A program made the position numbers and the translations under genes. Of a stretch of DNA of 64,000 nucleotides, positions 1 to 64,000 are shown piece by piece. The stretch is from NCBI RefSeq assembly GCF_000340215.1, contig NW_006921535.1:4891528-4955527 (forward strand), in the 5' to 3' direction. The stretch comes from Pseudocercospora fijiensis CIRAD86 (Eukaryota > Ascomycota > Dothideomycetes > Mycosphaerellales > Mycosphaerellaceae). The notes beneath the pieces are model-generated. The model was given only the letters and a program-made list of their open reading frames with translations. It searched no databases and had not been told where the DNA came from. Position 1 is the first letter of the stretch; every line of letters begins with the position of its first letter.

Positions 1-3000
1 TAGTTATTCTAATAGCTAGACTTTAAGTCTTTATTAATAGCTAGAGCTCTGCGGCTTTACGTATTATATTTCGGTACTATTCTATAGCTTATAATATCCG
101 TAGTCGAAGATACTCTAAGCGTAGATACGGCCGACGATAGTATATCTTAGGAAACGATAGATATACTTACCGACGTTTAAGGTAGCGCGTAGGCTAGCTC
201 CGCGGATAAAGTATCGATAGCTAGACTTAGGTACAAGCAAGGTAAGTAGACGTACTATAGTCTCTTGCCTAAATGTGCTAGACGACCTCTTACTAAAACT
301 CTATATAATAGAGTTAAAACGTAGCCTAGGCCTTTTCGAGAGCTAGGCTGCAATATTCTTAGTATTACGGCCCCTAAATGTTAAGCTCGTCGTAAGTTAC
401 ACCTTAGCTAACAAGTCGTAGTATATGAATTTGTCTCTAGCATACTAATCCTATTTAGCTAGGTAATAATTAAGGGTAGACTATAAGGTATATTAACTTC
501 GTAGACCTTCGTAAGTATAGTGTCCTATACCGTTGCATTTTCCCTATTAGAAATCGCGAGAGATATCCTAGTAGCTAGCGGAATATATATTTAGACGTAC
601 TATTATAGAGGTTAGCGTTAGGGCCCGTTACTAGCCTAGATAATAGCGGTATATTCTAATACTGCAATCCGAGACGTTATAACTAATAATAATAATAGAC
701 TAGTAGTAGTAGTAGCCCGCGTAGGTACTCGCAGTCCTAGGAACATAGTATAGCGTAACTAACTTTCTTATCTCGGCTCTCTAAATTAACTACTAAGATA
801 TAACATTCCTCGGGAAGGTATAGCTTATAGTTCTCCTTATCCTAGCTAGCCTAGTAATCGCCTTTATACCGACTACTATAAGCTAAAGGTTGCTAATACT
901 ATATTTCCGCCTTGCTATCGGTATTTTCGGTATTTTGCTCGTAGTCTTATAGATATTACTACCGCTTACTATATAGGACAGGTTTCGATCTACCGACTTC
1001 GTTCTAGAAACTTTCTATAATAGTATTAGCTCTAATCCCTCGATCCGCGTTCTAGACTAGTACTATAGATTTATTAGCCTACTATTTAGCGGTTAGGAGT
1101 TCGGAGGCTACGATGCCTCCGTACTACTATCTAAAGAAACTCAATTTGCCTCGAAGACTATAGTAAGAGGTATACTACTCTCTATAGCGTCTACGGTACT
1201 ACTATCCCTACCGACCCTAGTCTTAGTCCTCTTCTCTATATAAGATTTCGACGCCTTAATCGCATCCTAATATACGAATAGGTAGGTAGAATTTCTAGTT
1301 TAAACGGTAGGTACTCGTATAGCAAGTACCGTATTATTATTAAACTAGATCGATTGTACGTATACTATAATAGCATATATACTATTAGCGTAGCGAGTTA
1401 TATACGTCCTTGCTAGGGACAATATCCTACTAGGATTGCGTACGCTACGACGTATTACTACGGGCGCGACGGTTCCGATAAATATAACTTTACTAGTTCT
1501 CTCGATAGCGATCGCAGTTAGCTTTCTCGTACTACGCTTAGCGGTAGCTTTTAGAGCAGTTACGGCGGCTACCGTAGTCTACTAGAGTATAGCCTACCTA
1601 ATTGTTTTAACTAGGCGTTATACTATTAGGTAGTCGGAAGCTTAACGTATTCGGGATAGGTCGTAGCTATCGAGGTTAGCGGGATCTATTAGTATCGCCT
1701 AGCTTGTATTTCTCTCGGTCGTACTAATACTTCTATAAGAGATCCCTATTACTTTAACGGACTTCAATTATGCCCTAATCTGCCTTATAGTTATCGGTAG
1801 TGTTTCTAGTATTACTTAGGCGCTACCCGGTCCTTTCGGTGCTCGGAATTAGTTCTAAGGTCCTAAGATGCGATAGTAGTCGCTTTAAAGCCCCCTCGAT
1901 TACTATAGATAGTCTTTACTTAAAAACCTAGTTAGAGGTTAATAGGCAGTTAGCGAGGCGGTAAAGCGTCTCGTACGTATAAGTATTCTTCGTAAGACAT
2001 TACCTCCCGCCGAGCGTATATTATGCTTCCGTTTTAGAATATAACATCCTAATAAAGACTCGCCTTAGTAGTAACGTATGCCTATGCCTAGACATATATT
2101 AGCGCTATTTCGATCGCTATAATAGTTTATTAATTAACCTTAAATAGTTCCCTCTAGTAGCAAGTTTATACGGCTAGTATAAGGTATCGATCTCGAAAGG
2201 TAGTAGCGGCATTGTCGGCGATATTCTTCCCCTATAAAGATCCGTTTACTAATCTCTCTACGATACCGGGAAGCTACTTCTATTCTCGATCGTATAGTAC
2301 GTAGTTTTATTCCGAGCTACTAGATTTCAAAAGGTAGTAGAAAGATATAACGTATCTTAGTAGGTAAATAACTACCGTCGAGTAATAGCTAAGTAGATAG
2401 GCGAGCCTACTAGAGTAGCTAATACCTTCCGTATATACTACAAACTTATACTTATAGAGGTTAGAGATCGAGATACGATTCTTTATAGTTTTAGCATTAT
2501 ATATATCCTCTACTACCTCTTACTATTATATAGATATTAGTATATATTAAGCGGGAGAGGATCTATACTAGTACTAACTACGTCTAACTAGTCCTAGCCC
2601 TAGCTCTACTAAATTAACCTAAGTCGAAGATCTATATTAAATCTCGTTATACTACGCTATATAAGCTTTAGGATCTTTAAATCGTAGTCGTTATACTTGT
2701 CGAGTATCTAGCGTTAGAAATTGCCGTATATACTAGCGACTCGTAGATAAGCCTATAAATACAAGATTAGTATATACTTAGGAGTATAGGATAATAGGAC
2801 GTCTACCTAGAAGCCGAAGTCTAGAATAAGCTAGGCCTGCTCTATAACCTCGTCTATAGTGTCTCTACTAAAGCTCTAGATAGTATAGTTGTCTCCGGTA
2901 AGCCTAATATTGTCTTAGACCTTAATACTAAATTCGATGTTTAGGACCGGCTCTCGCGATCCTATTATAGCTCTCTAAATACTATATAGTATAGCAATCT

Positions 3001-4950
3001 TACGTTCTTTCTAGTAGTAATTAAAAGTTAGATTATATACCTTAATAATATACAGTATACCCTCCTAGATTATAGCCTATAAGCTACTATTTATACTCTA
3101 TCTCTCGAAATCCTAGTTCTATAATACTAGCCTCTTCTACGGTCCTAACTTTTCCGTCTAGAAGACACGTAAGCGTAGTATCTCTTAGAAGAGACCTAGA
3201 AAGGCTTCGTAGTATTAGTGCGAGGTAAAAGTATAGTTATTACGATCGCGCTTTGTATTCTACTCCCCTTACCTCGTCTATCGCTAGTAGAAAGTAGGTA
3301 GAGTCTATCTCTACTTAGACCTCTAGCGAGAAGAATTGGTAGTGCTAGCACGTAACAGCTGTTTTGGGCTTAGACTTACGGGTTACTTATCCGAACAGCT
3401 AATTAAAACACTACCTAAGAATTCTTCCTACTAGAGGTCTAACAGCAAACCGCTCTATTTTAGTCTTCCGATGCGCTCGATAGTAGTAGCCTGCTCTACG
3501 CCGAGTCGATTAAGTAGCACGATCTATATAGTAACTATCCCGGTTAGGAGGGTGAATCCCTAGAATACAAGGCTCTTGCCCTCTCCTATACGAGCGATTA
3601 TTAGAACGTCTGCTTAGCTATAGATAAGCGCATATAGGCATTCGATCTGCGCCTCTATTAGCTAATATTCTTCGCCTAGATGTAACATATCGAGGATCTT
3701 TACTAAACCGGCGATAATGATGTCGCGCTATATAGGCTCTACTTCTAGGTGTTAGCCGGCTTCCTATACTGTTTCTTATACGAAAGCAAGGCTCTCGGTC
3801 TTAATATTAGCGTATCTTCTCTTAAAATAGTCGAGGAATCGATTACGTCTTCCTAGAAGTAGTGTTAGTTTCTTAATGCTAAAGTCGGGGCGCTTACGGT
3901 TAATAGCTGCACGGCCTAGCAGCGCTGCCTAGTAATGAACTAGTCGAGCGGACTTAATAGCCGCGTTTAGCGCCTTCTCCTCGTTACGCCTCTTACGGCG
4001 CTACTTTTAGCTTGTTATCGTATACGGTGTGTTCGGGTTTGCAGATTGAATAGACTAGAGGTACTATAGGTTAGAGAGACTACGTAACAAAGAACAAACG
4101 CGAAGAGGCGAGTATATACCCTAGAAACGCGTAATGCACGCGAAGTCCGTACGGCTTGCTTATAGAAGTAAAGGACGACAATGCGATAATAAGGAATCGA
4201 GATATAGCGAAGCAGACACTTAGAGGTTCTAGAGCGCACTAGAAAGGTAGATTCCCGTAGTTGTCTAAGTATTATATAGCGTTTCTTCATCTATAGGTAT
4301 ATAGGTTAGGTAGGCTCTATAGCTAGCACATCGAGAGTGTCTACATTTACTAGCTATAACATTCGTATTGCTCGATTTATTTTTATACAAATAACGGGGT
4401 AGGAAAATTTATTATATTACCTAGGAACCGTCCTATGCATTTACTATAGTTAGAGTCGTAGTTGTTAAGCTATAAATCTATCTTTGTAAAGGTAGTAGTA
4501 CTAGACCTCTATAGCACTACCCGCTCCTAGCGGTTTGCTATTAGGCGCTTCGCTTAAGAGGAGGAACGACGCTATACCTAATGTAGTATAGTGCTGTTAC
4601 GTGCATCCGAATTCCTTACTTACATAGCATATACTCCTCTTAACGAAGCGCCTGAATAGAGGTAGGGTAGAGTTAGTAGTCGAATATAAATATAACGAGC
4701 AAAGCTAAGCTACCGTAAGCGTAGATAGGAAAGCTTAAGAATAAGGCTAACTGCTACGATAGTAGCGATAATACGAATCTACGATATTGCTAGTATAGAC
4801 CGCGATATTTTAGGTTCTAGAGGTCGATACTAGGTAACGTAGCTTATATATTAGTCGAGGGAGGTATTAAACATTAGCTAGGAATAGCCGGTCTAGCAGC
4901 TAGCCGTAAAGAGTAACATTACAGAACTAGGATCCCGGAACGCTTATCTA
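1..4950. other. RIP-mutated DNA, identity unknown
   Basis: The whole stretch has the RIP look: many TAG and TATA, abundant CG, few CA or TG. I recognise no domain, LTR or terminal repeat in it. On the plus strand 3601-3960 reads as one frame of about 120 codons interrupted only by TAG and TAA, with a hydrophobic Trp/Phe/Tyr-rich composition if TAG is read as former TGG. This suggests a decayed coding region rather than random DNA. Another plus frame around 2700-3300 behaves similarly. It could be a duplicated gene block or a transposon cut off by the window edge. The small open frame at 4015-4290 (minus) shows nothing recognisable. Confidence 0.6.
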
Positions 4951-5049
4951 TTAGTATAGAGCTGCCCTATAGCTTGCTTGTAACGTGCCGTGTTTTAAGC
5001 TTTCTATATTATCTCGATAATAGCGCTAGCGGTGCTTTCGAAACTACGT

Positions 5050-6741
5050 AGAGTCGTATTTTTCGTATCGTCTCTAATGCTTATTATCCTAGTCTTTCGA
5101 TCTCTCCGGTAAGATACTAATAACTATAGGCGGCGACTATAATTGTATATTAATAATCTAGTAGGTTCAACTCCGTCGAACGTTCTTATATATATTTATA
5201 TAATATCTTAGGTACGCTAAGACTAACACAAAAGTCTGCGGCAATATCTCCGCTATATACGATATAGCCTAGCTTCCGTAAGACAGTCCTAATTAGTGTC
5301 TTACCTACTAGGCATATACTAAATAAGACTCAACTTAGAATACCGGAGATCCTAGGGACAGATTGCATTCCTACTACTAATCGTCTCGGGCCGTTTAATT
5401 ACTATAGTACGGCACCGTCTCCTCGTTACCTACTGTAGGACACTATTAACTAGAAATAGCTCTAGGCTAAGTGCCGTATAAAGAATTTTATAGACGTTAA
5501 TCTATCTATACTACTACGGCGGCTTCGTATACTAACTCCTAGTCTAGAAGAAGCACTCGAGGTAAGCGACCGAGACTTCTTAACTACTAGACGAATAGTA
5601 GTAGTGTTACGAGGATAGGATAATTTTAGCTAGACTAAGTATAAGCTAGCCTAGATACGTAGTCTTATCGCGGAACTAGCCTTAGATACTAGAGGTAAAT
5701 ACGAGGTCTTTATCCTTGTCGATATATATAATCCCTACCTTGACTTGTTCGACGCTTAGATATATACTAATATACTAGAGCGCACGGTCCCGAAAGAGTT
5801 CCGCGACCTAGCCCTACTGTACAGTGAGCAATTACTCCGCGCGTAGTACCCTAAAGTTAGTCATTACAACTCGAGAAATCAGACGTACTAGGCTCTCCAA
5901 ATCTTTAGTTTCACATTCCAGGAGTACGACTTCGTGTGGCAGCTTGAAGTGGATGTAAGATTTACTAGTTATACGGCATCAATGCTTACAAATGCTGCAG
6001 AGTAGGCCGAACGACAGCCACGGAAGAATCTTTGGGAGAGAAACGCTCGTTGGTACATACATGAGCTGTGGAACAACAATTACTCTACCTTCTTGGCATA
6101 GGTAGACGCAGACATTCCTAACGGCCAAGGCATTTGGGGCCCTCACCAAGATGCCTATCTCTACGTCAAACCGCAAGGCCCTCTTTCCCCAGCTCGCAAC
6201 GCTACGCAATGGGGTGTAGGGGAGTCTCTAGACCTGATTACACTTGCTCCGATTGTAGATCCTGTAGGCCCGGATTGGTTATATGAAGATATTGTATACG
6301 GGTTTGAACCAGTAACCATGTTTCCAAGACGCATGGCTATGATCAGCATAACACGAACTTCCCGGCGCCTACTGCGATTGATATCTCTGAGGCAGCGGAC
6401 GGTTGGGTCGTGGGTCGTTAGCGAGTCTACAGCGGAGACGTAGTGCCTTTTACATGGCCTGAAAGCCGTATATGTCCCACACCAAATTACGTTTACGCCC
6501 GATGCCGACATCTATTCCGTAGAGGAATTTGACAAGCTGCTGCACAGAGGGTCACCATCGAATTTTGGCAGGTGGTTTGCATTCCAGTTTTCTGTGGAGT
6601 GAAAGCACGTTACTTCCCGACTTCCGCTGGCTGAAGGCAAGCTATTTTTACATAGCAGGAAAGGCGTCAAAGCTGTGGCAAGAGTACACCAATGGGTCCT
6701 GCTCTCATGCGTTGATATTGCATCCTGTGAAGGAGGACTGA
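5050..6741 (+). pseudogene. DUF3405-family protein, RIP-damaged and frameshifted
   Basis: Read on the plus strand in one frame from about 5220, this matches what I know of the fungal DUF3405 (PF11885) family, secretory-pathway proteins of unknown or glycosyltransferase-like function. Seen: a stretch ending CIPTTNRLGPF (about 5370), the NWKW/LQAKC block (about 5450), EYEVFILV-like strand at about 5690, WQLEVDVR at 5938, RKNLWERNARWYI at about 6020, WGVGESLDLI at about 6210, and a final LHPVKED before TGA at 6739. Upstream of about 5900 nearly every Trp/Gln position is TAG; downstream only a few are (for example 6003 and 6099). A one-base frameshift near 6565-6570 separates the last ~55 codons. 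The start codon could not be placed because the 5' end is too mutated. Family assignment is from motif memory. Confidence 0.7.
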
Positions 6742-7938
6742 TCCCATGGCTGATTATCCCAGCTTCATGGAGACGATTACCCGTGGGTTGTTGGCCTCGC
6801 TGAGGCAGTGGATGTTGCTTCGAGTGGATGCGTCAACGAGGCCAGGACCAGCAGTGCCTGTTGTTTTGCAGTGGAATGAAAATTGAAAGAATCCGAGCGA
6901 CCTGATTTCCGGCGAACAAAACTCGTTGTGGCCGCGGTATTAGCGTGTGAAGGTTCATCCTCGTAAAGCTTTCAACACTGTATCACGAGGCTTCGTGTTA
7001 GGGAGAGGGAAGGTATCAGTTTAGAACGGCTTGTATGAGGTGGAAGAAATTGCGTTGATACTGTAAGAATGTACAGCGCGATACGCGTGCTTAGATCATA
7101 GCGTTCGCTGAGAGCAGTAGCTTCGTCACAAGCGGTCGTGATATGTGCACTGATAATATTCGATCCTGAATCTTGCAAGTTCATCGTGTTATTGAATCCT
7201 TGCAGGTTGGCTTCGCGGCTTCGCGGCGTCGTCGGGAGTGCTTATATATTTTCCAATACACGTTATCATACTCTGCCCTCCTATCTCGTGTGACGCTCTC
7301 CGCCGTGTGAACGTATGAGAAGAACTACGTTGATGGCTGACCTCGGTGTCTTCAAGACATGAACTGCTGGTATTGTAGGAATGAGGTTACCTGGGGCCAT
7401 TGTTGGCTATCGAACGCGTGAGACCATCCGCAGGATCGAGCTCGGGAGCCGGTAATTCAGCCAGATTGTACGTAACAAGTTGCGAATCTTGAGGAAGTCG
7501 TAGTCAACAGGAATCGTCTAAAGTGGCTACGACCTGCCGCTCGTTAAAGACTGACAAGAATGATAGCTTTGGGAAGTTCGAACAGTAAGACGATCACAGC
7601 CAGTTGGGCATTCAGGGGATTAAGCCTTAATTGAGCTCGACCGGACTATTTGAAAGCCAGTCTTGGAACATTCGGAACATACTGTACGCTCCGACTCCCT
7701 GGGAAAGATCTGACGCCACAGGGAGACGACAGCTCCACGCCTATGCATCGTATCCTTCCCATATAAGAAGATCTTGTTGTAAACGTAGCCCTTTCCGTAG
7801 CTATTCTCTTCCTGCTGCTCGTACGAGCTGCGACCGAGTGGGCTCTGCACCACGTTGCTCTGCTTTGACCGTGTCGGTGTTGACTGGCTGCAGCACTACC
7901 GTAATGCTCGGGCGAGGCTCCGGTGTGCCCGGTCCCAA
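6742..7938. other. Low-copy DNA without a recognised gene
   Basis: Base composition is ordinary here, with CA and TG present and no RIP signature. The open frames are short, overlap on both strands and show no recognisable motif. It may be intergenic DNA or UTR beyond the DUF3405 remnant. Confidence 0.5.
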
Positions 7939-7940
7939 TT

Positions 7941-8050
7941 TCTATCCAAGCCGTTGCACTATCTTTGTAGGCCTTCGTTCCTGTCCCAAGTCGGCAAAGA
8001 CTTCTTCTATCTAAGCCTTTGCGCTATCTTTGTAGGCCGTTGTTCCCATT
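7941..8050. repeat. Tandem duplication, 65-bp period
   Basis: The block starting TCTATCCAAGCC at 7941 recurs as TCTATCTAAGCC at 8006, followed in both by a shared CTATCTTTGTAGGCC. The second copy runs into the left arm of the foldback repeat at 8000-8235, so the duplication and the inverted repeat share sequence. Confidence 0.75.
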
Positions 8051-8235
8051 GCTTTCCCTCGGTTTTCTAGCAATTTACCCAAATCGCTAGGCAATCCTGC
8101 CAGTCAACTGCTCAATTTGTCGACGACAGTTACTAATCTAGACAGCGACTTAGGCAATGTGCTAGAAAACCGAGGGAAACCAATGGGAACAACGGCCTAC
8201 AGATATGGTACAAAGGCTTGGACAGAAGGTTTCTT
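8000..8235. repeat. Large imperfect inverted repeat (foldback)
   Basis: The left arm (about 8000-8095) and right arm (about 8140-8235) are near reverse complements. The best core is CCCTCGGTTTTCTAGCA at about 8056-8072 against its complement at about 8161-8177; a shorter, weaker match continues toward the centre around AAATCGCT. The loop is about 45 bp. The arms are not RIP-mutated. This could be a foldback or MITE-like element, or a local inverted duplication. I could not define flanking target duplications. Confidence 0.75.
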
Positions 8236-8748
8236 TACCGACCTAGGGGTTGTAGAGGGCACGGGCGTGCGGGGTGGAATCGGCGGGCGGGACAGCGGGA
8301 GTCTAGACAGCTCTGCAGGGAGAGACTCGAGAAGACACGTTGCTGAGGCCATTGCGCGCGTGGAAGAGGTACCACCAACGAACGAGGCCGATTGTAGGAG
8401 CCTACGGTTGGGTGTCGGGCGGGTGTCGTTATTCTCCTTACCAGAGCTGCCCGTCAGACCAGTGCTCTCTCGATCGCTCATCAAGTCCGTTGCGGTCACG
8501 CTGGCGCCAGTCCGGCGCTCCTGCAGTGCCTTTGGGGCTGGTGGCGTGTCTGAAGCATTCGTCGAGACTGAGCACTTTCTCGGTTGAGACGGCGCGATAG
8601 CATGCGCTCGTGGCTCTGGCCGCGGCTCCGAGGAGGCTATGGATGCAAAGGTAGAAGTCGGAGACAGGTAAGAATGGGAGAGTGTCGTGTAGATTCGTGA
8701 AGTGTCGGATGCGATCCTGCGAAGACCTGCGTCGGGCACGTAGGGCAT
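8197..8748 (-). CDS. Hypothetical disordered protein, doubtful
   Basis: This is the longest minus frame in the clean left region, 183 codons from ATG at 8748. It is rich in Ser, Pro, Thr and Arg, with a proline-rich tail (PPIPPRTPVP) and a GKENNDTRP segment, as in many disordered fungal proteins. The frame continues upstream past a TGA at about 8755 into another 120 open codons, so it could be the last exon of a larger gene or chance in GC-rich DNA. Its 3' end overlaps the right arm of the foldback repeat, which argues against a conserved gene. No domain recognised. Confidence 0.25.
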   Translation of the reverse strand: MPYVPDAGLRRIASDTSRIYTTLSHSYLSPTSTFASIASSEPRPEPRAHAIAPSQPRKCSVSTNASDTPPAPKALQERRTGASVTATDLMSDRESTGLTGSSGKENNDTRPTPNRRLLQSASFVGGTSSTRAMASATCLLESLPAELSRLPLSRPPIPPRTPVPSTTPRSVKKPSVQAFVPYL

Positions 8749-9392
8749 ATATCTGCTTCACGCGTGCCTGCGGCGTACGCAATGCGCCATGTCGACAAGC
8801 TCTGACGTCGCTGCAATCGTGCGCTCTCGCCCAACAAATGCACCCTGCGCGAGCTCCTTCGTAATGTCGCAGGCTGCGCGGAAGCGTCTCGTCGTACCCA
8901 TCTCCCACGTCTCACCGCGTCGTTCGAGGACGTCGAGAGGCCGCAGACGTGTTACAGCCGTGCAGCATGCCCCGGCCGACCGATGCCGTCCGCGCGCACC
9001 ACGCCGTCGCCCATCCATTCGACCACAGCGTCCGATCCAGTCGCAGGAAGAGCCCATCGCTCGGCCATTGGTGCCCCCGCTGCAGTCTGTTCGAGCTCTT
9101 GAAGGTCCGCTGCCAGAGGTCGTCATCGAAGATGGGAGATCCTACTACCTAGAGCCATCAGAGGAAGGATGGCGGATGGCTCGAGCAGGAAGATCGGTTG
9201 ATCAGGGCATCGCAGCGAGAGGGGTGCGAGGCAGGCGTGCCTGTCTGCGGATGCGTCGAGTGACGGTGTCGGTAGAGGAGAGAAGAGAAGAAAGAGAAAG
9301 CGTGCAGTTGGGAATGTTTTCGCGCGGCGAGGCCAGGAGGCACATTCCAGTCCATGTCGGTGGGTGGGTGAAAGTCCGGCCGACTCCTCGCG

Positions 9393-9449
9393 TAACGCGT
9401 CCTCGCCACTTCCCCGAGCCCCAGCTACCCGCCCGAGCCCCAGTGATAC
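9393..9449. repeat. MULE left terminal inverted repeat (unmutated)
   Basis: Contains TTCCCCGAGCCCCAGC and GCCCGAGCCCCAGT. It pairs with 12696-12752 with differences almost only at CpA. Just inside lies a perfect-stem hairpin with one mismatch at 9449-9470 (CAGTGGATT / AATCCGCTG). Confidence 0.85.
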
Positions 9450-9829
9450 AGTGGATTATGGAATCCGCTGTTCCTAACAAAATCGCGTGGGGAAGCGATT
9501 TCCGGATCCCCGCAACTACTACCGACCGGGCAACCACTACTGCTAGCCATGAAGCTAAAGTTTGTTAGCAAATCAGTAGTATAGCAAAATTCAAGGTGTT
9601 GTTAGTTGCTATCTACTTAGGTCTAAGCGGGTTACGACCTGCAGCCTTATAACTACGCGAGGCTATATATACTAGCTTATACTAGTCTCTAGTCTGCTAG
9701 CTAGCCTGTTGCTGCATATAATACTACTGCTAAGTAAACTAATAGTGCTGCTACTAAGTGAACTAATAGTGCTATTGCTATAGCACCTAGTAATAAAGTG
9801 GCCGTCCTATTAGCTGTATAAGTGACTAT

Positions 9830-12504
9830 TATTGTTATTGTTGCTAGTGTTGCTAAGCAGCCTGTCGTTGCTGCTGTTCAAATAACGCCGCCTACTATCG
9901 GCTATGTTTAATCTATTACTAAGTGCGCTGTTCTTTACGCGCTCGAAGGTTATTAAGCTCTTGCCGTAGAAGGTCTAGCTTAGAAGGAGGTTATAGTTAT
10001 AGTTTAACCGGAAGTGATGGCTCTTAACGTAGATTATAGCACTCGAAGCTAGAAGGGTAGTAGGTAGAGCTATATAGTCGATTAGCCTTCTAGTAAGGAT
10101 ACTGTTAAGTACGGCATTGGCTCTTTACGCACTTATAGTGCTTAATAGTCGTCCGCAACTAAGTAAGCGATACGCTAGGCTCGAGTACGAAGGCCGCTAT
10201 TCTTAGTATTGTTGTCTTCTGCTTCTTAGCGACTACTGTCTTATTTAAGTCGTCTAATTCTCGAGCCGTTGCTATACGTTTTGTTGTATACAACGTCGCT
10301 CCGCTAGTAAGAGGTTTACGGTTGCTATAGATTACCTATAGCTCTCGAATACGGTGCGAGTTAAAGAGCCGTGCCTTCTTAAAGTCGATAAACTAGTAAG
10401 CGTAGAAGTGAGAAGGCAATAGCACTATACGGCTACCCTCTGTCTCTAGAAGCTTTATAATATCGTAAAGGCACGGATAGCTATAGGTCTTAGATAGGTA
10501 GTCGTTATAGCGGCACTGTAGATAAGAATACGAGTATGCCGAGTACTTAATCTCGTTGCTATTAGCATTAACTATAGCCTTTAAAAGCGAGTTAGTACGC
10601 GAGTATAGAGCCTATACTTCGAGAAGGCAATAGTCGCTAATAACTCGAGTTATAGAAGACTAGAATAGACCGATTAAGGCCTTAGAACAGCGCTTCAGGT
10701 TGTCAGCGAGTGCAGCTCGGCGGCGGTCGTAGCCTTAGTACTACTAGTTAAGAAGCGACTCGAAGAGGGTAAAGATATCGTACCGACTGCTATAGTTTAA
10801 CTACTCCTTAATCCGACCGTAGGTTGCCTCGACTCGTAACGTTGTTTTACAGCTAAAGTGCATTACTTAGTTAGTCTAGTAGTGGACAATCTTCTCCTTA
10901 TAATACTACTAGTTATTGTTTAAATAGGACTTGAACTATAGAAACACGTTATCTAGCTTATAAGCCTTGTCGTTAAATTCTTCCTCGGACTAACTCTAGA
11001 CTATATAAGTAAACAGCTTCATAAACTGAGTAGTCCTTAGACTATTAGTCTACGAGCTATCGTTAGCCTTTACCTATACAAAGTCGCCTCGTTCTTTGCG
11101 TACTCGAGTTAATATATCTTGTTATAGGTGCTAGTCGCAGACGATATTCTTAGACTCTAGATATACCTCGTTAATCGCTAACATAAGAGCCGCTTTACGG
11201 TTAGTGCTAAAGACAATAGGTGGTAGACAACTATACTTCTCGAAGCTATTCCAGATTGACTGCAATAGCTATATAAAGGCCGCCTTATTAGGCTTCGGTT
11301 TAACAAGGCTAACACCGAGTTTAATCGTGTTATTTATCGGTCTAGCGGCGACAATATCTAGCAACTCGAGGTTGTATAAATTGGTGCTGTAAGTCGTGTC
11401 TAAATAGATAATATATAGCGTATCCTTGTAGGCAGAGAGCGACCGTAGATAGAGGGCAACTATTAACCGAATTACACTATTCTTAGGATTAGTTGTTATC
11501 TCGTAGAAGATTGAATTCTCGTCTAGTAGCTTAACCATTCTCTCGGCCTAGTTTAACTCTCTTCGAGCGACAGTATTACGGTTGAAAGCAATATTATAGA
11601 CGTCGTATAGCTTTAGAATAACTCCCTAGCCTCGGAAATAGGCTATAATCTTCGAGGTTGGCATTCGTAACTACTGTAATCGCTCTAGTTACTTAAGGAA
11701 TTGCTAAGACCTCGTACGGACACGCATATTAGTTAATAAGACAACGTCGTTAGGTCTATAGTTATACTAGCAATGTATATCTTTAGAAGAGTAGCGAATA
11801 CACTACTTACTATCCGGCGTACGAGGGTCGACAGCAATAGCGTAGAAATAGAATTTATAGCCAATCTTCTTCGTCTTCTTCTTCGCCTTATTAGTCGTTA
11901 TCTAGGTGCGTTTGTTAGGCTTACTAAAGTAGCCGCAGACGTAGAGATAGCGGTATTTGATACTATCCTTGTTCTTCTTAGGTTTCTACTCTTTAAACTC
12001 GAATCTAGTGTCTATACTAAACGACTAAATATAGCGTACGAGCGCATTCTTCGAAGGAAACGACGACTAGCGAGGCAATGGCCTACGAGGGCGCTTAATC
12101 GTTACAAACTCGTGCTTTTGAGGTCGCGGCGATACTAATCGATATTCTAGCAGATTAATACGCTCGCGCGGTAGCGACAGCGACAGTAAGCGCGAGCGGC
12201 CTCGAATACGTGTCTCCGAGACAAATTGAACCTCTTCCTACGACTTAATAACTACCGCCGAGAGCGCGCCTTCTATACCTTCTACCTCCATTTCTACCTC
12301 CTTCTACGACTTAATAACCACCGCCGAGAGCGCGCCTTCTATACCTTCCACCTCTATTTCTACCTCCTTCTACGACTTAATAACTACCGCCGAGAGCGCG
12401 CCTTCTATACCTTCTACTACCGCCGCCGCCGCCGCCGCCGCGCCGTTACCGCCGCCGGCGATAACTTCATCGAGAAACTCGTCGTAGGATAGAGATTTAG
12501 CCAT
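9830..12504 (-). pseudogene. MULE transposase, many in-frame stops
   Basis: The ATG at 12504 opens MAKSLSYDEFLDEV, followed by a Gly/Ala run (eight Ala codons), then three 22-codon repeats. A region of about 150 residues follows that could be the FAR1/WRKY-like DNA-binding part. The MULE catalytic core lies at about 11200-11540: it reads YIIYLDTTYSTNLYNLELL, then IVAARPINNTIKLG, the usual D-x-T-Y-x-T-N start of the MULE domain. Toward the C-terminus, about 10460-10560, a C-x-H / P-C-x-H arrangement in RIP-mutated form (LQCRYND...SYPCLYDI) resembles a SWIM zinc finger. Nearly all stops are TAG. The 3' end is approximate. Confidence 0.75.
12235..12420 (-). repeat. 66-bp tandem repeat in transposase N-terminus
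   Basis: Two full copies (12235-12300, 12301-12366) and a partial third (12367-12420) of a 66-bp unit, so 22 codons per unit and frame-neutral. Each unit encodes VEGIEGALSAVVIKS followed by a TAG (former Gln or Trp) and KEVE. It is followed toward the start codon by a GCG run encoding polyalanine. Confidence 0.9.
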
Positions 12505-12695
12505 TTTCGGTAGTTACTAGGTAATCTGCTACAAAAGGGGGAAGAAATGCGAACTTTAGGTCTACGGTAGAATTCGAGGCGCGAATTCGAGGCGCGACCT
12601 CCGCGCCTGTTAACAACACTATCCAAGAACGGATATAATATGTAATAGGTGGAAACAGCACGTAATCTAATTTAGGACGATTCTACATTAGTATA

Positions 12696-12752
12696 TCTAC
12701 TAGGGCTCGGGCGGGTAGCTAGGGCTCGGGGAAGTAGCGAGGGTAACGCGTT
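12696..12752. repeat. MULE right terminal inverted repeat (RIP-mutated)
   Basis: Reverse complement of the left repeat. Read on the minus strand, CCACTT has become CTACTT and both CCCCAG have become CCCTAG, so the core differences are CA to TA. Two extra bases sit next to the outer AACGCGT. Confidence 0.85.
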
Positions 12753-13292
12753 CTACTACCCCGCCTTCCCCTTCCGTATCGCTAGCGCAGGCTCTTTTAT
12801 CGTTTCCGTTGCCAAGATCGCTAGTATTCGTTAATATTACTCCTTTCTATGTAATATAGCTTCGGTTCTATTAAAGCTATACTAGAAGTAGAGGAGGCTA
12901 TTATAGAGGCTATCTAGAGCGATTTTACGCTTATAAGCGATAACGGTATAGCGAATATATCTAGAAAAATCGAACCTAGTAGTTCTAGTAGAGAAATAGG
13001 GAATAGTTCCTATAGTAAATAGTTTTAGTATAGTATAAATATTAGAGTTTTATAAATTAAAACTACTTAGAGGCTTTATAGCCCTAGATAGCCTATATAC
13101 TATTTAGATACTAAATACTAGACATTTCTAGATATACGTAGCCTAGGCGATTAGCTAGCCTATCTATTAAATAGCTTATATAGGACTTTACCTATATTAG
13201 ATTTTTATAATAGTACTATACGAAGGTTATTACTAGGGCTATAATATTACTAAGTTATCGACTATTCGCTACGCGCGCTACGTAGACAGAGC
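12753..13292. other. RIP-affected spacer between MULE and nested stack
   Basis: No recognisable coding or repeat structure. The first 100 bases keep some CA and TG (GCGCAGGC, GTTGCCAAG) and the rest is strongly mutated. It could be unique DNA hit by RIP spreading from both sides, or a fragment of an unidentified repeat. The last five bases, 13288-13292 (AGAGC), are the left target-site duplication of Gyp1. Confidence 0.5.
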
Positions 13293-13408
13293 TATTATAA
13301 AGTTGGTATTATAGATAATTATATAAAGGAGGAAGGTTATTTATAGAGATAGCCGTTCCTCTATTAGTTAGCTTAGCCTCTAACTATTCCTTCCCTTATT
13401 CTATTATA
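13293..13408 (-). repeat. Gyp1 3' LTR
   Basis: 116 bp, direct repeat of 61799-61914. Terminal bases are RIP-mutated (TATTATAAAG ... CTATTATA). Shared internal block: CCGTTCCTCTATTAGTTAGC. Confidence 0.85.
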
Positions 13409-13439
13409 GTCTACTCTAAATAAAAGAAAAAGATACGCC

Positions 13440-15060
13440 CTTATACTATTACTCTAATTTCGCCTAGATACCTATTATCTAGTAGGCTATCTACTACTTA
13501 GGCGTAATATTACTTAGGTTATTTTACTACTTAAGTACTACTATAGCCTTAGCCTACCGCTCTATAAAGTCTGCCTATTTCTTCCTAACCTCTTCTATCG
13601 TTACCTTCTTAATATTTAACTAGGCTTAAATCTCTACTCGTCGTCTCTTCTTTTTAGTAGCTATATACTAGTTAGTATATTCCTCTAAGAGCGGATCTAT
13701 TAGGTCGGTCTATACTCCTATATCTTAGTAGAGTATAACCTTCTCGGTTACTTAGCTATCTAGTTCGAATTCGGCGCCTAAGTCGTCTATTAGCTAAGTA
13801 GCCCTTACTATTACTACTAAGAAACCTCCGTCCGTCTATTTAGATAGATCTATCTATCTAAGCGGATTACTGCTATTAGTTTGCCTTACTACCTTATTAA
13901 GCCTACTAAAGTATACTAGCATTTCTAAGGGGTCTTAGTTATTAGTAACTAGTTATCTTACCTCGTACTATCGCTTAGTAAAAGCGACTCGTACGGCTTC
14001 GCAGTTATAATAGGGAACGAACTAGCGCTAGATAATTTCTTATAGTAGCTAGTTAGTCTCGGAATATAACTTCTTTATTAAGTTTTTAACCTTTTTAGGA
14101 TCTCGCTCGATACTATCGTCGACTATATTCTTTAGTATAATTAGGTCTACGTTAAGTATCTCGCTAGGCACTAGATAGAGTATATTAACTTCGAGATCTT
14201 ATATAAGGTCTCTTTACTCCCTAAGTATCTTATTATACGTTTCTTTCTCCTTAGTAGATAGGTTAGCTAAGTTAGCTCTTAGAGTCCGATCCTTAGTAGG
14301 CTAAGCTATCTAAACTCTAGCCTACGCTCTCTTCTTATCCGACGACGTCGTTAGAGCTATCGGTAGCGTAGCCTTTAGTATAATAGGTATCGCTTTCTTA
14401 GCCTTCTTAGTTAGCTAGGGAGTCGTATTACCTATCTAGTATATATCCTCCTCGTTGCCTTCTTTAATAAATCGGCTTTTACCGTTACTCCTCTCTGTCT
14501 TTTACTTATTACTAGCCTTATTACTAGCCTTATTACTAGCCTTATTACTCGCTTATTACTAGCCTTAGATAGCGTTACTTCGTTAGTATTAATTAGTATA
14601 AAGGACGGAACTAGCGCTCTATTCTCGTTATCTAAGATAGGCTCTATTACTACGGCTACTAGGCTTTAGAATCTAGTAATCTACTCTACTATCGTATTAC
14701 TTTCTTTATTAGCTTACTAGCTTACGAAAGGGTCGAATATATTAGGCTCGCCGAGGAAGTTAGGAATCGAGCGATAGCGATAATTATTAATATCTAGGAG
14801 GTTATTAAGGTCGAATATACCGCTATAGCCGTTAGCGCTACTATTAACCTCTATACTCTTACTAGGGTTATTATCGTCGTTAGTATCGGCGCTAATACGC
14901 TATTATTAGTCTCGATATTCTCGCTAAGATTAGCGTTAGCGCTCTCGTTAGCGTTAATAGTATCGTTAGTTTTAGTAATATACGCGAAGAGATCGTTAGG
15001 TAGCGTTATATCGCGCTATAGTATTTACTATTTCCTACTTTATATCTTACTCTATTATCT
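13440..15060 (-). pseudogene. Gyp1 third ORF downstream of pol, unknown function
   Basis: After pol and its chromodomain, Gyp1 has another minus-strand reading of about 500 codons in which nearly every stop is TAG. Not recognised as a known family. Visible: a Gln/Arg-rich start (from about 15000), SGIFDLNNLLDINNYRYRS at about 14800, a 4-residue repeat (14508-14566) where a one-base loss breaks the frame, a charged helical part (TKEKETYNKIL at about 14240, DPKKVKNLIKKLYSETN at about 14070), then a basic cluster TKKKRRRVEI at about 13660 and a Lys/Glu/Gln-rich tail that could be a coiled coil. Composition suggests a nucleic-acid-binding or structural protein, perhaps env-like by position only. 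Ends are approximate. Confidence 0.6.
14508..14566 (-). repeat. 12-bp tandem repeat in Gyp1 third ORF
   Basis: Five units of ATTACTAGCCTT, encoding Lys-Ala-Ser-Asn on the minus strand. The fourth unit is 11 bp (14544-14554), so it shifts the reading frame. Slippage rather than RIP explains this lesion. Confidence 0.85.
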
Positions 15061-15316
15061 TACGCTACTAGAAATCGTAGCAAATATCGCGCGTAAGCTC
15101 TCGTATCGACCTTAGTACTATAGAGGATAGTATATAAAGGATATTATAGTATACTCGCGGAAGCTATTTAGAAAGATATTATTGTTATAGTAAACTTGCT
15201 TATTATATATAGAAGCAAGCTTAGTACGCGTATATACGCGCTCCTGCCTATTATAGAAGTAAAGCGAACTACGTAGAAGTTACGCGATCCCGTTACTAGA
15301 AAAAATATATATATAG

Positions 15317-15336
15317 ATAGATAGATAGATAGATAT
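15317..15336 (-). repeat. LINE 3' tail, GATA microsatellite
   Basis: Five GATA units on the plus strand (TATC on the coding strand) immediately inside the target duplication. Several fungal LINEs end in a short simple repeat like this. Confidence 0.8.
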
Positions 15337-15559
15337 TTCATTTGCCTGTTGTAGTGCCTTTCGGCCTATATAGGTCTGTTTCTATATATTGTTTTGGGTA
15401 GGAAACCAACTTAGTTAGTAAAAACCTCCCTTCTGTCCTATTTATAAGTGTTAATCTTCCTCGTTTCCTTGTTTTCCTTCCTCTAGGGTATACTAGTGTT
15501 ATAGTTGTTACCCTCTAACTACCTTGCCTGCTGCCCTGCCCTTCTTTCCCCCTCTTCTT

Positions 15560-18500
15560 CCCTCCTTCTTATCTACTCCTTAGTTTCCCTTACTAGTACG
15601 AATTATTGTACAAATCCCTATTTAATAATCTACTTTACTATCCTCTTTAGGTCTTCTTTGCTCTAGATTAGTTTGTCGTATTCCCTTTCTATTACTTTTA
15701 GTCTCTAATTACTTCTGCCTTCTAACTATTAAGGGTAGACTAGTAGCATATGCTTAGGGTTTTAAGATTAGTAGCTATATTAGCAAGCTCTACTTTTAAT
15801 TCCTAGGACGTTTCTTCTAAATAGGTAAGATCTAAGTCTAATGTGTTTAGATCTGATTTAAATAGCTAGGCTTGCCTCGGCCCTGTTTAGGTCCTTATAG
15901 AGCTAGTAGTTATATTAACCAAATTTAATTAGTGCCTTTAGGGTTCCTAGTCTGACTTGTATTTTGTTCTATTCCTGCTCCTATAGGTATTTAGCAATTG
16001 ATTCTACTAGGCTTTGTTTCTCTCCCTTTAGCTTATCTTCCTTTGGCCTTATATTTGGTCCCTAAAGCTCTTTCTCTAGTATTTCTCTTATTAAGACTCT
16101 ATATTGCTCTAGGTCTTTAACTTTCTAGGGAGTTATTTATAGTCTGTCTCGCCTCCTAGTCCTAATGTACTAGGCTTTTATCTTGTCTAGTGCCTTTTAG
16201 ATAGTCTGTTAGGCTAGGTATTCTATTGTCTTTGCTATATATTAGTGTCTTAGTCCCTTGAAGTATTGTTTGACTAGTAGGATCCCTAATTCTATTTCCA
16301 CTACCCTTGTTAGTATAGTTTTATATACTCCTAGGATTTTCTTTAGGCTTTAGGTTTAGGACCTACTAACTAGTTGCTTAATCCTCCTTAGTGTTTTCTC
16401 TTAGGCTATCTATATCTATGCTCTATATAGCATTGCTAGCTTAACAATTGCTTTGTATATAACTTTAGCTTTCTCGAATATAGCCCCCTATATAGAGGCT
16501 ATAAGCCTATTAATGGATTGTATATTAGTATCTGCCCTCTACTTTGCCTTCTTTACTTATAGTCCCTAATTCAGTTTTAGATCTAGCTAGATCCCTAGTA
16601 CCCTAAGCTCTGCTAATAGTTAGGTTTTAAAGCCTTAGATAGTGATTGATTGCTTTATATTATAGGTTGATTTAGCCTTACTAAAGTAGATAAGCTAGTA
16701 CTTTTCTAGGGCGAATTTTGCTCTATGCCTCCTTGCCTATTTTTTATACTCCTAGTGCTTCTCTTCTAGGATCTTGCAGTTGGTTTCTATTGTCTTAGAC
16801 TAGGCTAGAATATTTGTATTATCTATAAACCCTAATACTAATGTATTCTTTAATTCTAGGAGTAGGAGTAGGTCTGCTATAAAGATAAGGAAGAGGATTA
16901 GGGAGAGTGTTAATCCTTAGAGGATTCCCTTTTTAGTTAGTATTAGGTCTAATTTGAATTTGCCTAGAATGAGCTATGTTAATCTTTCCTATAGGAAGGA
17001 CTAGATAAATTGGACTATCTAGTTTAGTGTAGCTTTCTGTTTAAGTATATATAGGAGCCTTTTATAGGAGATATTATTAAAGGCTCCTAAGATATTAAGG
17101 GAGAGGAGGGTTGCTACCTAGTTTTAACTATAGTACTAGATATGTTTGATCTATTCTGTAATTAGTTCTATAGCTGTTAGTGTTAACCTCTTCTTTCTTC
17201 CTCCTATCTAGCCTTTAGGAAGGATATTCCTTTCCTCGGTAAAGGTTATTAGCCTTTTAGCGACAATTTTTTCTAGCACCTTGCCTATTATGTTAAGTAG
17301 GGCTATTAGTCTATAGGCCTTAAGCTGTATATAGTCTTCCTTCTAGGGCTTCCTTAGCACTACTATTAGGGACTTCCTAAATGGTCTTAGGTAGTGTCCT
17401 AGTGCTAGGCTTTGTAAAAAGATATTAGCTAGTACTAGGGCTAGCCCCTTCCTATATGCTTTTAGAAGTTTGTTGTAGATCTTGTCTTCTCCTAGTGCCT
17501 TATTGCCTAGAATTTTCTTTAGGATCCTTTTAATAGTTTCGGGTTTGACCTAGGTGTCTCTTAGTATACCTAGTAGTAGAGTCTCTTATTCTTTCTCCTT
17601 TATATCTAATAGGTCTGCTTATACCTTTCTATAGAAGAAGTGTTAGCCTAGGGCTCTTGCTTTCCCTTCTATTATAGTCTATATTTGTCCTTATTAGTCT
17701 ATAATGTCCGGGAATTGTAGTAGCATATCCTTATCCTATTTAGGTCTCCTTGCCTATTTAGCTATCCTCTATATCTCCTCTAGTTTCTTTGTAATTATTC
17801 CTATTATAGATCTCTATTCTTGTATCTTATCTTTCTTAATCTAGATCTTCTTTTCCTAGTAGGCTTTGTTATAGTTGTCCTATACTTCTTAGGTATAGGT
17901 TTGTATCTACTACCTCCTAGCCTTCCTTACTGCTTTAACCTTCCTTATATACTTACTAGTCTAGTATAGTTGCTAGTATAGTGAATGTTTCTTTGCTAGG
18001 GTATGCTTTCTAGCTACCTGTTTTAGGATTCCTATTAGTTCTTCTACTGCCTTGTTAATGTCCTCTAGCCTTAGTAGGTGCTTTATTGAGAGTTCCTCTA
18101 GTTTTAGGTCCCTTTCTAGTTCCTCCCTAATCCTGCCCTATTAGGCACCTTTCTAGTTAAGCTTCTCCTCTAGTTCCCTTTTCTAATTAGCTTAGACATT
18201 TAGCTTAATCTATACCGGGAAGTAGTCTAATAATTCTTCTAGTTCCTAGTTAACCCTGTATCTTGTAATCCTATTCCTAATCTAATATAATGTAAAGTAT
18301 AGGTTTAGTATACTACTGCTTCCTCTTGCCTCCTAAGTAATTAGTCCCTTTAGGGTAACAATTTCCATTCCTTCCCTCTCTAATATATTAATTAGTCTTC
18401 CTACTAGGAAGTAGTAAGCTAGGGTAAAGTCTAAGCCCTAGAGGGGGTAGTAGAGGTTGAAATCCCTAAGTAGGATTTAGTAGGTATTCCCCTAGATAAC

Positions 18501-18940
18501 TCTAGGTAGTCTTTCTAGGGTTTTTAGTTAGGTACTACTTCTTAAGTCTAGTAGTAGGTTGTATATATAGTAGACTTAGAGTATGCCTTAGGATGTCTCT
18601 ACTTAAACTAATATTAGGTCCCTATCCTCCTATAGTATAGCCTACTAGGTTTCTATATCTATCTCTTTGCTAATATAGATGTATGTCCTTAGGGCTCCCT
18701 AGTTATAGATAATTAGGTAGTATCTTAGGTCTTTAACTGTTGCTAGTCTCTTTGTATATAGGTTGAGCTAGGGCTCTTAGATTGTAATAATGTAATATTC
18801 TTTTAGGTTTAGTGCTTAAAGGAAGCTCCTCTGTACCTTGTCTTTGCTCTTATTAATATTGTACTATATAATGTTTAGTAATGTTGTAATGTTTATTAGG
18901 TTTTATCTATATTATTTCCCTATAAGTTTTCCTTTAGTCT
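15560..18940 (-). pseudogene. LINE ORF2: endonuclease-reverse transcriptase, degenerate
   Basis: Read on the minus strand. The apurinic-like endonuclease starts at about 18880 (INKSKDKVQRSFL), with a decayed QEPWLN-type block, VYYIYNLL, and LLRDFNLYYPLWG at about 18440 as the metal-binding GDFN region with Gly to Arg. Reverse transcriptase follows: LIALLNIIGKVLEKIVAKRL at about 17270, LSLILFLIFIADLL at about 16880, and the catalytic box GFIDNTNIL at about 16815, where the second Asp of FxDD has become Asn (codon 16818-16820). The C-terminal part continues to about 15560 without a recognised RNase H. Stops are frequent. Confidence 0.8.
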
Positions 18941-18989
18941 TCCCTTACTTTAGACTAACATTTGACTAAGCTTTGTCTACCCTACTTCC

Positions 18990-20150
18990 TTTCCTGCAAT
19001 ATTAAGGTATCTTAGTCTCCCTAGTTGCTAGTAACTCTCTTGTGCTAGTAAGGCCCTAAATGTGAACCTATTATCTTATCTAGACCTCTTTTGTAGCACT
19101 TAGCTAGGTTGCTTCTATACCTAGCTGCCCTAGCTTATTGTATATCTTTTTAGTATATTGATTCTAGCTTCCTTTGCCTTCCTAGCTGCCTATATTCTTA
19201 CTAGGCATTCCTTCGCCTAAGAGGGGTGTCTTTTAGTGCAGTACGTATATCTTGCTTCTCCCTTATATGCTTTGCATTCTTTAACCTAGTAATCCCCTAT
19301 ACAATAGGAGTAGGTATTAGTTGTCTTTATACACTTAGCTACTAAGTGTCTATAGTGTTGATATTTAAAGCACTGTATTATCCTATAGTTGCTTCTATGT
19401 ATCTCTGTTTCTAATCTTTTAAAGTCCTAGAACAGCCCCTAGTCTAGCACTATATTAGCTTGCTCTACACTCCCTACCTAGATAATTAGGGAAGACTGCT
19501 TCTTAGTCTCTTCGATTTTCCTTTTGATCTATGCCGCTTTTATAATCTTTAGGCCTAGGTATATAGCTTGGTTTTGTCTCTATAGGCTCTTAATATCCTA
19601 TTCTTCCTTAAAGCTTCTTGTTATACTATAGGCTATAATTATAAATTGCTATTAGGAGACCTTTGCTGTTTTCCCTATCTTAGTTGTCTATTCTTTTTGT
19701 ATTTCTAGCTTCTTTTTGTCCTGCTCTTATGCTATAAATAGCTTAATTACCCCTTTACCTTCGTTCCTAGCCCTAATTACCTCTTTAACTGCAATTCTTT
19801 CTACAATCTCTTTCCCTATAAGTCCTTGGATTTCCTTTTGCTCCTATAGGTCCGTAATATGGACTCTAACTACTGTCCTCGGGGGTTTTAGCGCCTCCTA
19901 ACTAGCTACTGCTACCTAGGTGCGGTAGTTTAGGCTTGTCTCCTATTGTTTCTTCGTAATCTTTGCTACGACTATATTAGCTACCTTTGTGATTACGTGG
20001 CTTGCCTAGCTATAGATTGCTTTCAGTCCTCTAAGGAGTTCTAAGATTATTATCCTATATGCCCTCTTAGGGGTTCTTCTATCTTCCGCCTTTAGCACCT
20101 CCTCTGCCCTAGTATATAGTGCTTTCTATTCGTCCTCCCTTCCTTCTTAA
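18990..20150 (-). pseudogene. LINE ORF1: gag-like zinc-knuckle protein, degenerate
   Basis: Minus-strand frame with a charged helical middle (KEIVERIAVKEVIRARNEGKG at about 19740-19800) and, at about 19190-19390, serial CCHC-type knuckles: QCFKYQHYRHLVAKC, then YCIGDY...KECKAY, then TYCTKRHPS. Some Cys or His positions are Tyr, as expected from RIP. Such a gag-like ORF1 ahead of an endonuclease-RT ORF2 is typical of Tad1 and I clades. The start codon was not placed. Confidence 0.75.
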
Positions 20151-20219
20151 CTGTCTTCCCTTCGTCTCTGATTGTTCGCTGCTATTTTCAATATATATAT
20201 AATAAGTTATATATAATAA

Positions 20220-21532
20220 GTCTATTATATAATTCTCCGTTACTATATCTAGCGGTAGCGACGATCGTAGGCCTTTACTATCGTTATTAGAATGCCTTCC
20301 GTTCGTACCTATTCGTCCGCTCCGGCTCTAGCGTTCTTCTATCTAACTAGATACTCTATAACTTCCTTTCTATTATAATATCGACCGACTCGTCGGACTC
20401 GTCGATCTCGTAGCGCTTCTATTTCCCGTAGGGCGTCTCCCTATTTAATATATATTCTTAAAGGTTACCTCGTTACCCGCTTATATAGATTATTAGTATT
20501 AGGATATAGCTCGAATTCCGTAATCGACACTACCGGATATATCTTCTAAGTCTTTAGTAGGTCGATCTAGTAGGCTAGTCTAGTACTTATAACCTTCGTT
20601 ACCTTATATAGCCCGATCCTTAGAGGTATAAGCTTTCTATTACTAACTCCTAGGATAGCGTAATTCTTAAGCCGTAGATAGACTAGGTTACCTACTATAG
20701 GCTTCTAGCTAATATACTAAGAGTCGTAGCGTTGCTTTATAGCTACCTATATATAGGCGATATTGTTTTCTACCTTAGCTCGATAAATATCCTATTCCTT
20801 TACTAGATCTAACTCGCTAGTAGTTACTATTTAGGCTAGTTTACTAGGGTTAAAACCTATTAATACCTAGTTCGGTAATATACTAGTCGAGGCGTTAACT
20901 AAATTATTAAGAACTAGTTATATATATAGCGTTACGTATTCTAATTCTAGATCTCCGTTAGGATATTAGGTAAAGAAGTATCGTAGGGCAACCTCGATAG
21001 TTTAGTTCGTTCTCTTAGACTAGCTATTAGCCTATAGGTAATAGGCAGTCGTTATTAGGAGCTTAACGTTTATTTGCTTAAAAATAGCCTTCTATATCTC
21101 GGACGTAAATTTCGGGTCTCTATCGGAGATAATTACGGTTAGTAAGCCCTAATTATATCGGAATAACTTGTTAAGTAGGCAGTTAGCCTTAGCATCCGCT
21201 AAATACGTATTATTACTAGCAATAAGGAGTATCTGCTTCGTATACTTATCCGTTATCGCAAGTACGCCGTTAGTTTCCTAAGTAGAAAGAGATACTATAA
21301 AGTTAATCGTAATCGTATAGAAGGGTACTAGCGGGGATAGTATTAGATTTAACGACCTATACGGCTTATATTGCTTAGGCTATAGCTCTAGACAGTCCTA
21401 GTAGTAGTATAGGTATTTCTTTAGTCGCTTAGCTAGCTTCTAGCTATAGTACTAGTCGTTTATACGAGCGTAGGCACGATAGAAGCTAATATAGTATTAA
21501 CTGTCGTATATACTACTAAAAATGTCGCCTTC
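20220..21532 (-). pseudogene. Gyp1 pol, part 3: integrase and chromodomain
   Basis: Continues the pol reading after the Gyp2-a insertion. Seen on the minus strand: an integrase catalytic core with FIVSLS and LAITDKYTKQILLIA at about 21220-21290, VIISDRDPKFTSEI at about 21110, and a decayed SERTNQTIEVALRYF at about 20985; a C-terminal block LKNYAILGVSNRKLIPLRIG at about 20610-20670; then a chromodomain-like YLVR-TAG-KNARAGADE-TAG-VRTEGI at about 20310, in which both TAG stand where Trp is expected. This puts Gyp1 among chromoviruses. The end of the frame is near 20260. Confidence 0.8.
21528..21532. other. Target duplication of Gyp2-a, left copy
   Basis: CCTTC, repeated at 28679-28683 right after the 3' LTR. 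Confidence 0.9.
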
Positions 21533-21728
21533 TGTTAGGGCTAAAGAGGCTATACGTAATTGGCATATAACTAGGCCGAGTAAAGCTAGGGTCTTAATGC
21601 CTTAGGTAGGGCTTAGCGCTTAGCGTTAGGCTAACTCTCCTACCTTCCTCCCTCTCCTCCTAGATCCTTATCGAATACTACTCGTACCTACTACTACCCT
21701 ATCTACCTGCTAATATACCCTTCTTATA
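21533..21728 (+). repeat. Gyp2-a 5' LTR
   Basis: 196 bp, TGTTAGGGCTAAAGAGG at the start. The same sequence recurs in all other Gyp2 LTRs. It is followed by TAGTATTCGATC, where TAG probably was the TGG of a primer-binding site. Confidence 0.92.
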
Positions 21729-21795
21729 TAGTATTCGATCTACCCTTTAAGGGTAGTAGCTAGATAGTCCTTATTTCAAGCTTTCGGCGGTATAG
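21729..21795 (+). other. Gyp2 leader with palindrome
   Basis: About 67 bp directly after the 5' LTR, present in all four copies. It contains CTACCCTTTAAGGGTAG (21740-21756), a near-perfect palindrome, and probably the primer-binding site. In Gyp2-b this leader is separated from the rest by Gyp2-c. Confidence 0.6.
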
Positions 21796-21969
21796 CTACG
21801 AAAACTATCGATTTAACTATATTACGCCCGAAGAACGGGACCTATACGTACTATTCTATTAAAACAACCGTACCAATTATTAAGCAAGGCCTTCTATACG
21901 GCCTATTACACTAAGTTAAGTATACTAGGCCGATATCTACTAATTCCGCTATATCCGTATCTTAGGGGC

Positions 21970-23330
21970 TAATAATACATTATTAGTGTCGCCCCTTACA
22001 ATAGCCGGTTTATTACGAAACAATAACCGTGCTGCCGCTAGTAGCGCTAGCAACGACAACGCTCGTAGTACAGTGCCTACTAAAGTGCCTACTAAAGCTC
22101 CTACTAAAGTGCCTCCTACTAAAGGGCCTACTACTAAGCCTGCTAAAGAACCTGTGATTCTAGGTAACGACCTAGAATTGCCTATCGACGACATTCTTAA
22201 CAATATTGTTAACCGTCGATATAGCTAACTAGCCTTTAGCCCCTAACTAGTAGGGAGACTCTAAGAAACTACCTAAAACAGGCTTACTGCCCTACGTTAA
22301 GAACAATAGCTAAAGGATAACCTCCTCGAGATTCGCCGCCTATAGGAAGCCCTAACAACTACTACTAGACTAGAACTAGTAGTAGGACCTTCTATTTAAA
22401 AGAAGGATGCTAAGCTCAAAGACTATACCGTATTTAATAGCTCTAGCCGTAAGTAGTATAATGATTATATACGTAATTGTGAATTGAACTAGCGGAATGC
22501 ACTAAGGGCCCTACTAGACGACTATTCGCTAGTCGTCTATGCTATGCAATACATTAATAGAGACCTAAAGCGTACCTAGGATAACTACTTTGACTCCCTT
22601 ACTAATTAGACCGCTGTTTAGTAGCAAACCTACAAAACTATTATACTAGACACCCTTAGAAACCCTATACTAAGGCAACAATACGCTTAGGACTAGTACC
22701 TTCGGGCTAAGCAAAAGACTAATTAATTAGCTCGTTTATTTAAGGCCTATTTAAAGACCCCCGAGGACGATTTACTAGCTAAGACCGACTCTATCTAGAT
22801 TTCCGAAATACGCCCTAAATTGCGATAGGAATTAGTCCTTAAATTAGACCGCCGTCGTGTATTCGAACAGGCTAACCTAATACGCATTTAATTTATAGTC
22901 GAAGTAGAAACAGCCGAGCGGGCTGTTTAGCTCTAGCAACGACTAGAATCGAGGATCCGACTAGCTAGCACTAACCGCGGCAATCGTAGTGCCCGCGGAG
23001 GCAATAGCTAAGGGTCCTACTAAAGCAATAGTACTAATAATAGGAACAGTAACGACCGCGGAAGAGGTCGTAGCCGACGGCTATATAGAGGAGGCCGTAA
23101 TAGGGGCCGTAGAAGGGGCTCGTATCCTTATAACGCTAACTGCTCGACTAATAGTAGCTATAGCAACCTCCTAACTAGATTGAAGTGCTTCAATTGTAAT
23201 AGTACTAGCTATCTGCTAGGCTAATGCGACAAACCTAGGGATTAGGCCCGAGTCGACCGTGCTACCGCTAAGTACCGAAAGTATCTCTTAGTAGCTAACG
23301 CTACCTCTATAGGCTAACCTTCTAATTAGT
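21970..23330 (+). pseudogene. Gyp2-a gag, zinc-knuckle protein
   Basis: The frame opens with a Pro/Thr/Lys-rich low-complexity segment (21986-22228; TKVPTKAPTKVPPTKGPTTK), followed by a helical capsid-like region with TAG stops, an Arg/Gly/Ser/Asn-rich basic stretch (about 22960-23150) and one CCHC knuckle at 23186-23227 reading CFNCNSTSYLLG-TAG-C. The zinc-binding His has become Tyr (TAT) and the Gln before the last Cys has become TAG. The three minus-strand copies show the same Pro/Thr repeat with different unit numbers, so this segment varies in length. Confidence 0.8.
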
Positions 23331-23349
23331 CGAAAAAAGAATAAGCGCC

Positions 23350-26300
23350 GTACTAACTATTAGCCTTGTACGGCGTAAGACTATCGATATTATACTAGCT
23401 ATTATACGCACCTGTCTCGTATCGGATACGTATAGAACTAACTATAAGACTAAGGTTACACTAGATCTAGGAAATTCAGTTAGTGCCCTTATTAGCTATC
23501 GCCTAGCTAAGCAATCAGACCTTCGACAACTGCCTAGGACTAACCTACTAACCCTTACTTAGTTTAATAACGCTCGGCACTTAACCTATAGAGCCTACTA
23601 TGTTTATATAGCCCTAAAGGACGACCTCGGCAATAAGCGCCTACTAAACTTCACTACCTACGCGGTAGACATAGACAGCCTCCCCTCCGATATTGTTATT
23701 AGCAACCCTATTCTTAAGTACTACGCTATAGTTATAGACCTAGGCCTTTAATAGTAGCGATTTAGAATCGCTAGGAAAGAGGATATTAAATACATCGATA
23801 TTAGCGAGTACCCTAACGATATTAGGGTCCTATTTATCGGCAACCTAATACCTGCCGTAGCTAACCTAATAGTCGACCTATTAGGCGATAACGATAAGCC
23901 TATGCCCCCTAATAGCATAGGCCCTAATTAGCTTGCTCGTATACCGGAGCCTATTCGAGAGACCTATATTAATGTATTCGAATACCACCTAGCATCGACA
24001 TTGCCTATATTTAAAGAGACGGATTATAAGATTGATATTATAGAGGGCAAAGAGGTTCCTTTTAGACTACTCTACAACCTTAGTAAGCGCGAGCTTGCTA
24101 TATTACGTAAGTACCTAGAAGAAAACCTAGCTAATAGTCGTATTCGGTATAGTAACAGTCCTGCTAGTGTACCTATCCTGTTCGTACTAAAGAAGGATAG
24201 CAGCCTGCGCCTATGTGTTAATTACTATAGACTTAATACTGTTACTATTAAAGACCGCTATCTACTTCCGCTTATTAACGAGACCCTCGATCGCCTTTCT
24301 AGCGCTTACTACTACACTACATTAGATATCAAGGATGTATACTATCGCATCCGCATCCGTAAGGGTAATAAATAGAAAACAGCCTTCTATACCTGCTATA
24401 GCTATTTCGAGTATTTAGTTATACTATTTAGGCTAGCAAACGCCCCTGTAACATTCTAGTCCTATATTAATCGGGCCCTTTCGGGCCTATTAGACTATCT
24501 CTATGTAGTTTACCTAGATAACATCCTAGTTTATACCTATTTACCTAGCATTGTGGAGTACTAGGCCGTAGTACGTAAGGTACTCGACCGCCTACGGGCC
24601 TATAGACTGTATTACAAGCCTTCTGAATGCACCTTTGCTACTAAGGAGGTGTTATTCCTCGGCTTCCTCGTATTAACTAATAGTATTAGGGCTAATCCTA
24701 ATCGGATTAAAACCATTACTAAATAGCCTATTCCTACGTTAATTAAGGAACTGTAGTCGTTCCTCGGCTTCGCTAATTTCTATCGTCGCTTTATTAAGGG
24801 CTATTTACGGTATATAATGCCCCTAACTGAACTTACTAAAACTAAGGCTAACCCTTCTAGAGAGTTTAAATAGACTAATAAAATACAAGCCGCTTTTAAC
24901 GGTTTAAAGAAGCGATTTACTAAAGTCCCCTTATTGTACTATTTCGTACTAAGTAGGCAGATCCGTATTAAGACTAACGCCTTACAGTTTGCTATATTAG
25001 CTATTATATTACAACAATCGGATAAGGACTATTATTAGCACCCGATTGCCTTCTTCTCGAGGAAGATAATTAACGCTAAGCGTCGCTACGAGACCTACGA
25101 GTAAGAGCTCCTAGCTATTGTCGAGGCCTTTAAGCACTAGCGCTACTATCTCGATAGTGTATAGTACACTATTTAGGTCTATACGGACTATAACAACCTC
25201 CGTAGAATTACGAAGGTTACTAGGGTTATAGGTCGATAGGCTAGATAGGCCGTCTACCTCGCTAGGTTTGATTTTGATATATTACATCGGCTAGGCGTAA
25301 GCAACACTACTAATAGCCTATCGAGGCGACCTAATTACGACAGCGGGACTTAGCAATCTATTAATTTATTGTTTCTAACCCTATAGTATAAGATTGCTAT
25401 AGCCCGTATTGTTACTAAGCAAGCGTAGGATAAGCGGCTTACCGGACTCCGCGACGGCTTAAAGTATATTAATACTCTTACTATATTAATAGTGCGTGTT
25501 AAGGCAAGGGCTAAAAACACAGATAGGAGAAGTTATAATAACTCCCTAGTCGACATCGCAATATATAGTAATAGCGATAGCACTACTATAGTTAATCCGG
25601 CTACTAGTGCTATTAGATGTATATAATGCGTACCTCGTTTAATAGCGAGGGTACTATTAAATAACCTTGTAAATAGGGATAGTTAATCGTTTATAAATAA
25701 GCTATTACGTGCTTAGCAGAGGGACGCCTTTGCTACTAAACGTATCGACAAGCTTGTAAATAGGCGAACGACTCGATCTAGTAAGAGTAACTAGTCGATC
25801 GATAACAAAGGTTATTTAAAGTTTAAGGGCAGATACTATGTCCCCGCTAAACATTCGATCCGATAAGAACTTCTTAAGCGACACTATAATAGTAAGCTTG
25901 CCGGTTACTATAGTACAAAGAGGTCGCACGAGCTACTATCGCGTATATACTACTAGCTAAATAGTAAGCGGGATATAAAGGAATACGTTAACACGTATGC
26001 CGTATACTAACGTATTAAGGCACTAAAGCATTAGCCTTTTAGCGAGTTGTCCTCCTTACTAATCCCTTACAAGCTATTTGCAGAGCTTATAATAGACTTT
26101 ATTATAGGCCTTCCGCCTACTAAACGTAGGGGCAGCAAGGACGTATATAATACTATCCTTGTTATAGTAGATCGATTTACTAAAGGCGCTCGATATATCC
26201 CGGCGCGCAAGGATTAGACTGCTATTAATATAGTAGAGGCGCTATAGACTAATATCTTCTATACCTATTAGGGAACCCCTAAGGGGATAGTCTCCGATAG

Positions 26301-27228
26301 GGGCTCGATATTCATATCGTACTATTAGAGCGAAATATGCCTATAGCTAAGACTAAAGCATCGGCTATTAACAGCCTTCTATCTATAGACTAACGGTTAA
26401 ACAGAGAGACAGAATGCTACCCTATAGCAGTACCTGCGTAGTTACATTAACAAGAACCCTAAGGATTAGGTTAATCTCCTACAACCTACAGAATTCGTAT
26501 ACAACAACAGTGTCTACTTATCTACTAAGGTATTACCTTATTTCGCTATAATAGGCTAGAACGCTGCTATGCTATAAGACCCCTTATCGCTCGAGGCCGA
26601 GCGCAAGGAAAGGGAAGCGTATTAAGTACTAATACCTAAGACACTAGCGGCTATTAAGAGGGTTTAAAAGATACGGGAAATTTACGCTAAGATAGCTAAT
26701 AGACTAGCAAAGACCTAGGCCTATTAGAAGGCCTACTATAACAAATACTACCTTCTAATAACCTTTAAGCAAGGCGATATAGTTATGCTTAGTATAAAGA
26801 ACCTCCGTATCCGCAAACACCTATTACCCGATAGCAAAATAAGGCCTAAGCTCGTACTAAGATACATTAGCCTATTCCGCATCCGAGAACCGAAGGGCAT
26901 ACAGGCCTACTAGTTATAGCTTCTACCCTATTATACTATCTATAATACCTTCTATATATCCCTCCTTAAGCTATACTATTAACGCGAAGGCGATGAAGCG
27001 CCTGCTAAGTTAGAAGAAGTCTTAGCTAATAGTAAAGAACTGTAGTCTATAGAACGTATCCTATAGTACCGGACTAGGAAAGGCAAGAAGGAATACCTCC
27101 TAAAGTAGCAAGGCTATTTACCTAAATAGGACTCGTAGGAAGCTAAAGGTTCTTTTAAAGATATAACTAAGTTGTTAGATAAGTATTAGACTAGTGTAAA
27201 GAACAAGAAGAAGGCTAAGGGCCTATAA
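23350..27228 (+). pseudogene. Gyp2-a pol: protease, RT, RNase H, integrase, chromodomain
   Basis: An aspartic-protease-like block begins at about 23460 (LDLGNSVSALISYRLAK; DLGNS for the usual D-S/T-G). RT starts with a 124-codon open stretch at 24001-24375, including [30 protein letters not shown] and TTLDIKDVYYRI, closed by a TAG where Trp is expected before KTAFYT. The catalytic box is YLDN at 24511-24522, the second Asp changed to Asn. LGFLV and [15 protein letters not shown] follow. RNase H lies at about 24950-25330, the integrase core at about 26080-26500 (IIDFIIGLPPTK, VSDRGSIFISYY), and a chromodomain at about 27040-27190 (YRTRKGKKEYLLK-TAG-QGYLPK). Stop TAA at 27226. Confidence 0.9.
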
Positions 27229-28482
27229 TGCTACCTAGGGACAATGCTACCCCCGGGGTGCTATTAGCTAACTAATTAGAGGCCGGCAAACTAGGATAAT
27301 AAGACTACACTAAACGCGCTATAACGCGTTAATTAATCGCCTGCTCTTTTAAGGGATCTACCTCTTTACTAGCGCAACCTATAAGACCCTTCTCTTAGCG
27401 CCCCCTCTTATTCCTTCCTTCTATCGGGGCCTTAAGGCCTAGGCGATCTGCGAGGACGGCGCGCGCGTAAATAGTAATAATAATAATAACGACGGCGCGG
27501 CCGGCGCGGCTATATTAGTAATAGTGTTGCGAAGTGTATTGCTATTTAAGAAAGGAAGGATATAGCTATATTAGTAACGGTATTACCGAGTTGTTATTAG
27601 TTAAAGAAGGAAATTAGAAGAAGGTAAAGTTAGCGCTAAGACGACTAGCGCCGCTATTATTAATATTACCTGCTATTGCTACTACACTTGCGAAGACAAC
27701 CTTACCTATACTACGGCCTAAGGCCGGAAGCGCGCTACACTAATTAAGTTAAAAGAATGGCTGTGTTAAAGGTTTAATTAAAACTTTAATCAAAACTTTA
27801 AGCCGCTTAAAAGATTGAGCGACTAATAGACTAGCTAACTAAGGGCAAAACTATAGAGCTAAGCTAGCCGGGGTCGATCTTGCGGATAATAGGTTACTCC
27901 TCGATCTTTCCGACCCTTTAAGCGAGGCGAACCTCTACTACTATACTTACAATAGCCTTTACCTATAGAAACTAGAAGAACTAAGTTTTTTTGAAAAGAT
28001 ATAATTGGTTAACACTTAAAGGCTACTAAACCTGACTAATTAGGGCTAGCGAAACTACGACAGTAAATAATAGCCCTCGTAATAATAAGAACAACCCTTA
28101 GAAGCGGACATTTCTAGGTCTTTTAAGAGTAGACGCAAAGAACTCGGTACGACATTACTTAGAACGGAGGCAGGGCTGCAATACCTCGTACGTCTACCTA
28201 TTATAGTAGGGAAGACGCGCTCGTATTGTAATTAGTCGAAGGCCCTCAATTCTTGTAGATATATATCACTTTATAGTTTATTATATATAAGGATAGCGCA
28301 GTTAGAAGTGTATATTATATTGTGTTAGAGGTGAGGTTTAATATAGTTATATAATTAGGTAGTTAAGTGTTCAATTTAGCGCGGGCTAAGCAGCTTATTA
28401 GATTTGCTAAGTTAGTAGCAATAGAGGTCGAGATTGGAATATAGGTAGGCTACGAGGGCGCGGCCTTTAGAAGGGAAGCGTA
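27229..28482 (+). other. Gyp2-a 3' untranslated region
   Basis: About 1.25 kb between the pol stop and the 3' LTR. I found no convincing ORF on either strand. It includes an AAT run at 27475-27487 within GC-rich DNA. The other Gyp2 copies have the same long 3' region. Confidence 0.6.
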
Positions 28483-28678
28483 TATTAGGGCTAAAGAGGC
28501 TATACGTGATTAGCATATAACTAGGCCGAGTAAAGCTAGGGTCTTGATGCCTTAGTTAGGGCTTAGCGCTTAGCGTTAGGCTAACTCTCCTACCTTCCTC
28601 CCTCTCCTCCTAGATCCTTATCGAATACTACTCGTACCTACTACTACCCTATCTACCTACTAACATACCCTTCTCACA
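28483..28678 (+). repeat. Gyp2-a 3' LTR
   Basis: 196 bp, ends CATACCCTTCTCACA, then the target duplication CCTTC. Confidence 0.92.
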
Positions 28679-28683
28679 CCTTC

Positions 28684-29970
28684 TAGTATCTTTAGAATAT
28701 ATAACCTTCGGTTACTAGAGTATAGCTTATTAAGCTATACTAGGCCTTCGTCGTCGATAGAGAAACTTATAGAGCCTAGCTCGGCGTTTTAGACTATCGC
28801 CTTAATATTGCTCTAATACTCGTCTTCCTAGTACGCCTTAATTAGCTATTACTTAAAGGCGTCGTCTATTTATAGTATTATTACTCTATAGACTAGTTCC
28901 TCGAAGACGTCGCCTTCTAGTAGATAATTATTAGTCGTTTCTAAACGTAATAGGGCATCTAGTACGATATGCTCTTGCCCTAGCTTATAGACTACCGTTA
29001 GTAGGAATAGAGAAAGGTATTATAAAGATCTCGTTAGTCGGTTATTAAGCTTATTTACTAATAACAATATTAGGGCAGTTTAGCTTATAATTCCTACTAT
29101 TACCGCGTAATCCGTTAGTATAGTTACTATAGACTCGTATACCTTAACTATCTAGCGTACGCGTTTAATCGTCTATACTAAGTAAGTAACCTCTAGTTCG
29201 GTTAGCTAGTATCGTCGCTCTATACTATAGAGAGTTTTTAATAAAAACAAAATTATTTACGTCCTTGTCCTACCGGGATTTTTAGTAATAGCGTCGCCCT
29301 CGACGTAGGCTACTATTGCTCTAAATCCTTGTTTCTTAGATACGTTAATATATATATATATATAGCGGCCGGTTTCCCATAAAATAATATAGTATTGTTA
29401 GCTTTATAAAGGCCTCCTATAGGGCTTAAAACGCTACTAGGCGTTCCTACGTTTCCTCGATCTAATTCGTTACTAGATAATATCGACGTACTTAGCTAGT
29501 AGTATATACGCCCTTAAGTCTTTCGGTCTTTATTTTCTAGAGCGGCTCCGCTAGTTAAATATAGTACTCGATATACGTTCGCAGCTATCTAGTTAGTCTA
29601 AGGTAGTATTCTTAATCCTTTAGCGTTTATAGGAACTTAAGCTTTATAATAGCTACTAACTTATCGGCCGGCGTTACTATACCTAGGTCCTAAAGTATCG
29701 ACTCGTTACTCTTATAGCTAGATCGATAGGTATCCGATAAAAGCCTTTTCGGGTGCTATAGTTAGCTAGTATTAGTTTAGGGTATCAAATGCCTAGTCGA
29801 GATAGTATAGGTATTTCTTAAGCGTCTTACTATAAACTACGATATTATTAATAAAAGCCTTAGTAAACGCGTTAAGTTCTTCCGTTCGTAGGATCCTATT
29901 AATCTATCGCTATACGTAGGGCGGCGCGTTCTTATAGCCTATTATAGCGATATTATATATTTCTTAGCCC
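28684..29970 (-). pseudogene. Gyp1 pol, part 2: RT C-terminus, RNase H, integrase start
   Basis: Lies between Gyp2-a and Gyp2-b. On the minus strand from 29970: NAPPYV, INRIL, then AFINNIVVYSKTLKKYLYYLD. The catalytic pair of aspartates in F-x-D-D has become Asn-Asn (29844-29849). It continues with LTIAPEKAFIGYLSI and LPTN-type thumb sequence, an RNase H-like region (about 28900-29450), and a linker FSIDDEGLV...LYILKILEGD that joins, after removal of Gyp2-a, to the integrase zinc-binding region starting at 21532. Confidence 0.8.
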
Positions 29971-29975
29971 CTATA
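29971..29975. other. Target duplication of Gyp2-b, left copy
   Basis: CTATA, matching 44189-44193. Confidence 0.8.
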
Positions 29976-30172
29976 TATAAGAAGGGTATATTAGTAGGTA
30001 GATAGGGTAGTAGTAGGTATAAGTAGTATTCGATAAGGAGCTAGGAGGAGAGGGAGGAAGGCGGGCAAGTTAGCCTATTACTAAGCGCTAAGCCCTACCT
30101 AAGGCATTAAGACCCTAGCTTTACTCGAGCCTAGTTATATACTAATTACGTGTAACCTCTTTAGTCCTAATA
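29976..30172 (-). repeat. Gyp2-b 3' LTR
   Basis: 197 bp, from TATAAGAAGGG to TTTAGTCCTAATA; preceded on the left by CTATA. Confidence 0.9.
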
Positions 30173-31432
30173 TACGCTTCCCTTCTAAAGGCCGCGCCCT
30201 CGTAGCCGGTCTATATTCTAATCTTAACCTCTATTACTACTAATTTAGTAGGTCTAATAAGCCGCTTAGTCCGCGCTAAATTAAACGCGCAACTACCTAA
30301 TTATATAACTATGTTAACCTTACCTCTAATATAATACAATGTTTAACTCTAACTGCGCTATCCCTATATATAATAAACTATAAAGTAATATATATCTATA
30401 AGAATTAAGGACTATCGACTAATTATAATACAGGCGCGTCTTCCCTACTATAATAGGTAGACGTACGAGGTATTGTAGCACTACCTCCGTTCTAAGTAAT
30501 GTCGTTTCGAGTTCTTTGCGTCTACTCTAAAAGACCTAGAAATGTCCGCTTCCGAGGGTTTGTCCGCTTCCGAGGGATTGTTCTTATTATTATAAGGGCT
30601 ATTATTTACTATCGTAGTTTTACTAGCCCTAATTAGTTAGGTTTGGCAGCCTTTAATTATTAATTAATCTTATCTTTTTAAAAATACAGTTCGTCTGGTT
30701 TCTATAGGTAAAGGCTATTATAAGTGCAGTAGTTAAGGTTTACCTCGCTTAAAGGGTTAGAAAGATCGAGGAGTAACCTATTATCTACAAGATCGACCCC
30801 GGCTAGCTTAGCTCTATATTTTTGCCCTTAGTTAGTCCCTTAGTTAGTCTATTAGTCGCTTAACCTTTTAACCTAGTTAGTAAAGTGCGTTCTAGCCTTA
30901 GGCCGTAGTATAGGTAAGATTGTTTTTATAGGTATAGTAGCGATAACAAGTAAGGTTAATAATAGTAGCGAGCAGGTAATATTAATAATAGCGGCGCTAG
31001 CCGTCTTAGCGCTAACTTTACCTTCTTCTAATTTCCTTCTTCGACTAGTAACACACTTAGTAATACTATTACTAATATAGCCGCGCCGTCCCCCTAGTCG
31101 TCGCTAGCTCGTAGCGCGACGCTATTATTATTATTGCTAGCACTATTCGTCTATACGCGCGCCGCCCCCGCCGATCGCCTAGGCCTCGAGGCCTCGATAG
31201 AATAAAGGGACAAGGGGGGACTTAAATACTAAGAGAAGGGCCTTATCGCGTTAGTAAAGCGGTAAAATCCTTAAAAGAGTAGACGATTAGTTAACGCGTT
31301 ATAGCGCGTTTGTTAATGCTCGGTACGCGTCTACTATAGTAGTATAGTCTTATTGTCCTAGTTTGCCGGCCTCTAATTAGTTAGCTAATAGCACCCCGGG
31401 AATAGCATTAATCCTAGGCTTCTCTAGCGATA

Positions 31433-34400
31433 TTATAGGCCCTTAGCCTTCTTCTTATTCTTTATACTAGTCTAATACTTATCTAACAACTCGGTTATAT
31501 CCTTAAACGAGTCCTTAGCCTCCTACGAGTCCTATTTAGGTAAATAGCCTTGCTATCTTAGGAGGTATTCCTTCTTGCCTTGCCTAGTCCGATGCTTTAG
31601 AATACGTTCTATAGACTATAGCTCTTTACTATTAGCTAGTATGTCCTCGGATTTAGTAGGCGCGTTATCCCCTTCGCGTAAGTAGTACGGCTTAAGGAGG
31701 GATATATAGAAGGTATTATAGATAGTGTAATAAGGAGGAAGCTATAACTAATAGGCCTATACGGAGGAGCCCTTAACTTCTCGAATGCGGAACGGGCTAA
31801 TGTATCTTAGTACGAGCTTAGGCCTTGTTTTGCTATTAGGGGATAGGTGTTTACAGGTATAGAGGTTCTTCGTACTAAGCATAACTATGTCGCCTTGCTT
31901 AAAGGTTATTAGCGTATAGTGTTTGTTATAATAGGCCTTTTAATAGGCCTAGGCCTTTGCTAGTTTATTAGCTATCTTAGCGTAAATTTCTCGCATCTTT
32001 TAAACCTTCTTAATAGCCGCTAGTATCTTAGGGGTTAATACTTAATACGCTTCCCTTTCCTTACGCTCGGCCTCGAGCGAGGTAAATAGCTCCTATATTA
32101 AAGCAGGGTTCTAGCCTATTATAGCTATATATAGTAAAGCCTTAGTCGATAAGTAAATACTATTATTATATACGAATTCGGCTAGTTATAGGAGGTTAAC
32201 CTAGTCGTTAGGGTTCTTATTAATGTAGCTACGTAGGTACTGCTATAGCGTAGCATTCTGCCTCTCGGTCTAGCTATCTGTTTGTAGATAGAAGGCTATA
32301 GACAGCCGATACTTAAGTCTTAGCTATAGGCATATCTTACTCTAATAGTAAGATATAAACGTCGACCCTCGGTCGGAGACTATTCTCTTAGGGATTCCCT
32401 AATAGCTATAGAAGATGTTATTCTATAGTAACTTAGCTAAGTTAATAGCCGTCTAATCCTTCCGAGCGGGGATATAGCGAGCGCCCTTAGTAAACTAGTC
32501 TACGACGACTAGGATAGCGTTAAAGATATCTTTGCTTCCTCTTCGCTTAGTAGGGGGAAGACCTATAATAAAGTCTATTATAAGCTCTATAAATAGCTTG
32601 TAAGGGATTGGTAATAAGGACAACTCGCTAAAAGGCTAATACTTTAGTGCCTTAACACGTTAGTATACGGCACACGTATTAACGTATTCCTTTATATCCC
32701 GCTTACTATTTAGCTAGTAGTATATACGCAATAGTAGCTCGTGCGACCTCTCTATACTATAGTAACCGGCAAGCTTACTATTATAGTATCGCTTAAGAAG
32801 TTCTTATCGGATCGAATGTTTAGCGGGGATATAGTATCTGCCCTTAAACCTTAAGTAAACCTTATTATCGATCGACTAGTTACTCTTACTAGATCGAGTC
32901 GTTCGCCTACTTATAAGCTTATCGATACGTTTAGTAGTAAAGGCGTCCCTCTACTAAGTACGTAATAGCTTATCTATAAACGATTAACTATCCCTATTTG
33001 CAAGGTTATTTAATAGCACCCTCGCTATTAAACGAGGTACGTATTATATGTATCTAATAGCACTAGTAGCCGGATTAACTATATTAGTGCTCTAATCGCT
33101 ATTACTATATATAGCGATGTCGACTAGGGAGTTATTATAGCTCTTCCTATTAGTGTTATTAGCCCTTGCCTTAATACGCACTATTAATATAGTAAGAGTA
33201 TTAGTATACTTTAAGCCGTCGTAGAGTCCGGTAAGCCGCTTATCCTACGCTTGCTTATTAATAATACGGGCTATAGCAATCTTATACTATAGGGTTAGAA
33301 ACAGAGAATTAATAGATTAATAAGTCTCGCTATTGTAATTAGGTCGCCTCGATAGGCTATTAGTAGGGTTGCTTACGCCTAGCCGATATAATATATTAAA
33401 ATCAAACCTAGCGAGATAGACGGCCTATCTAGCCTATCGACCTATAACCCTAATAACCTTAGTAATGCTACGGAGGTTGTTATAGTCTATATAGACCTAT
33501 ATCGTATATTAAGCCCTATCGAGGTAGTGCCTCTAATACTTAAAGGCCTCGACAATAGCTAGTAATTCTTGTTTGTAGGTCTCGTAGCGACGCTTAGTAT
33601 CGATTATCTTCCTTAAGAAGAAGGCAATCGGGTACTAGTAATTCTTATTAGCCTGTTATAATATAATAGCCGATATAGCGAACTGTAAAGCGTTAGTCTT
33701 AATACGGATCTGCCTACTTAGTAACTTAGTACGAAATAGTATAATAAGGGGACTTTAGTAAAGCGTTGCTTTAAACCGTTAAAAGCGGCTTGTACTCTAT
33801 TAGTCTATTTAAACTCTCTAGATAGATTAGCCTTAGTTTTAGTAAGCTTAGTTAGTAGTATTACGTACCGCAAATAACCTTCGATAAATCGACGGTAGAA
33901 GTTAGCAAAACCTAGGAATAATTAAAGCTCCTTAATACTAGTAGGCGTTAGCTATTCGGTAATAGTCTTAATCCGGTTAGGATTAGCCTTAATACCCTTA
34001 GTTAATACGAGGAAGCTAAGGAAGGACACCTCCTTAGTAGCGAAGGTGTATTTAGAAGGCTTATAATATAGTCTATAGGTTCTTAGGCGACCGAGCACCT
34101 TGCGGACTATAGCCTAGTACTCCGCAATGTTAGGTAAGTATATATAAACTAGGATATTATCTAGGTAAACTATATAGAGGTAATCTAATAGGCCTAATAG
34201 GGCGCGATTAATATAGGACTAGAATATTACAAGGGTATTAGCTAGGCTAAATAGCATAACTAAGTACTCGAAATAGCTATAGCGAGTATAGAAGGCTATT
34301 TTCTATTTATCGCCCTTACGAATATAGATACGATAGTACGTATCCTTAATGTCTAACGTAGTATAGAAACAGGCGCTAGAAAGGCGATCGAGGGTCTTAT

Positions 34401-36660
34401 TAATAAGCGGAAGTAGATAGCGGTCCTTAATAGTAACAGCATTAAGTCTACGGTAATTAACGTATAAACGCAGGCTACTATCCTTCTTAGGAACAAACAG
34501 GATTAGTATACTAGCAGGGCTGTTACTATACTAAATTCGACTATTAGCTAGGTTCTTATCTAGGTACTTACGTAGTATAGCAAGCTCGCGTTTACTAAGG
34601 TTGTAGAGGGGCCTAAAGGGGACCTCTTTGCCCTCTATAATATTAATCTTATAATCCGTCTCTTTGAATATAGGCAATATCGATACTAGGTAGTGTTTAA
34701 ATACGTTAATATAAGTTTCGCGAATAGGCTATAGGATACGAGCGAGCTAATTAGGATCTACACTATTAGGGGGCATAGGTTTATCGTTATCTCTACCGAG
34801 AAGATTAGCCGTCGGATTAGCTAAGGCAGGTATTAGGTTGCCGATAAATAGGACCCTAATATCGTTAGGGCACTCGCTAGTATTAATATGTTTAATGTCC
34901 TCTTTCCTAGCGATCCTAAATCGCTACTATTAGAGGCCTAAGTCTACAACTATAGCGTAGTGCTTAAGAACAGGGTTGCTAATAATAATATCGGATAGGA
35001 GGCTGTCTATGTCTACTGCGTAGGTAGTAAAGTCTAGTAGGCGCTTATTACCGAGGTCGTCTCTTAGGACTGTAGGAATATAGTAGGCCCTATAGGTTAA
35101 GTGCCGAGCGTTATTAGGCTAAGCAAGGGTTAGTAGGTTAGCCCTATCTAATTGTCGAAGGTCTAATTGCTTAGCTAGGCGATAGCTAATAAGGGCACTA
35201 ACTGAATTTCCTAGATCTAGTATAACCTTAGTCTTATAGTTAGTTCTATACGTGTCCTATATAAGATAGGTACGTATAATAGCTAGCACAATGTCGATAG
35301 TCTTACGCCGTACGAGGCTAACAGTTAGTGCGGCGCTTATTCTTTTTTCGAAGGTTAGCCTATAGGGGTAGCGTTAGCTACTAAGAGGTGCTTTCGGTGC
35401 TCGGCGGTAGTACGGTCGATTCGGGCCTAATCCCTAGGTTTATCGTATTAGCCTAGTAGATAGCTAGTACTGTTATAGTTAAAGCATTTCAATCCGGTTA
35501 GGAGGTTGCTATAGCTATTGTTGTTAGTAGAGCGGTTAGTGCTATAGGGATACGAGCCCCTTCTACGGCCCCTATCGCGGCCTCCTCTATATAGCCGCCG
35601 GCTACGGCCTCTTCTACGGTTATTGTTACTGTTCCTATTATTATTAGCATTGCTATTTTAGTAGGAACCTTAGTTTCCTCCGCGGGCACTACGGTTGCCG
35701 CGGTTAGTACTAGCTAGTCGGATCCTCGATTCTAGTCGTTACTAGAGCTAAACAGCTCGTTTAGCTATTTCTACTTCGACTATAAATTAAATACGTATAA
35801 GGTTAGCCTATTTAAACACACGGCGGCGGTCTAGTTTAAGGACTAATTCCTATCTTAGTTTAGGTCGTATCTTAGATATCTAGATAGAGTCGGTCTTAGG
35901 TAGCAAATCGTCCTTAAGGGTCTTTAGATAGGCCTCGAAGGATCGAGAGGTTTAGTCGGCCTTTTGTTTAGTACGTAGGTATTAGTCTTAGGCGTGCTAC
36001 TAGCGTAATATAGGGTTACTAAGGGTGTTTAGTATAATAGTCTTATAGTCCTACTACTAAATAGCGGTCTAATTATTAAGGGAGTTAAAGTGGTTATCCT
36101 AGGTGCGTTTTAGGTCGCTATTAATATACTATATAGTATAGACGACTAACGAATAGTCGTCTAGAAGGGCCCTCGGTATATTTCGCTAGTTAAGCTTATA
36201 GTTACGAATATAGTCGTTATATTGCTTTCGACTAGAGCTATTAAACATAGTATAGTCCTTAAGTTTAGCATCCTTCTTTTAAACAGTTAGTAAGGGAGGC
36301 CCTACTACTAGTTTAGTATTAGTTATTAGGGACTCCTATAGGCGGCAAATCTCGAGGAGATTATCCTTTAGCTATTGTTCTTAACGTAAGGTAGTAAGCC
36401 TGTTTTAGGTAGCTTCTTAAAGTCTCGCTACTAGCTAGGGGCTAAAGGCTAGTTAGCTATATTAGCGATTAATAATATTATTATAAACGTCGTCGATAGG
36501 CAATTCTAGATTATCGCCTAGAATTACAGGTTCTTTATTAATAGGCTCTATGCTACTAGTATTGTTATTGCTAGCGCTACTAGTAGCGCCGCGGTTATTG
36601 TTATTGCTTCGTAATAAGCCGGCTATTGCAATAAGGGGTAATACCGATAATATATTATAG
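31433..36660 (-). pseudogene. Gyp2-b gag and pol, degenerate
   Basis: Same order as in Gyp2-a but on the minus strand: gag from about 36660 to 35350, with a His/Cys-damaged knuckle near 35480 and a basic Gly/Arg region at 35498-35689; pol from about 35330 to the TAA at 31433-31435. RT is at about 34050-34680, RNase H around 33400-33750, integrase around 32150-32800 and chromodomain around 31480-31620. The Pro/Thr repeat in the gag N-terminus is shorter here than in Gyp2-a. TAG stops throughout. Confidence 0.8.
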
Positions 36661-36839
36661 GCCCCTATAGTGCGGATATAGCGGAATTAGTAGGTATCGG
36701 CTTAGTACGATTAATTTAGTATAATAGGCCGTATAGAAGGCCTTACTTAATAATTAGTATAGTTGTTTCGACAGAACAGTACGCACAGGTCCCGTTCTTC
36801 GGGCGTAATATAGTTAAATCGATAGTTTTCGTAGCTATA

Positions 36840-37036
36840 TATAAGAAGGGTATATTAGCAGGTAGATAGGGTAGTAGTAGGTACGAGTAGTATTCGATAA
36901 GGAGCTAGGAGGAGAGGGAGGAAGGCGGACAAGTTGGCCTATTGCTAAGCGCTAAGCCCTGCCTAAGGCATTAAGGCCCTAGCTTTACTCGAGCCTAGTT
37001 AGATACCAATTACGTATAACCTCTTTAGCCCTAATA
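36840..37036 (-). repeat. Gyp2-c 3' LTR
   Basis: 197 bp from TATAAGAAGGG to TTTAGCCCTAATA. Confidence 0.9.
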
Positions 37037-38244
37037 CACGCTTCCCTTCTAAAGGCCGCGCCCTCGTGGCTAGTCTATATCTAATCCCAACCTCTATTGC
37101 TACTAACTTAGTAGGTTCGACAAGCCGCTTAGTCCGCGCTAAATTAAATACGCAACTACCTAATCACATAACTATACTAAACCTCACCTTCTAATACTAT
37201 ATCCAACTCTAACTACGCTATCCTTATATATAATAAAGTAATACACAACTAACAGAATTAAGGACTATCGACTAATTATAATACGAGCGCGCCTTCCCTG
37301 CTATAATAGGTAGGCGTACGAGGTATTGTAGTACTGCCTCCGTTCTAAGTAATATCGTACGAGTTCTTTGCGTCTACTCTATAAGACCTAGAAATGTCCG
37401 CTTCCGAGGGTTGTTCTTATTGTTACGAGGGCTATTATTTACTATCGTAGTTTTACTAGCCCTAATTAGTTAGGTTTAGTAGCCTTCAATTGTTAATCTT
37501 ATTTTATCTTTTTAAAAAAATACAGTTCGTCTAGTTTCTATAGGTAAAGGCTATTATAAGTGCAATAGTTAAGGTTCGCCTCGCTTAAAGGGTTAGAAAG
37601 ATCGAGGAGTAACCTATTATCCGCAAGATCGACCCCGGCTAGCTTAGCTCTATAGTTTTTGCCCTTAGTTAGTCTATTAGTCGCTTAATCTTTTAGGCGG
37701 CTTAAAGTTTTAATTAAACCCTTAGTAGGTTCAATCTTTTAACTTAGTTAGTATAGTACTTTAGGCTCGTAGTATAGGTAAGGTTATGCCTATAGGCGTA
37801 GTAATAATAACAAGTAAGGTTAGCAATAGTAGCGAGCAAGTAATGTCGACAATAGCGGCGCTAGCCGTCTTAGCGCTAACTTTACCTTGTTCCTCGTTTT
37901 CCTTTTTTTAACTAGTAATACACTCCGCAATACTGTTACTAATATAGCCGCGCCGGCCGCCGGCATACTACTAGCTCGTAGCGCGACACTATTATCTTTA
38001 TTACCGTTATTCGTACGCGCGCGCGTATCGCTAATTGCCTAGGCTTCGAGGCTCTATAGGATAAATAGACAAGAGGGGGACCTATAGGGCTCGGTAGTAG
38101 AGAGGTAGATATCTTTTAGAAGAGCAGGGGATTAGTTAACGCGTTATAGCACGCTAGTGTAGTCTTATTGTCCTAGTTTGCCGGCCTCTAATTAGTTAGC
38201 TAATAGTACCCCGGGGGTGCTATTAATTCTAAGCCTTAGTAATA

Positions 38245-41200
38245 TTACGAGCTTTTAGCCTTCTTCTTGTTCTTTACGCTAGTCTAATACTTATCTAATA
38301 ACTCGGCTATATCCTCGAAGGAGTCTTTAGCCTCCTACGAGTCCTATTTAGGTAAATAGCCTTACCATCTTAAGAGGTATTCCTTCTTGCCTTGTCTAGT
38401 CCGATGCTTTAGAATACGTTCTATAGACTATAGCTCTTTACTATTAGCTAAGACTTCTTCTAACTTAGTAGGCGCTTTATCGCCTTTACGCTAGTAGTAT
38501 AGTTTAAGAAGGGAGATATAGAAGGTGTTATAGATAGTGTAATAAGGTAGAAGCTATAACTAGTAGGCCTAGCTATTGCCCTTCGGTTCTCGGATGCGGA
38601 ATAGGCTAATAAATCGTAGTACTAGTTTAGGGCGTGTTTTGCTATTAGGTAATAGGTGTTTGCGGATACGGAGGTTCTTTGTATTAAGTGTAACTATATC
38701 GCCTTGTTTAAATATTATTAGTATATAACGCTTATCGTAGTAGGCCTTTTAGTATTCTTAAGCCTTTATTAACTTCTCGGCTATCTTAGTATAGATTTCT
38801 CGCATCTTCTAGACACGTTCTATTGCCGCTAGTGTCTCTAGTACTTAACGCGCCTCCCTTTCCTTACGCTCGGCCTCGAGCGATAGGGGGTCCTACGGTA
38901 GTAAAGGGTTGCTTCCTATTATTACGAAATAAGGCGATACCTTAGTAGATAAGTAGACACTATTGTTATATACGAATTCGGCTAGTTATAGAAGGTTAAC
39001 CTATCTATTAGGGTCCTCCTTATTAACGTAGCTTCGTAAGTACTGCTATAGGGTAGCATTCTGTCTCTCGGTCTAGCTATCGGTTTATAGATAGAATGCT
39101 ATAGTCTATAGATAGGCGATACTCAAGTCTTAGCTATAGGCATATCTTACTCTAATAATATAACACAAATATCGAGCCTCGATCGGAGACTATCCCCTTA
39201 CGGGTTCCCTAATAGCCACAGAAGATGTTATTCTATAGCGACTTAGCTAGGTTAATAGCCGTCTAATCCTTCCGAGCGGGGATATAGCGAGCGCCCTTAG
39301 TAAACCGGTCTACGACGACTAGGGTAGCATTAAAGATGTCTTTGCTTCCTCTTCGTTTAGTAGGAGGAAGACCTATAATAAAGCCCATTATAAGTTCTAT
39401 AAACAGCTTCTCTAGAACAGGGAGTAAAGACAACTCGCCAAATAGTAAGTGCTTTAGTGCTTTAACTCGCTAGTATACTATACAGGTCTGCATATACTCC
39501 TTTATATACCGCTTACTATTTAGCTAGTAGTATATACGCGATAGTAACTCGTACGACCTCTCTATACTAAAGTAACTAGCGAGCTTACTATTATAGTGCC
39601 TCTTTAAAAGCTCTTATCTAATCGATTGTTTAGCGGGGATATAGTATCTGCCCTTAAACTTTAAGTAACCTTTGTCGTCGATCGACTAATTATTATTACT
39701 CTTACTAGATCGAGTCGCCCGTCCACTTACAAGCCTATTAATACGCTCGATAGCAAAGGCGTCCCTCTGCTAAGCACGTAACAGCTTATCTATAAACGAT
39801 TAACTATCCCTATTTGTAAGGTTATTTAATAGCACCCGTACTATCGAACGAGGTACGTATTATATATATCTAATAGTACTAGTAGCCGGATTAACTACAA
39901 CCTCTTCTATAGTACTATCGCGATAGATAGCAATATCTTTAATCGAGTCGTTATAGCTCGAGCGATCTACGTCCTTTTTAACGTATACTAGAAGAACGAC
40001 AACTCCGCTATAGTATTTGTTGCTGCCGCGGGGTCCGGAAGTCCGCTTATCCTACGCTTGCTTTATAGCAAGGTCTATAGCAATCTTATACTATAGGGTT
40101 AGAAACAAAGAATTAATATATTAGGTCTCGCTATCGTAATTAGGTCGCCTCGATAGGCTATTAGCAGGGTTACTTACGCCTAGCCGATATAATATATTAA
40201 AATCGAATCCGGCGAGGTAGACGGCCTATCTAGCCTATCGACCTATAACCCGTATAACCTTAGTAATCCTACGTAGGTTGTTATAGTCTATATAGACCTA
40301 AATAGGGTACTAAGCACTATCGAGATAATAGCGCTAGTGCTTAAAGGCCTCTATAATAGCTAAGAGTTCTTGCTCGTAGGTCTCGTAGCGGCGGTTAGTA
40401 TTAATTATCTTCCTTAAGAAGAAGGCAATCGGGTACTAATAATAGTCCTTGTCCGACTGCTAAGATATAATAGCCGAGATAGCAAACTGTAAAGCGTTAG
40501 TCTTAATGCGAATCTGTTTGCTTAGTATAAAATAGTATAATAAGGGGACTTTAGTAAAGGGCTTCTTTAAACCGTTAAAAGCGGCTTATGCTTTATTAGT
40601 CTATTTAAACTCTCTAGATAGATTAGCCTTAGTTTTAGTAAGCTTAGTTAATAGCATTACATGCCTCGAATAGCCCTTAATAAAGCGGCGGTAGAAGTTA
40701 GTAAAACCGAGGAACGACTACAGCTCCTTAATTAACGTAGGAACAGGCTGTTTAGTAATAGTTTTAACCCGATTAGGATTAGCCTTAATACTATTAGTTA
40801 ATACGATAAAGCCGAGGAACGCTACCTCCTTAGTAGCGAAGGTGCATTTAGAAGGCTTGTAATATAGTCTATAGGCCCTTAGGCGATCGAGTACCTTGCG
40901 TACTATAGCCTAGTATTCTATAATATTAGGCGAATAGGTGTAAACTAGGATATTATCTAGGTAAACTATATAGAGATAGTCTACTAGGCCCGAAAGGGCC
41001 CGATTGATATAGGACTAGAAGGTTATAGGGGCATTAGCTAGCCTAAATAGTATAACTAAGTACTCGAAATAGCTATAACGAGTGCGGAAGGCCGTCTTCT
41101 ATTCGTCGCCCTTGCGAATACAGATACGGTAATAGGCGTCCTTAATATCTAATATAGTATAGTAGTAAGTACTAGAAAGGCGATCGAGGGTCTTATTAAT

Positions 41201-43490
41201 AAGCGGAAGTAGGCAGCGGTCTTTAATAGTAACAGCATTAAGTCTACGGTAATTAATATATAGGCGTAGGCTACTATCCTTCTTTAGTATAAATAGGATA
41301 GGGGCGCTAGCAGGGCTATTACTATACCGTATCCGGCTATTAGCTAGGTTTTCCTCTAGATACTTACGTAATATAGCAAGCTCTCGTTTACTAAGGTTGT
41401 AGAGGGGACTAAAAGGAACCTCCTTACCCTCTATAATATTAATCTTATAATCCGTCTCTTTAAATATAGGCAATGTCGATACTAGGTAGTATTTAAACAT
41501 ATTAATATAGGTTTCTCGAATAGGCTCTAGTATACGAGCAAGCTAATTAGGGTCTATACTATTAGGGGGCACAGGTTTATCGTTATTACTACCGAGCAGG
41601 TCGGTAGTCGGGTCCGCTAAGGCAGGTATTAGGTTGCCGATAAATAGGACCCTAATATCGTTAGGGCACTCGCTAATATTAATGTATTTAATATCCTCTT
41701 TCCTAGCGATTCTAAATCGCTACTATTAAAGGCCTAAGTCTATAACTATAGCGTAGTGCTTAAGAACAGGGTTGCTAATAATAATATCGGATAGGAGGCT
41801 GTCTATATCTACTGCGTAGGTAGTAAAGTCTAGTAGGCGCTTATTGCCGAGGTCGTCCCTTAGAACTATAGGAATATAGTAGGCTCTATAGGTTAAGTGC
41901 CGAGCGTTATTAAACTAAGCAAGGGTTAGTAGGTTAGTTATAGGCAATTGTCGGAGGTCTAATTGCTTAGCTAGGCGATAGTTAATAAGAGCGCTAACTG
42001 AATTTCCTAGGTCTAGCGTAACCTTAGTCTTATAATTAGTACTATATAAGTCTTGTATAAGACAGGTACGTATAATAGCTAGCACAATGTCGATAGTCTT
42101 ACGCCGTACGAGGCTAATAGTTAGTACGGCGCTTATTCTTTATTCGAAGGTTAGCCTATAGGGGTAGCGTTAGGTACTAAAAGGTGTTTCTTATTTTCGG
42201 CGGAAGTACGGTTAATCCGTGCCTAGTCCCTAGGTTTGTCGCATTGGCCTAGTAGATAGCTAGTGCTATTACAGTTAAAGCACTTCAATCCGGTTAGTAG
42301 ATTGCTATAGCTATTATTGTTAGTAGAGCGGTTAGCACTATAGGGATACGAGCCTCTTCCTCGGCCCCTATTACGGCCTCCTCTATATAGCCGTCGGCTA
42401 CGGCCTCTTCTACGGTCGTTGTTACTGTTCCTATTATTAGCGTTGTTGTCTTAGTAGGAACCTTGATTTCCTCCGCGGGCACTACGGTTGCTACGGTTAG
42501 TACTAGTTAGTCGGATCCTCGACTCTAGCCGTTACTAAAGCTAAACAGCTCGTTTAGCTGTTTCTACTTCGACTATAAATTAAATGCGTGTTAGATTAGC
42601 CTGTTCGAATATACGGCGGCGGTCTAATTTAAGGACTAATTCCTATCTCAATTTAGGGCGTATTTCGGAGATCTATATAGAATTAGTTTTAGCCGGAAGG
42701 CTATCCTCGAGGGTCTTTAAATAGGCTTTAAATAAGCGAGCCGATTAATTAGTCTTTTGTTTAGCTCGAAGGTACTAGTCCTAAGCGTATTGTTGCCTTA
42801 GTATAGGGTTTCTAAGAGTGTCTAGTATAATAGTCTTATAGGTTTTCTACTAAACAGTAGCCTAGTCGCTAAGGGAATCGAAATAATTATCCTAAGTGCG
42901 TTTTAGGTCGCTATTAATGTACTATATAGCCTATACGACTAAGGAATAGTCGTCTAGTAGCGCTCTTAGTACGTTACGCTAGTTAAGTTTATAGTTACGA
43001 ATATAGTCGTTATACTGCTTTCGACTAGAGCTATTAAATACAGTACAGTCCTTAAGCTTAGTATCTTTCTTTTAAACGGGTAGTAAGGAAGGTCCTGCTA
43101 TCGGCTTAGTATTAGTTGTTAGGGCTTCCTATAGGCGGCGAATTTCGAGGAGATTATCCTTTAGCTATTATTCTTAACGCAAGGCAGTAAGCCTATTCTA
43201 AGTAGCTTCTTAAAGTCTCGCTACTAGCTAGGGGCCGAAGGCTAGTTAGTTATATCGACGGTTAACAATATTATTAAGAATGTCGTTAACGGGCAACGAT
43301 AGGTTATCCCCTTCGACTATAGGTTCTTTAGTAGGCCCTATAGTAGGCTCTTTAGTAGGAGGCACTTTAGCAGGCCCCGTACTACTAGTATTGTTATTGC
43401 TAGCGCTACTAGCGGCGCCGCGGTTGTTATTGCTTCGTAATAAGCCGGCTATTGCAATAAGGGGTAACACTAATAATATATTATAGGCCC
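38245..43490 (-). pseudogene. Gyp2-c gag and pol, degenerate
   Basis: Gag begins near 43490; the first 74 codons (43246-43470) are open and show the Thr/Pro/Lys repeat and the conserved LPVNDILNNIVNRRYN. A basic Gly/Arg region lies at 42294-42482. The pol RT N-terminus is the longest open stretch of the family on this strand (41099-41500), reading [32 protein letters not shown] and LDIKDAYYRICI, stopped by TAG where Trp is expected. The catalytic box, integrase and chromodomain follow as in Gyp2-a, ending with TAA at 38245-38247. Confidence 0.85.
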
Positions 43491-43727
43491 CTATAGTACG
43501 GATATAGCGGAATTAGTAGGTATCGGCTTAGTGCGATTAATTTAGTATAATAGGCCGTATAGAAGGCCTTGCTTAATAATTAGTACGGTTGTTTCGATAG
43601 AATAGTACGTATAGGTCCCGTTCTTCGGGCGTAATATAGTTAGATTAACGGTCTTCGTAGCTATACCGCTAAAAGCTTAAAATAAGGACTATCTAGCTAC
43701 TACTCTTAAAGGGTAGATCGAATACTA

Positions 43728-43924
43728 TATAAGAAGGGTATGTTAGTAGGTAGATAGGGTAGTAGTAGGTACGAGTAGTATTCGATAAGGAGCTAGAAGG
43801 AGAGGGAGGAAGGTAGACAAGTTAGCCTATTACTAAGCGCTAAGCCCTACCTGAGGCATCAAGGCCCTAGCTTCACTCGAGCCTAGTTATATACTAATTA
43901 CGTATAACCTCTTTAGCCCTAACA
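43728..43924 (-). repeat. Gyp2-c 5' LTR
   Basis: 197 bp from TATAAGAAGGG to TTTAGCCCTAACA. Confidence 0.9.
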
Positions 43925-43991
43925 CTATACCGCTAAAAGCTTGAAATAAGGGCTATCTAGCTACTACCCTTAAAGGGTAGATCGAATACTA

Positions 43992-44188
43992 TATAAGAAG
44001 GTTATATTAGTAGGTAGATAGGGTAGTAGTAGGTATAAGTAGTATTCGATAAGGAGCTAGGAGGAGAGGGAGGAAGGCGGGCAAGTTAGCCTATTACTAA
44101 GCGCTAAGCCCTGCCTAAGGCATTAAGACTATAGCTTTACTCGAGCCTAGTTATATACTAATTATATGTAACCTCTTTAGTCCTAATA
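43992..44188 (-). repeat. Gyp2-b 5' LTR
   Basis: 197 bp, ends AGTCCTAATA at 44188, followed by the target duplication CTATA (44189-44193). Confidence 0.88.
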
Positions 44189-44193
44189 CTATA

Positions 44194-45500
44194 GGATACT
44201 ATAGAAAGCTTGTACTAGTATTCTGCTTTTACTATATTTAGCGCCTTATATAGCGGCTAGTACGTCGCCTTATAGCGGTATTAGATAGGCGTCCGTTATC
44301 GTAATACTACTAATATAGTTTAGGCCGCAGATATCGATAACTACCCTACTTTTATAGCTATTCTCTAATTCCTTCTAGACTACGAATATTAGGAACCTAA
44401 AAGGCGTTAGTTCCTTTGTTTATAATATTCGTCCTTACTTATATAGCTTATTATAAATATCGTTAATAATCTCTCGTTCCTTCTAGCCTATAGAATATAC
44501 CTTATATACTAATTTAGCGCTAGTAGCCTTCTAGTCGCTAACTAAAGGAATCGTTATTTAGTCCTCTTCTAGAACCTTAGCAAACCGGCCGTTATTTATA
44601 AATAGTTGCTTATGCTTTTCTAGTAAGGCGTTATACTTAGCTCTTATTTCGTCGTCGCTATATAGTATAGCGCATATTAGGCCTAGCTTCTCCTTTGTCC
44701 CTAGTTACGCTAGCGGTAGCGACTCGTCGTCTTCGTCTCGCTCTATAGTTACTATAAAGTATAGTAATACTCGAGCTCGTCCTTTCTAAGCGATATTTAT
44801 CCGATATCGTTACTATAGTACTATTTAGGAAATATATTTATCTATTACTAAAAGATAGGATTAATTTCTCCTTCTCTATTAGACGCGCTCCTAATAGTAC
44901 CCTAGCTAGTAGGCTATTAATTAAATATACCTTTCTTAATATCGTAACTCTATTATTAAAAACTATATTAATAGGCATCTTATTAGATAGGCATCTTATT
45001 AGATAGGCATCTTATTAGATAGGCATCTTATTAGATAGGCATCTTATTAGATAGGCATCTTATTAGATAGGCTCGTAATCTTATTACCTACTCCTCGGAT
45101 CCGCTAAGGACGCGTTACCTTTAATAGAACTCTATTAGGGTATCGCTACTAGGCTAGTATTCGGTCTATAAGAGTAATTAGGTTACCGCTATCTAGATAT
45201 ATTTCTGTTTCTACGTTATTTATCTAAGCTAAGACTATAGTATATCTAGTAATTATATCTATTAGCTTATCGGATCTAGTAGCTGCTAGAATTTTTATCG
45301 TCGTCTCTTATAGTATTCTGTTTACAGATACGAATATACCCTATTTAACGTATTAAACTCCTAGCGGCATACTATATAGGTATGCTTATATTCTAGGCTT
45401 AGGTATCCTATATTAAATACGTCTACCGCGTTAGCGTCTACGTTAGTATCGTTATCGCCTTATTCCTTATTAGATAAATACTCGTTAGAGTTAACGTGGA
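44194..45500 (-). pseudogene. Gyp1 pol, part 1: protease region and RT N-terminus
   Basis: Right of Gyp2-b, the minus strand reads YKVYSIG...EREIINDIYNKLYK at about 44440-44490, LTPFRFLIFVV and KSRVVIDICGLNYISSITITDAYLIPL at about 44270-44400, the fingers and palm start of RT. The last ~30 codons before the Gyp2-b junction read SIVSYR-like sequence that joins the part at 29970. The upstream limit and the protease are not resolved. A 16-bp tandem repeat at 44973-45068 disrupts the frame. Confidence 0.75.
44973..45068. repeat. Six copies of a 16-bp tandem repeat in Gyp1 pol
   Basis: Unit AGGCATCTTATTAGAT, six near-identical copies. A 16-bp period is not a multiple of three, so each added unit shifts the pol frame. 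The unit retains its CA dinucleotide in all copies although neighbours are RIP-mutated, which suggests expansion late or escape from mutation. Confidence 0.92.
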
Positions 45501-46411
45501 TAGCGTCCTATTCCTCGCCCTCTAATTATATCTCTAGCTTGTCTATCTAGTGAGAGTCCTACTTCTTATATTAAGCTAATAGCTTTATAGGCTAAGGCTT
45601 AGCCTTATTAAAGGCCTTATTAGCGCCCTTTAACTACGACTTATCGCTTATCGACTCGTAATAGTCTTAAGGCTTTCGATAGACTTATCGTTAGTCGCTT
45701 TAGCCTTAGTCGCGTCGAGGCGGTAGCTATAAGAAGCGAATAGTATTAGTCTAAGGCTTCCTAGAGCCCTCCTTTCGATCTGTCTATTAACGGCTCGATC
45801 GGAAGTCTCGATTACGCTATAGTTACTTATCCGCTAAGCGGGTAGGGAAAGGTCTCGATAAATAACTAGTAATAGTAGTAGTAGTAGTATTACGTCGGTT
45901 TAGTCGTCGTACTAGGTTAACCTACGCTAGTTACTCTTTCTTAAGCCTCTATCTAAATAATATAATAGTATCCTCTTCTCTTAGTAGCCGAATACTACGT
46001 TATAGTACTATATCGATACTATTCTATATTTACGTTAGTTACTAGCTTTTATTAACTAGGCTAGCGTTACGTATATAGCGTATTACCTCGCTAAGGTAGG
46101 TATTAGTACTACGTCGGTTGCCTACGTTAGATAGCGTATATTTAAGCCGCGTTAGCTCGCTTAGCGACTTAGATAGTAGTATCTAAAAGTTCTCTCGTAG
46201 CGTTAAGAATTAATAGTCTAGGTACGTAGCGAAGGCCTTACTTTGCTAGGTTATCGAGTATATTAGTATACTAGGTTAAGGCCGTCCCTTATAGTAGAGC
46301 GGGGATTCTAGACTTAACTCGCTCGTTACTATAATACGCTACTATATCCTTAAGTCGCTCGATAAAGATATTAATATCTCGGAAAAAGGTATTAGATTCT
46401 ATAATAGTTAG
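45500..46411 (-). pseudogene. Gyp1 gag, part 2
   Basis: Minus-strand reading that joins, after removal of Gyp3, to the part beginning at 60963. Just inside the junction it reads NLIPFSEILISL and then KSRIPALLQGTALTW-like sequence with TAG and Tyr replacements (about 46260-46400), a capsid-type pattern of fungal Ty3 gag. An Arg/Tyr-rich basic region follows toward pol. Boundaries are approximate and this is the weakest part of the Gyp1 reconstruction. Confidence 0.55.
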
Positions 46412-46416
46412 GTTAT
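46412..46416. other. Target duplication of Gyp3, left copy
   Basis: GTTAT, matching 60958-60962. Confidence 0.9.
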
Positions 46417-46725
46417 TATAAGAAAATAGATATATAGCAACGTATAGAACACCCTCTACTAATCGCAGTAGTAGATAGTAGAACTAAACCGTGCCTTTCT
46501 AAGAATAGGGCAGAGCGTTTACTATTAACTAGGCTACGTACGGATAGTATATCTACCGAGCTAGCTACCGAGTATATCCGTATAAGCGACCGAGCTTCCC
46601 CGCGTATACGCTAAGTAGGCTTTGCGCTAGCGGGGTAGTACCGCAGTATATGTAATAATATTACATAATTGTTATATAGGCTTACTAAGGCAGGATAGGA
46701 GACTTTACTTACTTAGGTTCTTATA
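46417..46725 (-). repeat. Gyp3 3' LTR
   Basis: 309 bp, near-identical to 60649-60957; differences visible to me are mostly CA/TA or TG/TA. Confidence 0.92.
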
Positions 46726-47145
46726 ATTATCTCCTTCCCCCGGTATAGCTATCCTAGCTATAGGGCAATATAGTAAATTATACTATCTCTTATACTCTAC
46801 GCTTTGTATACATATCTTATCCGTACCTATCGCTAGGCTATAGTTGCTAGGCACGTTATAATTTGCCTCGTAGTTGCTTATTTATTTCTAGATTTAAAGC
46901 GTAGCTACTTCTAGTACTAGCTAGAGGTTGCCTAAATTTCTAAGAACGCGGTAGCTACGCGAGAAAGCAAGCTATCCGAAAGCGAGGCGAGTATTTAAAG
47001 CATTCGAAGCCCGCTTAATAACTTCTTCTTTTTTTAAGCGCTCCGAATACTACCTACCCGCGCCTCGCCTACTCCCCCCTCGCGTCCCCCTAGTATTACT
47101 TAAAGATTTTTCTTTTTTAAATATCTATTAAAAAACATTACTAGT
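46726..47145. other. Gyp3 region between 3' LTR and antisense ORF
   Basis: 420 bp holding the polypurine tract and, presumably, the promoter of the antisense ORF. The 100 bp before the start (47030-47145) are pyrimidine-rich with CCTCGCGTCCCCC and T runs, as in many fungal core promoters. Interpretation as promoter is inference. Confidence 0.4.
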
Positions 47146-48070
47146 ATATCTACCCCTACGCGTGCTATAGGTAAGCGTGCCGTAGGCGCTAGCCCTACGA
47201 CCCCTACTACGCCTACCTAGCGCCTACTAAAAGTCCTAGAGGGCTATACTCGTTGCTTTAAGTATATAATAGCTAATAGTACGTTTTCTCGCTACTTGCT
47301 ATACGTATACGCTTCGTAACTAACTTGCTTTAGTAGATCTAGCTAAGCTTTATATAAGCGGCAATATAGACCCTACTACTAAGCGCAACTATAATCGCTA
47401 CTATAGTAGCTATTATATCTATACGCCTATTACGGCCCGCGCTCTCGTATCGCTACTAATACGTATCCGTACCGTACGCGCTATACGCGACCTATACGAC
47501 CTAGATAGCTACGACTCTATCGAGGAGTCTAACGAGGCCTTAGAGGCACTCTAGGCCGAGCTAGACGCCGTAATCGTATATATGTTTCTTATATGCTTCG
47601 CTTACGCTTCGTATACTAACCTCGATATTAGTTATCCTATCTACGCTTAATGTCTTCTATACTAATAAGAATAAGGTAACCCTAGGTAGTAAAGCCCTAG
47701 CCCGTAAGGGGGCCGCTAGCGGGTCCCTTACGGATATTAACCTCCTTAGTACCTTCGAGTATATCGGTACTAACTTAGCCGGCTTAGTAGAGATCGGTCG
47801 TTAGGTATAGTTTTTTCTATAGCCTCGTTTTACTTACGCTTCGTATACTAACCGTACTAGAACCTCGCTTAGCGCGTCGGCGCTAACGCTATCGCTACTA
47901 TCGATACCGCTATAGGCATCGAAAAGGAGGACGAGGCTAAGGATTCTAAGAATAAGTAGGGTAGGCGGCCCGCCGTCGCCGCGCCTACGCGGGGCTACCT
48001 TTATATATACTAGGCCGATAGGCCCTTTTTTTAGTAGCGAAACGAGCACGTATCTACTATTTTTTCTTAA
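47146..48070 (+). pseudogene. Gyp3 antisense ORF with three introns, Cys-rich protein
   Basis: On the strand opposite to pol, four exons (47146-47278, 47334-47579, 47632-47804, 47861-48070) join into one frame of 253 codons ending TAA at 48068. Introns are 55, 52 and 56 bp: intron 1 GTACGT...CTAAC...TTTAG; introns 2 and 3 share TACTAAC before the TAG acceptor. The donor of intron 2 now reads ATATGT, as expected from GTATGT after RIP. The start is ATA (former ATG). All inner stops are TAG. Exon 1 has a Pro/Thr-rich start and RCFKY (former CxxC); exon 2 starts with KRNYNRYYSSYYIY, probably former Cys/His ligands now Tyr; the tail is Lys/Glu-rich then basic. It resembles, from memory only, Cys-rich hypothetical proteins common in fungal genomes. 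Its stop lies 25 bp from the pol stop, convergent. Confidence 0.75.
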
Positions 48071-48095
48071 GTTTTATTTTCTTTTATTTTAATTA

Positions 48096-51000
48096 CTACC
48101 TACGCTTACGCTTGCGCTTCGCTTAAGCTTCGAACTCGTCTAACGCTATAGAATCTTTAATATAAATAGCTAGTTCCTAAGTATTATATTCTTTAGGCTA
48201 ACCTCGCTACTTAATAAGGTAGTACGCTTTCCGCTTTTTTATCTTCTTAGCTACGATTGTTTCTACCTACTACTCGTTACCTTTAGCGATAGGTATACTA
48301 ATCTTATACTCCTTACTATCGCGCCTATACTAAGGCTCGAGGAGGGAAATATAGAAAACATTATAGATCTTCGTACTTAACGGTAGCGCTAGGCGGTACG
48401 CCTACGCTCCGACTACGTCGATAATATAAAAAGGCCCTATATACTTCGGGCTAAGTTTATTCTTTAGGATATCTAAGCTAATATTCTTTATCGATAGTAA
48501 GACTAGGTCGCCTATACTATATATCTTAGTAGTATAGTATATATTGTATTACTTAGCCTAGTATTCTGCTACTTTCTACTAGCGTTCTATAAGCGTTTTA
48601 TACGCTTTCTATAGTCGCTCCGTAGCGTCGATAGCTGCTAGTACCCTTCCCTTAGTTAGCTCGTCCCGAGCTAGTAGCTTATTCGCTCTTAGTATTAAAT
48701 TAGGATTAAAGCCGTAGAGTATCCTAAAGGGGCTTATACGTAACGTAGGATAAACGCTATTATTATAGGCAAACTCCGCCTAAGGCAACAATTTAGCCTA
48801 ATTATCCTAGTTCTTAGAGTAATAGTATCGTAGGTATTGCTCTAGAGTCTAGTTCGCGCGTTCGGTTTGCCTATTAGTCTAAGGATAGAAGGCTATACTA
48901 AGCCTACGCTTTATATACGCTTCGAAGCAGAAGTCGCTCTAAAACTAGCTAGTAAAAAGCGATCTACGATCGCTAATAATGCCTAATAGTACTCTAAAAC
49001 GCCTAATTACCTCCCTTTAAAGGATATCCGCGAGTTCTACTACTATATACTTCTTCGTCGTTAGGATAAAGAGGCTTATCTTCGTATAGCGGTCGACTAT
49101 TACGAGGATCGTAGTATATACGTAGGTACCGAGCTTGCTCGGCGAGAGATTAGTAATAAAGTCTATTATTAATTCTTACTACGGTTAGGTCGGTATAGGT
49201 AGCATAGCGAGCTCGCCGTATAGGCAATAGCGCTTTGCCTTCGACTATTAACAAATTCTATAGGTACGGATATAGGCCGTAATATCCTTAGCTATCTTCG
49301 GCTAGAAGTACTTTCGGCGTATTAGGTCCGTAGTCTTAGCTATACTAAAGTGTCTAGCTAAAGGGTCGTCGTAGTATATACGTATTAGCTACGTACGTAA
49401 TACGTAGTCCTTAGGGATATATAGCGTATCGCCGTAGTAAATAAGGTTACTACGACGGAAATAGCTAGGCGGGAGGTTAGAACTACTTAACGAGGCTAAG
49501 CTACCCGACGGTAAGCTTATCTCGTATAAGCCTCCTCCTCTCGCTTGCTCTAGCTATTATAAAGCGTATACGAAATTAAGGATTATATTAGGCGTCTCGT
49601 AGTAGGGCCCGTTATTCTAACGATAGTAGCCGCTACTCTTATAGGGCTACTAATAAAACTCTTACGTTCCGCTAGCGCTATACTAGCGTCTCGTATCTCT
49701 ATATATATAATAGAGATGCGATTTATAATCGGCTCGATATCCTCGGGTAGATTTTACTATAGAGCTAGTTTCGACTATAATATAGGGAGAAGGTTGTTCC
49801 CCGCCTACAACTCGCTCTTATAGTCGCTACGTCGCGAAGGTATATCGGCTAGATTTCGTTTACTAGCCCGATACTTAATAGTAAAGTTGAAAGGTATAAG
49901 GAAGGTTGCTTATCTTACCTACCTTCCGATAAGCTACTTTATCTTTATAAAGCCCTTAAGATTAGCGTAGTCGATAACTACGCGGATCGTATACTAGGCG
50001 CCGTCGAGGTACGGGCGCTAATACTTAAAGGACTCGATAACCGCTAGGAGCTCCGAGTTATAGGTCTTATAATTAATCTCTATAGGGATTATTTTTCGTA
50101 ACTAGAAGGCTAGGGGGTACTAGTTCCTATCTTTACTCTATTATAATATAATCCCTACTAAGGCGAACGTAGAGGTATCGGTTTCGATATATAGGGGCTT
50201 CGTAGGATTATAGTATCGCAATATCGAGGCCGAGCTAAAGGTAGCCTTTAGCTAGTAGAACGCTTGCTCCTCGCTTTCGCCCTATAGGACCTGCCCTAGC
50301 TTTCGGCCGGCTATTTACGGCTCCTTTTAATAGGGCGGTTAGTAGTATAACGATCCGGGAGTAATTAGGGATAAACCTCCGATAGAAGTTATAGAATCTA
50401 AGGAAGGATTAAACCTTCTTTAGCGTTAATAGGCGAGGCTATTCGTTAATAGCGTTTACCCTACGCTAATCTATCGATACGCCTTCGGTACTAACGATAA
50501 ACACTAGGAATTCGACCTCTTTCTTCTAGAAGGAACATTTCTTCCTATTTGTATATAATACAAACTTTCTAAGCCGCGTAAGGGGAGCGCGTACGTCTCG
50601 TACGTAGTCCTCTCGCGTTTTACTATAGATAAGGATATCGTTAAGATAGACGATATAGCAAATATTAACTAGGCTAGCTAATACCCTATTAATATATCCT
50701 TAAACTATAGCAGGAGCATTAGTAAGCCTAAAAGGTATTACCTTATACTCGAAGTGCCTATACCGCGTACGGAACGTAGTCTTCTACTCGTCGCCCTGCT
50801 TAATATAGATATAGTAATATATATCCTAGAGGTCTAAGGACGTATACTATTTAGCGTCTTTAAGCCTATTAAGCGTTTCGCTAATAAGAGGCAGGGGGTA
50901 ACGATTTTTAATAGTAATCTCGTTTAATCCCCTATAATCGACGTAGAGTCTTAGACTACTATCCTTCTTTAGTACGAATAGGATCGGCGTACCTACCTCG

Positions 51001-51750
51001 CTTATACTAAGCTAGATCTAATTATTCTCTAAGGCTAAGCTTAGGTAATTACGAAGGTCGCTAAGCTCTCTTCCTAAAGAATAGTAGAGAGGTTTATATA
51101 GCGGCTTTATTCTAGGGATTAGGTCGATTATATACTCTACGTCTTCGAGGAGCTTACGTCGCGCTTCGGGCGTTATAGTAAAGACGTCTTCGAAGTCTTT
51201 AAATTCTTCTAGTAAGGAGGAACCCTTAGCAATATCGCGGAGCTAGCGAACGCTAATCTTATATACGTATAGAGCGTTACGTATATCCTTCTAGAATTCC
51301 TATAGTTCCCGTACGCGTATCGTACGCGCTATAGCTTCGTTCCTATAGGTCTAGGTATCTATCGAGCTATCGACGATTACCTTTTAATTGCGCCTCTAAG
51401 GCCTAATAAGAATAATATTAGGGAGAGGCATTTCGAAAGCATAGAATACTCCGATAGCGACGCGTTCTTAGCCTATAGAGTCGGCGATCCGTAAGCGTAG
51501 ATAATACGCTCTATAGTAGTATCCTCGGTCGCCCTAGAAACTATCGGTACTAGGTAGTACGGTATTAATAATCCGCTAAGGCTAGTATCGTAGAACGAAT
51601 TCTTAAGATACTATATTAATATCAGTAGCATTATCTAGCAAGTATTCGACGGCAACTTCCCTTTCTTACGTTACGATTACTCTACGTACGCGTCCCGTAG
51701 GTACTACTACTACTAAGCTACTTAGTTAAGATTCCGTACCTATCCCTAGC
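48096..51750 (-). pseudogene. Gyp3 pol: RT, RNase H, integrase, chromodomain
   Basis: Minus strand. RT fingers are at about 50900-51100 and the catalytic box VYLNDILIYS at 50625-50655, where the first Asp of YxDD is Asn (codon 50640-50642). RNase H follows (YNSELLAVIESFKY at about 50030; YTIRVVIDYANLKGFI and RYRASKRNLADIPSRR at about 49830-49990). The integrase core is at about 48980-49200. At the end is a chromodomain (VETIVAKKIKKRKAYYLIK-TAG-RGQPKEYNT at about 48170-48290), then a Lys/Arg tail KRKRKRR before TAG at 48096-48098. Many TAG stops elsewhere. Confidence 0.85.
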
Positions 51751-52535
51751 TCCTAGGAGGTACCTTATCTTTTCCTTTAGCCTTCGGATCGTTCTTCTTT
51801 TCCTTAGCGTTAGCGGCGACCTTATATACCGTAGGGTTATCGTCTTTCTAGAGGTAGCGGTTCGGGTATACGTTCTTATAATAGCCTTTCTAGCGATAGC
51901 TATAATATTCGACCTTGCTAATATCGTACCCGCCTTACGAGTTATCGTTCTTCGAATACTTCCTACCTACTCTACGGTCGCGATTTAACTACGGCTTATA
52001 GGCGTAACTATTAGATCGACGCTTCTTACCTTTACTACCTCCGGTTTTATCGTAGTTACGATCCTTACGTTTACTAGACAGCTTATTAGGGGTCTCGATA
52101 CGCGTCGTAAGCTCTACGAGTTTGTAACGCGTCGTTAGTACCGTATAGTATTTAATAATCGCGCTACGAATCGCTAGCTAGAGTTTAACGAGGAGATAGC
52201 GGATCCTATACTCCTCGCTATAGTTACTAAGTTAATCTTCGAGTACTACGAGCTTAAGGGCAAAGCTTTAAACTAACTATCCCTTACGCTAGCGGGCTGC
52301 CTTATACTCGAGGGTTATATCTAGTATACGGTTTATAGGGTCCTTAACGTAGTCCCGATAGAAGGTTTTAAAGTCCTAGTAGGTATAATTCTATAGGTCC
52401 TCGAGGCTATTTTCGTTATACTACCGCTCCTACGTATCGCCTACGAGGTATATAATACTATAAAGTACCTTGCTCTCGTCCGTATAATAGGTAGATCCGG
52501 ATAGCGTAAAGGTAATAAAAAGTTCTCGAAGGAAT
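51750..52535 (-). pseudogene. Gyp3 gag, C-terminal part with zinc knuckle
   Basis: Near 51870-51915 the minus strand reads YYSYR-TAG-KGYYKNVY, the exact spacing of a CxxCxxxxHxxxxC knuckle with every Cys and His replaced by Tyr (TGC to TAC, CAC to TAC). It is followed by a Lys-rich stretch NAKEKKNDPKAKGKDK. Gyp2-d interrupts the gene on the right at 52536-52540. Confidence 0.75.
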
Positions 52536-52540
52536 CGCCT
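52536..52540. other. Target duplication of Gyp2-d, left copy
   Basis: CGCCT, matching 59666-59670. Confidence 0.92.
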
Positions 52541-52737
52541 TATAAGAAGGGTTATATTAGTAGGTAGATAGGGTAGTAGTAGGTATAAGTAGTATTCGAT
52601 AAGGATCTAGGAGGAGAGGGAGGAAGGTAGGAGAGTTAGCCTAACGCTAAGCGCTAAGCCCTACCTAAGGCATCAAGACCCTAGCTTTACTCGGCCTAGT
52701 TATATACTAATTACGTATAGCCTCTTTAGCCCTAATA
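52541..52737 (-). repeat. Gyp2-d 3' LTR
   Basis: About 197 bp, TATAAGAAGGG at the left edge right after CGCCT. Confidence 0.9.
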
Positions 52738-53990
52738 TACGCTTCCCTTCTAAAGGCTGCGCCCTCGTAGCCTTTCTATATTCTAATCTCGACCTCTATT
52801 ACTACTAACTTAGCAAATCTAGTAAGCTGCTTAGTCGCGCTAAATTAAACACTTAACTACCTAATTATATAACTATATTAAACCTTACCTTCTAACGCTA
52901 TATTCAACTCTAACTGCGCTATCCTTATATATAATAAAGTAATATATATCTATAAGAATTAAGGACTATCGACTAATTATAATACGAGCGCGTCTTCCCT
53001 ACTATAATAGGTAGGCGTACGAGGTATTATAGCACTGCCTTCGTTCTAAGTAATATCGTTTCGAGTTCTCTACGTCTACTCTAAAAGACCTAGAAATGTC
53101 CGCTCCGAGGGGTTGTTCTTATTATTACGAGGGCTATTATTGTTCGTAGTTTCGCTAGCCCTAATTAGTTAGGTTTAGTAGCTTTTAATTGTTAATTAAT
53201 CTTATCTTTTTAAAAACACAGTTCGTCTAGTTTCTATAGGTAAAGGCTATTATAAGTGTAATAGTTAAGGTTCGCCTCGCTTAAAGGATCGGAAAGATCG
53301 AGGAGTAACCTATTATCCGCAAGATCGACCCTAGCTAGCTTAGCTCTATATTTTTGCCCTTAGTTAGTCTATTAATCGCTTAACCTTTTTAGTTCCTAAG
53401 CCCTTCGAATGGCTTAACCCTTTTAACCTAGTTAGTATAGTGCGTTTTAGCCTTAGGCTATAGTATAGGTAAGGTTGTTCTTATAGGTATAGTAACGATA
53501 ATAAGTAAGGTTAATAATAGCAGTAAGCAGGTAACGTTAATAATAGCGGCGCTAGCCGCCTTAGCTCTAACTTTACCTTGTTCTTCCTTTCCTCCTTTAG
53601 CTAGTAATATACTTAGTAATACCGTTACTAATATAGCCGCGCGCCGTCTTCTAACATACCGCCGGCTCGTACTACGGCGCTATTATTATTATTGCTAGTA
53701 CTATTCGCCTATACGCGCGCCGCCTCCGCCGACCGCCTAGGCCTTAGAGCCTCGATAGGACGTAGAAATAAGAGGGGGCGCTAAGAGAAGGGTCTTATAG
53801 GGTGCGCTAGTAAAGAGGTAGATTCCTTAAAAGAGTAGGCGGTTAGTTAATAGTTATAGCGCGCTCGTTAACACTCGGTACGCGTTTACTATAGTAGTAT
53901 AGTCTTATCTTTGCTAACAATTGCTCGCCTCTAATTAGTTAGCTAATAGCACCCCGAGGGTAGCATTAATCCTAGGCCTTTCTAGTAACA

Positions 53991-56900
53991 TTATAGGCTC
54001 TTAGCCTTCTTCTTGTTCTTTATACTAGTCTAATACTTATCTAATAACTCGGTTATATCCTTAAACGAGTCTTTAGCTTCCTATAAGTCCTATTTAGGCG
54101 AATAGCCCTACTATCTTAATAGGTATTCCTTCTTGCCTTGTTTAGTCCGATGCTTTAGTATACGCTCTATAGACTATAGCTCTTTACTATTAGCTAAGAC
54201 TTCTTCTAACTTAGCAGGCGCTTTATCGCCTTCGCGCTAGCGATATAGTTTAAGGAGGGATACGTAGAAGGTATTATAGATAGTATAATAAGGAGGAAGC
54301 TATAACTAATAGGCCTATACGGAGGAGCCCTTAACTTCTCGAATGCGGAACGGGCTAATATATCTTAGTACGAGCTTAGGCCTTGTTTTGCTATTAGGTA
54401 ATAGGTGTTTGCGGATGCGGAGGTTCTTTGTACTAAGTATAACTATATCGCTTTGCTTAAAGGTTATTCGTATATAGTACTTATCGTAGTAGGTCTTTTA
54501 GTACTCTTAAGCCTTTATTAGCTTCTTAGCTATCTTAGTATAGATTTCTCGTATCTTCTAGACACCTTCTATTACCGCTAGTATCTCTAGTACTTAACGC
54601 GCTTCCCTTTCCTTACGCTCGGCCTCGAGCGTTAGTAGGTCCTATAGTAGGGTAGCGTTCTAGCCTATTATAGCTATATATAGTAAAGCCTTAGTTAATA
54701 AGTGTACGCTATTGTTACATACGAATTCTATAGGCTATAGGAGGTTAACCTAGTCCTCGGGGTTCTTATTAATATAGCTACGTAGATACTGCTATAGGGT
54801 AGCATTCTACCTCTCTATTTAACCGTTAGTCTATAGATAGAAGGCCGTTAATATCCGATGCTTTAGTCTTAGCTATAGGCATATTTCGCTCTAATAGTAC
54901 GATATTAGTATCGATCTACGATTAGACACTATCCCCTTAGGGGTTCTCTAATAGATATAGAAGATGCTACTCTATAGCGCTTCTACTATATTAATAGCAG
55001 TCTAATCTTTCCGCGCCGGGATGTATCGAGCGCCCTTAGTAAATCGATCTACTATAACAAGGATAGCATTATATATATCCTTGCTACCCCTACGCTTAGT
55101 AGGAGGAAGGCCTATAATAAAATCTATTATTAGCTCTACGAATAGCTTCCTAGGAATTGGAAGTAAAGACAACTCGCTAAATAGTAAGTGCTTTAGTGCT
55201 TTAACTCGCTAGTATACTATATAGGTCTGTATATATTCCTTTATATGCCGCTTACTATTTAGCTAGTAGTATATACGCGATAGTAGCTCGTACGACCTCT
55301 CTATACTATAGTAAATAGCGAGCTTACTATTATAGTGTCTCTTTAAAAGCTCTTATCTAATCGATTGTTTAGCGGGGACATAGTATCTGCCCTTAAACCT
55401 TAAGTAACCTTTGTCGTTAATCGACTAATTGTTACTCTTGCTAGATCGAGTCTTTCGCCTACTTGCGGGCCTATTAATACGTTCGATAGCAAAGGCGTCC
55501 CTCTACTAAGCCCGTAATAGCTTATTTATAAACGATTAACTATCCCTATTCGTAAGGTTATTTAATAGCACCCTCGCTACCGAACGAGGTACGTATTATA
55601 TATATCTAATAGCACTAGTAGCTAGAACTACTATAACCTCTTCTATAGTGCTGTCGCTATATAGGCTATTACTATAGATAGCAATGTCTTTAATCGAGTT
55701 ATTATAGCTCAAGCGATCTACGTCCTTTCTAACGCGCACTAGAAGAACGATAACTCCGCTATAGCAATTGTTGCCGCCGTAGGGTCTAGAAGTCCGCTTA
55801 TCCTACGCTTACTTATTAACAATATAGGCTATAGCAATCTTATACTATAAGGTTAGAAACAATGAATTAATAGATTAATAAGTCTCGCTATCGTAATTGG
55901 GTCGCCTCGATAGGCTATTAGCAGGGTTACTTACCCCTAGCCGATATAGTATATTAAAATCGAACCCGGCGAGGTAGACGGCCTATCTAGCCTATCGACC
56001 TATAACCCTTATAACCTTAGTAATACTACGCAGGTTGTTATAGTCTATATACACCTAAATAGTGTGCTAAGCACTATTAAGATAGTAGCGCTAATACTTA
56101 AAGGCTTCTACGATTACTAAGAGCTCTTACTTATAGGTCTCGTATCGACGCTCTACATCGATTATCTTCTATAAAAGGAAGGCAATCGGGTGCTAATAGG
56201 TGTTATTAGCCTATTATAATATAATAGCTAATATAGCGAACTATAAAGCGTTAGTCTCAATTCGGATCTGCTTATTTAGTACGAAATAGTATAATAAGGG
56301 GACTTTAGTAAAGCGTTGCTTCAGACTATTAAAAGCGGCTTGTGTTTTGTTAGTCTATTTAAACTCTCTAGAAGGGTTTGCCTTAGTCTTAGTAAGCTTA
56401 GTTAGTAGTATTATATGCCTCGAATAGGCCTTAATAAAGCGGCGGTAGAAGTTAGCAAAACCGAGGAATAATTAGAGCTCTTTAATACTAGTAGGGGTTA
56501 GTTATTTAGTAATTGTTTTAATCCGATTAGGATTAGCCTTAACACTATTAGTTAAAACAAGGAAGCTGAGGAAGGACACCTCCTTAGTAGCGAAGGTGTA
56601 TTTAGAAGGCTTATAATATAAGCTATAAGCCCTTAGGCGGTCGAGTACCTTACGGACTATAGCCTAGTACTCCGCAATATTAGGTAAATATATATAGACT
56701 AGGATATTGTCTGGGTAAACTATATAGAGGTAGTCTAATAGGCCGGACAAGGCCCGATTTCGGATTAATATAGGACTAGAATATTGCAGGGGTATTAGCT
56801 AGCCCAAATAGTATAACTAAATACTCGAAATAGCTATAATAAGTGTAGAAGGCTGTTTTCTATTCGTCGCCCTTACGAATACAGATATAGTAGTATATAT

Positions 56901-59230
56901 CCTTAATATCTAACGTAGTATAGAAACAGGCGCTAGAAAGGCGATCGAGGGTCTTATTAATAAGCGGAAGTAGACAGCGGTCCTTAATAGTAATAGCATT
57001 AAGTCTACGGTAATTAATATATAGACGTAGGCTACTATCCTTCTTTAGAACAAATAGGATTAGTGCACTAGTAGGGCTGTTACTATACTAAATTCGACTA
57101 TTAGCTAGGTTCTTATCTAGGTATTTACGCAATATAGCAAGCTCTCTTTTACTAAGGTTATAGAGTAGCCTAAAAGGAACCTCCTTGCCCTATATAATAT
57201 CGATCTTATAGTCTGTCTCTTTAAATATAGGCAACGTCGATGCTAGGTAGTGTTTAAATATATTAATATAGGTCTCTCGAATAGGCTATAGTATACGAGC
57301 AAGCTAATTAGGGTCTATACTATTAGGGGGCATAGGTTTATTGTTATCTCCGCTAAGTAGGTTAGCAGTCGGATTAGCTAAGGCGGAGGCTAGTATTAGG
57401 TTGCTAATAAACAGGACCCTAATATCGTTAGGGCACTCGTTAATATTAATATATTTAATGTCCTCCTTCCTAGCGATTCTAAATCGCTACTATTAGAGGC
57501 CTAAGTCTATAGTTATAGCGTAGTGTTTAAGAACAGGGTTTCTAAGGACAATATCGGATAGAAGGTTGTCTATATCTACTACGTAGGTAGTAAAATCTAA
57601 TAGGCGCTTATTGCCGAGGTCGTCTTTTAGAACTACAGGAACACAGCAGGCTCTATAGGTTAAGTGCCGAGCGTTATTAAACTAAGCAAGGGTTAGTAGG
57701 TTAGCCCTATTTAGTTGTCGAAGGTCTAATTACTTAGCTAGGCAATAGCTAATAAGGGCACCAACTAAATTTCCTAGATCTAGCATAACCTTAGTCTTAT
57801 AGTTAGTTCTATACGTATCTTATACAAGATAGGCGCGTATAATAGCTAGCACAATATCGATAGTCTTACGCCGTATAAGGCTAATAGTTAGTGCAGCGCT
57901 TATTCTTTTTTCGAAGGTTAGCCTATAGGGGTAGCGTTAGCTGCTAAGAGGTGCTTTCGGTGCTTAGCGGTAGTACGGTTAATCCGAGCCTAATCCCTTA
58001 GTTTGTCGTATTAGCCTAGTAGATAGCTAGTGCTGTCGCAGTTAAAGCACTTTAATCCGGTTAGGGCATTGCCGTAGCTATTATTGCTACTATTATTAGC
58101 CGAGCGGTTAGTACTATAGGGATATAAGCCCCTTCTACGGCCCCTGTTACGGCCTCCTCTATATAGCCGTTAGCTACGGCCTCTTCTACGGTTATTGTTA
58201 CTATTCCTATTGTTAGTAGTGTTGTTTTAGTAGGAACCTTAGTTTCCTCTATAGGCACTACGATTGCCGCGGTTAGTACTAGCTAGTCGGATCCTCGATT
58301 CTAGTCGTTATTAAAGCTAAATAGCTCGTTCGGCTATTTCTACTTCGACTATAAATTAAATGCGTAATAGATTAGCTTGTTCGAATACATAGCGGCGGTC
58401 TAATTCGAGAATAAGCTCCTACCTAAGTTTTAGGCGTATCTTAGAGATCTATATAGAATTAGTCTTAGCCGGAAGGTCGTCTTTAAGGGTCTTTAGATAG
58501 GCCTCGAATAAGCGAGCCGATTAATTAGTCTTTTGCTTAGCTCGAAGGTACTAGTCCTAAGCATATTATTGCCTTAGTATAGGGTTTCTAAGGGTGTCTA
58601 GTATAATAGTTTTGTAGGTCTGCTACTAAACAGCAGTGTAGTTATTAAGGGAGTCGAAATAGTTATCCTAGGTACGCTTTAGGTCTCTATTAATATACTA
58701 TATAGTATAGACGACTAACGAATAGTCGTCTAGAAGGGCTCTCGGTGCATTTCGCTAGTTAAGCTCGTAGTTACGAATATAGTCGTTGTATTGCTTTCGA
58801 CTAGAGCTATTAAATACGGTATAGTCCTTAAGTTTAGCATCCTTCTTTTAGATAGGGACGGGTAGTAAAGAAGGCCCTACTACTAGTTTAGTATTAGTTA
58901 TTAGAGACTCCTATAGGCGGCGAATCTCGAGGAGGTTATCCTTTAGCTGCTGCTCTTAGCGTAGGGCAGTAAGCCTGTTTTAAATAGCTTCTTAAAGTCT
59001 CCCTACTAGTTAGGGCCTAAAGGCTAGTTAGCTATATCGTCGATTAATAATGTTATTAAGGATATCGTTAATAGGCAATTCTAGATTATTACCTAGAACT
59101 ATAGGTTCCTTAATAGACTCTATACTACTAGTGTTGTTATTGCTAGCGCTACTAGCGGCGCCGCGGTTGTTGTTGCTTCGTAATAAGCCGGCTATTATAA
59201 TAAGGGGTAATACTAATAATATATTATAGG
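53991..59230 (-). pseudogene. Gyp2-d gag and pol, degenerate
   Basis: Gag runs from about 59230 to 57910, with the Gly/Arg region at 58061-58258 and knuckle near 58030; pol from about 57890 to TAA at 53991-53993. RT lies at about 56620-57240, RNase H at about 56000-56300, integrase at about 54700-55350 and chromodomain at about 54040-54180. The motif order matches Gyp2-a. Compared with Gyp2-a the open stretches are shorter, so this copy looks at least as heavily mutated. Confidence 0.82.
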
Positions 59231-59468
59231 CCCCTATAGTACGGATATAGCGGAGTTAGCGAGTATCGGTCTAGTGTAATTAACTTAGTATAATAGGCCG
59301 TATAGAAGGCCTCGCTTAATAATTAGTACGGTTATTCTAACAGAATAGTACGTATAGGTCCCGCCTTAGGCGCAATATAGTTAGATTAACGGTTTTCGTA
59401 GCTATACCGCTAAAAGCTTAAAATAAGGACTATCTAGCTGCTACCCTTAAAGGGTAGATCGAATACTA

Positions 59469-59665
59469 TATAAGAAGGGTTATATTAGTAGGTAGATAGG
59501 GTAGTAGTAGGTGTAAGTAGTATTCGATAAGGATCTAGGAGGAGAGGGAGGAAGGTAGGAGAGTTAGCCTAACGCTAAGCGCTAAGCCCTACCTAAGGTA
59601 TTAAGACCCTAGCTTTACTCGGCCTAGTTATATACTAATTACGTATAGCCTCTTTAGCCCTAATA
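59469..59665 (-). repeat. Gyp2-d 5' LTR
   Basis: About 197 bp, ends AGCCCTAATA, followed by CGCCT; the 67-bp leader with the palindrome lies just left at about 59402-59468. Confidence 0.9.
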
Positions 59666-60640
59666 CGCCTCGATTCCTTAATTATATCGCCTTTAAAGGG
59701 TTTAGGTTCCTTTAGGCGAGGCTTAATAGCCGTAAGACTAGCGACTACGTAGCTTATACTAGGTATAGTAGCTACGCTTAGCGTACTTCTAGAAGGAGGT
59801 ATTCGATACGAGAGGGATTTAGCTCTCTAGGATTTAGGCCTCTAAATCGACTCGTCCGCTAATTCTACCTCGTCCTCGCTATCGTCGTTATTATCCGAGA
59901 GAGGGGTTATCGTAGGACCTCCGCCGGCGGTACCGCTACTCGGAGCCTATATATCGCCTACGTCCCTAAGTAGACCCCGTAGTAGTCCGGGTTAGGTTAG
60001 TTTAGTTTGCTAAGCCGAAATTCTAGTTTAGTTTAGTTTAGTTTGCTAAGCAACTAGTATACGGACCGGTTTGCCGGCTATATGCCGGCTACGGACAAAA
60101 ACCTATCCTAAAATACGTCTAAATAGCCCGAAATACAGATGCAATCGTATAGCGTATATAATATAGGGCCCCCGTCGCGTCCGGGACTAAATCCGAGGTC
60201 GTCGTATATCGTCGTATATCGTCGTAGTTTAGTCGGATTTTCTCGGAAACTAGCTTAGACTAGCGGGGTAAAAAACTAAACCGGAGCTAAACCGGAGGGA
60301 TACCGCTAAGAAACTAAACTATATACGTTTTATAGTTCGCAAACCGAACTACTACGGGGTCTATCCCTAAGGGTATAAAGACGCGTATTTTCTCGCTTAG
60401 CTTCTTAAGCCTGTACTTCCAGCCTAAGCACTTCTTACTTAGCTAGGAATCGTTCGAGCCGTAGGCGGGTCGCTTCTCGGCGCGCCTAATATTCGGCCTC
60501 GTATTATTATATCGCCGCGTCGTTTCCTAATACTACCGGCGCTCCTAGTATATTATTTTACGCAGTTTCCGTACCTAGCGTATTCGGATCGCTTACGTTT
60601 ATCTTTCGGGGTTCTATAGGCTACTACGAAGGGTAGACGG
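59666..60640 (-). pseudogene. Gyp3 gag, N-terminal part
   Basis: Minus-strand region right of Gyp2-d up to the 5' LTR. It includes a charged stretch around 60470-60560 and the leader with primer-binding site next to 60648. The 59880-59960 segment is Asp/Asn/Gly-rich. I cannot place a start codon. Continuity with the knuckle part is inferred from the matching CGCCT flanks (GGAAT-CGCCT and CGCCT-CGATTCC). Confidence 0.55.
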
Positions 60641-60648
60641 TTTAGAAC

Positions 60649-60957
60649 TATAAGAAAATAGGTATATAGCAACGTATAGAATACCCTCTACTAATCGTAG
60701 TAGTAGATAGTAGAACTAAACCGTATCTTTCTAAGAATAGGATAGAGCGTTTACTATTAACTAGGCTACGTACGGATAGTATATCTACCGAGCTAGCTAC
60801 CGAGTATATCTATATAAGCGACCGAGCTTCTCCGCATATATACTAAGTAGGCTTTACGCTAGCGGGATAGTACCGTAGTATACGTAATAATATTATATAA
60901 TTGTTATATAGGCTTACTAAGGCAGGATAGGAGACTTTACTTGCTTAGGTTCTTATA
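60649..60957 (-). repeat. Gyp3 5' LTR
   Basis: 309 bp, direct repeat of 46417-46725; followed by GTTAT at 60958-60962. Confidence 0.92.
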
Positions 60958-60962
60958 GTTAT

Positions 60963-61500
60963 CCTTTCTTTTTAGTAAATCTAGATAGAAGAAGCTAATT
61001 CTCTAGTCTTATAATCGGTCTAGGTTACTAGCCTCGTTAAAGATAGGCGCTCTATTTCTATTATTTATAGTAGTAGTAGGCGTTGCCTTAGGCGTCTAGC
61101 TTGCTAGCGCTTATACTACCGTAGCCTAAATAGCGGCTAGTAGTTCTATAGAGATAGTCTCTCTCTATTCCGCTATAGTAGGTATAGGCTAGATACTCGT
61201 TATCTAGGTAGTTACTATTAATACTTATATTATTAACGCAGTTAATAGTTATATACTTATAGTAAGGTTATTATAGTAGAGGCTATTATTATTGCGTTAG
61301 GCGATTGCTATAGAGGCTATTATAACTACTATAGCGATCTAGAGGGAGCTACCCTTAGTTTAGAAGATAACTTCCCCTTTATAGGTAAGTGCCTTCTAGA
61401 CCTAGCTACTATAGTAGTCGTAGATAGTAAATTTAGTCTATATCTTCTTTTATAAAACTATAAAAAAGAGTTCTATATAAGGTAATAGTATACTAGCGAG
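60963..61500 (-). pseudogene. Gyp1 gag, part 1
   Basis: Minus strand between Gyp3 and the Gyp1 5' LTR. Reads AYTYYSGIERDYLYRTTSRY-like sequence near 61140-61190 and FTKKKG at the Gyp3 junction. No domain is recognised; identity is by position. 61500-61798 is probably the 5' untranslated leader. Confidence 0.45.
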
Positions 61501-61798
61501 TCGAGCTATTTAGGCGGATAGGTCTCTATCCGCTAGAAGTCCTATAGAAAGCGTAATAAATAAAACCTAACTTTCGCGTTAGTAATTTAGTTAGTTTATA
61601 TATATATAGCGAAAGCGTAGTCGTCGTTTATAGGATTTATATAGATATATATTACTCTATATATATAGTCGTAAAGAAGTAGTAAGGGGAAGTCGTTAGG
61701 CTCTTAGTCGGCTTAGCCCCGATCTTGTTACCTTATCCTAATAGCGTCTCGAATAACTCCTAGTAGTACGAGAGTTTAGTATAAGTAAAGCTACTAAT

Positions 61799-61914
61799 TA
61801 TTATAAAGTTATTATTATAGATATTTATATAGAGGAGGAAGGTTAAGTATAGAGGTAGCCGCTCCTCTATTAGTTAGCTTAGCCCTTAACTGTTCCTTCC
61901 CTTATTCCGTAACA
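61799..61914 (-). repeat. Gyp1 5' LTR
   Basis: 116 bp. It keeps the unmutated end CCGTAACA at 61914, followed by the target duplication AGAGC at 61915-61919. This is the sharp right edge of the RIP-mutated domain. Confidence 0.85.
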
Positions 61915-62034
61915 AGAGCTGTCTAAGGAACGAGGGTTAGCTCAGACCAAGCAAGGGCAGGCAACACGGACAGAGCCCTGTTAGCTGTATGTGGCGCGAG
62001 AGAAGCAAAATTTGGAGCCTTAGGTTTGTTGCCG

Positions 62035-62062
62035 CCTCACGCCTCACGCCTCACGCCTCACG
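62035..62062. repeat. Four copies of CCTCACG
   Basis: Perfect 7-bp tandem repeat in clean DNA. Confidence 0.95.
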
Positions 62063-62490
62063 ATGATACTGGACAAGGCTAGAGACTCGCGTCAGAAACG
62101 ATACATGTTATATCAGCATTGACATGGTATGTGGACCCTGCAACTGGAGACGACCGGCGCTGCGAACGGGTTGCGGAAAAGCCAGAAATGTTGTGTGTGC
62201 TCACAAGGCTCATAGACGAGCTTCATCCAGTAACCGCAGTAGTAGTGCCTCATTGCGACAGTGAGCATCTGCCAAAGGATGCCATGTCCATCACTCATAT
62301 CGCCCGCTGCTAATCGAGAGGCTTGCACGTGCGATTCGCATCTCGATGGGTGGCGTCTGCAGCACCCTTTCCTTTTGCACCCTGCTGACGACGACTGCTG
62401 CTTCAGAACCCTTGACACCTGATCCGCATGCGGCATTGCACGCTCTTCCCTGGCTGTACTGCTCTTTATCGCCGGACTTGATCAGGTTTC

Positions 62491-62512
62491 AGCTGCTGCT
62501 GCTGCTGCTGCT
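62491..62512. repeat. GCT trinucleotide run
   Basis: Seven GCT units; encodes polyserine or polyalanine/leucine in overlapping frames but no gene is supported. Confidence 0.9.
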
Positions 62513-63707
62513 ACATTGCCCGCTCCTACTGGCATCCTGGACAGCGGGCACTGTCATCAAGCCTGCCGTTGTGGTACAGCATCGAGATTCATATTCGAGA
62601 GATCGACCCGTGGACCTCCCTGTCCCGACAAGCATCAATTCTGGAATGAACGACTTGCCCTTCGAGCACGAGCACGAGCGCTCGAAGCCACTGGTGCTTG
62701 CTACACTCACTCGATGAGACAGACGATCGATGCTGCAAGCAGAGCCTGCTCCAAATCCTCTCAGGCAGATATCTGTGCAGCATCTTCGACTCATGGCATG
62801 CCTCTGACGCCCTTTTCGCCGGCAGTTGGTGATGAGCAATCCCCAAGCGCCGCGGAAGCTGGGCCGGCGGCGGCGTGCTGCCAGGAAACCCACATCAGAT
62901 CCGATCCTTCGCACGTCTGGAAACACCGATATACCATGCATCATTGCAGGACACTTCGCCTGAGATGACCGAGCTGTCAACACCTGTCACGAGCTGAAAC
63001 CAGAATCCCGATGCAAACTCCTCTGAGAGTCAAGCAGAACCATCTCAGGGCCGCATGCTTCGAAACACGGTCTTCGAACGATTCGACAGGAACATGCCAT
63101 GTCGACATACTCACCAAAACTCACACGACATCTTCCCTGGTAGACATACATACATACCTGACGAGCAGATCATCATCATCACATCGCGCAGTGTTGACCA
63201 AGCTTGCATCTAGAGACGCCACGCCCTAACCACCCATCAATCATGATCAGACCAGCCCATCAAAGATCCACCATCGTGCATCGCCGTAACCAGGACCTCC
63301 CTGCTTTCCAACCCGCTCGCCCACAATCTATACCAAAACACATTGCCAAACATCCCATTTCCCTCTCTAAAACACGAGTGAATGACAATCCTACATAGCA
63401 GAACAGGGGAGTGGAGTGGTGACAGTAAAATGCTAGAAAACTCTTGTCTCCAAAAAAAAAAAAATCTATATGTATTTATCAAACTCGGGAGGTAGGTAGG
63501 TAGGCAAGTGCCGTGCCGTGACCGACGAGGCCAACGCATTATTAGTTTTCTATGACAAAGCAAAAGCAAAAGCAAAGCAAAAAGTCCCTGTCTCGCTTCG
63601 CCGATCTCCTACGATTACAGATAGGACAGGGCATACATACATACATTTATACGGTACTAGATTTCGTAAGGGCCTTGTTACTCGCTAAAATAAGTAAGCA
63701 CTTTTTG

Positions 63708-63726
63708 CGTGTGTGTGTGTGTGTGC
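63708..63726. repeat. GT microsatellite
   Basis: About nine GT units followed by CGTCTC. Confidence 0.9.
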
Positions 63727-64000
63727 GTCTCTAGGAGTGAAAGGTAAGAAGAAGGACAGTACTATAGTTTAAGGACGACGGGTATCAAACTAATAAATCT
63801 ATCATCTCATTCTCTGAGTTCTTTCCTTCCCTTCCCACCAGTCAAAAAAATCCAAGACCTCCCTTCCTCCCTTCCAATTAACAACAGCAACAACAAGTTT
63901 TTTTTTGCCTCGCGGCATTCCGGCATTCCGGCATTAAACCGTTCGTTCCCATCTCTGCGCTGGACCTCCCACGAAGAAGCAGAAACAAACTACCCCCCCA

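What the first reader, a model, noticed from the sequence alone, without database searches (positions are those of the whole stretch)
47146..48070. Antisense, intron-containing accessory ORF inside a fungal chromovirus
Seen: between the pol end and the 3' LTR of Gyp3, the strand opposite to pol holds four exons that fuse into one 253-codon frame only when three introns of 55, 52 and 56 bp are removed. Each intron has a CTAAC branch site near a TAG acceptor. Phases fit exactly, internal stops are only TAG, and the ATA start fits a RIP-mutated ATG. Introns cannot survive the element's own genomic RNA cycle in sense orientation, but antisense introns are not removed from that RNA, which explains how they persist. 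Cys-to-Tyr changes suggest a former zinc-binding protein. Antisense ORFs are known in some plant Gypsy elements; I do not know of a described spliced one in a fungal chromovirus. It could regulate or assist the element.
Basis: partly seen in the sequence, partly recalled or inferred. Interest (0 to 1): 0.88.

Follow-up and report, generated by a model that had tools for sequence, protein, structure and literature searches.

The report
Spliced antisense gene in fungal retrotransposon
A fungal jumping element carries, on its reverse strand, an extra protein gene interrupted by three introns; selection kept it working until the fungus's own mutation defence broke the copies, and a second related element in the same genome carries a different gene of the same design.

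Summary
Gyp3 is a ~7 kb chromodomain Ty3/Gypsy element on the minus strand; the opposite strand between pol and the 3' LTR encodes a four-exon gene. Its exon 2 lies antisense, 3' of the chromodomain, at 104 of 108 Gyp3-type chromodomain places. In 25 aligned copies the splice sites are largely kept, and shared transversions concentrate on third codon positions in each exon (20/237, 11/237, 48/236; p=1.1e-7). LTR pairs of 11 copies show almost no transversions, so this variation mostly predates insertion: it was a real, selected protein gene. It is now broken: five in-frame TAG columns recur in 24-25 of 25 copies, as context-dependent, near-saturating RIP predicts. Corrections: the frame is supported to about codon 235, not 253; antisense genes at this place are already known in fungi (Boty brtn) and plants. 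New are the multi-intron structure with demonstrated selection, and a second, not detectably related, antisense intron-bearing gene in another chromovirus family of this genome (p=1.5e-13). No homologue was found; no RNA data were at hand. Function is inferred: a Cys-rich, possibly zinc- and nucleic-acid-binding regulator.

The parts
46417..46725 (-). 3' LTR of Gyp3 (309 bp)
   Evidence: Direct-repeat partner in 5' LTRs of other copies
46992..47000 (+). TATTTAAAG box, possible promoter element of the antisense gene
   Evidence: Present in 19 of 20 copies; function inferred
47146..47278 (+). Exon 1 of antisense gene
   Evidence: Frame, codon-position signal, copies
47279..47333 (+). Intron 1 (55 bp)
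   Evidence: Donor GT 24/25, acceptor TAG 25/25, CTAAC 24/25
47334..47579 (+). Exon 2
   Evidence: 105 places in genome, 96 with exactly one TAG
47580..47631 (+). Intron 2 (52 bp)
   Evidence: Donor GT 22/25 (AT in this window), acceptor TAG 25/25, CTAAC 22/25
47632..47804 (+). Exon 3
   Evidence: same length in 25 of 25
47805..47860 (+). Intron 3 (56 bp)
   Evidence: Donor GT 21/25, acceptor TAG 25/25, CTAAC 24/25; length varies by 1-2 nt in 9 of 25
47861..48013 (+). Exon 4 with acidic tract, to the likeliest stop
   Evidence: Codon-position signal and multiple-of-3 indels; frame breaks after ~48024
48093..48098 (-). End of pol
   Evidence: TAG/CAG then TAA in 20 of 20 copies
48099..48452 (-). 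Pol C-terminus with SH3_Tf2-1 and Chromo domains
   Evidence: Pfam on the piece; place
48099..52540 (-). Pol/gag part of this Gyp3 copy, cut at 52540
   Evidence: Match to other copies ends at 52540; RVT_1 on an RT piece

Best explanation
Gyp3 carried a genuine accessory protein gene in antisense between pol and the 3' LTR. It was probably transcribed from its own promoter in the ~420 bp between LTR and start codon (inferred), spliced three times (inferred from kept splice sites and phases) and gave a protein of about 234 residues: Ser/Thr/Pro-rich basic N-terminus, basic six-Cys cluster, a likely helical stretch, acidic tail (read by eye). The introns pass through the RNA cycle because the genomic RNA carries only their complement. 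Purifying selection kept the protein while the family multiplied (shown); RIP then broke every copy aligned here (shown). The likeliest role is a zinc-dependent, nucleic-acid-binding regulator of the element, comparable in logic to brtn, plant antisense ORFs and HBZ (inferred, about one in three). The confidence given is for the gene and its history, not for that role.
For: Exon 2 antisense and 3' at 104 of 108 Gyp3-type chromodomain places. Shared transversions by codon position 20/237, 11/237, 48/236 in 25 copies, each exon peaking at the predicted third position. Shared-transversion N/S 0.32 in the gene, 0.19 in pol. LTR pairs 5 transversions in 3377 sites against a mean 2.3% between copies in the 3' region. 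Kept splice sites. Nine of 11 LTR-paired copies with exact 5-bp target duplications keep the introns (my reading of the flanks). RIP context explains the shared stops and surviving Cys codons. A second family shows the same design.
Against: No transcript or protein evidence. No homologue in any collection searched. Exon 4's predicted frame is not the most open one. Synonymous transversions in exons (0.167) exceed those in its own introns (0.037) and in pol (0.048), which simple purifying selection does not explain. One divergent copy has a frame-breaking 13-nt loss in exon 2. The six-Cys pattern rests on minority residues, down to 1 of 25 copies at one position.
Confidence: 0.87

Rival explanations
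1. A captured host gene: an ancestor of Gyp3 took up an intron-bearing host gene in antisense as passive cargo, with no role for the element.
For: Three spliceosomal introns suggest origin from a genomic gene; antisense uptake would preserve them.
Against: No copy outside Gyp3 in this genome at tblastn sensitivity: of 105 exon-2 places the two not paired with a chromodomain are fragments. Present family-wide and under selection, which passive cargo would not be. An old capture followed by co-option is not excluded.
Confidence: 0.12
2. The gene came from another mobile element inserted antisense into an ancestor and was then kept.
For: Location and the presence of an unrelated antisense gene in Gyp-B would fit repeated insertions.
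Against: No Pfam family and no relative found.
Confidence: 0.1
3. Only the antisense transcript matters (dsRNA or transcriptional interference); the frame is incidental.
For: Antisense transcripts of LTR elements can act as RNA (passages of PMC7264820, PMC10186651).
Against: Codon-position pattern and multiple-of-3 indels show selection on protein. An additional RNA role is not excluded.
Confidence: 0.03
4. A chance frame made of intron-like strings in RIP-mutated DNA.
For: RIP makes TAG the commonest stop, so a TAG-tolerant frame is easy to find; 29 and 32 intron-like strings exist on the two strands of the window.
Against: (exons 1-3).
Confidence: 0.01

Closest known systems
brtn of Boty-like retrotransposons, Botrytis cinerea (Zhao et al. 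2011, Virology 417:248; paper not held; known from passages of PMC7264820, PMC8365987, PMC4227169 and PMC5987419)
   Same: Fungal chromodomain Ty3/Gypsy element; extra gene in antisense between pol and 3' LTR
   Different: Sequence relation and presence of introns in brtn could not be checked; this gene has three introns and its copies are RIP-mutated
Antisense additional ORFs (aORF-3R) of plant Gypsy elements: Grande gene23, RIRE2, Retand TRP28 ORF (passages of PMC7264820, PMC11963269)
   Same: Place and orientation; present in most copies of a family; role unknown
   Different: Plant, mostly non-chromovirus lineages; none of the passages I saw describes introns; no TRP28 or other Pfam match here
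HBZ of HTLV-1 and APH-2/3/4 of HTLV-2/3/4 (passages of PMC10186651)
   Same: Spliced antisense transcript from the 3' side encoding a protein
   Different: Retroviruses of primates, bZIP or other proteins, promoter in the 3' LTR; no sequence relation claimed
Gyp-B antisense gene of the same genome (L031-L033, L044-L046, L049)
   Same: Chromovirus; antisense gene 3' of pol with short CTAAC introns; Tyr/Cys-rich basic block and acidic Ser-rich tail by eye
   Different: hhalign probability 0.4%; at least two introns, both phase 0; longer protein; its 3' LTR was not located

Membership tests
Chromovirus (chromodomain Ty3/Gypsy) | Reverse transcriptase | tested here: met
   RVT_1 E 1.1e-24 on an RT piece
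Chromovirus (chromodomain Ty3/Gypsy) | C-terminal chromodomain | tested here: met
   Chromo 25.6 bits, cut-off 25.1, on a piece with X at stops
Chromovirus (chromodomain Ty3/Gypsy) | LTR pair and target-site duplication | tested here: met
   11 copies with LTR pairs; 9 exact 5-bp duplications, 2 with one mismatch
Antisense additional ORF between pol and 3' LTR (aORF-3R) | Place and orientation | tested here: met
Antisense additional ORF between pol and 3' LTR (aORF-3R) | Present in most copies of the family | tested here: met
   104 of 108 chromodomain places
Antisense additional ORF between pol and 3' LTR (aORF-3R) | Transcribed in antisense | not testable with these tools
   No RNA data held
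brtn family | Sequence similarity to BRTN | not testable with these tools
   BRTN sequence and its paper not held; no similar protein in the collection searched
Zn2Cys6-type zinc cluster | Six Cys in two CxxC-containing halves | tested here: inconclusive
   Cys in 4, 9, 3, 6, 9 and 1 of 25 copies at codons 34, 37, 51, 64, 67, 74, Tyr in nearly all others: C-x2-C-x13-C-x12-C-x2-C-x6-C; first loop longer than in Zn2Cys6 (spacing recalled)
Zn2Cys6-type zinc cluster | Pfam match | tested here: not met
   0 families for three copies read with X, but Tyr replaces most Cys, so the test is weak

The most novel reading that the evidence does not exclude
Chromoviruses of this fungal lineage repeatedly, or anciently, carry antisense, intron-rich accessory genes: the antisense strand is a niche in which a retroelement can keep true spliceosomal genes through its RNA stage, and the products are fast-diverging zinc-binding regulators in conflict with the host.
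Probability: 0.35. Interest if true: 0.78.

Novelty: new variant of a known kind. Interest (0 to 1): 0.62.

Why it matters
Retroelements normally lose introns in their RNA stage. Here an intron-bearing gene was kept, under selection, by lying in antisense, and two families of one genome do it with proteins that show no detectable similarity. ORF finders that ignore splicing, and RIP-mutated copies, will hide such genes; a transversion-by-codon-position test across copies finds them without any intact copy or reconstruction. If expressed in relatives, it makes antisense accessory functions of fungal Gypsy elements testable.

Tried and rejected
Homologues: a profile of eight copies (7998 candidates scored) and one of ten exon-2 rows (1143 candidates) gave nothing at E<=10, whereas an RT piece of the same element gave 4664 of 4817 candidates at E<=1e-5, so the collection does hold related elements. 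PDB: best E 0.086, a fimbrial protein, dismissed. PHROGs: E 0.074 and 0.13, dismissed. Pfam with ten exon-2 rows: two families, one row each, E 0.099 and 3.8, dismissed. Introner-like host introns: an 18-nt module shared by introns 2 and 3 occurs at 85 places, 84 within 1.2 kb of an exon-2 place and the last beside a Gyp3 chromodomain, so it is family-specific. Gyp3-type protein in other families: no significant match in L031-L037 or the other window stretches tested. Homology of the two antisense proteins: not shown. Gyp1-type elements of the window: no clear codon signal 3' of pol in four copies, low power. Frame listing of L031-L037 was cut in the output, so L034-L037 were seen in part only. 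LTR of Gyp-B: not found in the stretch fetched. Structure prediction was not run: a RIP-mutated product without relatives would give a poor model. Rows dropped before counts: L013 (about 830-bp insertion) and L040 (564-bp match) left out of the gene alignments; 42 of 150 chromodomain rows, at 45% identity or less, set aside as other families.

Full report
Setting. The window lies in a 73.9 Mb assembly of 30 contigs. Size and severe RIP would fit Pseudocercospora fijiensis (74 Mb; passages of PMC13041039), but the host was not identified. Gyp3 is on the minus strand: 3' LTR 46417-46725, pol up to 48093-48098, match to other copies ending at 52540 where another element begins. Eleven of the 20 copies fetched have both LTRs within the stretch; they span about 6985-7026 bp, and by my reading of the flanks 9 of 11 have exact 5-bp target duplications and 2 differ at one base. 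Pfam on pieces: RVT_1, SH3_Tf2-1, and Chromo just above its cut-off.

The antisense gene. Exons 47146-47278, 47334-47579, 47632-47804 and 47861-48013 lie on the plus strand, tail-to-tail with pol about 80 bp apart. Exon 2 has 105 places in the genome: 96 with exactly one TAG, 4 with two TAG, 1 with TGA, 1 with TAA, 3 with none. Of 108 Gyp3-type chromodomain places (identity 75% or more; the 42 weaker of 150 rows are other families, and one search scored 150 of 1334 candidates) 104 have exon 2 on the opposite strand within 4 kb on the 3' side, median gap 516 bp. The four without are partial chromodomain matches; one has an intron module of the gene beside it.

Coding test. Transversions cannot come from RIP. 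In 20 copies, transversions shared by at least two copies hit 16/241, 5/241 and 33/240 sites at codon positions 1, 2, 3 (p=1.6e-5), introns 6/163, upstream 14/426. With five divergent copies added (25 in all) the counts are 20/237, 11/237, 48/236 (p=1.1e-7), and each exon peaks at the predicted third position, which supports the phases across the introns. Exon length changes are multiples of 3 except one 13-nt loss in L039; intron 3 varies by 1-2 nt in 9 of 25. In exons 1-3 the predicted frame has about one stop per copy against 2.4-9.4 in the other frames; in exon 4 it has 3.1, and two other frames are more open (1.2 and 0.2), a point against resting on openness there. Shared-transversion N/S is 0.32 in the gene (20 copies) and 0.19 in pol (17 copies). 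LTR pairs of 11 copies differ by 5 transversions in 3377 sites, against a mean of 2.3% between copies in the 3' region: most variation arose in replicating lineages before insertion, under selection.

Broken by RIP. CpA and TpG stand at 0.09-0.36 of expectation in the five Gyp3 copies counted. In 12 copies, CCA is almost gone (0.2% of CCA+CTA) and TCA nearly so (1.1%), while ACA keeps 8% and GCA 19%. That explains why internal TAG columns at codons 25, 118, 184, 188 and 217 carry a stop in 25, 24, 25, 25 and 25 of 25 copies, while Cys codons survive in 1-9 of 25 at six clustered positions. Pol behaves alike: 36 of the 86 pol codon columns with any stop have one in every copy (17 copies).

Introns. 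Donor GT in 24, 22, 21 of 25, acceptor TAG in 25 of 25 for all three, CTAAC in 24, 22, 24. Introns 2 and 3 of this window share 21 nt around the branch site (300 shuffles: at most 10); an 18-nt core occurs at 85 places, all beside Gyp3 copies. Their presence in target-duplicated copies shows that the RNA cycle did not remove them, as expected if only the antisense transcript can be spliced.

A second case. Six chromodomain places at 42-45% identity form another family, Gyp-B. Here too the strand opposite to pol holds a gene 3' of the chromodomain: transversions 16/396, 12/396, 64/396 over three exon stretches (p=1.5e-13; six copies, some incomplete there), with introns of 47-50 bp bearing CTAAC and TAG and, in most copies seen, GT (one reads AT), at phase 0. 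All six have exon 2 antisense to the chromodomain, as does a seventh, divergent copy, L049; an eighth place, L050, gave only an exon-2 match. The 240 nt before intron 1 are less cleanly open (1.4 TAA per copy), so the start of that gene is unsettled; its 3' LTR was not located. Profile comparison of the two proteins gave probability 0.4%.

What it does. No homologue in the 5.8-billion-protein collection, none in Pfam. Basic Cys cluster, likely helical stretch and acidic tail, read by eye, suggest a zinc-dependent nucleic-acid-binding regulator; this is inference. A TATTTAAAG box about 150 bp upstream of the start is present in 19 of 20 copies and may belong to its promoter.

Against known work. 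[quoted passage not shown] Spliced antisense genes are known in HTLV (passages of PMC10186651). In ten full-text searches I saw no intron-bearing antisense gene described in a fungal LTR element; I read only listings and passages, and the Boty paper itself was not held, so this is not proof of absence. A term search of PMC3562529 (transposable elements of M. fijiensis) and of PMC13041039 found no occurrence of 'antisense'; likewise 'antisense' and 'intron' in PMC3248453, LTR retrotransposons in fungi.

Unexplained. Synonymous transversions in the exons (0.167) exceed those in the gene's own introns (0.037), upstream sequence (0.035) and pol synonymous sites (0.048).

Noticed in passing
L031-L033, L044-L046, L049 (C5:4511448, C10:3501567, C10:852151, C2:1113988, C10:869732, C2:3959193, C4:3095858): A second chromovirus family (Gyp-B) carries an unrelated-looking antisense, intron-bearing gene 3' of pol; third-position transversions 64/396 against 16 and 12 of 396.
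   Followed up: partly
47146-48013: Shared synonymous transversions in the exons are 3-4 times those of the gene's own introns, its upstream sequence and pol; deeper coalescence, recombination or constrained introns are possible.
   Followed up: partly
47580-47631 and 47805-47860: Introns 2 and 3 share 21 nt around the branch site in this copy and long runs in many others; intron duplication or conversion is possible.
   Followed up: partly
Gyp3 copies genome-wide (12 counted): RIP here depends strongly on the base 5' of CA: CCA and TCA nearly absent, GCA 19% and ACA 8% left.
   Followed up: yes
29909-44188: LTR-like repeats at 29909, 36773, 43661 and 43925 suggest a tandem array of another Gypsy family sharing LTRs, ending in two adjoining LTRs.
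   Followed up: no
52541-59665: Another Gypsy element (repeat ends 98% alike) begins exactly where the Gyp3 match stops, so it probably sits inside Gyp3.
   Followed up: no
G000 C2:5896582-5901483: Two Gyp3 copies in opposite orientation about 3 kb apart with identical scores in three searches (nearly, 40): a possible palindromic duplication.
   Followed up: no
L013 (C9:1366444): This Gyp3 copy has an insertion of about 830 bp at the end of the antisense gene.
   Followed up: no
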